Below, piece by piece: positions 1-64,000 of a stretch of DNA of 64,000 nucleotides. The stretch comes from Prostheceraeus crozeri. Taxonomy: Eukaryota; Platyhelminthes; Polycladida; Euryleptidae. Each line of letters begins with the position of its first letter. Within the stretch, counting starts at the first letter, position 1. The position numbers and the translations under genes are program-made. The notes beneath the pieces are model-generated. The model saw only the letters and a list, made by a program, of their open reading frames with translations, made no database searches and was not told where the DNA came from. The stretch spans positions 62,001 through 126,000 of the forward strand of contig CAJQUW010014418.1 in the NCBI GenBank assembly GCA_907163375.1, given 5' to 3'.

Positions 1-1370
1 TATTACACGAATATTTAGATATTTAGAAAAGATTGTCTGTGGAGCGAATATATATTTTTGAAAACGTCGGAATATGCCGTGCATTGAAGCTTTCTGTAAT
101 CGCACGTATTCTGCAATTTTTCGTCGTCTTGTATTCACATCTTTTAACTTTGACTGAGATGGTGGATCAATGACCGGGAACAATAGCAATTTAAGCTTAA
201 TCGAATGCACTATCTAAAATCAACATCTTCCAATTCAAGAATTACCAAAACTTTATCTGTGTACGTGAAAATGTTAAATAATTTTACTTAAAAAATTATA
301 ATGATCTTCACTCCACAAAAATTTCAAGCATATCTACTAGCTCTGGAGTTGAAGTGTCATTGAATTAAATAATCGTCATTGTCGGTATGAGTATAGGCTT
401 CAAATCGGTTCTTACACTCAAAACACTGGTGAAGACGCATGCTGGTCCATCTATATATATATCTCTCTCTCTCGTCATCTCAGGGATTTACCAATATCCT
501 CTATATCTTGATCACTTCCTCATCACTTGAACTCGAAGAAGCTACATTATCCATCCCAACATTGTTTTCTTGATCATTGTCATCGGACGGCATATCCGCC
601 TCATCATCACTTTGGTCTAATATGTGTATTTGTATGTAACCTTTGAAGAGCATTTAAAATCGCTCTCCTTGGTGCAAGCATGATGTTGGATTAAAACATT
701 TTTATAGCTTCTTAAGTGACTGACGCTATACAATCAATGCAATCGCCAGATGTTTTTTAAATTTTCAAATTGAGCAGAACCATAGAGATCAAAATCTATA
801 ATTTTTTCTACTGCATTATCTTACATACTGTCCCTTTACAAATCGCAGTTTTTCAAATTTCTAGTTCTCTCGCTCATAGGCTACGATAGCTATGTTCAAC
901 ATCTGGATAATTTTACATTATTGTGCTTTTAGAAGTGTCAGTTTTTTAAAAAATCTGTAGTTCTCTCGCTTGTAGACGATCTTTGTTTGAATGTCTTTCT
1001 TCAATCATCTGCATGTATACGCAGTTATAACAGTGGAGTAACGATGAAGGAATAATTTTTGAAAAACTCCCGATGCCAATCAGAATTTCTCAGTGAAAAG
1101 ACTCACCGGTTTTGTCCGTAACAGTGAGCAATTATGTAAAGCACGGAATAATTCAAAAGGGAAAAATGCCCGTATAGCTGATTCGTTAAAAATGGAAGGT
1201 TTTATACAATTATCTAATGTGATTTTGTTTTGACATTATATGAGCGCGTATTGCGAATTAACGAATTTGTAGGCCTGTTGAATAACATTATGGAGATCAA
1301 AAGGCTTGCCGGCATGTTCACCGTTCAATATATATATAAATTGAAAATCAAGTTTTCTCCAATCTTCCAA
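1..1370. other. AT-rich stretch without a gene
   Basis: No coding sequence is visible on either strand. A diverged tandem duplication of about 100 bp lies near 848-990; both copies contain a poly-T tract followed by TAGTTCTCTCGCT. A short AT/CT microsatellite lies near 450-475. Confidence 0.6.
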
Positions 1371-2335
1371 GTGAAGTGAAACTGAGATGTTATTTTCGAT
1401 GCGTTGATGATACCTTTCTTATTGTGCAATCACATGATGACCTTAACTTCATTATTGATAGATTCAAAGAAAACTCGATTTTAGAATTCACCTTTGACAT
1501 TGAGACGAATGGCACCTTACAATTTTTGGATGTTCTTGTCAAACGTGATGATATCCTATCATTCTCGGTTTATCAGAAAAAGGTTTCGGGTGGTACTTGC
1601 CTTGATTTCAATTCCTTCACAGCTGAGGAAACAACGCTACAAGATTTCTGTCATCAAGAGCTATATTCATAGAGTTTTGTCTTTGTGTTCAGATTGGGCA
1701 TCCTTTGATAACGAAATAGCCTAAGAACAGTTAAACAAATTTTGGTGAACAACAACTATCCTTTATCATTAGTGGATAAATATGTCAAAATCCATCTTGA
1801 CTGATTTCTCTCAAAAGAAGATAGAAAAGAAACAGTAGATCTGATCTTCTATTACCATGGACAGTTGACTTCAAGCTCTACAATCGAAGAGAAAAGACTT
1901 ACGAAGATTGTGAATGACAGTGTCAAGCCAGTATCAGAAGACAGCAAAATAAAAGTGAGAATTTATTACAAAAACTATAACTGTCATCAGCCATAAAAAC
2001 TAAATTGGATAAATCAACATCAACTGATCGTGTCGTATACCAATGTTCATGTCCGCAGAACATTTGTAACAATGCTCACTACATCGGCTATACGACAAAC
2101 CAATTGTCAGTCAGATCCAAACAACACGAGAACAATGGCTCAATCAAACAACACTCACTTGCCACACACAGCACAAAACCCAAAAGCATCATTGACTCTA
2201 TGTCTGTGCTAGCTAAATTCTCGGATATCAATGAGTTGTAGATCGCTGAAGCCATTCTAATCAAAGAAAGAAATCCCACACTAAATAAAAGAGATGTGGG
2301 ATTAACTAGACATTTAAACGTCATTTGATAATAGT
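1371..2335 (+). pseudogene. Penelope-like element fragment (RT core plus GIY-YIG)
   Basis: Two open pieces in different frames belong to one decayed Penelope-like retroelement ORF. The first (1376-1672) has the RT active-site motif RCVDDTF, then the downstream LQFLDVLV motif of the Penelope RT family. The second (2005-2241) has the start of a GIY-YIG nuclease: VVYQCSCP, HYIGYTT and LSVRSKQH. Frameshifts separate them and everything upstream of the RT palm is missing, so the copy is 5' truncated and dead. In intact elements the RT copies the RNA at chromosome ends or nicks and the C-terminal GIY-YIG domain cuts DNA. Confidence 0.8.
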
Positions 2336-2392
2336 GATATTTTTATATGCTGTAACTTATGATTTTTTAATACTTTCATAACTTCTTTATAC

Positions 2393-2433
2393 TTGGAAAT
2401 GGACCGAGTTTTCAGGTCCGAAACGTTGTCCAA
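2393..2433 (+). ncRNA. degenerate hammerhead-like motif at the Penelope 3' end
   Basis: GGACC (2401-2405) and GGTCC (2415-2419) form helix II, followed by the invariant GAAA (2420-2423) and a short CG..TC segment. TTGGA (2393-2397) can pair with TCCAA (2429-2433) as helix I. The CUGANGA core is not preserved, so this copy should be inactive. It lies just downstream of the GIY-YIG fragment, where Penelope-like elements are known to carry hammerheads. Confidence 0.4.
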
Positions 2434-2603
2434 TAATCAACATTATATTCTAAAATGGTATTCCAACATCGCCTTCAAAGTATTAGATCACAAGGGAAAA
2501 CAATTATATAGAAAAACAGAAAGAACTTTACAAAAATGCAATAAATTGATGAATGATCAACTGTTTAACAACACTTGTAAACAAAACAATATATATATAT
2601 ATC

Positions 2604-2739
2604 AAATCTCAACAGATGTAACCACCACGAGACATGTTTCGGCCTGTTGGGCCTCATCAGTCGCGGGTAGGTTTGAACCAGCGACTTTGGAGCCAAATGA
2701 CGTACAAGCATACCCTCTAACCACAAGGCCACCGGACCA
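2604..2739 (-). mobile_element. tRNA-derived SINE-like element with hammerhead ribozyme
   Basis: Read on the minus strand, the element starts with a tRNA-like head. An A-box-like segment (2715-2732, TGGCCTTGTGGTTAGAGG) and a B box (2670-2679, GGTTCAAACC) are spaced as in a pol III internal promoter. A complete hammerhead follows directly, then a tail ending in GTTGAGATTTG. The combination resembles the pol III-driven, hammerhead-bearing SINE-like repeats described in schistosomes (the Sm-alpha type). It faces a second, truncated copy in inverted orientation. Confidence 0.7.
2625..2666 (-). ncRNA. hammerhead ribozyme, copy 1
   Basis: All conserved parts are present on the minus strand: helix I CCGCGA paired with TCGTGG (one G-U pair), core CTGATGA, helix II GGCC/GGCC with a CAACA loop, GAAA, a minimal palindromic helix III (CATG) and the cleavage triplet GTC. 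The very short palindromic helix III is typical of retroelement hammerheads, which are thought to cut efficiently as dimers. Confidence 0.85.
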
Positions 2740-2835
2740 TCTGTTGAGAGCGTGAATTAGCCAGGAAGGCACTGCTTTAACGCAGGCACTTGGAGGGCGG
2801 ACTGCATTCTGCAATCACTTAATCCCGCATCCACG

Positions 2836-2943
2836 CTTGTACGTCATTTGGTTCCAAAGTCGCTGGTTCAAATCTACCCACGACTGATGAGGCCCAACAG
2901 GCCGAAACATGTCTCGTGGTGGTTACATCTGTTGAGATTTGAT
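2836..2943 (+). mobile_element. second SINE-like copy, 5' truncated
   Basis: This is the inverted partner of the copy at 2604-2739. It matches from the segment between the A and B boxes to the GTTGAGATTTG tail, keeping the B box (GGTTCAAATC) and the whole hammerhead. The A box is missing: the upstream DNA (2740-2835) is unrelated spacer. Together the copies form a hairpin-capable inverted repeat of about 110 bp per arm. Confidence 0.7.
2878..2919 (+). ncRNA. hammerhead ribozyme, copy 2
   Basis: Helix I is fully Watson-Crick: CCACGA (2878-2883) with TCGTGG (2914-2919). The core CTGATGA is at 2884-2890, helix II GGCC/GGCC at 2891-2903, GAAA at 2904-2907, and palindromic CATG plus GTC at 2908-2913. 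Predicted self-cleavage is after 2913. No core residue deviates from the consensus. Confidence 0.88.
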
Positions 2944-2984
2944 AAATTTATCAATTGACATGTTACTTGTCTAAATATATAAAA

Positions 2985-4042
2985 GCAGTTCAACATCCTG
3001 CGCACTTCTTAACATTGAGGACTTTATAACATGCAACGTTCAAAGACCTGATGTGTGTGCTTGTCATTTTGTATCCTTGGACCTTGCTGAAGGTTTTGAC
3101 AAACTTTCCCATAATTGCCTTCTTAAGAAGATGCTCAAGGACGATTTGAATCCGTATTTGACTGCTTTTATCAACAATCATTTGAAAGCTAGATATCAAC
3201 GGGTCCGATGGAAACATTGCACGAGTGACATCCTTCCTGTGTTCAGTGGTGTACCTCAAGGGTCCTCGTTTGGCCCCTCTATTTTCAGTTACTTTCTAAA
3301 TCATTTATGCATTACAGACAATCGGCTTTTATCACTGACTAAATATGCTGATGATGTTTTCATGGTTGGCATAATCTGCAATGACGCTATTACAAGTCCT
3401 CTCATTCATGGCTATAATGAATTACTACTGTGGCTGAATGAAAACAAAATGGAAATCAAAGCAGAGAAATGTGCCCAAATGTTTGTGCAAATTTCAAATG
3501 CGAAGTATTTAACTGGTTTGGTTGTTCCTAACATTCCCTTAACTGACTCCATCAAAGTTATTGGCATTACAATCAGCAACAATTTTAAGTGGAATACACA
3601 TGTAGCCAAGATCACAAAGAGAGCTTCTTCCAGACTTTCTGTGTTGCGGCAATTGAGGCCATTTCTGGAAGTGCGCCATCTGATCGAGATATATTTCAAT
3701 TGTATTAGGAGTGTATTGGAATATGGAGCCCCCCTTTTTGTGAATCTTCCGAGTAGAGAAAGATATCTCATCGAACAAATACAATCCAGAGCACACAGGA
3801 TTGTGTGTGGCTCTTCTCAGTGCGCTTGTGCCCATTTCGTGCCTTTAGACTACCGCAGATGCATCTTAGGAATTCGTCTCTTTCATCGTTTAGTTGAGGA
3901 TGATTCTCATCCTCTGCATCACATGTGTCCTAGCAAAAACTCTTATTCGCAAACATTCCGTGTGCCAGTGATACGTTCATCGATTCGTGATAAATCATTC
4001 ATTGTGACTATGATACGTCTAGCCAACAACGGCTTCATTTAG
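2985..4042 (+). pseudogene. non-LTR retrotransposon RT, 5'-truncated (LINE-A)
   Basis: An open frame from 3053 to 4042 holds the C-terminal two thirds of a LINE reverse transcriptase. In order: the palm segment SLDLAEGFDKLSH (usual form LDFxKAFD), the SGVPQGSSFGPSIFSYFLN block, the catalytic KYADDVFMVG, the NENKMEIKAEKC thumb motif, and the post-RT region typical of CR1/Jockey-like LINEs. The endonuclease and ORF1 are absent, as expected of 5'-truncated insertions. The element ends in a (TTA)n tail at about 4153-4184, the usual kind of simple-repeat 3' end for such LINEs. The sequence differs from the LINE split around 16.7-51 kb, so it is another family. Confidence 0.82.
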
Positions 4043-4151
4043 TTTATTATTTTTTTCTTGTTATTGTTACTTTCATATTACTTGTCATACTTGAATATCT
4101 TTATATGTTACCTCACGATTTTCATTATTGAGGTTTTGATAAATATAAACG

Positions 4152-4152
<1 letters not shown>

Positions 4153-4220
<68 letters not shown>

Positions 4221-4221
4221 A
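4153..4221. repeat. (TTA)n LINE tail followed by AT/TATG microsatellite
   Basis: About ten TTA units form the 3' tail of the preceding LINE, followed by AT dinucleotides and TATG tetramers. The mariner element sits inside this microsatellite, which resumes at 5975. Confidence 0.85.
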
Positions 4222-4223
4222 TA

Positions 4224-5974
4224 CGTGGTGTGATCCAAAATGTCCCGGACTAACCTACTTGCAGATAACCTGTGATAACGAATACTACTTCAGATGTAAA
4301 TTTAGGTCTTTAAGGCATGAGAAATATGGTCGCCGAAATTTTTCCGGTCAGTTTTCTATTTTTAAAAAATATTTTTACATTTTAACATGAATTTCTGTAT
4401 TTTCTGAATTGATCGAGATCCGATTTGTCTTATTGTTATAGTTAGATTGATTTTGATTTGTACCTTATTTGACGGATATCTTTGCCATGAATATTGCACG
4501 TCTTTTGTTAATTGCTTCATGTGTTACGATATCAATCAGTGAAGTTCATTCAGCACGCATTCATAAGAAAAAAAATCCAAACGATGGTTCTTTGTTCTAT
4601 CAGTTTTCATGATTGATGTGACAAGCGTGTCTTCAGTCGAATATCGCAGTGTGATACGATACCTCCTGATCCGCGGCTTCGCTAATGGTGACATTCTAAA
4701 GGAATTAAGCCTGGCATATGGAAGCAAAGCTCCATCGAGAACTACTGCTTATTTCTGGATAAGCGAATTTAAACGCGGAAGACAATCTGTGGAGCAAGAT
4801 TTTTCAACTGTTGGTCGGCCGCAGGAGATTCCGGAAGAGAAATCGAGTCAGTGCGATGAAGTGATTACAGCACACAGAAGGATAACCATCCGTGAGTTGT
4901 CAAGAGAGTTGCGAATCAGTTATCACTCCTGTCATGACATCAATGAAAGACTTGGATATCGCAAACTGGCATCACGTTTCGTACCGAAGTTTCTGTCACT
5001 GAAATGAAAGGAGAACAGATTCTGGGCAGCACAGTCAAATTTGGATCTCCTCGAAATGCACGGAGATCAGTTTCTGAACTGCTTCCCTTCAGAGGAGAAA
5101 AACATCTTTAAGTTTGTATCTGCCTCAAAGTAAGCGAGAATCTGCAGAGTGGCGAAAATCAGGCGAGTCTGCCCCTTTGAAAATGCGATCCGGAACATCA
5201 CATCGCCGGTCGTTGATGCTGACGGTCTTTTGGAACGCTTCGGGAATCCAACTGGTTGACTTTGCGGATAAAGGAGTAAGATCAATAGCGATATTATTTA
5301 TTCCATCTATCTATCTGAAGAGAGGAAGAAAATAAGAAAAACCACGAACATTACTCATACCCTCTATCTTGCTTCGATTCACCTTCGCTTCATGACAAGC
5401 GCGAGACAACTAACGCAATCGGATTTCAACTATTGAGCCAAAACGAGCCATCCTCCTTATTCACCTGACTTGGCCCCAAGTGACTTCTATCTGTTTAGAT
5501 TCCTCAAAAAGCATCTTCGTGGACACCATTTTGAATCGCCAGTTGAACTGCGGGATGCAGTTACTGAGTTTTTTGATTCTTTGACACCGGAATTTTTTCA
5601 TAAAGCTTTTTGTGAATTGAGACTTCGTTGGCAAAAAGTGACGAATGTAAGCTAACGCTCATACATTGAAAAGTAAACTGTTTTTCTGAACAAAACATTT
5701 GTTTTTCCGTTATTATTATTGTCAGGTTATTAGTGATAGCTTAACTGTCAAGTTAATCTAAATATATTAATTCTAAATCGCTAGAATTTATAGGAAAATC
5801 TTGAAATTCAGACAAAAATGTTTGAAAATTTTGAAAAAATAGAAAACTGACCGGAAAAATTTCGGCAACCATATTTCTCATGCCTTAAAGACCTAAATTT
5901 ACATCTGAAGTAGTATTCGTTATCACAGGTTATCTGCAAGTAGGTTAGTCCGGGACATTTTGGATCACACCACG
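4224..5974 (+). mobile_element. mariner-type transposon with long inverted termini
   Basis: The termini are inverted repeats beginning CGTGGTGTGATCCAAAATGT and ending in its complement. The match extends about 150 bp inward at each end (4224-4370 against 5825-5974), much longer than the ~30 bp usual for mariner. Both ends are flanked by TA (4222-4223, 5975-5976), the target-site duplication of the Tc1/mariner superfamily. The interior encodes a decayed mariner transposase. Confidence 0.85.
4609..5655 (+). pseudogene. mariner transposase, frameshifted
   Basis: Three open pieces in different frames cover a mariner transposase. 4609-5007 has the N-terminal helix-turn-helix part, with YRSVIRYLLIRGF, TAYFWISEFKRGR and the linker-like VGRPQEIP. 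5114-5280 covers the middle catalytic region (LMLTVFWNASGIQLVDF). 5470-5655 has APSDFYLFRFLKKHLRGHHF, containing the third catalytic Asp of the DD34D triad; PYSPDL lies just upstream. Frameshifts and stops between the pieces make it non-functional. Mariner transposases cut and paste DNA at TA sites. Confidence 0.82.
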
Positions 5975-5980
5975 TATATA

Positions 5981-6057
<77 letters not shown>

Positions 6058-6072
6058 ATATATATATATACG
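5975..6072. repeat. AT/TATG microsatellite
   Basis: Alternating TA and TATG units continue the array interrupted by the mariner element. Confidence 0.9.
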
Positions 6073-6146
6073 TAGTGGCTCAGGAGTCAAAGGGCTCTCA
6101 CGCCGTCTACTGATCCCACAAGTGTTGAGAAGAAAAGACAAATGTG

Positions 6147-6185
6147 GTGGAGACTAGTTTCGGATTTAATCCTTTATCAATCCAC
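6147..6185 (-). ncRNA. degenerate hammerhead
   Basis: On the minus strand, helix I GTGGA pairs with TCCAC, helix II GGAT pairs with ATCC across a TAA loop, GAAA is intact, and helix III is the palindrome CTAG before a GTC cleavage site. The core reads TTGATAA instead of CUGANGA; C3 and G8 are changed, which should abolish cleavage. It lies upstream of a GIY-YIG fragment, consistent with a Penelope pseudo-LTR. Confidence 0.55.
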
Positions 6186-6299
6186 TGCACTTGACACGAA
6201 AAGACACAATGTAATGTTTTGTTAACAACACATGTAAACAAAACAATATACTGTATACATATATATATATATATATATGCGGTTTTTTGTATATGCAAT

Positions 6300-6715
6300 A
6301 TGTGTAATGCTCTCTTGAAGGAAAATGTTTGAAGGAATGCGTTGTGCATAAAGCGACGGTAACAAAAGAAGATGGCAAAGATCATTCATACATCGGTCAA
6401 ACAGAATACAGCTTCAAAACGAGATATCGCAATCAGAAAGTCTTTCACGAACATCAGATATGAAAACGAAACTGCACTGTCGAAATTTACTTGGATATTG
6501 AAGAACAACAACAAAAATTATAACATCAAATGGGAAATAATTTGTGAAACATCACCGCATAAATGTGGTACAAGAAAATGTAATCTGTGTCTGATGGAGA
6601 AATATCACATTCTAACACAAAAACCTAATAATTTAATTAGCAGAAAGTGTGAAATTTTATCTACATGTAGACATAGAAGAAAATATTTACTGTCAAGTAT
6701 TCACTGATCAGTGAA
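6300..6715 (+). pseudogene. Penelope-like GIY-YIG endonuclease fragment
   Basis: Overlapping frames encode the C-terminal domain of a Penelope-like ORF: HSYIGQTEYSFKTRY (the YIG part with its conserved Arg), then the characteristic tail with LSKFTWILK, YNIKWEI, RKCNLCLMEK and CRHRRKYLL. A frameshift near 6440 splits it. This variant is not the one encoded at 2005-2241 or at 10150-10435; its tail has the paired Cys residues seen in a distinct GIY-YIG group. Confidence 0.75.
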
Positions 6716-6811
6716 ATATCATTGCCGCATTCCTCTTGCCAATTCTGTAATATGAAAACACCTCCCTATAACTTACTATGTTTATATTGCTTCTTTATTT
6801 CACGTAAACTG

Positions 6812-6860
6812 CACAATGAAGATCGTATGTAGCGTGAAACTCTAAGTATACTCGGAGCAG
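6812..6860 (+). ncRNA. possible relic hammerhead after the GIY-YIG fragment
   Basis: TGCAC near 6812 can pair with GTGCA near 6859. Between them are an ATGAAGA segment, a poor stem, and TGAAAC. The layout matches a Penelope 3' hammerhead, but too few core positions are conserved to be sure. Confidence 0.2.
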
Positions 6861-6881
6861 TGCAAAACAGCATTTTTTATA

Positions 6882-6988
6882 TTTAATCGATATAATAAGT
6901 TCCAAAATTGGCAGCTGATAAAAGTTGTTTTTTCTTTTGTAGTATTATCTACATATTTTTTAGCATTTGTATTTTACTTTTTACCTAT
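6882..6988 (+). repeat. 107-bp direct repeat, left copy
   Basis: Nearly identical to 7811-7917; both run from TTTAATCGAT to TTTTTACCTAT and include AATTGGCAGCTGATAAAAG. The pair brackets the ORF1-like relic. Confidence 0.85.
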
Positions 6989-7041
6989 CTTTTGATTACA
7001 AATGATAGGTAAAAACTAATACAAGAGAATCACAACACAAA

Positions 7042-7801
7042 ATGGATGAATTTGCAAATAAAGACGATATTACTCGTTTAGAACAAAAGCTGGATATCTT
7101 ATCAAGTAAAATGGAAAGTCTTACGAGCATTATGCATACGATGAATAATTTCTTTATTAATACGTTTAAGTCAGAGTGGTTATCCGAAGTGCAAACAATG
7201 AAAAATGAGTTAAACACTGGAATCAAAAATGTAACTCTAGAAATGAAACAAAAATGAGATTTTCGAGAAGTTTCAGAGGATGAATGGAACAAGAAATTGC
7301 AACAAAGGAAGTTCTCGTATTATGAATTTTTCAGAAACGAATCTGTTGCGTCTATATACGAATCTGCGTTAAATGAGGCTATTCCAAAGATTCCCAAAAA
7401 ATTCTTTAAAAATACTTACCGAGGTTATTCAAACATGGAAAGAGAACTACAAAGAGAGTTGATGACTAAGGAGGTTGATCATGAAATAAAAAGATTACGC
7501 ATGACTGCTGCATTAAAATAAAGATTTTATGGATAGAATTGATAATGAAATGACTGTAAAACTAATGAGTACAACGAATACTATAAATGCAGAAGAACAG
7601 CTGAAAAAATGGAATGAAGCAATCCAAAAAGAAGCAGCATTAAGTGAGCTAATTTGGACTCGCAAGAGTCAATTTTTTCAATCTGACATTCATCTCATTC
7701 CATTGGATAGTTCTTTTAAGAATACTAGAACTTATTTTCCTTCAAATGATAGACCTAAGAGACCAACAGGAAATAGGTTTTACAGTGCAAATAATTTCTA
7801 A
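7042..7801 (+). pseudogene. ORF1-like relic upstream of the Penelope RT
   Basis: Three short frames (7042-7257, 7297-7521, 7529-7801) appear to come from one gene broken by two stops or frameshifts. The first part is a predicted coiled coil (ITRLEQKLDILSSKMESLT). The middle part is charged, with KFSYYEFFRNES and IPKIPKKFFKNTYRG. The end is basic and Pro/Asn-rich. I recognise no catalytic motif. Its place directly upstream of the RT/GIY-YIG frame suggests the poorly conserved ORF1 of some Penelope-like elements; a nucleic-acid-binding role is inference. It sits between two copies of a 107-bp direct repeat. Confidence 0.5.
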
Positions 7802-7810
7802 AGGCGTCCA

Positions 7811-7917
7811 TTTAATCGATACACTAAGTTCCAAAATTGGCAGCTGATAAAAGTTGTTTTTTCTTTTGTAGTATTATTTACATATTTTTTGGCATTTATA
7901 TTTTACTTTTTACCTAT
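7811..7917 (+). repeat. 107-bp direct repeat, right copy
   Basis: Second copy of the unit at 6882-6988, a few substitutions apart. It overlaps the first ATG of the long RT frame, so that ATG is probably not the natural start. Confidence 0.85.
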
Positions 7918-10435
7918 AAATATATATATATTTAAGCTAAATCTCTCAACAAGATATGGTTCAAGAATCAGAGACAATTGCAAATTGTATTGTCCTGAAG
8001 ATGAGTTTTTAATAAACTCGAAATCGATTGACAACATGGTCGTCTTTTCCTGCACAAAAAGTTTGGGCTCCTTATCTTATCATGCTTTAAAAGCGACATT
8101 GCCCGTTACGATCTTCGAGGGAGCTAAATCTCTCAACAAGATATGGTTCAAGAATCAGAGACAATTGCAAAGGTTACAATTCCTTGAACGATGTAGAGAA
8201 GCTGAAGTGATCCCCAAATTCCTTCAATTGAGTATACCTCAACATCTGCGACAACACAACAGCCTTTTTCGCAAATCTCAAGACAAGGCACTAAGAAGAC
8301 AAATTCAAGAAGCTCACAAAGAAATTGAAGAACTCAAGAAAGTGATCAATGAAGAGAAGATGAAGTATTCCGATTTTGAATGGCGTTATGTGGAGACTTT
8401 CATGCAACATTTCAATAACTCTGACCTGCTGATGAGACAAAATCGTCTCAACGGTAAATTGAACCTGCTTATCGCTAAATCTAAAATACCCATGAGTCAG
8501 TTTGATAAAAATTCTCGTGCCAACGTTATTAATTTATCTAAGCATAACTTAACTACCGACGAAAAGTCAGCCCTTGCGCTGGGATTTTCGATGTCGTGGC
8601 CCAACAGAGTTAACCCTATCGCAGTTAAAACAGAAACTGAGGTTACTTACCACAAACTTCAATCCATGAACGTTCTGAATAGTGATGACCTAGACAGAGT
8701 TCGCTCTAAACTGAAAACCACGGCTATGTCTCTTATCAAACACAAATTGATAACTTCAAAAAACGTAAAACGTCATCTCGCAAGCTTACGTAGCCTCGCG
8801 AAAGAGAAAGATATCTATGTTGCCAAGTACGATAAAGGTAATGGTATTTGCATCCTAGATAAATCATATTACCTAGAGAAAATGTATGATCTGTTGTCAG
8901 ACAACAGTAAATTCAAACGCTATAAGCATCCGTCTAATGCTAATAAACATCCCTTTATTCTCGCTGAGGACCGTTTGAACCGAAGACTTTTGAAATTTAA
9001 AAATGACGGTGATATCACCGCGGAGCAATACAGTAAAATACGTAGCATCGGCTCTCAACCAGCTCGTCTGTACGGGCTTCCGAAAGTCCATAAATCTGAT
9101 GTTTCTCCACCTCTCCGTCCTATATTAAGTATGCCGCAGTCCTACTGCACTAACCTCAGCAAATTTCTTGATGAAATTTTGAAACCTCACATCCCTAGGT
9201 CTCTTGAAATTAAAGATTCTTTTGATTTTGTCGAAAGTTTAAAAACTGTTGCTGAGAACGACTCTCTCTTCTTGGTGTCCTATGACGTCAGAAGCCTTTT
9301 TACTAATGTTCCTCTTGAGGACACTATTAATCATATTTGCAATTTGATAGATTTTTCAAAATTCTGCCTTAAACGGGAAACGCTATCCAATCTTTTGCGT
9401 CTAGCTACTCAGGATGTCCTCTTTCAATTTAACAATGAACTTTTCGTTCAATTTGATGGCATCGCTATGGGATCATCCCTAGCACCTACTCTAGCCTCTT
9501 TTGCCATGAATATGGTTGAAAGTCAAATTAAAAAATCTGATTTTCCGATATATTATCGACGCTATGTCGATGACATTTTTGCGATTTTTAAAGCTGAATC
9601 TGAAGCTGAAGATTTCCTTAAGTTACTTAATTCCATTCATAGTAACATCCAATTTACCATCGAAAAGGAAGATAATCATAATTTACCATTCTTGGATGTG
9701 ATGGTCAGTTTTCATAATTCCTCTTTTGCGACTGCGTGGAGAGTCCGACCTACGAATACTGGAACTTACGTTCCTTTTGCTTCTTACGCTCCAATGAAAT
9801 ACAAAAAGTCTGCGGTTCGTTCCTTGTTTGTCAGAGCTAAATGCCTTAGTAGTTCGCATAATAATTATGAGAAAACTTGTGAGGAAATCACCAGCATTTT
9901 TCTCAGTAATAATTACCCTCTTAAGTTGATCGAGTCTATCAAACGTGAAGTTGAGAATAATACCACTACTGATGATGAAAGTAAAACGGCTATTTTTTGG
10001 TCATTACCGTACGTCAAAGAGAAAGAGCGCGAGACTTTAAAATCTGTTCAAGTTATTAATTCTATGTTAGATAAAACTGATTATAAATTGCAGGTTGCAT
10101 TTAAAACATTTAAGACCGCTATTATTTTTCCCAACAAAGACAAAGTCTCTCCGTGTTTATCATCGAACATAGTCTATGAGTTTAAATGTCGACAGTGCTC
10201 AAACTGTTATATAGGTGAGACACGGAGACATCTATCTACGAGAGTGACAGAACATTTGAAAGGCAAGCCTACGCCAACTGAAATCACCCACCACCCGCAT
10301 GAGGCAAGCTTAATGGACTTCAAGGTCATCTTTAAAACAGCTCACACTCGCATCGCTGAAACACTGTGCATCAAATCAACCAGTGCCCACCTAATTAATG
10401 AGAACTGTTCATCAATTCCGCTGCACATGTTCTAA
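7889..10435 (+). CDS. Penelope-like element ORF2: reverse transcriptase with C-terminal GIY-YIG endonuclease
   Basis: An open frame of 848 codons. RT motifs in order: LYGLPKVHK and PLRPILSMP in the fingers, VSYDVRSLFTNVPL (motif A, Asp in YDVRS), DGIAMGSSLAPTLASFAMN (motif B), YRRYVDDIFAIF (motif C, catalytic DD) and NLPFLDVMV. The C-terminal 90 residues are a GIY-YIG nuclease: IVYEFKCRQCSNCYIGETRR, then STRVTEHL. Before the RT is the usual charged coiled-coil stretch (QIQEAHKEIEELKKVINEEK). The first ATG lies in the upstream direct repeat and the first ~65 codons come from pseudo-LTR sequence, so the functional start is probably near or after 8100. The frame is uninterrupted, so this copy is young or under selection. 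Confidence 0.88.
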   Translation: MAFIFYFLPINIYIFKLNLSTRYGSRIRDNCKLYCPEDEFLINSKSIDNMVVFSCTKSLGSLSYHALKATLPVTIFEGAKSLNKIWFKNQRQLQRLQFLERCREAEVIPKFLQLSIPQHLRQHNSLFRKSQDKALRRQIQEAHKEIEELKKVINEEKMKYSDFEWRYVETFMQHFNNSDLLMRQNRLNGKLNLLIAKSKIPMSQFDKNSRANVINLSKHNLTTDEKSALALGFSMSWPNRVNPIAVKTETEVTYHKLQSMNVLNSDDLDRVRSKLKTTAMSLIKHKLITSKNVKRHLASLRSLAKEKDIYVAKYDKGNGICILDKSYYLEKMYDLLSDNSKFKRYKHPSNANKHPFILAEDRLNRRLLKFKNDGDITAEQYSKIRSIGSQPARLYGLPKVHKSDVSPPLRPILSMPQSYCTNLSKFLDEILKPHIPRSLEIKDSFDFVESLKTVAENDSLFLVSYDVRSLFTNVPLEDTINHICNLIDFSKFCLKRETLSNLLRLATQDVLFQFNNELFVQFDGIAMGSSLAPTLASFAMNMVESQIKKSDFPIYYRRYVDDIFAIFKAESEAEDFLKLLNSIHSNIQFTIEKEDNHNLPFLDVMVSFHNSSFATAWRVRPTNTGTYVPFASYAPMKYKKSAVRSLFVRAKCLSSSHNNYEKTCEEITSIFLSNNYPLKLIESIKREVENNTTTDDESKTAIFWSLPYVKEKERETLKSVQVINSMLDKTDYKLQVAFKTFKTAIIFPNKDKVSPCLSSNIVYEFKCRQCSNCYIGETRRHLSTRVTEHLKGKPTPTEITHHPHEASLMDFKVIFKTAHTRIAETLCIKSTSAHLINENCSSIPLHMF
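7985..8092 (+). repeat. Penelope pseudo-LTR, left copy
   Basis: About 105 bp beginning TTGTATTGTCCTGAAGATGA are repeated almost exactly at 10515-10614. In addition, a ~50-bp segment (AGCTAAATCTCTCAACAAGA onward) occurs just before it at 7935-7984 and again just after it at 8122-8171. The pseudo-LTR is therefore embedded between two copies of the same ORF2 segment. This partial-tandem layout is characteristic of Penelope-like insertions. Confidence 0.75.
7990..8034 (+). ncRNA. hammerhead-like motif in left pseudo-LTR
   Basis: Helix I TTGTC (7990-7994) pairs with GACAA (8030-8034). The core reads CTGAAGA (7995-8001), allowed by CUGANGA. GAGTTT pairs with AAACTC as helix II, followed by GAAA (8020-8023) and the self-complementary TCGA as helix III. 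One extra T between core and helix II departs from the consensus, so activity is uncertain. Confidence 0.5.
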
Positions 10436-10514
10436 TTTTAGCTTTTTTTCCAACTGTTTTAAGTGAGTTGTGTTGTGACCATGCAGTTTGTATATAACCC
10501 TTTGTTTCCTCTGA

Positions 10515-10611
10515 TTGTATTGTCCTGAAGATGAGTTTTTAATAAACTCGAAATCGATTGACAACATGGTCGTCTTTTCCTGCACAAAAAGTCTGGGCTC
10601 CTTATCTTATC

Positions 10612-10614
<3 letters not shown>
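10515..10614 (+). repeat. Penelope pseudo-LTR, right copy
   Basis: Matches 7985-8092 almost base for base and lies 80 bp after the stop of the RT/GIY-YIG frame. It ends in an AT/TG microsatellite (10612-10642). Confidence 0.75.
10520..10564 (+). ncRNA. hammerhead-like motif in right pseudo-LTR
   Basis: Same arrangement as at 7990-8034: TTGTC/GACAA helix I, CTGAAGA core, GAGTTT/AAACTC helix II, GAAA, palindromic TCGA. Its repetition at both ends matches the known placement of hammerheads in Penelope pseudo-LTRs. Confidence 0.5.
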
Positions 10615-10642
<28 letters not shown>

Positions 10643-10643
<1 letters not shown>

Positions 10644-12206
10644 AGAAGTCTTATACGTTCGTCATACAGCTTACTCAATATATCAGAAAGAATGCAGTTC
10701 TCTAAAATACGATGTCGAGCAGCGTTCGTCATCTGCTTCTGGGAGAATGTTTCGCTCGTGAGGAAGCACTTAAGATGTCGACATCCATTGTAAGAGTTGG
10801 AAATACCATAGACTTATTCGAGTTGAACGGGTCAAATGAAACCCGATGTTATCAGCACAAGAATGTGCAAGTTTCATAATAAGATCCATCTGTTCTTGGA
10901 AACTTAAGAATCAGCATTGAACACGGTGCCAATCGCACGGCATGTAGTGATATGTATTTATATCAGTTGAGCAGTATACATATTCATAGCTTTTAGGTCC
11001 AAATGATGACCCTCACATATGGAAGCATATGAGACAATTCTCTTGTAGGAAATTCCATGACAACCTTTACGTAGAATCTAAGGCAAGTTCCATATACCCT
11101 CCCGGTAATTAATGGACCACGAAAGTGCCCTGATCTATATATATCAACGATATGCAGTTCTTCATGAAAATACATGGTTACCTTTCAAAAATGATCCTCG
11201 ATTACTATTTAGCTAACATCTAATGACACAAAATTTCAAGTGAAGGCGAGACACTTTTTGAGCATTGCTAATTCAGAACTTGCTCACTATGAACGAATCA
11301 CATTGAATTCCCGTCTTCCGACGTAATAGCGACTGATTAAACCAGTGTCCATTACACCAGTTGAGCTCGCACAATTTTGGTTTTGCGGCTGTCACACTAG
11401 CTGATCCAGCATTACTGACTGCTTCATAATTAGACAAAAGACAGTAATTATCTAGATATCCAAGCTAATTCTGAATTGAGTTTTGTTATATTTGTATTTT
11501 GTTCCAGTTTGCAACTAGATAAAAGTCTGCATCGTTTTAGAAATCAATACATTTCTCTTAAAAGCATAGGACGAAACTAAGTGAAGATAATCAAATGAAC
11601 GGTCTCGACATTCTGATACATAATTCATTTTGAGTTGGGCGATTTAGAAATTCCTGCAGCAGAGAAATATGAGGCATGGTTATGTACATAGAAGAACATT
11701 GTGCCGGCTCAACGGTGCAATGGCTGGGAGACTAAATTTGTACCGGTTCAGCCGGTGCAATGGTAACTGCATCACTTAAATACTAAGGATACTACAAAAA
11801 CTTATATTGTTAACCAGACATATATGTCCAAATATTTTGGATTATCAACGCCATTTTTATAGTCTGAAGCTCTAAGATATTCAATTTTAGTTTAATAAGG
11901 ACCGGTACAAAAAAATCAGGATGCAGTCCTATATTCAGGACAAGCACGCGGGATATCACAGATGTGAAAGATTCAACTGCATAGTGTCTTGAGTGCATGT
12001 ATTCATCTATATAGGAATTTAAACAAATACAAAAATTTGTGAACTAGGAAGCCAACTATTTTTTAATTTGTGTGGCCGCACAGCAGACAACCACACTTTT
12101 TCAGAGATTTTGTTCCTGTGATCCAAAAAAATAATTGATCGCTGTTTAAGTAGCTAAATTTTGTAAATTGCTCCTCTGTTTAGGTGCAATTAGTTGAGAT
12201 CTAATT
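10643..12206. other. no gene seen
   Basis: No supported coding sequence or RNA gene. A direct repeat of about 22 bp (CGGYTCARCSGTGCAATGG) occurs twice at 11704-11726 and 11741-11763. Confidence 0.5.
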
Positions 12207-12747
12207 GTGCTTCTTGACTGAAACTTCAAGTTTTTAATTCAACTTTCATCAGCACAATGTCATGATTCAAATGTCTGCTTCATTTCTTGAATCTGAATGA
12301 TATTGGGGATGCATCTTTTAAAGTAAGGTCATAGGGAAGGGATGTATAGGTAGAGTCACAGGGTAGAGTCATAGAGTAGGTATATTAGAAAGAGTGGTAG
12401 CTCCGCATTTATTAAATCCCTTATGTGTATACACTTTCGATTTTATTAAATGAACTCGAGGGGATATAGTTGGTAATTGCCACCAAATGTTTGATATGCA
12501 TATTTATGCAGCGTTGAAGAAATTGCCACGTAATTGAGTGATCATGACTGTAATGCAGAAGGAATTATGGTATTTTACAGATTCTCAGTGTCATGACAAA
12601 CTTGGTTTAATTTTTTTTTATTCAGTTTTTTTGCGGAGATTACGTTCCCGTGGTCCAAAAAAATAATTTGAGCACTTTTGAAAAAAGTCAAAATTTTCAT
12701 ATTTATATACTGCCGAGATGACTCTCCTAAATAAGTAGTATGAAACA
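12207..12747 (+). repeat. dispersed noncoding repeat (family R), copy split by the P element
   Basis: Blocks here recur downstream. GTGCTTCTTGACTGAAACTT onward resembles 15778 onward. The block with CTCCGCATTTATTAAATCC and CACTTTCGATTTTATTAAAT recurs near 16045-16105 and 16400-16470. GAGATTACGTTCCCGTGGTC recurs at 51325 on the minus strand and, diverged, near 12103. There is no ORF. This looks like an old non-autonomous element family, and it is contiguous with 15655 onward once the P element is removed. Confidence 0.65.
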
Positions 12748-13637
12748 AGTTGGATCAGAGACAAGAGAGAGATAGACTGCTAGTCACGCCGTCTCACAAT
12801 AGGAGTTATGAAGCCAGGCGCGCGCACGGCTTTTAATCAATGAAGGGTCGGGGAACGTAGGGTGAGCGCAGCGAAGCAACATGCTTGCAGTCAAATGATA
12901 CATACAATAGCATTTATTCAATGACAATTATTCAACCTGAACTTCGAGGATCTATCACAAACCATTGCTTCGCGGCTGCATCATGCCAAAGGCTTGCTCA
13001 ACGTTTGGATGTTCTAACTCGGCAAATAAACATGACAGCAAAGAACGCTGTGTTTCCTTCCATCTGTTCCCAACCGATCCTGCAATTCGGAATAAGTGGA
13101 TACAGGCTATCAAACGGAAAGCCTTTGAACCGGGTAGATTCACTTATTTATGCAGTGATCCTTTTGTGAAAGACGATTTTGTACCAAATGTGACAGTGAA
13201 AAAGCTATATCCTAACGCGATTCCCACTGTCTTTCCAAACATGCCAACTTATATGCAACTAAAAAAGAAGCGTGAGATCTCTGAAAAGCGAATCGTATCG
13301 GCGATGCATCTGGCATCGATGTGATCTGGCATGATGCGAATTAGTTTGAACTGCAATGTTGCACTTCAAGATGCAACGACGTCTCTTGTTGTTCGAGACA
13401 AATCAGCCACTGTCAAGAAAGTGCAGTCACATTGAATTGATGATAAAACTGTGAATTCATTATCGTGCTCTTATAATTTGAATGACTGCAATTTCTGCGA
13501 TGCTGCTATTTCTTACATCAGTGGATTTATCATTATGAAGCTGTTGAGGAAATCTACATGTGATGCATGCAAAGAAGGCCTTTTGTTTTCCTCCTGCGAT
13601 CCAATTTCAAACATTGAATTAATAAGCCTAAAAAATC

Positions 13638-13674
13638 GTGGTGGGCACTCCTGTACTGTACTGGACTTGTGGTG
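13638..13674 (+). repeat. Merlin footprint inside the P transposase
   Basis: A 25-bp piece starting GGCACTCCTGTACTGTACTG, i.e. one Merlin end, lies between two GTGGTG copies (13638-13643, 13669-13674) and breaks the reading frame. It looks like the residue of a Merlin insertion that excised or was internally deleted. Confidence 0.6.
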
Positions 13675-13736
13675 CCCAGTCGGAGTGTCGTGAAACTCGT
13701 AAAAGCTGCTGAGAAGATTATTCGCACTTACGTTCT

Positions 13737-14270
13737 GGCACTCCTGTACTTTACTGGTCCCTATATGGGAATGCGAGAAACGACCTCCTGTACTTTACTG
13801 GTCCCTAAATATCCCCTCCTTTACTTTGCTGGTCCCAAATTTAGCACGAACGCTGACGTGTTGCTATGTGTCAAATCGTGCGAATGAACTATGGCTGGTG
13901 ATCTTTGAACTCCCACGCATTGTTTTAAAGGATTGGCTGATGGGATCCCTGCTGGGGGGGCGGCTTGATGGGACTACAACAAACCATATTGAATGCATGT
14001 GGAAAAATTGCAAACAGCGTTTTAAATCTATGAATGGAGTGCAATCGACAATGCTAGCAAGTCACCTGATGAATTCATCTGGAGAATAAGGTATGCTAAC
14101 AGTCATGCAGATGCCTTCAACAATATTCTTGGACATCTTGCTGAATGGCATATAGTTTCTTTTGTTTTTGAAGCAAAAAATGCTTTTAATTGGATAAATA
14201 TTTGTTTTTAATTTGGGACCAGTAAAGTACAGGAGGGGGTATTTTGGGACGAGTAAAGTACAGGAGTGCC
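13737..14270 (+). mobile_element. Merlin transposon, internally deleted
   Basis: Termini GGCACTCCTGTACTTTACTG and its complement with one mismatch, flanked by the 8-bp duplication TACGTTCT (13729-13736, 14271-14278), or 9 bp if the shared G is counted. The left end repeats the CTCCTGTACTTTACTGGTCC unit three times. Merlin elements start with GG and duplicate 8-9 bp. The interior keeps a transposase relic on the plus strand. Confidence 0.8.
13960..14165 (+). pseudogene. Merlin (IS1016/IS1595-type) transposase C-terminal relic
   Basis: TTNHIECMWKNCKQRFKSMN followed, after a one-base shift near 14070, by DEFIWRIRYAN and FNNILGHLAEW matches the end of IS1016/IS1595-type DDE transposases, in which a conserved E/N motif and a DEFxWR motif close the catalytic domain. 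Only about the last 70 residues survive. Confidence 0.68.
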
Positions 14271-15181
14271 TACGTTCTGACCAAAAGAGAGCGGGACAGA
14301 AAGCTGCGTCTTAGACTCGAATCAGAAATCTTAGACAAAGCTTATGAGTCAGACTTATTTTCGACGCTCCGAACACATGATCTGGACTGGTGAAAGTCAT
14401 ACTTTGTTGTTGATAAAATTGATAATCAAAAAGTTCATTAATCTTCGTTTGCGAAAAGTCATTAATGATATATCTAAAAAACCGAGTCAAATTGGTCGCC
14501 GGTCAGCCATGTCGCGCCATCTTATTGTGAAAAATATATAGACGTTTTCGACATCTGGTAAGTTTTGATTTGATACAAAATAGTGTTTATGCTTTATGAA
14601 CATTTAAGTTATTTATAGGTTTACATTGCATGTCCGTTCATTGACTATGTTTTTGTCTCGAATTCTAATCATTTGGCTAATCAATTTTACTTATGAAAAA
14701 TTAATATGATACCAATTAAAACGATCACTAGAATCATGAGTAAATTAGCCTGACTTAGGTCTTATACAATCTACTTGCTAAGCTTACTTTTATAAGAAAG
14801 AGCGCATGTGAGGCGGTGAGGTGAGAGAAATGGTATCAATCAAAAAAAGTCATGCAGTGAAATCATGATATTTTCTCTTATTGCATGTCTTCATCATTGA
14901 ATGCGATTTTTCAAACGATCCTATCCGTTGACGTTACTTTCCTGATTTACTAATGCATATGCATTTATCGATATCACCATAATAGTGCAAGAATTCCGAT
15001 TCCCTGCTCTCCGGTTAGTGATTCCCATTCATTAATGTAGGAGTTAACAGGATAGCGGACTTCCGAAATTTTCTGTTTATCGATGTGAAGCCCGCGAATA
15101 TGACTGTTAAAGGGATAGAGGTGACCAGAAAACGTTGATGGAATAGAAAAAATGCTTCGAATTAGAACGTTTTTGCCTCTA

Positions 15182-15490
15182 GAATCTGAACCGCTCATCC
15201 GATCGCATTCAGCTTTGAGATTCTGACGGTTCAGGGCATGAGGATTGATTCATCTATTCATGTCAACCATTAATTAATTAATCCAGAAAAGTTGGCAGGC
15301 GTGCAACTTTTCGCAAGATGAGAAAAAGTCACAAAATTTCTTAAATTTTGAGGTCGAACTTAAAGTTCCACGCCTGCTAACTTTTCAGGATCAATCAATT
15401 GATCGGTGACATGAATAGATTAAATGATCTCCAAGATCTGAATCGTCAGAATCTCAAAGCTGAATGCAATCGGATGAGTGGTTCAGATTC
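15182..15490. mobile_element. palindromic MITE, TA target site
   Basis: Both ends read GAATCTGAACC.../...GGTTCAGATTC. The arms pair over about 130 bp each, including GCATTCAGCTTTGAGATTCT and its complement. TA flanks both sides (15180-15181, 15491-15492). The fold-back structure, lack of coding and TA duplication suggest a Tc1/mariner-driven non-autonomous element nested in the P transposon. Confidence 0.72.
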
Positions 15491-15654
15491 TATTTCAATA
15501 TTCCCATTGAGGCACGCACCGCCGAACTAACAATTCTCTCTACGCAGACAGTGTACCGATAAGTGACCCTGCATCGATTTCCGTGTGTGCGTCGACAGGC
15601 ATCAGTGTGTGAGCGCAACCAGCAGTCTATCTCTCTATTGTCTCTGAGTTGGAT

Positions 15655-16690
15655 ATCAAAAGGAATGAATATTTGCTAATAAGCATCCTAACTAAGCGGA
15701 AATTAAGTTGATTATCAAGGGAATTTCATGATCCGTTTTATAATGGCAGTCTTCATGAAAAAGTCGCGATATTATTCGTGCTTTCTTGGCTAAAATTTAA
15801 GTTTTTAATTCAATCTTCACCGGCATGACTTTATAATTCACTAAAATAATGTTTCTTTTCTTGAATCTGAATAGTGATATGGACCCAATTACATCTTTCA
15901 AAGTTAATTGAAATCATTGTCTTTGATTATGTGATTTTGCTCTGCAAGTGGCAGGTTGCCTGTGATATGATCACTCTTAAGAAAATACACTCTTGAGGTT
16001 CAGCATGAAAGCACTGGGAACCATAGAGTAAATATATTAGGTAGAGTGGTAACTCCGCATTTATTAAATCCATGCACTTTCGATTTTATTAAATGAACTC
16101 GACCGTAGAGTATGCAGTAGGTAGAGTGTCGACTCAAAAAAGTATTATACAGTGAAAATCTTTAATTCAAAAGATTCAGTTTTGTTCTCGTGATTGGCGC
16201 AGTATGTTGCTGATGCACCATGAGAAATAGGCTACTGACGAAACTCAACGAACTCCTCAGTCCTCTTTCAGCAGCAAATATTTGGAGAAACATTTGTCAG
16301 TTGTACGTATTCGACAAATTTTGATAAAATCTTGAAAAACTGCAGATCAGCCTCTTAAGAGAAGTAGGCCTGTACCATACAGTATGTTAGGTAGAGTGGC
16401 AACTCCGTATTTATTAAATCCCCAATGTGTATGCACTTTCGATTTTATTAAATGAACTCAAGGGGATACAGTCGGAATTGTTTCCAAATGTGAGATATGC
16501 AAATTTATGCAGTTTGAAGAAATTACAACGCAATGACTGATCATGATAGCAAAGTAGAATGAAATGATATTATTTTACAGATCGTCTGCATCATGACAGC
16601 CTTGGAGAGGTAATTTTTGCTAAATTTGCAACTCGATGACCTGCTATTGCTTTCATGAAATAGAAATATGAAATTTCAGCCAAGAAAGCA
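15655..16690 (+). repeat. dispersed repeat family R, continuation after the P element
   Basis: Continues the host repeat interrupted at 12755. 15655-15775 matches the minus strand of 51105-51215. 16020-16110 and 16380-16600 are two further copies of the block seen at 12371-12600. GCTTTCTTGGCTRAAATTT occurs at 15780 and inverted at 16671-16690, suggesting terminal inverted repeats of a ~0.9-kb unit. Confidence 0.55.
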
Positions 16691-16694
16691 TAAT

Positions 16695-17525
16695 AAGATA
16701 AAAGAAAAGAAAAAAATATATATTTACGAATTGAAAATCACAAAATGAAACAGAATTAAGTTGGAATACATGTTAGGTCGGACAGGTCGTTGAAAATCAA
16801 AGATGCAAGCACAGTATAACAATTCTGTCTTTTGCTGCTTTTGCAAAAAGGTACCAGTGCACGATTGCTGTGAGTACGAATATGTGGCACAATATGAGAA
16901 AGTGGATGGTCAACATTTTGGCTCTTCAAGAAAAGGGACATGAAAGCCTCGCGACGCAAAGAGTTTAGACGAGTGACTTTGTTTACACAATCACAATTTT
17001 TCTTGCAAATAACTTTACGAGCCCGTCTAAAAAGTCTCTCAATTTGAGTTCTTACATCACAACTAAAAATACCAAACAATTGCGTACAGTACAACAAAAC
17101 ACTTTCGATAGTAGCTTTAAAAACCAACCAAAGGTCATCGTGACCCAGCAAACTACGCAGAACATGCAGAAACAATAGTCTTAAAATGAGTGATCCACCT
17201 AAGATCTTTGGTCTACGTGACACCGAGTAGTCTGAGTTCATCAACAAGAGCAAAAGGAAGCGGAAGGTGAAAAGAAAATGTTTTCTTACAAACACACATA
17301 GCTTTCGTTTTCGACTCATTCAGATTCAAATTATTTAGCGCAGCCAATTCTCGAATATTATACAATTCCTCCGTGATCATATCCGTGGAGCGTACAATGT
17401 TGTTTCTAAAAACGGGACAAACTTCACAGATATCATCAGCATACATCGTCAAAACAGTGGTTGGATACACAGACTTTATATCATTGCAATAAAGTACAAA
17501 AAGATAAGGGCCGAGTAAGGACCCC
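16695..17525 (-). pseudogene. LINE-B piece 3: RT catalytic half and 3' end
   Basis: The minus strand resumes the RT of a LINE exactly where the piece at 34161-35108 stops. After the giant palindrome it continues with LLGPYLFVLYCND, the catalytic TMYADDICEV (17390-17430) and the NLNLNESKTK motif. A shifted frame (16756-17160) follows, with the post-RT domain (IESVLLYCTQLFG, IERLFRRARKVICKK, CYTVLASLIFND). The element ends in an AT-rich 3' UTR near 16695, where family-R sequence resumes. APE-type non-LTR element, probably of the CR1/Jockey assemblage. Confidence 0.82.
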
Positions 17526-18017
17526 AGTAGTAATCCCGTGGCAAAATCAAGCGCAGTGCGGTGCAGCGATGAGTCATCATGCTGACTCAGCCCCGTGACC
17601 TTAGGTTATGACCTCGCGTGAACTTAGGTTACTGTTACTCGTCATGAAATACGTGATGTGACTACTGCTGGTTTTACAAGTAGTGCTAAAAATGGAAAAA
17701 TGTGAAGGCGTGTGAAGGGTATTACTGAGTGCATTGTGATGAGACTACAAGCAGAGGCAGGAGTGACCTTGACCTGACTTCTCCGGGGTTGAGACTACAA
17801 TCAGAGGCAGGAGGAGTGACCTTGACCTGACCTCTCCGGGAGAGAGGGTGAGACTACAAGCAGAGAAGGGATTTTGTCCAGGATGGAGCTTGTTTTGTGT
17901 CATGTCGTGCAGAAGTGGATGTCTTTTGTCCAACGTTACCACTGATCTCTGACTGTAGGATGTGATGGGACACTATGTCATTAGATGCATGTGGTGAGAA
18001 GAGAAAAGGTCATTCGC

Positions 18018-18036
18018 CTCTCTCTCTCTCTCTCTC
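18018..18036. repeat. CT microsatellite
   Basis: (CT)n run in the left arm, mirrored by an interrupted (GA)n run near 33634-33660 in the right arm; the lengths differ between arms. Confidence 0.8.
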
Positions 18037-20166
18037 ATCAGATGACTCCAAAAACCGGGTTTCCGTAGGAAACCAAGGCAGATTTTTCGATTGCCGCACT
18101 CACCTAAGTTGTCATAGTGAGTGGAGATCCAGGAGATGGCCTGGATATCAGGCCATTGTAGTAGGCCTAAACTTTAAAGGCATGTATCCCTGCTTGTAGG
18201 AATCGGATAGACTTCATTCAACGTCTGTTCGAGAGGTTATGATTCAAGTCAAGTCATAGACTACTTATAAACTTTTTATAAGTAGTGCAAAACTACCGAA
18301 AAATTTAAATTCGTTGTTTTTGGAGGCTTTCTGGGGTTTTTGAGCCTGCTGAAGTCAACCAAGGCATTTGTAAGTGTGTATGAGCGTTCTGATTGGACGA
18401 GCGAGGATTCCTACCTCATCAAACATCCACTATAAAGAAGAGAGTTAACTTTCATGGTCACATTTACCTTTAGCAAGTGTCGGTGGCTCTGCTATCAGGC
18501 CAATTCCAAACCACTCAAAAGGTGCATGGCAAGGAGAACTTCGGTATAATAATGTCCTGTCGATGGGCGATCTTTCGAGACGGCGGTGAGACCCGCAGTG
18601 ATAAGTGCCGCATGGGGTTGAAACTTCCTTAATCCGACTTTCCAACGGTCGTTGTGGCTTCTATTCCTCTACGTAGCGCTTTGAACGTCAGGGCGACACT
18701 TAGGTATCTGTCACAGGTTTCCTTATAAATTCTCCATTGCACCGAGTGAGTCAAACATCTGACTTCTTATCGAGTCAAGGTATGACGTGTTCCAAAAGAA
18801 GGGACAGACTAAGTCTAAGGTTGCTCAAGTCAAAGGTTTCTAATTCTTAAGTCTCAATATGACCGTCAGGGTTACCATCTGTCGAAGGTAACCTATCTCT
18901 ATTGCACTGAGTGGAGAATCCGTTCTTTTAAGTTCTGTCTCACGGAGGGATGATCAAACGGGGGACCACCACATGCAACACATGCTTCTCTCTTCTGTAG
19001 CAAGCAATCTCTTATCATGAAACGTTGTTGATAGGAATCCCTATGTTATCCACACTTCAACAGGATAGGAATGTTTTATAAAATCAAATAAAGGATGGTG
19101 AAAACTAACAAGCATGATAGAGTCAACATGAAAGACTCATTCATTGGATAGAAAAAAAAGTTCAGTATTGAAAAGTAAAAATCAGTTGTGTAGTGCAAGA
19201 ACATCCAGTGACAGATGATCATGAAACTTCCTTAATCCGACTTTCCAACGGTCGTTGTAGCGTTTCATGTTTGTGAAACGCAACGTTGACTTTCATAAAT
19301 TCTAAACGTATAGTTGTCCGTCTAAACAATTGTTGGTAGAGCAGAAAAGTTAAAGTGTTGTCATGTTTTTCAATGTGTTTTATAAAAGTATTAAGTGTTG
19401 TCATCAGTTTAAATGATTTTTATAAGAGTAGATGTCAAGTGAAATGATTTTTATAAAAGTCTAAACGCAAGCGTTGAAATACGTTTTGCAAGAAGTTAAA
19501 AACATTGACATGATTGTGTGAAAGTAGAGACTTAGCGAACGTTGAAAACAGTTTTATGAGAGCAGTATGAGCAAAATGTTTCTGCAGTCAATGTTGTCAA
19601 TGTGCATCCATCTGGACAGCACTAGAAAGTTTTAGAAGGTTTTACTGCACTGTGTAGATTATTTTGTTTCACAGTGTTAAAAGGTTTTATAGTGAGTACT
19701 ACAGTGTTGAATGTTTTATAAAACCAGGCAAAGTCTTGTCACAAACGTTGAGTGTGTGAGAGAATCTAGGGCTAGCAATAAGTTCCATGACATTTCTAAG
19801 TCCATCACATTGGTCATACAACACATCACAAGTTCTAAAGCTCATCATCTGAAGGATAGGGCTCTCTACGAGCGGATTTAGGGATTTAGGGTTTTATATA
19901 ACACAAGTGAATGTTAACCGTTAGATGATACATGAAGTCTATCACGTTGGTCATAATGTACATATGAGACAAATTATCAAGTCTTACCAGTTATTGAAAT
20001 GAAAGATAGAGTATATTTCGCTACTGACAAAATATATGAATGAACAAGAGTAATAAAACCGAAGTTAGATTTCACTGAGTCATCAACACTTGTAAAGGTG
20101 TACAAGTCATATTAAGCATATTCAACTGAGTGTCCATTCTTGACGCCCATCATCATTTGAAATGAT

Positions 20167-20463
20167 TTGAAGATGAAAAGTTGCATTCGTTTCCCAACTT
20201 CATGGTTTGTAGCAAGAGACCTTGGCTATTCGTTGAAACCTATAGAAAGTGTTACAAATGTAAATGAAAATATTAAACCTGGGGCTTTAGTTGAAAGACT
20301 AATGGGTCTAGATGAGTATGCTATGAATCATCATTTGGATCGAAGTTGGATAGAGAATTTTTCCATGCTGCAATGCAATGATAGTGAAAATAAGAGGATG
20401 AGATTGATGCTTTCTCTCGCCAGGTCAGAGTACTTTAGCCATCTGCCACAGGCTACTTTATAA
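20167..20463 (+). CDS. hypothetical 98-codon frame in the giant palindrome, left copy
   Basis: The longest open frame in the arm. The product has a fairly natural composition (MKMKSCIRFPTSWFVARDLG at the start) but no motif I recognise. The mirror copy at 31209-31505 differs by one conservative substitution (Arg/Lys), which is expected from arm identity alone and so gives no evidence of selection. It may be a chance frame. Confidence 0.2.
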   Translation: MKMKSCIRFPTSWFVARDLGYSLKPIESVTNVNENIKPGALVERLMGLDEYAMNHHLDRSWIENFSMLQCNDSENKRMRLMLSLARSEYFSHLPQATL

Positions 20464-22375
20464 AATCTCCATTGCACTAAAGGTTGGTGTCTCAGGATAT
20501 TTCCTATCAAACCCCTCTACAACCTGTGGGTGCTGCTGTCAGGCCTCTTATTCCCTCTGCTATCAGGGGTGGTGTTACTTTATCCATCCTCTGCTAAGAG
20601 ATACTTTGACATCAAATCACTCTAGGTTTTGTGTCTCTGCTAATAGGTGAAATCTTGGCTGAGTTTCCACCCTCTGATATCAGAGGGTCTGCTATCAAAT
20701 CACTTTATCCATTCTCTGCCAACAGAAGTGGCTTGCTATCAAGTCATTCTCACGTCTTGCCTACACTCAAAGTGTGCATGGTAAAGAGATGTTCGGTGTA
20801 ATACTTCCTATCGACGGGCGTCCCTTTTGGGTGGCGATGGAATACGCAGCGAAGAATACCGCATGGGATATTCGGCAATTGTAATCCTTGTTAGAACCTC
20901 TCTGCGTCATGTTTGCAGGAGGTTGCCTTATCGTCTCGACGAAGTGCTCTGACCGCCAGGGTAACATTTAGCCATCTGTTGAAGTTTACTTTAAAACACC
21001 TCCATTGCACTGAGTGTTAAAAACGTTGACAACCCAAGTTGATGAGAATGACTCAAGAGTTCTTTTAAGAACTGTCTCTATCACGAAGACGAAATGATGA
21101 ATGGAATGAAAGGGAGATCACTCACGTACCAAATACGAACATGAAACACTTCTCTCTTATTCAGTATGCAAGCTCTTCAAACCTCATACTCAGTCACATA
21201 ACGACTAGAAAACGTTCATAACTGCAATGTGTATCGTAGGCTTCATGAAAGATGCTTACTGGAGTAAAATGTATAAGGATGTTTCACTTCCGAACGTTGC
21301 TTGTCTTGTATTAAGACTTAAGATAGGAAAATGTCCCTACATCCGTACCGCAGTGTTTATCAGTACCGCACTGTATCTCATAGGGTTTATGAAACAAAAA
21401 GTCCTGTAGTGTTCTGCTTCCTCACACATTACGAATGCATGAGTTTAGAATGTTCTGATGTGAAAACAGTGTTCACCACAGCACTAGGAGTTTTATCAAA
21501 AAGGTTTTGCTGCACTGTGTAGATTGTTTCACAGTGTTAAAAGGTCTTATAGTAAGTACTACAGTGGTGAATGCTCTACAAACTAGGTAAAGTCTTGTCA
21601 CAAACGTTGAGTGTGTGAGGGTTAGCTATTGGTTCCATGACATTTAATCACGTGGGTCATAGCACAAGTCCTAAAGTCCATAATCCAAGGGTAGGGTCAT
21701 CTACGGTTGGATTTAGGGATCTAGGGTTTTATATAACACAAATGGACCGTGAAACATGAAGTCTATCACGTTGTTCATATGAGATGCATTATCAAGTGCT
21801 GCTAGTCATCGAAGTGAAAACCCAAGTCATCATGAATTGAACATGAAACCTATGAGATGGATAAGAATAATTGTTGATGTATGCATAATTTCATGACAGC
21901 AGAGTTTCAATCGTCTACAAGTCACAGGGATGAATGTGTATTTAGAGCTAACCAAACGCTGTTTTTAAAGTGACATACAATTTGCGACTAGCACTTGGTC
22001 TATCGGGTTTATCATTTGTGAATGACCAAGTGAGATTTACATGACATCGAATTGGGAAATGTAAACCAAGCGTCATACGAAAGTGTATAAAATAAATATT
22101 TTGTAAACGAACGTTTTTGGATGTGTTACACACCTTTGCTGTGCCTGAAGTTTTACAATGTCAAGTTCATTCTTGAAAACGTAAACGACATGGATACATT
22201 CCTAAAGTCCATAATCCAAGGATGGGGCTATCTACGGTTGGATTTAGGGATTTAGGGTTTTAGGGTTTTATATAACACAAGTGAATGTTAGCCGTGAAAC
22301 ATAAAGTCTGTTACTCTTGGTCATAATGTACATATGAGACAAATTATCAAGTCTGAAATGAAAGATGAAGTATAA

Positions 22376-22830
22376 AGTATAAAATGAAGTTAGAATCATT
22401 TCACTGTTTGTAAAGTTAGAAATAAAGTTGTTGTTTGTAATGTTAGGAATAAAGTTAGAATCATTTCAGTGTTTGTAATGTTAGGAATAATGTCTGATTC
22501 ATTTCACTGTTTGTAAAGTTAGAAATAAAGTTGATGATTGTAAGCTTGAATTAATGTTAGAATCATTTCAGTGTTTGTGTGATAGGTAAAATATAATACA
22601 AAGTCACAAGTATTTCACTGTTTGTAAGATAAGTGAACAATCAACTAAGGTCATAACCTTTCGCTGTTTGTAAGATAGGTGAAGTATAAAATAATGCCAC
22701 AATCATTTCAGAGTTTGCAAAATTGGAAATAAAGTTGTTGTTTGTAATGTTAGGAATAAAGTTAGAATCATTTCAGACTTTGCAAGATAGGTAAAGTAAA
22801 AGATAAAGTTAGAAATAAAGTTGATTGTTC
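22376..22830 (+). repeat. tandem repeat, ~60-70 bp units
   Basis: Several diverged units combine AATCATTTCASTGTTTGTAA with GTTAGRAATAAAGTT. The array is mirrored at about 28917-29300. Confidence 0.75.
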
Positions 22831-25673
22831 TGTAAACGGATGTTTTTAGATGTATGGATATGTTATGCATCTTTGCTGTGAATGAAGTCAACAATACAAT
22901 GTCAAGTACATTCTTGAACACGTCAATGACATGGATACATTCCTAAAGTCCATAATCTAAGGGTAGGGCTATCTACTGTTGGATTTAGGGATTTAGGGTT
23001 TTATATAACATAAGTTGATGTTAACCGTTAGTGTATAGTACATTTATTAACTTAACCATTTGCGAATGATATAGCTAAATTGCTAAGGTTCATAATCTAA
23101 GGGTAGGGTTGTCTACGGTTGGATTTAGGGATTTAGGGTTTCATATAACACAAATTGACGATCTCTTTTAGTGTAGAATACATGCAACACATGATGTATA
23201 TGCTCGCTTTATAAAATGACTTTGAATGTAAGACTTAATTTCATGGTGAAAAGACAGGTTTCATATCGTTGATAAGGGATAGTTACATATTCATTATGTT
23301 ATACACTTTACATTTGATGCAGTCAGCTGAAATGCGACTGATACATGTTCAATAGAAGAGTTGAGTACATTGTATGCATTCCGGTGATTGGAATAGTAAG
23401 TGTGTAAAGAGTTGATTAGGAAAATATATAATAGTCAACGTATGAAAGTTTCTTGTTATGCAAGCTAGGAACATGCAAACATCATTCACTAGTTAGTGTT
23501 GTGCTTTAACATCCATGTTTTGTACAAGGTAGGTAGGATTCGTCGGATTTGTTATGACGAATGGTTGGATAAATTCATTAAGCTTTGAGTAACACAAACC
23601 AAGTATTAAAACGAAAAGCATAAGTGATAAAAAGTTTGTGACATGAAAAACTTAAGTATATAATGCTAAACATCAGGTGATGATGATGGATAGAAATAAG
23701 TGATGTAATTAATGTCTTGTCTCACATTAGTTTACTTGTACGTTTGCTGTAATTGTCATGGTGATAGAACTGTAAATCTCATCAGTATGACTTTTACAGT
23801 GTGAAGCATCTTGGGACTCTAGCTAGACAATGACCAAAGAGTAAATAAAACGTAAGTGAAATACAGGGTCATACAGAGGTTTAGGATTCTACGACGTTTG
23901 TGGTGTTGATATGAATGTTGTTCAACAGATTGGAAGCGTTAAATGATCTGCTGATATATTTTACAGTAAACAAGAAAATCAGTAAGAGGAGTGATAGGAA
24001 AACGTCTTCACAAATGCAGACAAGTGGAAACTCTACCAAATGACTACATGCACGGATTTTATCATCCATCATCAAAGTGAATTTAGTTCAACAAGTTACA
24101 TGAATGTTAAAAGTCGTGTGCTGACAGAGACATAGGTTTACTAAATTATACAGCTAAACTCCTAAATCACTAAAACCATAGGATAGGTATCCCTGTGTTA
24201 AGACTTAGGGATTTACCGTCTTAGAAGTGCAAGTTACATTGACAAATCACTAAGTCCATAGCATAGTCAGCCCTATAACAAGACTTAGCGTTTTATATGA
24301 TCCATGTTAGCAATGTCTGTTCGTGTAGAATGTGACTGAATGAATTTAGTCAGATAATGTGTCATCAACTTTATTCACTTAGTTATATGATGGAGAAAGT
24401 GTGAGATAGAAGTGAAAGTGATCTCATAAAGTTTAGAACACATAGTAGTAGCATTGTAGGAATAAGTAAAGTGAAAAGTTATGTCGCATGAAATGAGTGA
24501 TGCAAGATTAGCTCGCATTGAAATGAATTGGTAGTGTAATAAACAGGCTATGTGGGATTCAGCATATGTTTGAAGACAAGCCCTGTTAAAAGGTTTTCAG
24601 ATGATGTGAATTTTATCACGTCATGTTCATGGATGTAGCAGAATGAATGTCTCTACTGGTTGAGTGTATAAGATAGAACACATAACATAGTTGCTGTATG
24701 TAAACTAGAGGTTCATATTCGACGAAAGCAAAGATTGAGATTGCAAAGTTTGATGAATAGGTAGTGTACTAAACTGCTTGAATCAGTGACATAGTTAGAA
24801 TAAACAACAGTACCATTTCGAGATATAATCACACAGCATTAGGACTGTTGGTTTATGAACGTAATTCATGTAAAAGTTATATAGAAGTAACTTGTTGATG
24901 GAGACAAGGCACTATGTGTGCGAAAGTAGGAATAGCATGTAATGACTGGAGTATGGGTTGTGCCAACTGTACATGAAAAGCTATTTCCAAAAGGAACTAA
25001 GTGACACGAATATATGAAGAGTTAAGTAAATGCAAGCCTTTCATATTGATGAGTATGTGATAGAAGAATAACTGATGACATGATTGTGGGAATCAGGACA
25101 AGTTTTAAGTCAGCTACTGCTAAAGGTTTTATGATAGTATTTGATATCGAAGATTTAATGTAATGCATCATGTCTACAGATTCAATGTGTAATAGAATAA
25201 ATGTCGTTGCAGGTTTTGAGTGTATAGGATAGAACACATGAAATAGTTGTTATACGTAAGTGCAAGTTAAAGTATCACAGTTGATTTACATCTGAAAGCT
25301 TATGTAAGTAAGACTTGATCATTGATAGACTTCACATTGTATGTTATGTTGAATGAATAGTTGAATTGATATTCATAAATGGAAGGTTGATATATCGAGA
25401 AACAGTGTTAAGTCTCGGTGTATATGTCGCAGATGTTTTCATAATGCGCATGAAGCAACATACTTATCAATCTGGTCAGTTGGACTTTGCCATCTAATAT
25501 TTTTTCTTTATATTCTCTTTCTCTCTGTATGCCGGTGTCTGTTATTTTCTTCTTGCACAAGGTTGGTTGTTAGGTAGGGCTTGTAGTTGTTAGGGAATGG
25601 GTAGTGCAATATGGGATGCACATTGGGAAGAATAAGTTGAGTGTATGTATTAGAATCAATCTGGTCAGTAGGG

Positions 25674-25858
25674 TAGTTCTCCCTTTACTTTTTTCTTTAC
25701 ATTCTCTTTCTCTGTCTGCCTGTGTGTGTGTTTTCTTCTTTGTATCTGGTTGGGTAGGTGTTATGACTTTCTAACTTGGGTTCTTTTTATATTTGAAGGA
25801 ATGTGTTGATAGAGCATGATAGTAGGAAAATCTCATGGACAGTATTTCTGTATATTGC
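25674..25858 (+). repeat. left-arm-only segment, diverged duplicate of the preceding ~180 bp
   Basis: TTTTCTTTACATTCTCTTTC, TGTGTTTTCTTCTT and GGTTGGGTAGG echo 25500-25590, and ATCTGGTCAGT occurs before both. It looks like a tandem duplication gained by the left arm or lost from the right arm. Confidence 0.6.
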
Positions 25859-25892
25859 AAAAGGTCTAGCATCATGGCTAGTAAGGTAGCAG

Positions 25893-26030
25893 CTCCTTGC
25901 GTACAAATTCCGTGTATGTGTGTGAGTGCGTGTATGCGTGCATGAGCGTGTTAGAATAAAATGCCGACTTGTATGTACATTAAACTAATGAACACCATAC
26001 TAAATGAGAAGAAGCAAATGACATCATTTG
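25893..26030. other. central spacer of the giant palindrome
   Basis: The only stretch of the element without an inverted partner. It is TG/CG-rich at first (GTGTATGTGTGTGAGTGCGT) and AT-rich later. It would form the loop of an 8-kb hairpin. Confidence 0.75.
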
Positions 26031-29000
26031 GCTGCTACCTTACTAGCCATGATGCTAGACCTTCCCTACTGACCAAATTGATTCTAATACATACACTCAA
26101 CTTATTCTTCCCAATGTGCATCCCATATTGCACTACCCATTCCCAAACAACTACAAGCCCTACCTAACAACCAACCTTGTGCAAGAAGAAAATAACAGAC
26201 ACCGGCATACAGAGAGAAAGAGAATATAAAGAAAAAATATTAGATGGCAAAGTCCAACTGACCAGATTGATAAGTATGTTGCTTCATGCGCATTATGAAA
26301 ACATCTGCGACATATACACCGAGACTTAACACTGTTTCTCGATATATCAACCTTCCATTTATGAATATCAATTCAACTATTCATTCAACATAACATACAA
26401 TGTGAAGTCTATCAATGATCAAGTCTTACTTACATAAGCTTTCAGATGTAAATCAACTGTGATACTTTAACTTGCACTTACATATAACAACTATTTCATG
26501 TGTTCTATCCTATACACTCAAAACCTGCAACGACATTTATTCTATTACACATTGAATCTGTAGACATGATGCATTACATTAAATCTTCGATATCAAATAC
26601 TATCATAAAACCTTTAGCAGTAGCTGACTTAAAACTTGTCCTGATTCCCACAATCATGTCATCAGTTATTCTTCTATCACATACTCATCAATATGAAAGG
26701 CTTGCATTTACTTAACTCTTCATATATTCGTGTCACTTAGTTCCTTTTGGAAATAGCTTTTCATGTACAGTTGGCACAACCCATACTCCAGTCATTACAT
26801 GCTATTCCTACGTTCGCACACATAGTGCCTTGTCTCCATCAACAAGTTACTTCTATATAACTTTTACATGAATTACGTTCATAAACCAACAGTCCTAATG
26901 CTGTGTGATTATATCTCGAAATGGTACTGTTGTTTATTCTAACTATGTCACTGATTCAAGCAGTTTAGTACACTACCTATTCATCAAACTTTGCAATCTC
27001 AATCTTTGCTTTCGTCGAATATGAACCTCTAGTTTACATACAGCAACTATGTTATGTGTTCTATCTTATACACTCAACCAGTAGAGACATTCATTCTGCT
27101 ACATCCATGAACATGACGTGATAAAATTCACATCATCTCAAAACCTTTTAACAGGGGTTGTCTTCAAACATATGCTGAATCCCACATAGCCTGTTTGTTA
27201 CACTACCAATTCATTTCAATGCGAGCTAATCTTGCATCACTCATTTCATGCGACATAACTTTTCACTTTACTTATTCCTACAATGCTACTACTATGTGTT
27301 CTAAACTTTATGAGATCACTTTCACTTCTATCTCACACTTTCTCCATCATATAACTAAGTGAATAAAGTTGATGACACATTATCTGACTAAACTCATTCA
27401 GTCACATTCTACACGAACAGACATTGCTAACATGGATCATATAAAACGCTAAGTCTTGTTATAGGGTTGACTATGCTATGGACTTAGTGATTTGTCAATG
27501 TAACTTGCACTTCTAAGACGGTAAATCCCTAAGTCTTAACACAGGGATACCTATCCTATGGTTTTAGTGATTTAGGAGTTTAGCTGTATAATTTAGTAAA
27601 CCTATGTCTCTGTCAGCACACGACTTTTAACATTCATGTAACTTGTTGAACTAAATTCACTTTGATGATGGATGATAAAATCCGTGCATGTAGTCATTTG
27701 GTAGAGTTTCCACTTGTCTGCATTTGTGAAGACGTTTTCCTATCACTCCTCTTACTGATTTTCTTGTTTACTGTAAAATATATCAGCAGATCATTTAACG
27801 CTTCCAATCTGTTGAACAACATTCATATCAACACCACAAACGTCGTAGAATCCTAAACCTCTGTATGACCCTGTATTTCACTTACGTTTTATTTACTCTT
27901 TGGTCATTGTCTAGCTAGAGTCCCAAGATGCTTCACACTGTAAAAGTCATACTGATGAGATTTACAGTTCTATCACCATGACAATTACAGCAAACGTACA
28001 AGTAAACACATGCGAGACAAGACATTAATTACATCACTTATTTCTATCCATCATCATCACCTGATGTTTAGCATTATATACTTAAGTTTTTCATGTCACA
28101 AACTTTTTATCACTTATGCTTTTCGTTTTAATACTTGGTTTGTGTTACTCAAAGCTTAATGAATTTATCCAACCATTCGTCATAACACATCCGACGAATC
28201 CTACCTACCTTGTACAAAACATGGATGTTAAAGCACAACACTAACTAGTGAATGATGTTTGCATGTTCCTAGCTTGCATAACAAGAAACTTTCATACGTT
28301 GACTATTATATATTTTCCTAATCAACTCTTTACACACTTACTATTCCAATCACCGGAATGCATACAATGTACTCAACTCTTCTATTGAACATGTATCAGT
28401 CACATTTCAGCTAACTGCATCAAATGTAAAGTGTATAACATAATGAATATGTAACTATCCCTTATCAACGATATGAAACCTGTCTTTTCACCATGAAATT
28501 AAGTCTTACATTCAAAGTCATTTTATAAAGCGAACATATACATCATGTGTTGCATGTATTCTACACTAAAAGAGATCGTCAATTTGTGTTATATGAAACC
28601 CTAAATCCCTAAATCCAAACGTAGACAACCCTACCCCTTAGATTATGAACCTTAGCAATTTAGCTATATCATTCGCAAATGGTTAAGTTAATAAATGTGC
28701 TATACACTAACGGTTAACATCAACTTATGTTATATAAAACCCTAAATCCCTAAATCCAACGGTAGATAGCCCTACCCTTAGATTATGGACTTTAGGAATG
28801 TATCCATGTCATTGACGTGTTCAAGAATGTACTTGACATTGTATTGTTGACTTCATTCACAGCAAAGATGCATAACATATCCATACATCTAAAAACATCC
28901 GTTTACAGAACAATCAACTTTATTTCTAACTTTATCTTTTACTTTACCTATCTTGCAAACTCTGAAATGATTCTAGCACTATTTTATACGTCACCTATCT

Positions 29001-32000
29001 TACAAACAGCGAAAGGTTATGACCTTAGTTGATTCTTCACTTATCTTACAAACAGTGAAATGCTTGTGACTTTGTGTTATACTTTACCTATCACACAAAC
29101 ACTGAAATGATTCTAACATTAATTCAAACTTACAATCATCAACTTTATTTCTAACTTTACAAACAGTGAAATGAATCAGACATTATTCCTAACATTACAA
29201 ACACTGAAATGATTCTAACTTTATTCCTAACATTACAAACAACAACTTTATTTCTAACTTTACAAACAGTGAAATGATTCTAACTTCATTTTATACTTTA
29301 TACTTCATCTTTCATTTCAGACTTGATAATTTGTCTCATATGTACATTATGACCAAGAGTAACAGACTTTATGTTTCACGGCTAACATTCACTTGTGTTA
29401 TATAAAACCCTAAAACCCTAAATCCCTAAATCCAACCGTAGATAGCCCCATCCTTGGATTATGGACTTTAGGAATGTATCCATGTCGTTGACGTTTTCAA
29501 GAATGAACTTGACATTGTAAAACTTCAGGCACAGCAAAGGTGTGTAACACATCCAAAAACGTTCGTTTACAAAATATTTATTCTATACACTTTCGTATGA
29601 CGCTTGGTTTACATTTCCCAATTCGATGTCATGTAAATCTCACTTGGTCATTCACAAATGATAAACCCGATAGACTAAGTGCTAGTCGCAAATTGTATGT
29701 CACTTTAAAAACAGCGTTTGGTTAGCTCTAAATACACATTCATCCCTGTGACTTGTAGACGATTGAAACTCTGCTGTCATGAAATTATGCATACATCAAC
29801 AATTATTCTTATCCATCTCATAGGTTTCATGTTCAATTCATGATGACTTGGGTTTTCACTTCGATGACTAGCAGCACTTGATAATGCATCTCATATGAAC
29901 AACGTGATAGACTTCATGTTTCACGGTCCATTTGTGTTATATAAACCCTAGATCCCTAAATCCAACCGTAGATGACCCTACCCTTGGATTATGGTCTTTA
30001 GGACTTGTGCTATGACCCACGTGATTAAATGTCATGGAACCAATGGCTAACCCTCACACACTCAACGTTTGTGACAAGACTTTACCTAGTTTGTAGAGCA
30101 TTCACCACTGTAGTACTTACTATAAGACCTTTTAACACTGTGAAACAATCTACACAGTGCAGCAAAACCTTTTTGATAAAACTCCTAGTGCTGTGGTGAA
30201 CACTGTTTTCACATCAGAACATTCTAAACTCATACATTTGTAATGTGTGAGGAAGCAGAACACTACAGGACTTTTTGTTTCATAAACCCTATGAGATACA
30301 GTGCGGTACTGATAAACACTGCGGTAAGGATGTGGGGACATTTTCCTATCTTAAGTCTTAATACAAGACAAGCAACGTTCGGAAGTGAAACATCCCTATA
30401 CATTTTACTCCAGTAAGCATCTTTCATGAAACCTACGATACACATTGCAGTTATGAACGTTTTCCAGTCGTTATGTGACTGAGTATGAGGTTTGAAGAGC
30501 TTGCATACTGAATAAGAGAGAAGTGTTTCATGTTCGTATTTGGTACGTGAGTGATCTCCCTTTCATTCCATTCATCATTTCGTCTTCGTGATAGAGACAG
30601 TTCTTAAAAGAACTCTTGAGTCATTCTCATCAACTTGGGTTGTCAACGTTTTTAACACTCAGTGCAATGGAGGTGTTTTAAAGTAAACTTCAACAGATGG
30701 CTAAATGTTACCCTGGCGGTCAGAGCACTACGTCGAGACGATAAGGCAACCTCCTGCAAACATGACGCAGAGAGGTTCTAACAAGGATTACAATTGCCGA
30801 ATATCCCATGCGGTATTCTTCGCTGCGTATTCCATCGCCACCCAAAAGGGACGCCCGTCGATAGGAAGTATTACACCGAACATCTCTTTACCATGCACAC
30901 TTTGAGTGTAGGCAAGACGTGAGAATGACTTGATAGCAAGCCACTTCTGTTGGCAGAGAATGGATAAAGTGATTTGATAGCAGACCCTCTGATATCAGAG
31001 GGTGGAAACTCAGCCAAGATTTCACCTATTAGCAGAGACACAAAACCTAGAGTGATTTGATGTCAAAGTATCTCTTAGCAGAGGATGGATAAAGTAACAC
31101 CACCCCTGATAGCAGAGGGAATAAGAGGCCTGACAGCAGCACCCACAGGTTGTAGAGGGGTTTGATAGGAAATATCCTGAGACACCAACCTTTAGTGCAA
31201 TGGAGATTTTATAAAGTAGCCTGTGGCAGATGGCTAAAGTACTCTGACCTGGCGAGAGAAAGCATCAATTTCATCCTCTTATTTTCACTATCATTGCATT
31301 GCAGCATGGAAAAATTCTCTATCCAACTTCGATCCAAATGATGATTCATAGCATACTCATCTAGACCCATTAGTCTTTCAACTAAAGCCCCAGGTTTAAT
31401 ATTTTCATTTACATTTGTAACACTTTCTATAGGTTTCAACGAATAGCCAAGGTCTCTTGCTACAAACCATGAAGTTGGGAAACGAATGCAACTTTTCATC
31501 TTCAAATCATTTCAAATGATGATGGGCGTCAAGAATGGACACTCAGTTGAATATGCTTAATATGACTTGTACACCTTTACAAGTGTTGATGACTCAGTGA
31601 AATCTAACTTCGGTTTTATTACTCTTGTTCATTCATATATTTTGTCAGTAGCGAAATATACTCTATCTTTCATTTCAATAACTGGTAAGACTTGATAATT
31701 TGTCTCATATGTACATTATGACCAACGTGATAGACTTCATGTATCATCTAACGGTTAACATTCACTTGTGTTATATAAAACCCTAAATCCCTAAATCCGA
31801 TCGTAGAGAGCCCTATCCTTCAGATGATGAGCTTTAGGACTTGTGATGTGTTGCATGACCAATGTGATGGACTTAGGAATGTCATGGAACTTATTGCTAG
31901 CCCTAGATTCTCTCACACACTCAACGTTTGTGACAAGACTTTGCCTGGTTTTATAAAACATTCAACACTGTAGTACTCACTATACAACCTTTTAACACTG

Positions 32001-34160
32001 TGAAACAAAACAATCTACACAGTGCAGTAAAACCTTCTAAAACTTTCTAGTGCTGTCCGGATGGATGCACATTGACAACATTGACTGCAGAAACATTTTG
32101 CTCATACTGCTCTCATAAAACTGTTTTCAACGTTCGCTAAGTCTCTACTTTCACACAATCATGTCAATGTTTTTAACTTCTTGCAAAACTTATTTCAACG
32201 CTTGCGTTTAGACTTTTATAAAAATCATTTCACTTGACATCTACTCTTATAAAAATCATTTAAACTGATGACAACACTTAATACTTTTATAAAACACATT
32301 GAAAAACATGACAACACTTTAACTTTTCTGCTCTACCAACAATTGTTTAGACGGACAACTATACGTTTAGAATTTATGAAAGTCAACGTTGCGTTTCACA
32401 AACATGAAACGCTACAACGACCGTTGGAAAGTCGGATTAAGGAAGTTTCATGATCATCTGTCACTGGATGTTCTTGCACTACACAACTGATTTTTACTTT
32501 TCAATACTGAACTTTTTTTTCTATACACTGAATGAGTCTTTCATGTTGACTCTATCATGCTTGTTAGTTTTCACCATCCTTTATTTGATTTTATAAAACA
32601 TTCCCACCCTGTTGAAGTGTGGATAACATAGGGATTCCTATCAACAACGTTTCATGATAAGAGATTGCTTGCTACAGAAGAGAGAAGCATGTGTTGCATG
32701 TGGTGGTCCCCCGTTTGATCATCCCTCCGTGAGACAGAACTTAAAAGAACGGATTCTCCACTCAGTGCAATAGAGATAGATTACCTTCGACAGATGGTAA
32801 CCCTGACGGTCATATTGAGACTTAAGAATTAGAAACCTTTGACTTGAGCAACCTTAGACTTAGTCTGTCCCTTCTTTTGGAACACGTCATACATTGACTC
32901 GATAAGAAGTCAGATGTTTGACTCACTCGGTGCAATGGAGAATTTATAAGGAAATCTGTGACAGATACCTAAGTGTCGCCCTGACGTTCAAAGCGCTACG
33001 TAGAGGAATAGAAGCCACAACGACCGTTGGAAAGTCGGATTAAGGAAGTTTCAACCCCATGCGGCACTTATCACTGCGGGTCTCACCGCCGTCTCGAAAG
33101 ATCGCCCATCGACAGGACATTATTATACCGAAGTTCTCCTTGCCTTGCACCTTTTGAGTGGTTTGGAATTGGCCTGATAGCAGAGCCACCGACACTTGCT
33201 AAAGGTAAATGTGACCATGAAAGTTAACTCTCTTCTTTATAGTGGATGTTTGATGAGGTAGGAATCCTCGCTCGTCCAATCAGAACTCTCATACACACTT
33301 ACAAATGCCTTGGTTGACTTCAGCAGGCTCAAAAACCCCAGAAAGCCTCCAAAAACAACGAATTTAAATTTTTCGGTAGTTTTTCACTACTTATAAAACG
33401 TTTATAAGTAGTCTATGACTTGACTTGAATCATAACCTCTCGAACAGACGTTGAATGAAGTCTATCCGATTCCTACAAGCAGGGATACATGCCTTTAAAG
33501 TTTAGGCCTACTACGATGGCCTGATATCCAAGCCATCTCCTGGCTCTCCACTCACTATGACAACTTAGGTGAGTGCGGCAATCGAAAAATCTGCCTTGGT
33601 TTCCTACGGAAACCCGGTCTTTGGAGTCATCTGATGAGAGAGAGATAGAGAGAGAGAGAGAGGCGAATGACCTTTTCTCTTCTCACCACATGCATCTAAT
33701 GACATAGTGTCCCATCACATCCTACAGTCAGAGATTAGTGGTAACGGTGGACAAAAGACATCCACTTCTGCACGACATGACACAAAACATGCTCCATCCT
33801 GGACAAAATCCCTTCTCTGCTTGTAGTCTCACCCTCTCTCCCGGAGAGGTCAGGTCAAGGTCACTCCTCCTGCCTCTGATTGTAGTCTCAACCCCGGAGA
33901 AGTCAGGTCAAGGTCACTCCTGCCTCTGCTTGTAGTCTCATCACAATGCACTCAGTAATACATCTCGCCTTCACATTTTTCCATTTTTAGCACTACTTGT
34001 AAAACCAGCAGCAGTCACATCACGTATTTCATGACGCGGAAAAGTAATCTAAGTTCACGCGAGGTCATCACCTAAGGTCACGCAAGGTCACGGGGCTGAG
34101 TCAGCATGATGACTCATCGCTGCACCTCACTGCGCTTGATTTTGCCACGGGATTACTGCT
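26031..34160 (-). repeat. right arm of the giant palindrome
   Basis: Inverted copy of 17526-25892, with all internal modules mirrored. The match runs to the very end of the element, showing that the whole arm was duplicated or converted as a unit. It lacks the ~185 bp at 25674-25858 of the left arm. Confidence 0.85.
31209..31505 (-). CDS. hypothetical 98-codon frame in the giant palindrome, right copy
   Basis: Mirror of 20167-20463, one residue different. It has no recognised domain, and the same caution applies. Confidence 0.2.
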   Translation of the reverse strand: MKMKSCIRFPTSWFVARDLGYSLKPIESVTNVNENIKPGALVERLMGLDEYAMNHHLDRSWIENFSMLQCNDSENKRMKLMLSLARSEYFSHLPQATL

Positions 34161-35108
34161 GGACCCCTGTGGCGCCCCGCTAGTCACAGGACGTGGGTCA
34201 CTCAAAGAGTCCAAAACTTTGGCGGATTGAGATCTATCAGACAGATAGGAACAAACCCAGGAAATAAAGCCACGAGGATAATTACACTGAATAAGTTTGC
34301 GTACCAGGAGATTATGAGAAATCGTATCGAAGGTCTTCGAAAAATCATAGTTTAAAACAAAACAACCACTAACATCATCGGAGTCTAGCATTTTTGTCAC
34401 AGCATCATCTATAGTAATTAAACAACATGTCCTGTTGGAAAGAGGCTTATAGGCAAACTGATAAACAGGATTGTCTCTGAGAAAACTTTCACGCATATGC
34501 CCTAACACATGATATTCCAGTAGTTTTGCAGGGACACTTAGTAATGTGATAGGACGAAGCTGATGGATCAATACAGGCGAAACTTTCGGGACAGGTGATA
34601 TAGTACAATTTTTAAACAGGATAGGCACCTTTCTATCAATTATAGACGAATTGACAATATTGCACAATGGATGGGAAATGAACGGGGATGCCAACTTATA
34701 AAACTTGTTCTGAATACTATCAGAACCGGTAGACTTATTCAGTGACAAACGCTCTAGAAAACTATAAACATCAATGAGATCTAGCAAAGGGCACCAATCA
34801 TCATCCGAGTAAGCAAAAGGATCATTTACAGTAAAATTACTAACAGAAATATCATTGATAGCATTGGCAGCAGTGTGGTTGTTAGGAAAGTCATCAGAAA
34901 TATTTGCAATTGAATTGGTCGAGAACTTGCCTTTGACATCATTCACTACATTCCATACATTGCGGGAGGAGAGCTTGGAACGTTGAACCCAATCTTCCTT
35001 ACATTTGCTATTTCGGCCTTGCACTTTTCTTTATGATGATAGTTAAGCTGAAAGTTTCCTACACGGTAGGCATTCCATCTCTTATTGATAATATCTTTAA
35101 GATATGGT
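34161..35108 (-). pseudogene. LINE-B piece 2: RT N-terminal half
   Basis: The minus strand begins right after the Polinton insertion with YLKDIINKRWNAYR, typical of the linker between endonuclease and RT. It continues (after a frameshift near 35030) through FNxxLRPITLLSVPAKLLE-like sequence (QLRPITLLSVPAKLLEYHV), FAYKPLSNRT, NYDFSKTFDTISHNLL (palm Asp) and VTSGAPQGS. There the giant palindrome interrupts the GxPQGSxLGP motif. The frame joins to piece 3 at 17525. The open frame shown from 34101 runs into palindrome sequence at its end. Confidence 0.85.
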
Positions 35109-35853
35109 AGTAATGGATATATGACTGTTCCAGGACAACCAAAAAAAAATGAAAAAAAATAAGGTACCCCAAAAATGCAAAAAAATGAATATATGACCGA
35201 TTCAGGACAACTAAAAAAATAAAATAAGATACCTCCAGAATGAGTATAGGAAATATTTCATACACTGAAAAAGAGTTTCATAGAAATAAAAAATAAAATG
35301 ACAAAATAAAAAAAATTAGTTTTAAGCTTGTTGGGATTTTTTCATACACTGAGAATGAGTATAGGAAATATTTCATACACTGAAAAAGAGTTTTATAAAT
35401 AAAAATAAGTCTAAGGATAAAATCAGAAAAACAGTTTTAAGCTCGTTGGGATTTTTTCATATACTGAAAAGAGGTCTATTTTAAAAAGGTCTAAAAATAT
35501 CACGTAGTCGAAAATTTAAGTTGTCTCAAAATATCAGGTGGTCGAAAATTTAGGCAGACGAAAATTTAAGTTGTCTCAAAATATCACTTAGTCTCAATAT
35601 ACCAGAAGATTGTATTCAAAATATTTATTAAAAAATGGATGAAACAAAAGTGGAAGAAAACTCAACGGGGACGGCGACGACGAAAATGGAAGGAACCTCG
35701 AAAATATATCCTTCGTTATCACAATTAAAAATAACTGAATTGAACATTGAAAAAATGAATAAAGGAAAACACAAAGATATAGTTAGGTATATGAAAGATA
35801 AGGAATCTCAATTATTATTAAGATTAGAGCATTATGATAAATTAAGAAAGAGA
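35109..35853 (+). repeat. left terminal inverted repeat, with tandem repeats
   Basis: The inner part (about 35488-35853) matches the inverted right end, including short units with TAGTCGAAAATTT and AAAATATCACGTAGTC and the first ~70 codons of gene 1. The outer part differs from the right end and holds two tandem pairs: ATATGACYGWTYCAGGACAA at 35115 and 35190, and a ~117-bp unit starting GAATGAGTATAGGAAATATT at 35238 and 35353. Confidence 0.75.
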
Positions 35854-36690
35854 TGGTCTAAAGTTAAGAATGTAACACAAGGTATTGGAATATTTTTGAC
35901 AATAAGTTTAGGTGCTTTAACAATTGTTATATCTTCAGGTGTTTTAGAAATTCCAGTAGTTGCTACTGCTTTGACAGGTACGGGTGTTTTTACAACTTCA
36001 CTTGTTACAATGTTAGATAAATCTTTAATAACTAAGAAACGAAAATCATTAAAAACTAAGTATTTACATATTAAAGAAGTCTATGACAAATTACATTACT
36101 ACTTTCAAAGAGTATGTGATGATAATGTTATTACGTTAGATGAGATTGAAAAATTTGATCAAATAGCTAATGAAGTAAATCAAATATCATTTCAATTACA
36201 GTCAGAAAAAGTTGATGATAAGAATAAACAGGATGGCAAAATTTCTAGTGATGGTAAAACTTCTATTGAGGAAACTGATAAAGTTTTTTTTATAAGAACT
36301 AAAAGCTTTAAGCGAAACTTTCAGCAAAACTTTATTAAACAAAACTTAAAACGAAAAGATGCCAGACAACAAAGCAATAAAAAAATAATTTGTTCAGTAA
36401 AATGTTTTTGTTGTATTCCAATGTTACCACAAAAGTCAAATATTATATTTCAAAAATGGATAAAATTAAAGCTGATAATCAAAAAAGAATCCAACGATGA
36501 GTTAATAAAACAAAAAAATATTATGAAAGAAAATCATACTCAAAATAGAATGATGAAAGCTGGTATTCAATCTGATATGTTTGAAAAAATGCAGCAAACC
36601 GAGCAAGTAAAAACTGATTTTGAAAAAATATGGAACCATTTAAAACTCTTGAAAAAGAACTTACAAATAATGATAAACAAATTAATATAA
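35635..36690 (+). pseudogene. Polinton gene 1: two-helix membrane protein (partly frameshifted)
   Basis: An open frame of 351 codons with an AAAAAATG start. A Lys/Glu-rich N-terminal part with IYPSLSQLKITEL and QLLLRLEHYDKLRKR precedes two likely membrane helices (GIFLTISLGALTIVISSGVL and IPVVATALTGTGVFTTSLV, residues about 88-128), then a charged helical region (KSLKTKYLHIKEVYDKLHYY). The last ~100 codons probably belong to the next gene read through a shifted frame. I do not recognise the family; its place before penton and ATPase suggests a virion or membrane-associated product. The first ~70 codons are duplicated, inverted, at the right end of the element. Confidence 0.55.
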
Positions 36691-37268
36691 CAGATCCAGC
36701 TCACAAAACTATATTAGATGACTATGGATTATTAGAATCAAACATTAATAAGAAATTACCAAAATCTATGCAATTTGAACATTCTATTTCATTTATAGAT
36801 GGAAAAACAATACCTAGATTTTATCTCGGACAAAAAGAAATATTTCCACAACCTTTTCGAGGTTTAATTTTTTCACCAGATAAATCTCCTTTTAGTTTAG
36901 ATCGAAATTTTGTTGATCTTTTAAGAGGAGCAGATTTAAATAATTATGCTGTAGAAGATCTCATAAAATATAAAGCTATGTTAGATAGAGTTGGTGCAGC
37001 AAAATCTCTTAGACGTTATAAACAATTACAAAATTTATTATCAACGGGAGTTAAAGTAGGAAAAGGTTTTAAAACAGAAACAACTGTATTTTTACCAGAT
37101 GATCCACAAAAATTACTAAATAGATTAAATATTTTAATATCTGCAATAAAAGAAAGACATAATTCTAGTTTCAATGAAATTCATGCTATATTGAAAAGAC
37201 TGTTAGAAAAGAAGATTCTAAATGAAGAGGATTATAAAGGTATAGCTGAAATATGTTGTTGTTTTTAA
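36458..37268 (+). pseudogene. Polinton gene 2: unidentified conserved-looking protein
   Basis: The main open part is 36630-37268 (212 codons). It has ISFIDGKTIPRFYLGQKEIF, SPFSLDRNFVDLLRGAD and a C-terminal helical segment (LLNRLNILISAIKERH). An ATG at 36458 in a CAAAAATG context and coding-like sequence in two other frames before 36630 suggest the gene starts there and was broken by frameshifts. No catalytic motif is seen. It sits between the membrane protein and the penton in plus-strand orientation. Confidence 0.45.
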
Positions 37269-37309
37269 TTTTTGATAAAAAAATATTTATTTAAAATTTT
37301 AACTAAAAA

Positions 37310-38097
37310 ATGTGTTCAGCAGATTTAGACAAAATTAATAATCATTTAGCAAATCTAACAGAGATTTTGGGTTCATCAAAATTTAGTACGACGTTAAAAA
37401 TTATGACAACTACTTCATCACACACTTGTAATTTAGAACCCATTCTACATTTGGAACAAAATAAAAATTATCAAATTGCATTGACTAGTTTCTCCACATT
37501 TAACACTATTCAAACGTTATCAAAGATGTTAATGATGAATTTAGATATTCTACTGATAAAGGTAAAACGTGGAAAATGCTAACTTTTCTTCCTTGTTCTT
37601 ACGAAGTTGAATCAATATCAAATGAAATTAAGAGACATTTAGGTATACCATTTAAAGAAAAGAAACAATTACATTTTGCAGTTGAACCGGCAGTTAATAA
37701 ATTTTCTCTTACTTTAGACGAAAATCATCAAGTTGATTTTAATCATGATAGATCATTGTCAAAACTATTAGGATTGAATAAACAAACCTATAATCAAGGT
37801 TATCACTTAGGTGAGAAAATTCCAAAAATAACTGAAATAAATTCAATTGTTGTACATTGTGACATTATTGAAGGAGGATATATAAATGGTAAATTATCAA
37901 ATTTAATATTCAGTTTTCCAGCTTTTACTGTACCCATTGGTTATAGATTAAATGTATTTCCACAAACATTAATATATTTCCCTATTACAAGAAAAACTAT
38001 TAACAACATTAACATTAGAATCACTGATGAGAAAGGACAAGAAATAAATTTTGGAGGTGAAGAGATTATGATAGATCTTTTGGTTAGAGAAGTTTAA
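37310..38097 (+). pseudogene. Polinton penton-like minor capsid protein
   Basis: Two frames (37310-37582, 37576-38097) joined by a frameshift near 37530 give about 262 residues. The N-terminal part has LEQNKNYQIALTSFSTFNTI, the pattern that opens Polinton minor capsid proteins. The C-terminal part has INSIVVHCDIIEGGYINGKL, FPQTLIYFPITRKTI and RITDEKGQEINFGGEEI, consistent with a single jelly-roll penton protein, which occupies the vertices of the icosahedral capsid. The start ATG follows ACTAAAA. Confidence 0.7.
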
Positions 38098-38138
38098 TTT
38101 TCTTCTTCTTCTTTAAAAATAAAAATTTCTTATTAAAA

Positions 38139-38952
38139 ATGAGTGAATTTCCCCCATTAAATAAAAAAAAGCTTAAATTTAATCATCATCCAAATCTATC
38201 TAATAAAGTTTTGACAGTTATTTGTGGTAGATCAGGATTTGGAAAACATATTTATCATTTAAAGTTTTAACGACTCCAAATTTTTTGGATTATAACAATC
38301 CTATAATTTATACAACAACAGCAGAACAACCCGTCTATCAATTTTTAAAATATGGATTTGAAAATAATCTTTAAAAAACAGCAATTGCTTCATTATTCAA
38401 AGAATATGAAAAATCTGAATATGAAGAAGAAATAAGTTCGTGGTGTGAAGAAACAGCAAAAAATAATCAGTTAGTAGAATCCAATAAAAATAAGCATATA
38501 AAGATACAATTAATAGATGATAGTGGTAATATGCAAGATCCTAGTAAACTAGATAAAACAATGAAACCTTGTGTAATTTTTGATGATTGTGTTAATGATA
38601 GAAATCAGTCAGTTCAGAGAAATTATTTCACAAGAGGTAGACATAATAACTGTAGTGTTTTTTTATTTAACACAAAGTATGTATTCATTAGACGGAAGTG
38701 TTATTAGAAAGAATGCAAATATATTTATACTATTTGAAATAAATGCAAGAAACTTAAGTGCTTGCATTAAGAGATTTATGTGTAAGAAATAAAGATGAAT
38801 TTAAACAATCGTTTAACAATGCTTGGTCAAAAGATTATGGCTTCATTACAATTAATATTGATAAAAAATTCATGATAGAGTTATCGAACAATTGTTCTCT
38901 GACTAAGCTTCGCCCCGACTGGAAGTCGATAGAAAATATTTTCGCGGAGTGA
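38139..38952 (+). pseudogene. Polinton DNA-packaging ATPase (FtsK/HerA type)
   Basis: Starts at a TTAAAAATG context. Walker A is VICGRSGFGK (about 38220-38248); the base after the Lys codon is disturbed, so the usual Thr/Ser is lost through a frameshift. Walker B is KPCVIFDDC (about 38565-38590). It is followed by YFTRGRHNNCSVFFLTQSMY, the conserved sensor block of this ATPase group, and by IFILFEINARNLS. At least three frame changes lie between 38240 and 38780. The enzyme would pump the element's DNA into capsids. Confidence 0.8.
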
Positions 38953-38987
38953 TCGAATAATTTATTTTTTTCTTAATCTTTAGAAAT

Positions 38988-41900
38988 TTAAAAATTAGAA
39001 AATTTAAAAGGTAAAGTAGTTATTCCATCAGGCAAAATTTTTCTTTTATCATCAAATGGATCTAATACTAATCTATGCTCCTCTTTTAAATACATTTTAT
39101 GTTTCCTTGAATTAAGTCCATAATTACATGCTGTTTTTATTTCATTATTAAATAATGCATTATTATAATCTTGAAATGTTATTTGGTTAGTTAGCCACTG
39201 ATGCCTTTGAAATTCCTTTTAATGTTTTATATGTTTTTGAATTTGTGTTAGAATCTGTGCTAGAATTTGTGTTACAACAATAACATTTAGATTTTAAAAA
39301 TACAGCTTCTGTTATGTACTCTTCATTTCCTTCTAGTTCATCTTCTACTTTACATAAATCAGAAGGATGAATGATATCTTTTATTTTATTAATTTCTTCA
39401 TAAAGTGAAGAATTATACTGTATTGTTAATTCTAAGAAAACGCTATCAGTATCTGTAAAGTGTAATTTATGGTTTACATTTTATGTAAACTATTTATACA
39501 TAAATAGTTTAGCTAATTCTAATATAGTGAATCCTATAAAATTAAACTTATCATGTTTTATAATGTTTCGGCTTAGATGCACTGCACATAGTTCATCACT
39601 GAATCTAGTAGTTCTTTTATATGTAGGTTTCCTTGTTAAATTTTGAAACCTATCTCTGTCATAAACTATTTCAATATTTTGTCTATTACGCACATTTTCT
39701 TAAGTCTTACCATAAAATGCATTATTCATTAATTTAAAGAACACGTTTCCAAAATCATCTTTATTTCTTTTAGCTATTTTACGTTTTTCAATATTGAACT
39801 CTATATAATCTTTTAACCACCTAGGTTTTCTGTACACTAGTTTCCGGTGAATTTCAACAAGAATCATTCCATGATCTAAATACCAATCTAATATTCTTCC
39901 TTCAACAACATAGTTTCCTTTATTACTTTGTGTTAGCATGAGTTTCTTTGTTGGTCTGCATTTTTTAGGCATTATAGACTTTTGATAATCTGAAAAATCT
40001 TCTATATTAGGTATTTTATTTTCAAGACAGAATGGATAATATTTTGTTGCGCCTTTTATATAATCAGGGTATGCTAAATCAACTTCATATATATAACCAT
40101 AATTATTTTCACCATCTAATGTAGGTTCGTATTGAAGAATGGTACTCCATTCCATTTCACCTGTTGGTAATTCTTGTATCATGCAAGAAAAATATAAGCT
40201 ATTAAAATCATAATATAACAAATAGTTTTCTCTCATGAATTCATCAACTGCTGCTTGACTCTCCTCATTTGATATAAGTCCTTCTATATTTTGATTAAAC
40301 AATTTTATAAACTGATCGCTTTCTTCTGGATTTGAAATTTTTAAATAACCATGATCATCAGGATTTACTTTCTTATTATAACACTTAACATATCTATTAC
40401 CTAGAACAGATGAAACACCACCTCTAATACCAGATTCAAAAAATAATAATTTATCATAAGAACTTTCTTTATAATATTTAAGTTTAACATTTGTATGTTT
40501 CAACCCTGCTAACCATGTTAATCCTGATGTAGAGTAACAATAACATGGATCTATTCCGTAATATTCTACACACATGTTACGAAAGTTTTCAAAAAGATCA
40601 GCAATGATTAATACATCTATCTGAAGATATTTCATTGTATAATCATACATTGTTCTACAATTTAACGCTCTCCAATTCCTTTCAGCTTCTGCATAATCTT
40701 CTTCAGGTAGTTGTGATTGTTTTAATGGTGATTTAAATTTATCACGTGAAGAAAGTTGATGTTCTTGCATTATTTCATTTATTCTATTTATATCTCCAGT
40801 TAAATATTCGTAGGGAAAAATACCTTTTAAAGGTTTTAAATTATATTTATTTAATATTTTACATTGTTCAGGTTTCAAAGTTTTTCCCATGACCTCTAAT
40901 GAATAAGGATCAAAAAATCTAAATGCATCTAATATTCTGATACAACCTAATTGCATTGAAAAATATTCTTCTTCTGTTTTACATAGTACATTTATTTGTT
41001 GTTGTTGTAATTTTTTAGATGAAAATAAATCTTTCATTACTAAATAGAAATCATATTTAGAACCATTGTAGAAATATAAAGGAACAAAGTTATATTTAAA
41101 TTTATTAGCATTAAGATTACAAGAATTATGTGCTGCACCTCTATATAATCCATTTAGATTATCATGATCTTTTACTCTATCATTACCGAATTCCTTATCA
41201 CAGTAATAACAATTCTTTTCATTAACAAATTGTAATAATTATTCAGACGTTAATGGAAGAATTGGTTTATTTGTTTTAAGCAATTGTGAAAAACATTTTT
41301 GTAATTCTTCTATTTTCTTTGTAAACATTTCTGAACTATCTTCACCATAGTATTGATAATATTCTGATTGAAATAAATGAGGATAATTTGAATGAATGTA
41401 CATTCCCAAACATAATGGTTTTTGTTCAAGCAAATGCTTACCAGAACTTTGTGTCATGTTAACACAATATGCTTCAAAATCATAATATATAATAAAGGGT
41501 ACTTTATTTTTGTAATACCATTTATTATATATTAGATAATCTTCTTTAGTAAAAGTATTTTTGGCTGCATCATTTTGTTGACAATTCTCCAAATGTCTAT
41601 TCATTTCTTCTTTAGTTCTAAAGCTCGTCATACATTGGAGACAGGGAAAATTAGCATTATCTGAAGTTTTTGTAAATATAGAAATATCTTTAGACAATAT
41701 GTAATGGCCTTGATAATATAGTATATTCGCTAGTGCTGGTTGCATTAACTGCTGCTTTAACATTTTTATTTTTTGTTGATATTCCTTTTGTAATATTTCT
41801 AACTGTTCTTGATATTGTTCTTGATATTTTTTTTGAAATTGTTCTTCATATTGTTTTCGACATTGTTCTTCATATTGTTCACGATATTCCTTACTTAATA

Positions 41901-43013
41901 TATTTTTACTCATATTATATTCTTTTAGATTTTTTTGGTGACAATATTTTTATATTGTTGTAGATTTTTTGGATGGCATTCTAGTTCATTGAATTGAGAA
42001 TTACATTGTTGGTATACTATGTATGATAATTTTAAATATTCTTCATCTTCAAGATTCCTTTCGTCTTCAATATATTTGTGAAATAATATAGTTTCTTCTT
42101 GTTGACATTCTTGTAGATATTGTTTATGTAACATTTGTAACTCTTGTTGATATTGTTTTTTATATAGTTGCGGTAACATCTCTAACTTATGTCTATATTC
42201 TGATGATAGAGATGAATATTCTGTTTCATGCCTATAAGGAAATCCACGTCCTTTATAATTATTATGATTAATCATTATTGGTGATAATGTTTTTATAATT
42301 TCATATTTTTCAGTACATATTACATTTCCTTTGTAAATGATATTATGATGCATGTAATTTCCTCTTTCATTGTATACTATTTCTGTTTGGCATAAATTTT
42401 TGTTATTCAAATAAAATTCGTTTAAGTTGTTATAAACAATGTAATTAACTTCAATATCTCCGGGATATAAGGGATTAACATCACCAATAGAAACATACTT
42501 CACATTTAATTCAAAAGCATTTACTTCTATTAAATTTTTATTCCTTTTTTGAAACTTCATTAACCTATTATAATCATATGGAAATTCATCTAAGCCATCA
42601 GAAAGATCAAATTAATTTATATATTCTTCTTTATTATAATGACTTAGTCTTTCTTTATAATATTTTGCAGGATGAAAATGTGCTATAACACTCCACAGAA
42701 AACAATATTCATCTTCATTCCGTATGTTGATTATTTGTGGAGAACTGAAAGGAAGGGGTATGTAACTACCGCCAGTATTATTTTCATATTTGTCAATTAC
42801 TATTTTCTTAGATAGTATTGCAACAAATCTCCAACAAGATTCACGCAACTCAGCTTCAGTTATATCATCTTTTAATTTATTTATCATTTTTTCAAATATA
42901 GGTTGTATATCATTTACATTATGAATTTCCTGTGTCTGTGTAAAATATCCTTGTATTATTTCTTCAGGAATTCCATCAGGTCCATTTTTTGTATAAAGTA
43001 CTTCTACATTCAT
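38988..43013 (-). pseudogene. Polinton protein-primed DNA polymerase B
   Basis: About 4 kb on the minus strand in at least five frame pieces. The N-terminal domain (42612-43013) has GGSYIPLPFSSP and CFLWSVIAHFHPA. An unusual Gln/Tyr/Glu-rich coiled-coil section follows (42230-41760). Next are a zinc-finger-like segment (FPCLQCMTSF...HLENC), ExoI YYDFEAY, ExoII YFYNGSKYDFYLV, motif A LLYYDFNSLYF, motif B KLMNNAFYGKT, motif C HFTDTDS (about 39440-39462) and the C-terminal DPFDDKRKILPDG. It would replicate the linear genome from a terminal protein primer. Stops or shifts at about 42605, 41920, 41238 and 39695 inactivate it. Confidence 0.9.
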
Positions 43014-43171
43014 ATAACACTTGAAAGATTTCTTAAATATATTATGGAAGTTTGTTAATACATCAAAAAAGTTTCATCCGTTTCATTATGTTCAACCGAT
43101 TCATTAAATAAATATTTTATATCTGTTACAGCTTCGTCGGTTTTGTCAGTTTCGTCAGTTTCATTAAATAA

Positions 43172-43489
43172 TTATCTTAGATCTGTTTCGGGCGAAGTAC
43201 TAGAACCTTCGGGCGAAGTACTAGAACCGTCGAACTCCCCAAAAAAATCTTCACTATTAAAAACTTTTTTATATTCCGAATGTGAATAATCATCAAATAT
43301 TTTTTTAACTTTTATATCAGTAGGTAATGTTTCTAGATAGTTTTTGTAATTATTTAATTTTGACATATTTCCTTCATCAGCTCGATCTACATTTTGTAAA
43401 TGCATTTTACTTTTTAAATGAGATTGATAACTTCTTTTTGTTTGTAACTGTCTTTTACATAAGACACAATAAAACTTGGTATTTTCCAT
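43172..43489 (-). CDS. small C2H2 zinc-finger protein
   Basis: 105 codons. The N-terminus holds one U1-type C2H2 finger: FYCVLCKRQLQTKRSYQSHL then KSKMH (C-x2-C-x12-H-x5-H). The rest is acidic and ends in a short duplicated EGSSTSPE motif. It is the first gene upstream of the polymerase on the same strand. It probably binds nucleic acid; its role in the element is unknown. Confidence 0.55.
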   Translation of the reverse strand: MENTKFYCVLCKRQLQTKRSYQSHLKSKMHLQNVDRADEGNMSKLNNYKNYLETLPTDIKVKKIFDDYSHSEYKKVFNSEDFFGEFDGSSTSPEGSSTSPETDLR

Positions 43490-43684
43490 TATTTGTTTTT
43501 TAAAGAAAAAATTTGTGTTTCAATTTTAAATATAAACATTCTAATATTAAAGTCTCGAGAGTTATTATATATTTTTATATATTTCACGTTCAGTATCTAT
43601 TAATATATTCAAATCTTATACTTGCATATATATATATATATATATATATATAATCTTATATATCATATACTTGCATTTGCTCAG

Positions 43685-43909
43685 TTATAGATTAGGACAA
43701 AGTGTTTCTGTTACATGTCGCGGAAATTTTTTCTTCGATATAAATTTTTGACAACCTCTACACTTTACTTTTTCTTTGAAACATTCCTTACACCGATATT
43801 TACTATCAAAAAACTCTGTCTTAGGATTCCTGATAAAAATAATAATACTGAAGAAAAAAATTTTTCTGATCAAATAAATATTCTTAAACGTCAAACACCT
43901 GATGAACAT
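43685..43909 (-). CDS. small Cys-rich putative zinc-binding protein
   Basis: The C-terminal 40 residues show a regular Cys/His pattern (YRCKECFKEKVKCRGC, then HVTETLC), suggesting one or two zinc ligand sets. The hydrophobic N-terminal part may be non-genuine, because a plus-strand frame (43828-44020), ending in a run of seven Asp and TWE, overlaps it. Which strand is coding cannot be settled here. Confidence 0.35.
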   Translation of the reverse strand: MFIRCLTFKNIYLIRKIFFFSIIIFIRNPKTEFFDSKYRCKECFKEKVKCRGCQKFISKKKFPRHVTETLCPNL

Positions 43910-44104
43910 GGTATTATGTTACCTTACGACGGAGAAAATATACAAGGCGAAATATTTCAAACAATCTTCGCTGAGAGTAATTTATTTGATGATGATGATG
44001 ATGATGATACGTGGGAATAACAATATTTTATTTTATGACTAAAAATTATTTTCTATCTAGGAAATTACATCTAAAATTTATATCTAAAAAATTTGTATCT
44101 AAAA

Positions 44105-44440
44105 ATATAATTGATTATAGCACTCACACCGTTTATTATTGGTTTTTGATATTCAATTGTTTGTTTCGCTTCAGCTAATGTAGATTTGGCATCAGATATT
44201 ATTGGTGTTGCATTTTTCCAAGGCATTTCCTTCATCATCAATTCCAGATTTTAAACATTTTAATGTATAATTATTTGTTAATCTGTTAGGTATTGCTATA
44301 CCAAATGTTGTAATTGTTGAGGTATAGACAAATGCTGTAGTTGTTGAATATTTGCCATAGATTGAATTTCTTGAACAGGTTGCATATTTTGAATTGGTTG
44401 CATATGTGAATATAAGAACGCTTGATTTGTAAAACGCATA
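44105..44440 (-). pseudogene. Gln/Pro-rich small protein, broken
   Basis: The minus strand starts at an ATG near 44440 and gives a Met/Gln/Ile-rich stretch (MQPIQNMQPVQEIQS, IQQLQHLSIPQQLQHL). After a frameshift comes NATPIISDAKSTLAEAKQTI and a hydrophobic end. No domain is recognised. It is short and degenerate, between the zinc-finger genes and the fibre-like gene. Confidence 0.3.
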
Positions 44441-44569
44441 TTTCAAACTTGACAAATTTGAGTCATTTCCATTTTTATTTTTATGTGAGAAAAATGTATT
44501 TTTATTTTCATGAGAAAACAATTTTTATTTTTATTTCCATGACATATATATATCTTTTATTGATAAAAA

Positions 44570-45434
44570 ATGATGTTACCAAATGTTGGTGGAGGTGCAT
44601 ATATCCCGAATAATCGTGAATCAGAAATAGAAATAGAAAATTATATCATGAAAACTGGAGACGTTTTAACTGGTCCATTGCATCTTTCTATTCTTCCGCA
44701 ACAAAATACAGAGTTAACAATATGTTGATACACAAATAAATGACTTAAAAGAAGAACATATAAACGATGTTTTGGTTCCACTGATGAATGAATTAAAGTT
44801 GCTTAAACTTAATGACAAATCATTAGACGAAAAATTATTAAAACTTGATAAAAAGGATAGAGAGCTAGAAGTAAATATAGCAAAACTTTTTAAAAAAATT
44901 CAGAACAATCAAAAATTTTAATATTACTTTCTATTAAGTTAAAATCTGCAGTCATTAAAAATAAACATCAGATACAACTATTGAAAGAACAATTAGAAAA
45001 TGAATTAGAAAAACTTCCTAAAAAATTTTTTAAAAATTTAAATAAGTTACAAGCTACATTCCAAAAAAGTGTTGATGAATTGAGTTCTAAAATTACTCAA
45101 CAAATGAAAAAGATGAATAGAATAATAAATGAAGTAAACTCACTTAATCAAAAAGTTGATGAAATGAAAACTCTTAAAATCAATTTAGAAAATGAATTAA
45201 AAAAATTATAAAGGAAATAAAGAACAGTTAGATGATGTTAAACATCAGTTGGATGTTCTTAAAGTTCAATTGAATGCTCTTAAAATGGCGTTGAAGATGA
45301 ATCAGCAGAAAATGCAAGTTAATAGCAAAGAAATTAAAATACATCACACGCTGCTTGAAGCAATAGATAAAGTGCAACAGAAAATTAATAAAGTTATCAC
45401 GAAGTTGTTGTCCATTCACACACGTAAATCTTGA
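44570..45434 (+). pseudogene. fibre-like protein with coiled coils
   Basis: Starts at GATAAAAAATGATG. The N-terminal part reads GGGAYIPNNRESEIEIENYI, then MKTGDVLTGPLHLSILP and, after a one-base shift, YVDTQIN. This GxxLTGPLxL...YVD arrangement is the one repeated in phage and virus tail-fibre stems. About 200 residues of heptad-like coiled coil follow, in three frame pieces (KLLKLNDKSLDEKLLKLDKK; 44981-45211; 45249-45434). It could form a trimeric receptor-binding spike; this is inference from architecture. Stops and shifts make it non-functional. Confidence 0.5.
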
Positions 45435-45512
45435 TCGGACCAAAGGTCCTCAGGTTGCTAACCTCTAGAACCTTGTTCAGAGGCTTTAGCCGATCACACA
45501 CGTAAATCTTAA
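45417..45512. promoter_or_regulatory. hairpin module after the fibre-like gene
   Basis: Directly after the TGA stop (45432-45434) come two perfect short hairpins, GGACC-AAA-GGTCC and AGGTT-GCT-AACCT. A segment GTTCAGAGGCTTTAGCCGAT follows. The whole ~62-bp block lies between two copies of CACACACGTAAATCTT (45417, 45495). A circularly permuted, inverted relative follows the major capsid stop at 47534. It may be a transcription-end hairpin or a tiny insertion. Confidence 0.45.
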
Positions 45513-45552
45513 CGTAAATCTTTTTCCCAAAAGTCAAATTTAATCCTAAAAA

Positions 45553-46098
45553 ATGCCTATAATTGATAAACACAATCTTAAACATTTTGCTTCAAATCAA
45601 AAAATAGCACATGAACCATCTATGAAATCTGTTTACCATTATAACAATGTAGAAGCTATTCAAAAGGAAGGAGATAGTGTAAACAGCGGAGCTGGTGTAA
45701 ACCGCGGAGCTGGAATATTTTCTGGAATCAGTGATAATATAGGAAGTATCGTTAACTTAATTAAAAATAATATAGATTTGATTACATCTGCTGCAAAATG
45801 AGCAGCTGCTATAGGTAGTACAGCCAGTGCAATATCAAATGCTGTTAAGTCTCAAAACGAATTAAAACAACTTGAAACTATTTGTAAACTTAAGAATGAT
45901 TCTGAAGAACTAAAAAAATCAAAAAAACTTTCAGAGGAAACAAAAACAAAATTGCTAACATAGCAGTGACAGGTGAAACCTTGAGGAGTTACTCCATCAG
46001 AGAGTAAACAGGAGAAGAAATCAATTGAAGAAATAAGAGATAATGGTGTAGACAGCGGAGCTGGAGCGCAGTTAGGTACTGGTTTAGCAAAATTCTAA
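45553..46098 (+). pseudogene. small membrane-active virion protein (protein VI/X-like), broken
   Basis: Starts at CCTAAAAAATG. The product has two adjacent motifs, NSGAG and NRGAG, followed by an amphipathic segment GIFSGISDNIGSIVNLIKNN, then an in-frame TGA, an Ala-rich helix (AAAIGSTASAISNAV) and a coiled coil. A third DSGAG motif occurs near 46055. Adenain-type proteases cut (hydrophobic/polar)-x-G-x|G sites, which these fit. A precursor that releases an amphipathic peptide is the way adenovirus protein VI works. Assignment by architecture, not by a recognised family. Confidence 0.45.
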
Positions 46099-46198
46099 AA
46101 TATATTCGAAAAGAAACCTAAGAAAAATTTTTTTCTGTGTGTCAGAAATTTTTTTCTCTGTGTGAGAAAAACAAAAAAGTCAAATTATTTTTTTAAAA

Positions 46199-47533
46199 AT
46201 GTCTTCTCTTATCGAAAATAAATTTATATTAGACGATCTTCCGTTCGTCAGTTACAATCAAAAAAAGAATGACTATATAAGGATTGCTATGAATCCCAGA
46301 TCTTCTAGTAGAGTAAATACTGGAGGTGATTTAATCTTTAAAGTTGATAATCAGCAAATTTATTTATATCTACCTGATTCATTTTTACACTGTGAATATT
46401 CTTTATATAGTGATGCCAATTTTACAACACCATTACCAGATAGCGATAATGTTGCATTAGAGAATAATTTCTTTCCAAGATTATTTACACAAATGCGTTT
46501 AGATGCTCCAACTCAAATTATAGAAACAATAAGTGATTCTCCAGGTGTAATTGATACAATGCTTAGATTTGTAACAATTGGTGAAAATAATAAAAAGCAT
46601 GAAATCGAAGGTTGTTTTCCTGATACTAATGATGGTATAATTGTTGATGATTTAACTTACGTTGGAACAGATGCAGCAGGAATTGCGAAAGATGTTGAAC
46701 AAATTGCAAAACATTTGAATAAAACAAATAATACTGCATATAAAGAAAGACGTGAATTTAACAAGAAAAGTAAACAGACAGTAAATTGGTCATTGTATCC
46801 ATTATTCGGATATTTAGATTATGATAAAATATCATATCAATTAAAATTTAAATTAATAATTCATCGGACAGCAAATAATGAATTAATCTTTTATGGTAAG
46901 ACTGGAAAAAAAGCATATTTAAAAATTGATAGACTTGAATGGTGGATAAAACATATTACTCCTAGTTTAGAGGTCGAATTAACTATTGCAAAAAGATTAA
47001 ATACTAACAAACCAATTCCAGTAAATTTTCTAAAGCGTACTGCTAGTTCTGTAACTTTTTCTGAACAAAGATTTAACTGGCATTTTACTAGAACTTCGAA
47101 TACTCCAAGATATTTATTACTAACATTTCAAAGAAATAATTCCCCAAGTTTTGATAAGAACAATAGTCTTTTTCATATTAATACAATTCGAAGTTTATAA
47201 GTTGCTTGAAATCAAACCCGATGTCCAATTGATCCATTAAGATTCGATGATACCAATAATCAATTTATGGAAGGATATGATGCTTATGGAAATCTTTGTA
47301 TAGAATTTAGAGTTGAACCACAATTAACTCCTAGAGATTGGAGACATTTATATGCTGTTTTCTGTTTCGATTTAAGTGCACAATCTCAAGATATTATCAA
47401 GACTGGTTGTGATGTAACAATTAATATTCAAAAGAAAGATTCCACAACTTCATTGATGGCTTATGGTTTATTGCTAGAAGATGTAAAACATTCTATTGAA
47501 ATTCTTGATGGAAAGATGGCTAGGATAGGTTAG
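46199..47533 (+). pseudogene. Polinton major capsid protein (double jelly-roll), two nonsense mutations
   Basis: 444 codons in a single frame from TTTTTTAAAAATG to a TAG stop, interrupted only by in-frame TAA and TGA near 47199-47210. Features: ENKFILDDLPF at the start, NFFPRLFTQMRLDAPTQIIE, FNKKSKQTVNWSLYPLFGYL in the first barrel, RFNWHFTRTSNTPRYLLLTF in the second, and the C-terminal DWRHLYAVFCFDLSAQSQDI block typical of Polinton and adintovirus capsids. The length fits the double-jelly-roll family. The protein would form the hexon-like capsomers. Apart from the stops the sequence is well preserved, so inactivation was recent relative to the polymerase. Confidence 0.82.
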
Positions 47534-47592
47534 TAACCTGAGGACCTTTGGTCCGATCGGCTGAAGCCTCTGAACAAAGTTCTATAGGTTAA
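47527..47592. promoter_or_regulatory. hairpin module after the major capsid gene
   Basis: Begins at the TAG stop: GGTTAGTAACC and GGACC-TTT-GGTCC hairpins, then GATCGGCTGAAGCCTCTGAA. It is the reverse complement of the 45434 module, but with its two halves in swapped order, as if cut from a tandem array or circle at another point. Confidence 0.45.
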
Positions 47593-47672
47593 TTAAAATT
47601 TTTGATAACTTAAAATTTTTTCATAACTAGAATAGATTAAAATTTTTCCTAACTTAAAATTTTTTATTAAAA

Positions 47673-48350
47673 ATGTCGCAAGCGAAAAGTAATAATAATA
47701 ATAATAAAACTGTTGTATTAAAATTGCGTAACATTGTTGACAAAAATACACCTAAAACTGTTACAATTAGCAAAAACAAATATTACATAAGTAAACCAAT
47801 GATATAGAATTTTTAATTACAAGAGGAAAAGAATGGAGGAATTCTCCCATTAATTCCACTAATAATAGGTGGCATAGCAGCAGCAGGAAGTGTTGCAGGT
47901 GGGACAGCTGGTATTGTCCAAGCAGTAAATAAAAATAAATCAGAGAAGGCAGCATTAGAAGAACAAAAACGTCATAATAGAGAGTTAGAGAAAGTTGCTA
48001 GGGGTGAAGGAATAGTAGATAATTTTATTAGTAAATTGAATTTAGTTGATGAAGGAAAACGAGTTCTCAAAAACATTCTACATAATGTTGATGATTTAAT
48101 AGAAATAAAAGAAACTAAAGATGGTTCTGGAATATATCTAAGTCCTAGTATGATTAGGAAAAACATTTCTTTTATTTTATCTTTAAAAATGAATTCCACA
48201 AATTCAACAAGTTCTACAAATTCTACAAGTTCTACAAATTCTACAAGTTCTGCAAATTCCACAAATTCTGCAAGTTCCACATCTTCTACATATTCTACAA
48301 ATTCTATAAGTTCTACAAATTCCGAAAATTTAATTTTTATTCAATTCTAA
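47673..48350 (+). pseudogene. Polinton small virion protein (PX-type), Ser/Thr/Asn-rich tail
   Basis: Starts at TTATTAAAAATG. The N-terminus has KTPKTVTISKNKYYISKP, a stop, then the hydrophobic GGILPLIPLIIGGIAAAGSV stretch, a charged coiled coil, and IKETKDGSGIYLSPSM, a block found in a common Polinton virion protein. From 48190 to 48325 a 12/18-bp tandem repeat encodes a TNSTSS-rich tail that looks like a later expansion. The end overlaps, tail to tail, the protease gene on the other strand. Confidence 0.6.
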
Positions 48351-48750
48351 CATAATATCAAGAAATGGTACTCCTTCCTGTAATTTGAATAAAAGATAAA
48401 GAAATAACTGACCGCAATAAGTTGTTCCTGGTTTTTGAATTTGAAATGTATCATAAATTTCATTTCCAAGTAATTCTCTTACTTCATTTGTTGGAGGGAA
48501 TCCATATGAGTCGAAATAGTGATTGTCACCATTTTTATTTCTTTTCCCGCAGACCAATGTACTCCTTTTTGATCTTACGTGTGAAGATTTGTTACAAAAT
48601 TCACTTCAGGTACATCTTTTATCAATAGTAATTCATTTCTCATCAATATGTGAAAATTCTTTGTTCCCAATTGATTAGCAATTTTCGTAAGATCAAAATT
48701 CGTAGTTGTTTGTTTACCGTATTTTTTAAGAACTCAGTCAGACTTGTCAT
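48330..48750 (-). pseudogene. Polinton maturation protease (adenain-like cysteine protease)
   Basis: The C-terminal frame (48330-48557) has NHYFDSYGFPPTNEVRELL and the nucleophile block TTYCGQLFLYLLFKLQ. Upstream in a shifted frame is GVHWSAG with the catalytic His, and the N-terminus starts at a TATAAAATG context. At least two frameshifts. The enzyme would process capsid and membrane-active precursors, matching the GAG sites in the gene at 45553. The spacing of His, Asp-containing and Cys blocks is that of adenovirus-type proteases. Confidence 0.82.
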
Positions 48751-48759
48751 TTTATAATA

Positions 48760-49027
48760 TAAAAAATTTCTGATAGGGTCCCCTCTCGAAGAAGAGAAGT
48801 CAGAAAGGGGGAGGGGGATTGAGTTAAAACTGTCTCATGATGATGACTTACCTTACTACTTATTCGATTTGAAATGATTTAATTTAGTCTTAATTAAAAA
48901 GTTTCATTGCCTAAAATATTTCCTTTTTTCATGAACTTCTCAAAATGAATTAGAAAAAAACTGAGTTTTAGATAGTTGTTGAATCACTGCTTGCTTACTT
49001 GCTTTTCAGATGTAGTTGTCCACAAAA
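48760..49027. other. intergenic, short G-rich run
   Basis: No gene. A G-rich tract near 48805-48825 (GAAAGGGGGAGGGGGA) is unusual in this AT-rich element. Confidence 0.5.
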
Positions 49028-49452
49028 TCATTTGTCTTGAATGGCTTGCAATTGTGATGTCTCTGCATCTTCAGTTGATGATGTTCCTGGTTGTAGATTT
49101 AAGACAATTTGACTTGTTTTCATTGTCTTATTATAATAATCCGTTTCAAGTCGTTCATCAAGAGAACGTTTAATTCTCACCGTTTCACGGTTCACAATAT
49201 ATTGCTTTTGTAAAGTTCTTCGCTTGCGTTCTAATGCAGCAGCGCCTTTAACTTCGTTTAAAATTCGCTGTGATATTTCACACGACGTCAAGAAATCATC
49301 AAATCAATATCACTAAAGTTTTCCAAAATTTTTTATGGATCCACAGTATTTATGAAATGATTCTTCTTTACAATTTCGTTGATCAGGCACATCTTTTTTG
49401 CGATTTGTCCTTTTGTCGTTTCAATACGATCACCCAAATTTTTACTCATCAT
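49028..49452 (-). pseudogene. unidentified charged protein
   Basis: About 140 codons with one in-frame stop and a shift near 49300. The N-terminus is MMSKNLGDRIETTKGQIA; the C-terminal part is basic and helical (AALERKRRTLQKQY, RIKRSLDERLETDYYNK), then SQIVLNLQPGTSS. It could be a nucleic-acid-binding or tegument-like protein. No family is recognised. Confidence 0.4.
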
Positions 49453-49706
49453 GAATGATAGAAGTGAATGAGATCAATTAAAATAAACTAACTGTCTAAA
49501 TGCTCCTTCTACTGTTTTCTGATTTCAGAAGAAGAATTGATTTTATTGTCACCGCACTCTTATGTGTTCTCAATCCATGAATTCACAATAGGAGGTACTT
49601 TCAATCAATACTGCGGAGAGAGGAAACGTTAAATGAATTTTGTGAATGCATGTAAGTTTTATAAATCTATTTGCAAAACTGACTTTGAAAACTCATTCAG
49701 AAAATA

Positions 49707-49797
49707 ATTTACGTAGGCGTAAATTGAACTGTCAAAATTTTACCGACGCGTAAATTGAACTGTCAAAATTTTACCGATGCGTAAATTGAAATGACAA
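49707..49797. repeat. three ~32-bp iteron-like repeats
   Basis: Units of the form CGTAAATTGAACTGTCAAAATTTTACCGAYG occur almost three times in tandem. TTTACG/CGTAAA makes each unit partly palindromic. They lie between the last gene and the right terminal repeat. Confidence 0.65.
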
Positions 49798-49998
49798 GAG
49801 ATTCCGCAGTAATTTTAGGGGAAAGCTGTTAGATGTTTTCCGTTTCTAGAACAATAAATCTCTCTCTCTTCAATCATCAGCCAGTGTACGTATTCATTGA
49901 ATAATTTTGAGTTTATGAGTTGCAATGATCTTCTAGTTCACACAATTAGTACTTTAAATAATGTTGAGAGTACAATAACGAAGAATGTCTAAGTAATA

Positions 49999-50509
49999 AT
50001 TGCGTCTTCTTAATTTATCATAATGCTCTAATCTTAATAATAATTGAGATTCCTTATCTTTCATATACCTAACTCTATCTTTGTGTTTTTCGATGGTCAA
50101 TTCAGTTATTTTTAATTGTGATAACGAAGGATATATTCCTGAGGTTCCTTCCATTTTCGTCCCCGTCGAGGTTTCTCCCATTTTCGCCCCCGTTGAGGTT
50201 TCTTCCATTTCTGAGGTTTCCATATTTAAAGAAATATTTTGAATACAATCTTCTGGTATATTGAGACTACGTGAAATTCCTAGACTACGTGATATTTTGA
50301 GACAACTGAAATTTTCGACCACGCGAAATTTTTCGTCTGCCTAAATTTTCGACTACGTGATATTTTTCGACTGCCTAAATTTTCGAAATTTGTCACTACC
50401 TAAATTTTTGAAATTTGGAGACTACCTAAATTTTTGAAAATCTCGCAAGGTGTGACATCCGGTGCGAGCGAAGCGAAGCGATGCGCCGGATGTCATACCC
50501 TATACTACT
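49999..50509 (-). repeat. right terminal inverted repeat with inverted gene-1 fragment
   Basis: Minus-strand copy of the left end. From 50223 it encodes a variant of the gene-1 N-terminus (IYPSLSQLKITEL, QLLLRLEHYDKLRRR), then diverges. An ETSTGxKMxE motif is expanded compared with the left copy. The outer part has diverged from the left end. Confidence 0.75.
50453..50495. other. 13-bp-stem hairpin near the right end
   Basis: TGACATCCGGTGC and GCGCCGGATGTCA (one G-T mismatch position) flank a GAGCGAAGCGAAGCGAT loop, 14 bp from the element end. It is GC-rich in an AT-rich element and absent from the left end. Confidence 0.7.
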
Positions 50510-51105
50510 TATGGTGTCATCCACGGTTTGTCTTTCGAAGACATAACAACAACTTTACAAGGAAACGCAGATAGACATTCTAAGAAGTACTTGTAGAAAT
50601 TCTCAGTTTTTTTGTCAACACATGATTCGTTATAGACATCAGAAAAAGTACAATCATTTAGTTTTGAGAGAAATTTAGACACATTACAATCTCTCGTATC
50701 ATATAATATCCTCTTGTTTTCACAGGTATATCGAGAGTTTGAAAAGACATTCGAGTGTAAAAATACTTTATTATGTGAACCACGACGCTTCAGACTCAGT
50801 GGTGGACAAACTTGAGCAGGTGGATACGAGCCGTCAAGGGATTTCCTAACAAGGATGCGATCTAAAATACTGTTACCGCGAGTAGGCTCAACAACTTTAT
50901 CAATTAAATCAAAAGAACTTTGCAAAAGACATGTATCAAAATTGTTCAAATCACTCGCAATAATGATATTTATGTCCGGCACATCATTTGTGACAGACTT
51001 AATGTGATCACATAAAGCGTCCGAGATGCTATTCCTGTCAGAAACAGATAATTGTGGAGGAATGTACAAAGCAACTAACATCATCTAGTCTTCATCTTTG
51101 ATGTC
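50510..51105 (-). pseudogene. LINE-B piece 1: C-terminal half of APE endonuclease
   Basis: The minus strand gives about 190 residues of an AP-like endonuclease. It has VALYIPPQ, NIIIASDLNNFD (the GDFN-type Asp/Asn block), PTRGNSILDRILV, GSHNKVFL (the SDH-type catalytic His region is GSH) and, after a linker, DKPWMTP, where the Polinton cuts it. The frame continues at 35108. The N-terminal ~80 residues and ORF1 are missing, so this is a 5'-truncated insertion; family-R sequence starts at about 51105. Confidence 0.83.
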
Positions 51106-51420
51106 GACTTTTTCATGAGGACTTCCATTATAAAACGGATCATGAAATTCCCTTGATAATCAACTTAATTTCCACTTAGTTAGGATGCTTATTAGCAAAT
51201 ATTCATTCCTTTTGATATCCAACTTGTTTCATACTATTTATTTAGGAGAGTCATCCCGGGAGTATATAAATATGAAAATTTTGACTTTTTTCAAAAGTGC
51301 TCAAATAATTGTTTGGACCACGGGAACGTAATCTCCACAAAAAACTGAATCTTTTGATGTAAAAATTTTCACTGTATACAGGTACTTGTTTGAGTAGACA
51401 CTCTACCTATATATATCCCT
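51105..51420 (-). repeat. dispersed repeat family R, copy holding the P-element empty site
   Basis: The reverse complement matches 12630-12755 joined directly to 15655-15775 and, further out, 16130-16200. Here AAACAAGTTGGATATCAAAA is uninterrupted, i.e. the pre-insertion state of the P target. Confidence 0.8.
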
Positions 51421-53968
51421 ACTATATGGCCTATACCCTCGTGATAAACCTTCGGTAGAACACTCGTGACTCTTTGTACAAACAACGTTCAGTGCCCCTT
51501 AATTTCTCATGGGTCCGGATTTTAACGTAGTTCCCCCCCCCCAAATAGCCAGGCCTACAAATTAAGCTTTATGATATTCGCTGCCGATGGCTTCCCCGCC
51601 CCACCCCTGAGCAAGCTTTTAGGGAGACGCATGCATGTATTTATTTCAGTGCGCTTGATCAACCCTTGTTCACGATATTACTTCAGGACAATTGACACTT
51701 CTTCTCTGTTCTTCTTGCTAACCATGAGCCAGCCAGCATGAACATTAGTTTCGATGGAAAATCGAGTTCCTTTCACTTGAATAACATTAACAGCATAATT
51801 TCAACTTTTTTTGCGTCATTGAAGCAATACATCTGATCGACGAGATGGACTTCAGAGTTTGAGGAGCATATCATCTCGATAAATCATTGACCAAATCAGA
51901 ACAGAAATAAGTTACTTAGCGTGAGAAAAGTTAGTTTGATACGATGAAAGTTTAAAGTGTCGAACCAATTTTCTTATGCTCTCGTGATTATACGCATCAC
52001 AGGGTTGGAACCGGCCGTCCGGTTCCGGGCCATGAATTTTGAAGACCGGCCGTTTGGTTAATTTTGTTAGACCTATATGTTGACCATTAGCGACGCATTC
52101 ACTCTATAGAAGAAATCGTTAAGTCAATCAAAAGAAAAACAGCATTAAAGGAGCATGAATAATAAATTTAGCATATTTGAAGAGTACCTACCTGTACGTG
52201 TGCTACGTAACATAAGTATTGCACTGTTGCTTTTTATACAGTCAAAAATATTCCTAACTTATGCATGTTCTTAAACATATATACTTTATTTCAAATAAAA
52301 AATTCTGAAGCCTATGTTATTTGAATTTTAAAGCAGCAAAGCAAAAATCAAGCTTCTCTTTCTTTTAATTAAGGTCCACCTTGTTTCTATCGACCTTTGA
52401 AAGCGCAGGACGCACATGTCTCTGATGATTCTACTCATTTTTAGCGCTGGTGAAATCGACCTCAAAAGAAAGAGCAGCTCGAGCTTTGCTATGGTGCTAT
52501 GATCTCTCGTCATTTGGTCAACTGCGTGATTTTTTAAAGCAAAGTGCCGATGTAACATTGCAGATGAATTGTAGACAAAACAACTGTTTCATGGTTAAAA
52601 TATAATCCGCGACGCCTTTCGTCAAGCGGTACGTCGTATTTACAGATAAATCATGAATAAACGTTTATATACCAAATGAAATAAAAGAAAGTGAGTTAAA
52701 GTCAAAGGTCAGAAGCTAGAAGTCAGATCCACGGTAGCGTGAGCGTTATCACTGTTTGGTTTTTCTACACACAATTTTGGTCTTGTGACGTTGATGATTT
52801 TCGCTTCTAGGAATGGCACATTTATTTTACACAATTATGTATAATAGGCCTATGGCTAAATTTTGCCTCGAGACTGCCTTCACCTAAGAGCTTATAGGGC
52901 CTACGTGTATAGCTAACATATGTGTGAACTACAAACACACTTGGTATTAATTAAGCCTATATTGGATAATGCGGTGTTAATAAACAGTTCGCCACACGAG
53001 CTCACACGTATAAGGAGCACGTCAATGACTAATCAAAATAGGCCCATCCCCCTCCAAGTGAATCGCTGCCTTAAACATTGCTTGAATTTCTTATTGATTA
53101 AAAACCGCATTGAATAAACCGCCCGTAGTAGGCTACTACTTTAGGTCTATACATAGGAGAACATGGTCAAATTCCTATATACCTCAAAATCTTAAGTTCA
53201 TTAGGCCAAGTCCATATATTTTTTGTAGGTATAAATCAAATTATATTTTTCTATCCATGAAATCTGAAAGTTGTTTCTAAACTAAAATTTTACGCAAAAT
53301 CCCAATTTCGAATTTTAAAAATAATCTATCGAGCTCATCAGAAGATATTTGCAATTTACTGATCGGAATCGATCTAGTTAATAAAGCTCTGGGGTAAATA
53401 CGATCCATCGATGAATCCGACTACCTTTCAAATTCTATCCCACAAGAAAGAATTTCGTCTTTATGCCCCGAATTAAAAACTGGATTTTGAACTCACATAC
53501 CGATATATCCTATATATATAATGAACACCGATATATAATCCAGATATATAATGCACCTCAAAATTACTCTCAAAAGAAAATTTCTGCGGAAAAATGTGAT
53601 TAGACCTAAACAAAAACAAACAATGAGATATCATTTATCACAAAACTTGTCATTCAAACTACGTAGAATTACATTGTATTTATTGCGTTCGTCTTCAAAG
53701 TCGGTGACTCGTTGTGATTCCTCATCCAGCACCAATGTACCAATCAGTACTTCGTCAAAAACGTTTTGCTTTTTCACCAGATCCTGAACGCGTTGTCTAT
53801 ATCTTAGATAAACAAGAACCTGTGATAGCCACTATTACAGCTCTCAATGCTCGAATTTGAGAGAGGCAAGGTCAGACTGAAGACACAGCAAAATGACCTG
53901 CTCAGTACAACCCGAAAAGATGTGTAACGTAGCCTATTGACTTATGTCAACGATTACATGTATATTTT
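51421..53968. other. no gene seen
   Basis: No supported coding sequence. A short GC-rich palindromic patch with two CCGGCCGT words lies near 52010-52065. Otherwise AT-rich single-copy-looking DNA. Confidence 0.5.
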
Positions 53969-54110
53969 GTTGGGAGAGGGCTTATTGGGATCTATTGGGA
54001 TTTATTGGGATTGGGGTGGATTTTTGATAGCCCAATCACAACCCAATCCCAATAGCTATTGGGATCCCAATGGGAATCCCAATCCCAACGGCAAGCCTAT
54101 GTTGACAAAG
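53969..54110 (+). repeat. solo hAT-end-like fragment with TTGGGAT repeats
   Basis: Repeated ATTGGGAT/ATCCCAAT words end in CCCAACGGCAAGCCTATG, which resembles the right terminus of the hAT element at 59410-59427 (CCCACGGCAAGCCTG). Probably a decayed relative. Confidence 0.45.
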
Positions 54111-54978
54111 ACAATGTTCACTTGTACATCACAAAAGCACAAAGACTAAGTGCTATTCAATATTTTCGTAGAAGTCATGTCTCTCGAACACAGTCCGTGG
54201 GTGATTTAATTTTTTGACTACCTTTTCAACTCGTCAAAATATTTTATCAACACGCTTGAAGTTTATTAGTACACGAGAGTTCTCTTCCACAATATTTGAT
54301 GATTTTCGAAACATCAGATAGATCTAATTAGTGCCTTCATAGATAAGTAAAGTTTCCCATCATCATTGAAGTATTAGTATTGTATTGTATTCACGACATG
54401 TGACATGCATGTGACTAATCTAAATACAGTAAATTCAAACGAACAAACTAGAAAACATGGAGTAAAAAAAGGAAACTAAGATAGAGACGACGCGTTTCTT
54501 ATTTTTTTAAATTGATTTAATCAACGATTTTTTTATTGACTGCGTCAAAGCAATTAAAGTGGTTTCCAATCAAGTAAAAGCATAAGCAACGGAAATTTGT
54601 GGATTTTATAAGTCCCCAGGAATTTGCCAAACTACCTTCATAACATTTTCCTGTGTGAAGCCCACTCTATTTTTGCAACAAAGTGAAATATAATAGCCAC
54701 TTTTCATACTTAAATTAGTATAACATTATGGCATTTCGGACATGATTATTTCCTATATTTGTATTCAAATCAAATGCATTAGACTAAATGCATAGTGGTA
54801 GCGACAAGACGAAAAAATCTGACGCAAATACAGTCATACGCCTCCCGACTCAAGATCGAATCATCAAACTGTGGCTCGCGATTACAAGAAGTAATTGAAA
54901 ATGTCAAAAAGAACTTGTAAAATATCATTCTATACCGGAGAAAAATTACCGTAAAGAAAGACTTCCGCTTAAGATAAT
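54111..54978. other. no gene seen
   Basis: AT-rich; no coding, RNA or repeat signal I can support. Confidence 0.5.
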
Positions 54979-54990
54979 TTAACCGTTATC

Positions 54991-55362
54991 ATCCCAACGT
55001 TCCCATTTGGAAACATGCATTTAAGGAGCTCATGTTATGTTATATCTAATTTTTTAATTAGGATTCCTTGACGAAATTATCGTCATAGATGAATCATTTT
55101 TATTTTCAGTGAATTCGTGTAATAATTCACTTCCGTCACGTTTAGAATTGAATTTATATTTTACAATTTCTTCCATGAATATAAGCAATTTTTTGAAAAC
55201 TCATTCATGTGCCAAATTCCATCTATTCAAGCTAAACATCATCCTGCGAAAGACCAATAGACCTTACATCACCACTTCATCATAAAAATTCTATCATTTA
55301 TCATGGAATTACAAAATTACGTGTAAGTTTCTACCAATGTTTCCATTTGGGAACGTTGGGAT
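54991..55362. repeat. ~370-bp segment with inverted ends
   Basis: Bounded by ATCCCAACGTTCCCATTTGG and its inverted near-copy (55334-55362). It may be the subterminal part of the piggyBac element or a nested MITE; the hAT lies immediately after it. Confidence 0.5.
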
Positions 55363-56049
55363 AAAACCAGGCTTGCCGTGGGAACTGATTTTGAATTCCC
55401 ATCCCATTCCCACGGGATTTTTCAGTATATCCCATCAAAATTCCCATGGCTCATTACTCTTCCTATATACGGTTTATGGTTCTCTTCTTTCGGACTACAA
55501 GTCGATTAACGGATTTTCGTAATTGAACTGATGAGATTAAGCGATTTTAGTTGACCTATCTTTTGGATGAAAAAGTATTGGCATATCAATCTATCTTATT
55601 TTGTAATTTCCAAAAATTGCAAATTTTTACTAATTATCAAAAATATCTATCATTTTGTTTCAGGGATTAGTCAATCAATAAAGACGAGTTCATCGAAATA
55701 GTCTTCGATTACATATAGGCCTATACATACACATATTCGCATGTCTATTCACTCTGATTCACTTCATGCGGTTCCGTACTTGTGATGAACATGGCAAACT
55801 TCTAGCTCATCGCAATATCATATTTAAGTTTACAATACAAGTACAGTGCCTGTATACAAGCAATGAAGTCAATACTTCGCCTACGCATATTTCTATGACT
55901 TATCAACAGAAAACTACTGATTTATGAATATGTGACAATACGCTCGCTCGCATCCCATGTATTTAGGTACGGTGTAATTCCAGTTCTATCTAACTTTGAT
56001 GATAAAGCCACAAATGCAAAAAGACAAATTTATATTCGAGAAACAAACG

Positions 56050-56635
56050 TTCATTGAAAATTTGTCCAAGGATTGACAAACGTTGCTGCTAAAAAGGCAT
56101 CAAACATTAAAAATATCAATGGATTGATGAAAGCTACATATTATAAACACTCTCCAATGTAGGCCCTATTATGTATAAAGGCCTACGAATGACAGTACTA
56201 CAATCTAAGAATAGCAGATCTTCAATAAATTATCAATGGACTAACAACCGTTACTTTGAGACCCGCGTGATGCCGAATGAAGACCATCGATGGATTAACA
56301 AGCGTCACTTTGAAAACCATCAAGGCAAAAGAAAATACTCAAGAAAATATCAATGGATTAACAAACAAAATGCGGGTATAAAAACAATCATGAGAATAGC
56401 AGATGCTGAAGTAAAATATCAATGGATTAACAAACGCAAAACGCTACCATGCGGCAATGAAGGCTATCAAGAGAATAGCTGACGCTCTAGAAAAATATCA
56501 ATGGATTAACAAACGTTTCTACGGGTATGAAAATCTAGAGAATAGCCGATGCACTAGAAAAATGTCAATGGATAAACAAACGTCGTTATGAAATATATCA
56601 AATGAATAACAAATGTTCATGCAAACCTAGGAACT
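56050..56635 (+). repeat. ~65-bp tandem repeat in the hAT
   Basis: About eight diverged copies of a unit containing AATATCAATGGATTAACAAACGTT lie between the left end and the transposase stop. A plus-strand frame (56171-56482) merely translates the array. Confidence 0.75.
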
Positions 56636-56638
56636 GAA

Positions 56639-58699
56639 TTATAATACAGTCTCTAACTTACAAGCATATTTTGTGTAAATCATAGCGCTGAGCTTGTCAG
56701 GCTTGAGCCTTTTTCGAAGCTTTGATAAGAGAATCCTTGCCTCGCTGAATAGTCTTTCTACAGAAGCCGATGACACTGGGGTGGAAAAAAGAATTTTTGC
56801 ACACTTTGACAAAAGTCTCATTTGTGGTCCTTTCTCTTTCCAAAAATCCTTGGTCGGATGTCTGGAGGCCACACGAATGTTCTCAAAAAGCAACATTTCT
56901 GTTTCAAGTTGTTCATGAAGCGAAGTCTTCATGCGCTTTGGGCGTGGAGCAAACAATGTCTCAAACGGATCGCTGGATGTCGAGGGCTCACGTTCCTGGT
57001 TATCACTGACTTTGTCCGTGGGGATATCAGATATATGCATTGAATCAAGCAGCTGATTCAAATAGTTCACAACACTCGATTTGAATCCTTGCATCTCCTG
57101 CTCCCATTCATTCATGAACACCTGCAATTCTCGGGTCTTTTTGCTGGAATATCTAAGAGTTTTCATCATATCCAAAGCCGTGTTGCAGACATCAATGCCT
57201 GACAAATAACAAGCCGCTTTTGCAAATGATGAACTACAATATGGCCACAGCTTCTTTCTCATTTGGTTTCGTAGAAGGCAGCAAGTCTCCCGAGCGATGG
57301 CAGGCACTTCTTCACTAATCTGCATTTGGAACAAGTGAATATCCAAAGTAAGATAGTTCAGGTAAGATAGATGAGAAGTTGGCTCATCAACCTCAACTCT
57401 GTCAAAGAAGCACTTGACGGCTTCCATAATATCCAACAGAGATTTCAGTGAAGGTAAAGGTGGCAAATTGTCAGATACATGACAGTCTTCTTCTGACAGA
57501 AATGCAGTGTAGTTGTCCACCGCAGATCGAAGTCGAGAATGTTGAAAGCGCCATGGGCGAGTCGTGCTTTTATCAGGAATAGCAGCACGCTTCAGTCGCT
57601 TCGCATTTTGGTCGCGTACATTATAGAAAGATTCCACAGAAGTCAGATTAGACAGTATGCCACTTAGTAATTCTGGTGGAGACTTCTCGAAAACGTCTTT
57701 GACACAAGTCGACAAGGCATGTTCGGTACAACCAATTCTACCACCCAAATTCAGCGTCGTTGGATAACGGCCGTCGAACGCTGCGACCATTTTCGGTTCG
57801 TTGTCACTAACTATAAAGATGGGTTGAGAGAGCTCACCCTGTTTTGCATCATCCGGTGACTTAATGCATTCTTCGAGAATTTTGAAAGTGAACGAAGCGT
57901 CGTGTGCTACATCATCCAAATCACAAATCTTAAGTGGATAACTGAACCAACGCCAATCTTTATCGAGTCCACAACCAACAATAGCAAAATAGGAAAGTCG
58001 ATGTTCATGTCTTCCAGGCCAAAAATCAATCATGCATGATACACCAGCATCCGGATCGTTGAGACTGTTTCTAAAATGATGTTGCAACTTCGCATGGGAT
58101 TGCTCTCCCTCAGTCATTAACCCCGATGAAATGTAAGTTCTTCCGATGGAATAGTCATTGATCTTGTTGTTTCTGTGAGTTACCGAAGAAGCGAAGTTTA
58201 GGCAAGAAGATGCAATTTGAGCCATGGCGTTGATGGACACAGTGGGATGGGCACAAACAAGCTTCACTACATGCTGCTGCCATTGTTCTTTTGCTTCTTT
58301 CGGAAGAGGAGGCTTGCTTGTTGATGGAGCACACTGAAAACTTCGGTGAATGGTGAGTTGATTGGATGTCGACGTCGCCGTTGCGCAGTTTTTCTCGAGA
58401 TGGCGCTTTATTGCACTGACCCCACTCTGTTTGACCCACTGTCCTCTTGTCTTCTTAAACCAAAGAAACAATTTCTTACAGGCATCACAATAAAGGAAAA
58501 GGGCCAACAATGGTTTCTTGTCGTCTCCTGAGCTATCGGCAACCGGTGACATGTCCACTTGCACGGCCTTTATCCTCGAATCAAGATTGGCACTACCACT
58601 GGTTAATGACTTCGGTGGCGGAACAAAAGATACACGAGCAGCAGAAATGTGCTGCTGCAGAGTTTTTTTGTCTACTTCGAAGAACTTGTTCGAAGACAT
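56639..58699 (-). CDS. hAT transposase with BED zinc finger
   Basis: An uninterrupted 686-codon frame starting MSSNKFFEVDKK. An N-terminal BED-type finger (CDACKKLFLWF, HLEKNC, residues about 71-105) binds the element ends. The RNase H-like core shows the first Asp in GVSCMIDFWPGRHEHRLSYF, the second in IFIVSDNEPKMVAAF and the hAT-specific Cys/His pair in GCTEHALST. The all-alpha insertion follows. The C-terminal hATC dimerisation segment SSASVERLFSEARILLSKLR carries the catalytic Glu. Nothing essential appears missing, so the protein may be active. It excises and reinserts its own element by a hairpin mechanism. The start ATG is the first in frame. Confidence 0.93.
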   Translation of the reverse strand: MSSNKFFEVDKKTLQQHISAARVSFVPPPKSLTSGSANLDSRIKAVQVDMSPVADSSGDDKKPLLALFLYCDACKKLFLWFKKTRGQWVKQSGVSAIKRHLEKNCATATSTSNQLTIHRSFQCAPSTSKPPLPKEAKEQWQQHVVKLVCAHPTVSINAMAQIASSCLNFASSVTHRNNKINDYSIGRTYISSGLMTEGEQSHAKLQHHFRNSLNDPDAGVSCMIDFWPGRHEHRLSYFAIVGCGLDKDWRWFSYPLKICDLDDVAHDASFTFKILEECIKSPDDAKQGELSQPIFIVSDNEPKMVAAFDGRYPTTLNLGGRIGCTEHALSTCVKDVFEKSPPELLSGILSNLTSVESFYNVRDQNAKRLKRAAIPDKSTTRPWRFQHSRLRSAVDNYTAFLSEEDCHVSDNLPPLPSLKSLLDIMEAVKCFFDRVEVDEPTSHLSYLNYLTLDIHLFQMQISEEVPAIARETCCLLRNQMRKKLWPYCSSSFAKAACYLSGIDVCNTALDMMKTLRYSSKKTRELQVFMNEWEQEMQGFKSSVVNYLNQLLDSMHISDIPTDKVSDNQEREPSTSSDPFETLFAPRPKRMKTSLHEQLETEMLLFENIRVASRHPTKDFWKEKGPQMRLLSKCAKILFSTPVSSASVERLFSEARILLSKLRKRLKPDKLSAMIYTKYACKLETVL

Positions 58700-59444
58700 C
58701 GCAGTGATGACCTGCCTCAGAGTGGGAACTGTAGTTGCAGACGATTATAATTACATCATATAGCTCAGTTCCTCTTCGGTCTGCAGCTTAATGAATCATC
58801 GCCAAGCGTCAATCAGGGGAAAAGAATGTTTTGCGAGCTCACATTCCCTCACTTGAATTGTCAAAAGTTGCGTAAGTGAAATTGATAATGCAGCGCACTG
58901 GACGAGAGAATCGGTCGGTCACTGACATGGATACTGATTCTCCTCCCGTCGGTTGATGATGCGAATTGACAGATAATTACATAATCCAGGTTCTCTCTCT
59001 CTCTCTCATTCAAGACCGATATCAGTCTTCTTATAAGATTGATAAGCCAAGAAAAGAATTGTTATGATGATGGTTACCGACCCGTGTTTCGTCACCCTGA
59101 CAGAATCATGCTTTTTTCAGACAAGGACAGCCTGCTTACTGTAGACACACCTGTACAATGTACATGTATAAATGTTGTATTTTCACTTCAATCTGTGCGT
59201 CATTCATGAGCGGCTTCGCCTAGTCATCCAGTAAGATGAGTGCAACTACAGCCTGCATTCTCGCTTTCTCACAACCTTTGCAAACCAAAAAAGAGTTGAT
59301 ACTTTCAAATAAGATTTAAATTTATCTTATTTTGGTGATCAAAATTTTTATTTAATTCCCATGGGATTCCCATGACCTGAAGCAAGATTCCCATCTCATG
59401 GGAATTTCCATTCCCACGGCAAGCCTGGATAAAACCCAAGATAC

Positions 59445-61106
59445 TTATGTGTGATAAGTGAGAAAGCAATTTATGTGTAGTCTTTTCCGACACTTCCCAC
59501 ACATCTTTCTTGTGTTTGATTTGCAAAGTACGCATCGTCCCTGGGACGCAGAAACTACAAAATGCCCGGTTTGGTCTTTTTGGACTTCAGTGACCACACG
59601 TGCCGTTGGGCCACCCAATCTGTTTCGAGGAACCTTTTGGCTTTTCAGTAGAGAAACAGTGACTTGTCTTACGAACTCAATGTGGGCAATTGGACTGTCA
59701 GGGTGAAGATAATTGTACATTTTCCAGCTTGCCACGCATAAAGTATTGATGGAATTTATAAAAAGATTATGCCACCATTTTTTGCCTCTGATAGTCGGGC
59801 GGTATGATCCCAAAAGTTTGTCGAAGACATCGACGCCTCCCATTTTCTTATTATATGAGTCAACGAGTTTTGGCTGCGTGACTGCTATTCGTTTTCTTTC
59901 TTTGAAAGAGTACCTCTAACAATGCCGAATTGGAAAGACGGTATCAAAGTTTGTGGCAAGCATAACCGTTGCACTGTCTTTCCAAGAGCATACCATTATT
60001 TTCCCATCCGACGAATAATCATACGATCCTCTCTCCTTTTTACTTAGTGCCTCCTTTGACAGTGGGCATTTATTGGTCCTGTTTGATCTGATCGTTCCAG
60101 TGGCTCGGATTCCAAGTTCCGCCAAACGATCTAGAGTAAAATAGGAGGTAAAAAATTATCAAAGTATAGCTCCTTCTCATTGAGATTTTCTACAAGATTA
60201 GCCAATTTCAAAACAACACTTTCACCCAACGGTGCAACCCTCTCTTCACTTTTCCCTGTGTATATTTCCAAGTGGTACGGATAGCCGTCAGAGGAACAGA
60301 GCGTTCAGAGCTTATAACCGAAGCGAATAGGCTTACCTCGTATGAATTGTTTGGTAGAGTGATGCCCGTAGTAGGGCACCATTGACTCGTCAATGGATAA
60401 ATTTTGTGAAAACACACCAAACTGTCGGAGATTTTTGTTCATCAGATCATAGATGGGCACAACTTTCGCGCATTTGGAAGGGCCGAGATCATTGTTATCT
60501 GATAAGTGGAGGTATTTTTTCAACAGCTGAAATCTATTACGCACCACAGATGAAGCGACGAATGGTAATGAAAAGTCTTCCGACGTACTCCAATAGTCTC
60601 TCTCTTGAGGAAGTCTGACATATCCAGAATACAATAAAATTCCCAGAAACTGTTCCATTTCGAGATTTGTTGTCGAGAAGCTTATGTCATTTTTGACTTC
60701 ATGAGCTATTAGCTTCGTTGACCAAATGAAATATTAAATTTTCATCAGCATAAAGCCTAAACAATGCGAAAGGCGATAAAGCTGCATTGTGAGCGTAAAG
60801 TATATCCAAAGGATCTGCAGCATCAATATCTGTAAAGTCACTAGAATGATCTGATTTTTTCCAAATTCGCTGACGCTTTGCAGGGGGAGGTATTACTAGT
60901 TCATCATCTTCACTGGCTTGGATTACTTCAAATATTCCTGTCGCATTTTCTGTCTCACTGGTTGGTTGGAGAACTTCTCCACAAACATCTTCTGTTTCAG
61001 ATTCAACGTCTCCTCTCTCATCATTCGGCAATATTGCGATAGTCGGTAAAATATCGTCATCACTATCCTCAGAAATAAGCGCAACGGCTTGCTCCACTGT
61101 TAGCAA
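59445..61106 (-). pseudogene. piggyBac transposase, broken
   Basis: Pieces on the minus strand: an acidic N-terminus (60699-61106, LTVEQAVALISEDSDDD), the catalytic start (60305-60658) with the first Asp in NLSIDESMVPYYG, the second Asp in KELYFDNFF (about 60160), the third in GGVDVFDKLLGSYRP (59820-59843), and a C-terminal Cys-rich domain (CVLCKSNTRKMCGKCRKRLH) that binds DNA ends. Defects: a stop after FGYKL where Trp is usual, a frameshift at the second Asp, and breaks near 60680 and 59920. The stop of the last piece coincides with the hAT insertion side. Confidence 0.85.
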
Positions 61107-61119
61107 CTTCTAGATTTTA

Positions 61120-62712
61120 ACACCCACTAGTCCGAGAAATGCAGTCAATTGCATTTTATCGCATTCAAATATCCAAATACCGCTTTCGGATATCATAATA
61201 GACCATCTAAGTATCCAAAAAGTGCATTCATTAGTCAAAAGAAAACAATCATGTGTCACACTAGCATACTCAAGTGTCACGCTAGATCAATCATTAATAA
61301 ATTTGTTCATACAAGTATCGAATGGTAGAATTTTATCAGCACCAAAACCTATTTATTAGCTTTGCTTATGTTTAACTCAGGTTTTTAATTTCAAGAAAAA
61401 TTGGTTAATTTCCTTATATCATCACTTAATATGCAAAGAAAAAACAATCATCTATTCCAATAGTCTATAATAAGCAAGTCTCTATAATAAAAAGTCACTC
61501 AAGCAATTACACAAGAATGTCAACCTTCTCTATACAGGCAGGAATGTAACTTTGCGAGTGGTTGAACCAAGCGATTGACTTCTGCGGTGTAACTACCGCT
61601 ACTGACTGCTCGGCCAGTTGGGTCAGAATTGCCAATCTTCTTTCATGAGATTCGTTTATCAACTGGTCCCGAATCTCTTCCAACTGATTCTTTAGCGCCC
61701 ATTTAAATGCACTGAATGCATTCTCGACTTAGAAAGGGTGAGTAGGGAGGAAGAAAAATGCATTCATGTACGTCTCTCAGATCAGGACCACTTTCGGCTT
61801 GGCTTCTGCTTGCGATCAAATGACAAGAGGCATTGTCGAAAATAAATCGAATCGCGTTTTCGTGGGTGGCTGACAGAATTTCGAGGAACTGTCGAAAACG
61901 GTCTCCAGTCATGCTGCCTTCTAGAATATCATGGTGCAGAAGGCCTCTGGTATTACTGACGGCAAATACAACAGTAAAGTTTTTGCCTCGTCTCCCACCT
62001 ATTGTCCGCACAGCTCGCGATCCAACTATCGCTCTTCCTCGAGTTCTTCGAGTCCATAGATTGATGCCACATTCATCGATGAACACCAGTTCATTATTTA
62101 AGCCATTGAGCATTAACCACTGAGCATAGTCATGTCTTAGAGTTTTTACATGGTCTGTGTTCCTCTCTGAGGGGCAATCTTCCATTTTTTTCATTACAAT
62201 GAGCCTTCCTTTCAAACAACGACCTAAGGAAGTGGTCGACAAAGGAGGCTTATTGGGGAGGCGGCGATTGACGTAAGGTGAAAGCAGGTTTCTCCTGCAC
62301 GATTTCAGCACACGCGTTACCAATTTCGTCATCAATCTTATGATGTGTGCGGCCACCTCGAGGAACAACCACGACACCGTCGCAAAGACGTGCACGGCGA
62401 ATGATCGCATAAGCGGTATTGGACTTAATATTTAATTGCTCTGCCGGTTGTAGGTAGTCATCTCCCCTATCTGCTGCATTGCAAAGCCTTTGCTTATCTT
62501 CCGCACTGATTCTTTGTCGCATCTTGACACATGAATGAACATTTTGACAAATGCTTGCTCTATATTGACTGTTGAACAGTTCTTACTAACAATGGACAAT
62601 CGAATGCGTTACTTAGACACCCGATTGAACCAAATAGACAACTGCTTGAAGATAATTGACAACTGATTGCGTTACATTGATTGATGATTTGATTCAGTGG
62701 ACACATGGGTGG
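61120..62712 (-). mobile_element. IS630/Tc1-type transposon
   Basis: Outer ends ACACCCACTAGTCC and (inverted) CCACCCATGTGTCC are imperfect inverted repeats, each next to TA (61118-61119, 62713-62714). The interior encodes a decayed DDE_3-type transposase. It splits the piggyBac 5' region just upstream of its start. Confidence 0.6.
61518..62522 (-). pseudogene. IS630-family transposase, frameshifted
   Basis: The N-terminal part (62250-62522) has an HTH (NIKSNTAYAIIRRAR) and the GGRTHHKIDDEI linker. After a shift, PLSTTSLGRCLKGRLI leads into the catalytic domain: first Asp in LVFIDECGINLWTRR, then GGRRGKNFTVVFAVS, second Asp in IRFIFDNASCH, then FLPPYSPFLS. A further frameshift near 61725 precedes the VENAFSAFKWALK block with the last acidic residue. 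Two shifts make it inactive. Confidence 0.78.
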
Positions 62713-63223
62713 TAGAACCTGTAACACAGTGATATACCAGTAAATGTGAATCTGATTCTTGGAATACAGAATACAAACAATATCACTGTAAGCGTGAGAC
62801 TGAGTAAACAGAAGTATCAAGTGAGGTCTGAGATTGGAAGAATGCACCCATCATGGATCTATATCCATGTATTTCCATTGAACGAGCTAATTCATGAAGG
62901 ATAGAATTCTATGGTAACCTGACGTCAGAGCCTCAACGTCATGACATCGATAGCCTTGCATGAATATGAGGCATGCAGCCAAACTCTCCCATAAATAGCT
63001 GCTTTCTATGGTTCTTTGTTCTTTACTTCAATTGATACAGGAACGACTTGAAAAGAGATCCATTAGTGCCCGGTCATTTTCATGCAAGGCTACCTATGGA
63101 TAACATGAAAAAGAGAAGCAGATTCATTTGTCAATAGCCATCAATAGTGCCAACATTCAACGCTTATTGATGAATTACGCAAAATGACGTTGGTGGATTT
63201 TTCTCATTCTTGATACTGAATCC
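62713..63223. other. piggyBac 5' flank, no gene
   Basis: No coding sequence. Presumably the 5' untranslated part of the piggyBac element displaced by the IS630 insertion. Confidence 0.4.
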
Positions 63224-63393
63224 TCCCAACGTTCCCATTTGGGAACATGTTTGAAATACTACATGAAAACAGATATCTATGTCAATGAAATTTTGTACAC
63301 ACTGATCAAGCATTATTCATCAAAAAGGAATTGTTTTTAGAATGATTTTTCTGCATATGGGATGAAAACAGTTAAGCTGGCCTAAAGAAACAA

Positions 63394-63597
63394 ATGTGTA
63401 AAATGATATGCAAAGAAGGGCGCGAGGTGGTCAGAAACTTTCGTGCAGATGACGAAATGCTGATTACAATACTTGAAATCACAAGGGAATAGCCATTTTC
63501 AACTCTAACAGCAATCAAGGAAAAGTTAGAAACGCGGCTCCCGAACATACTAAGTGTGAGTATCTCAACAATGGGCCGGATGAATAAAAACAAGTAA
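63394..63597 (+). pseudogene. second IS630-type transposase fragment
   Basis: A plus-strand frame with one stop (after EITRE) gives STLTAIKEKLETRLPNILSV followed by SISTMGR, the linker and second HTH region of the same transposase group as 61518-62522, but on the other strand and of a different family. Nothing of the catalytic domain remains. Confidence 0.5.
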
Positions 63598-63610
63598 ATA
63601 CTTCAAGAAC

Positions 63611-63710
63611 TTACTTGCAAGTAAAAGTTACAGGTCGAAGTAGTTGCTTTAGAGTAAAAGTTCTTGCTCGAATTCTGATGAATAATCGTTTACTTTTACT
63701 TGCAAGCAAT
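63611..63710. repeat. short inverted repeat
   Basis: TTACTTGCAAGTAAAAG (63611-63627) pairs with CTTTTACTTGCAAGCAA (63694-63710) at 15 of 17 positions. This could be an element end or a cruciform-forming site. Confidence 0.55.
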
Positions 63711-63742
63711 TACTCTCGCCTTGAAGGAAATTTCATTTCCTT

Positions 63743-63757
63743 TGACGTCATATAAAA
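63743..63757 (+). promoter_or_regulatory. CRE plus TATA box
   Basis: A perfect cAMP response element TGACGTCA (63743-63750) abuts TATAAAA (63751-63757), about 140 bp upstream of an ATG at 63899. This is a common metazoan core promoter layout. Confidence 0.55.
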
Positions 63758-63898
63758 GCATAAGCAAGCCGAGTGACGTTATCTTCCGAAATATCAACCA
63801 ATGTAGTAGTTGCACGTGAATCAAGGTCATTTTCACCTGATATGACGCAGGTCTACTGTATCATATGCAAGTACTATTTCAGTGTTCAGTATTTCAAC

Positions 63899-64000
63899 AT
63901 GTCTCTGCCAACAAACAAACTGTACTGCGACATAGGTGATATCGAAGACAGTGAAAATGAAGAAAACGAAGATCCGGAGTCCCTTGAATGTAGTACGGAG
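63899..64000 (+). CDS. start of a gene running off the window
   Basis: ATG at 63899 opens a frame that is uninterrupted to the window end (34 codons). The product is acidic (DIGDIEDSENEENEDPESLE) after MSLPTNKLYC. Acidic N-termini like this occur in piggyBac-type and other domesticated transposases as well as in host proteins, so identity is open. The promoter motifs upstream support a true 5' end. Confidence 0.4.
   Translation, partial: MSLPTNKLYCDIGDIEDSENEENEDPESLECSTE

Follow-up and report, generated by a model that had tools for sequence, protein, structure and literature searches.

Results

The window, a stretch of 64,000 nucleotides from the polyclad Prostheceraeus crozeri, contains an inverted repeat of 16,635 bp at 17526–34160. 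Self-BLAST (17524–25680 against 34162–26057 inverted, 8,176 aligned columns) showed that its 8.1-kb arms, at 17526–25680 on the plus strand and 26057–34160 on the minus strand, are 97.9% identical, in agreement with the near-complete 16.6-kb inverted repeat with 8-kb arms proposed in the original prediction. The arms differ by 87 substitutions in 8,095 aligned bases and by a segment of about 185 bp near the element centre, which is found in the left arm only (25681–25863, plus strand, boundaries approximate) and is absent from the right arm. The prediction was right about these sparse substitutions and this segment but not in calling them the only differences, as there is also a 65-bp indel between the arms at about element position 5,237. 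Inward of the left-arm segment, short inner arms (25864–25893, plus strand, ending in CATGGCTAGTAAGGTAGCAGC, and 26031–26056, minus strand; outer boundaries approximate) enclose an unpaired spacer at 25894–26030, which measures 137 bp and not 138 bp as first stated. The spacer sequence was recognised by eye, in either orientation, in four of five other copy centres, the exception being copy C6699. The conserved left tip (17526–17595, plus strand), AGTAGTAATCCCGTGGCAAAATCAAG...GATGAGTCATCATGCTGACTCAGCC, recurs at the right end of C569, a gene-bearing element, with 85.5% identity over 69 aligned bases, and the right tip (34091–34160, minus strand) reads AGCAGTAATCCC, with one substitution in the AGT repeat.

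The palindrome is inserted in a LINE, and GGACCCC abuts it on both sides, at 17519–17525 and 34161–34167. In the LINE sense, the reverse transcriptase part comes before the insertion, at 34168–35030 on the minus strand (PF00078 on the 34104–35030 frame, E 1.1e-8), and the same open reading frame continues at 17213–17518 on the minus strand. Removal of the element and one GGACCCC in silico restored the LINE frame (...SGAPQGSLLGPYLFVLYCNDI...). The predicted 7-bp duplication and frame restoration were both present, and the ends, duplications, closed LINE frame and other copies bear out the claim that the palindrome moved as one transposable unit. The window's own Maverick (35109–50509, 15.4 kb), with left end AGTAATGG, right end AGTAGTATAGGG and the duplication TATGGT, is inserted in the same LINE.

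Pfam detected no family in the six frames of the left half or in two of the three minus frames of the right half, and none of the polymerase, integrase, protease, ATPase and capsid genes of autonomous Mavericks was recognised in these frames. Rfam detected no family on the palindrome, and no stop-to-stop frame wholly within the element exceeds 100 aa. The description of a giant non-autonomous element without a recognisable gene was therefore upheld for the window copy, in size as well as in gene content. Nor did Pfam match anything in the centre of copy C13699, with three plus-strand frames scanned. A 160-aa frame recurring in several copies was considered as a gene and rejected. Its changes (43 nonsynonymous, one stop and 15 synonymous against 380 and 100 sites, counted without a formal test) give no sign of coding constraint, and it evolves like non-coding DNA. 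The 184-aa frame of copy C6699 has one relative at 63% identity, with a C-terminal stretch near-identical by eye. Three protein searches returned 1, 1 and 195 matches.

The palindrome is a member of a multi-copy mobile family. In the 2.05-Gb assembly the arm motif occurs 226 times (107 + 119), the centre pattern 90 + 81 times and the tip pattern 4,714 times (2338 + 2376), and reversed-pattern controls for tip, arm and centre gave 0 + 0 each. The original prediction had made its case depend on other copies in the genome, and the search with arm and tip found them. At least 28 convergent pairs of arm motifs were present among the 100 of 226 places listed, and in 25 of these 28 pairs the motifs are 13.2–18.9 kb apart, compared with the few hundred bp of a MITE. 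Shorter members exist (C8316, 5.0 kb; C4636, 11 kb), so the idea of a strict packaging size was rejected and the size clustering is merely a tendency. In viral contigs, the exact 23-nt tip pattern had no match, and a polymerase piece had no confirmed relative among seven candidates.

Twelve palindromic copies were compared, ten over both arms and two at the ends only. Their ends were located using the (AGT)2 motif and checked against the stops of arm homology and the duplications. The left end starts with AGTAGTAA in all twelve, the window copy included, and the right end has the same sequence in eleven; the window copy has AGCAGTAA, with one substitution. Eight copies have exact 6-bp target duplications, two have a 6-bp duplication with one mismatch, the window copy has 7 bp, and copy C3843 has none, with about 195 bp of mirrored flank instead. 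The expected set of complete copies with the same ends and differing duplications was found, but the usual duplication is 6 bp, not 7 bp. An assembly fold of the window copy appears very unlikely, judged from the assembled sequences, because the flanks are not alike and because in 10 of the other 11 copies the element is bordered by a 6-bp duplication of its own, either exact or with a single mismatch. More generally, a hairpin read folded back and recorded as a palindrome would fit the mirrored flanks of C3843 and its lack of a duplication. We give this explanation almost no weight, since other copies have their own flanks and duplications, and for the window copy it is contradicted by the restored LINE frame and the asymmetric indels between the arms.

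The same tip defines a wider family. Its 26 convergent end pairs include 21 with identical ends, and their duplications are exact in 18, have one mismatch in six and fail in two; in the control, none of 650 mismatched pairings agreed. The duplication of foldback/MULE elements is 9 bp, and that of both the palindromes and the tip family is 6 bp. A foldback element (FB/Galileo-like, MULE-derived) or an oversized MITE would also be non-coding and non-autonomous with long inverted arms, but the 6-bp duplications and (AGT)2 ends do not belong to the 9-bp class and the palindrome is tens of times the size of a MITE, which makes this origin highly improbable. According to PMC8097293, vertebrate Mavericks most often end in 5'-(AGT)2//(ACT)2-3', and intact elements have 6-bp target duplications. 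Both features were found in the palindrome family. The original prediction knew of no named superfamily with these ends and suggested a new class; judged by PMC8097293, they are the Maverick/Polinton signature. The (AGT)2 ends therefore place the palindrome among non-autonomous elements of Maverick type, as an extreme variant that is palindromic throughout, and not in a class of its own.

Gene-bearing elements, with a protein-primed polymerase and a TBP-like gene, end in the same tip. One of them (C1120, 299463–318484; 19.0 kb, exact duplication, identical ends) contains a TBP-like gene and a 1,364-aa protein-primed polymerase frame, and a TBP or polymerase match lies inside at least 7 of the 26 tip-bounded pairs. 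In C569 the polymerase family PF03175 was matched with E 5.7e-6 and 25.9 bits, against a cut-off of 25.8. Both relatives combine the ends of the palindromes with a gene for a protein-primed family B polymerase. Such genes are abundant in the assembly, and some sit between ends of the tip family. Homology between palindromes and gene-bearing elements is confined to the outer ~70 bp; further in, neither end of C1120 is related to the arms, and the same holds for the right end of C569.

Outside a nested Maverick, no integrase was detected by Pfam in C11803 (596.0–605.9 kb) or C569 (42.5–59.0 and 74.4–76.9 kb); C1120 was read at its ends. The sole rve match (E 1.5e-7, 32.0 bits, just below the cut-off of 32.6) is inside the nested Maverick of C569, which is of the window's kind. 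The hoped-for coding relatives with the same ends exist, but the stretches read do not name the mobilising enzyme. C569 (42 kb) was considered as a giant autonomous form and rejected, as a nested LINE and the nested Maverick account for much of the excess. C351 (31 kb) is another candidate for such a form. In C11803 an arm precedes a TBP gene cluster, which suggested an adenovirus-style symmetric duplication of the left end of a gene-bearing element. This idea is unsupported because 3.5 kb of unrelated DNA separates the arm from the cluster, and because beyond ~70 bp C1120, at either end, and C569, at its right end, are of another type than the arms. C11803 may be two broken elements.

The two arms of one copy were sisters in the tree in all ten copies tested (support 0.996–1.000). 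Identity between the arms of one copy is 97.70–99.85% (outer 2.8–4.0 kb compared), and left arms of different copies are 89.8–98.8% identical. Of 290 arm differences among the copies compared, 231 occur in a single arm, and these are spread over both arms. From these sequence relationships, one arm seems to template the other. The differences are clustered in all eight copies tested (variance/mean 1.5–3.6, p 0.03 or less), a value partly raised by repeats and alignment noise. In C6699 the whole inner segment and the centre differ symmetrically.

Discussion

Our data indicate that the palindromes are likely to be non-autonomous Maverick/Polinton-type elements without recognisable genes, with ends and duplications as in PMC8097293, and that they are probably spread by enzymes borrowed from Mavericks. 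The lack of an integrase in the gene-bearing stretches read, the 7-bp duplication of the window copy, the copy without a duplication and the restriction of shared sequence with gene-bearing elements to the outer ~70 bp were counted against the Maverick reading. If the palindromes were instead cut-and-paste elements from a different superfamily, having 6-bp duplications and ends like those of Mavericks by chance, this short shared sequence and the lack of an integrase would be in keeping with that. Such an origin is unlikely, as elements with a protein-primed polymerase have the same tip and as end motif and duplication length together match Mavericks (PMC8097293).

The sister arms might be explained without any special mode of replication. 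Ordinary gene conversion between chromosomal arms, with which sex-chromosome palindromes offer a comparison, could keep the arms of the same Maverick-type element alike. The over-dispersed arm differences are consistent with this, as are the stems leading to the copies, which in all ten exceed the arm branches in length (1.6 to 16 times), as expected if old insertions are still converting. Of the eight copies that have both arm data and a 6-bp duplication, C6699 and C9351, whose duplications are mismatched, show the lowest arm identities; the differing duplication positions (2 of 48) are somewhat above the arm-position rate but too few for a test. A chromosomal process alone leaves unexplained the palindromic origin of the copies and the symmetric difference of C6699. 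We regard gene conversion as possible, at roughly one chance in three, and prefer hairpin copying at mobilisation as the source of the sister arms, with a confidence slightly short of even.

We propose that the (AGT)2 ends are recognised by the machinery of gene-bearing relatives, or by that of other Mavericks resident in this genome. The ends, duplications and LINE frame show integration with a 6-bp staggered cut. The element probably moves as a replicated linear copy, presumably made by the protein-primed polymerase. For hairpin copying, the near-complete self-complementarity of the element would let a displaced single strand fold back on itself, giving an 8-kb hairpin closed by a 137-nt loop. 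Synthesis primed at the single duplex end and continued round the loop would then give a full palindrome with identical arms in each cycle, and differences between arms would build up after insertion. Such copying would account for the sister arms seen in 10 of 10 copies. On a more tentative view, which we think rather doubtful, the palindromes are gene-free satellites of a Maverick-type virus, inherited through the germ line, with a borrowed protein-primed polymerase, an arm-rewriting hairpin and possibly borrowed capsids. Packaging in such capsids would explain their near-Maverick length.

In the normal case non-autonomous DNA elements are tiny, reduced to their end signals, and cells tend to break or delete palindromes. 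Here, about 110 copies' worth of arms (226 motifs) have kept a virus-like length and palindromic form without a recognised gene, and the family lends itself, as a large natural sample, to work on the persistence of long palindromes in genomes. We know of no direct observation of the Maverick replication mode. The sister arms make it testable from sequence, since young insertions are predicted to have identical arms and private variants.

In the portions consulted of the open-licence literature on palindromic or non-autonomous Mavericks and on large palindromic elements, we recognised no description of a palindromic Maverick. MITEs and foldback elements are likewise non-coding inverted repeats moved by the enzymes of others, but they differ in size, ends and duplication length. 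According to PMC10849321, Callosobruchus maculatus has large palindromic Tc1-mariner non-autonomous elements (consensus 654–2,199 bp), which are often fully inverted and amplified in one genome like the present family; they are of mariner type, whereas the palindromes are of Maverick type and mostly 13–21 kb. A palindromic hAT-derived element is described in PMC12368964. The resemblance to Maverick/Polinton elements lies in the (AGT)2//(ACT)2 ends and 6-bp duplications (PMC8097293) and in a length of the same order, the window's own Maverick being 15.4 kb. Unlike these elements, the palindrome has no recognised polymerase, integrase, protease or capsid gene, and its terminal inverted repeat spans nearly the whole element, whereas in Mavericks it is just a part. 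Symmetric adenovirus recombinants are also self-complementary, carry one end twice and depend on a parent for replication. The same likeness holds for AAV snapback defective-interfering genomes, as described in PMC8235507. The palindrome differs from both in that it is passed on within the host genome, where there are about a hundred copies, and its arm is not derived from the examined parts of a gene-bearing relative. If the satellite reading is true, the family would correspond to snapback defective-interfering genomes in a heritable form.

The palindrome and its insertion site

As the original prediction held, nearly all of the element (window 17526-34160, 16,635 bp, 37.5% GC) is a single inverted repeat, and self-alignment of 17524-25680 with 34162-26057 inverted gave 97.9% identity. 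The arms had been described as differing by sparse substitutions and one segment of about 185 bp. Both were seen (87 substitutions in 8,095 aligned bases, and about 185 bp near the centre of the left arm that is absent from the right), but there are also several indels, one of 65 bp. Inwards of the left-arm segment come a short inner arm and an unpaired 137-bp spacer. GGACCCC flanks the element on both sides, and the frame of the interrupted LINE reads SGAPQGSLLGPYLFVLYCNDI once the element and one GGACCCC copy are removed, which bears out the predicted duplication and frame restoration. The claim that no gene is recognisable also stood: Pfam returned no family in six frames of the left half or in the two frames scanned of the right half, and Rfam gave no match in the element. 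Between 22000 and 30000 the inner arms, in which no coding sequence was recognised, have a strong GC skew that is mirrored across the centre (about +0.2 to +0.3 in the left arm, the opposite in the right).

The same LINE copy contains a Maverick at 35109-50509 (15,401 bp, 27.7% GC) with its own 6-bp duplication, TATGGT; its joined flanks restore the LINE frame. Its genes include those for a protein-primed polymerase (PF03175, E 2.3e-16) and for a capsid-type double-jelly-roll protein (PF21738, E 1.5e-8). Its ends are AGTAGTATAGGG (right, read inwards) and AGTAATGG (left), and by eye the likeness of the right end to the palindrome stops after the first seven bases. Further mobile-element frames lie at 7802-10435, 56639-58744, 59445-61109 and 61703-62431. 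One, of 877 aa with a reverse transcriptase domain, may be Penelope-like, and the rest may be hAT-, piggyBac- and mariner-like.

Copies in the genome

The assembly comprises 2.05 Gb in 14,165 contigs (numbered here with C; the window is C11969:62001-126000). A search with the element's terminal kilobase yielded at least 50 matches, with 40 scored of 3,597 first-look candidates, and many were inverted pairs 13.6-20.8 kb apart. Nine further copies were compared in pieces with the window copy. In eight of them the long arms enclose a centre of about 0.1-1.9 kb; the centre of the ninth, C13699, is rearranged and measures about 9.6 kb. Segments matching both outer and inner arm parts of our copy were found in eight of the nine; in C6699 the likeness is confined to roughly the outer 3.6 kb of the arm, and the inner part and centre are different. 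That inner region of C6699 holds a 184-aa frame with an acidic stretch containing VIVISDDE, which resembles a SUMO-interaction motif.

Genome-wide, a subterminal arm motif occurs at 107+119 places and a centre motif at 90+81, with 0+0 for either reversed-pattern control. The 226 arm motifs suggest a copy number of about 110. Of the 100 arm places listed, 56 can be joined into 28 convergent pairs. The spacing is 13.2-18.9 kb in 25 of these pairs, and divergent neighbours closer than 45 kb are absent from the list. Unpaired minus-strand arms fall less than 20 kb from a contig start in 13 of 27 cases among the matches listed, and these may lie at assembly breaks.

In C11589:131433-135193, about 180 bp of one arm is replaced by 3.76 kb that is absent from the other arm and includes a Maverick-derived stretch matching window 35603-37113 at 91% identity. 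Same-strand arm motifs recur about every 4.1 kb in C1652:414646-431124, and same-strand tip motifs in steps of 1.8 and 3.6 kb in C609:666768-677536; this regular spacing suggests tandem arrays.

Ends and gene-bearing relatives

Copies with the same ends and different 6-7 bp duplications, by which the original prediction would recognise a family, were present. Both ends were read for 12 palindromic copies, two of which (C11603 and C487) were covered nowhere else: eight have exact 6-bp duplications, two have one mismatch, the window copy has 7 bp and C3843:17218-33642 has none. The last has mirrored sequence for about 195 bp past both element ends, which a post-insertion fold-back or a misassembly might explain. 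The prediction knew of no named superfamily with these ends. This is contradicted, since the palindromes carry the Maverick end signature published in PMC8097293, (AGT)2//(ACT)2 with 6-bp target duplications, which makes their superfamily recognisable, as far as ends can tell.

A pattern of 26 positions in the tip, the outermost conserved 70 bp or so, occurs with up to two mismatches at 2,338+2,376 places (control 0+0). From exact tip matches listed, 26 convergent end pairs were read at both ends. They are absent from the 100 listed arm places and therefore document the wider tip-bounded family, not the palindromes. Duplications of 6 bp are exact in 18 pairs and have one mismatch in six; none of 650 mismatched pairings agrees. 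Two pairs fail: C302, with ends 69 kb apart, probably combines two separate elements, and C972b differs at four of six positions, yet its ends are identical. Within a pair the two 26-base ends agree completely in 21 of 26 cases, although several variants exist between copies; as 20 of the 26 positions were set by the search itself, this identity is informative for the six free ones.

A TBP or polymerase match was found in at least seven of the 26 pairs (C70, C351, C569, C598, C972b, C1006 and C1120). The C569 element (34492-76928) has the tip and an exact duplication; its polymerase frames score barely above the cut-off (PF03175, E 5.7e-6) and are 26-34% identical to the window Maverick polymerase. 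Its TBP-like gene (PF00352, E 7.1e-19) has a counterpart in C11803 (E 2.1e-18), and its cluster of unassigned genes is 93-95% identical to that of C11803. A LINE and a Maverick of the window kind are nested inside it. The C1120 element (299463-318484, 19.0 kb), with an exact duplication and Maverick-type tip, contains a TBP-like gene together with a polymerase frame of 1,364 aa. Elements of this kind are present in high copy, a 28-base TBP motif being counted at 666+660 (1,326) places (control 0+0).

The gene-bearing ends resemble the palindrome near the tip only (85.5% over 69 aligned bases at the C569 right end). Past the tip, both C1120 ends differ from the palindrome; they are 98.4% identical to each other over 701 aligned bases. 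Non-autonomous elements are commonly related to their helpers in this way. A coding relative with the same ends, by which the original prediction would name the mobilising enzyme, exists with polymerase and TBP-like genes; Pfam found no integrase in the stretches covered, C11803 596.0-605.9 kb and C569 42.5-59.0 and 74.4-76.9 kb, nested Maverick excluded.

Homogeneity of the arms

Twenty arms were aligned over at most their outer 4 kb, two right arms starting further inside. Identity is 97.70-99.85% within copies and 89.8-98.8% between left arms of different copies. The arms of one copy are sisters in all ten copies (support 0.996-1.000), and 231 of 290 differences among the copies compared are private to one arm, occurring on both arms. 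One arm therefore seems to be regularly rewritten from the other. We tentatively favour, at close to an even chance, rewriting via a hairpin during mobilisation: the palindrome spans the whole element, the short spacer is recognisable by eye, in either orientation, in four of five other centres printed, and both extreme ends are identical in most wider-family pairs. Gene conversion within the chromosome is a real possibility on the doubtful side, and is supported by clustered arm differences in all eight copies tested and by tree stems 1.6-16 times the arm-branch length.

Comparison with known elements

No description of a TBP-bearing Maverick was recognised among the papers listed on that topic, and none of a palindromic Maverick was found among the papers listed, including PMC10849321, PMC12368964, PMC8097293, PMC2836005 and PMC8235507. 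The beetle elements of PMC10849321 are like the palindromes often fully inverted, but they are mariner-type with consensus lengths of 654-2,199 bp. The nearest mechanistic likeness to the palindromes is offered by the snapback genomes of adeno-associated virus, as described in PMC8235507.
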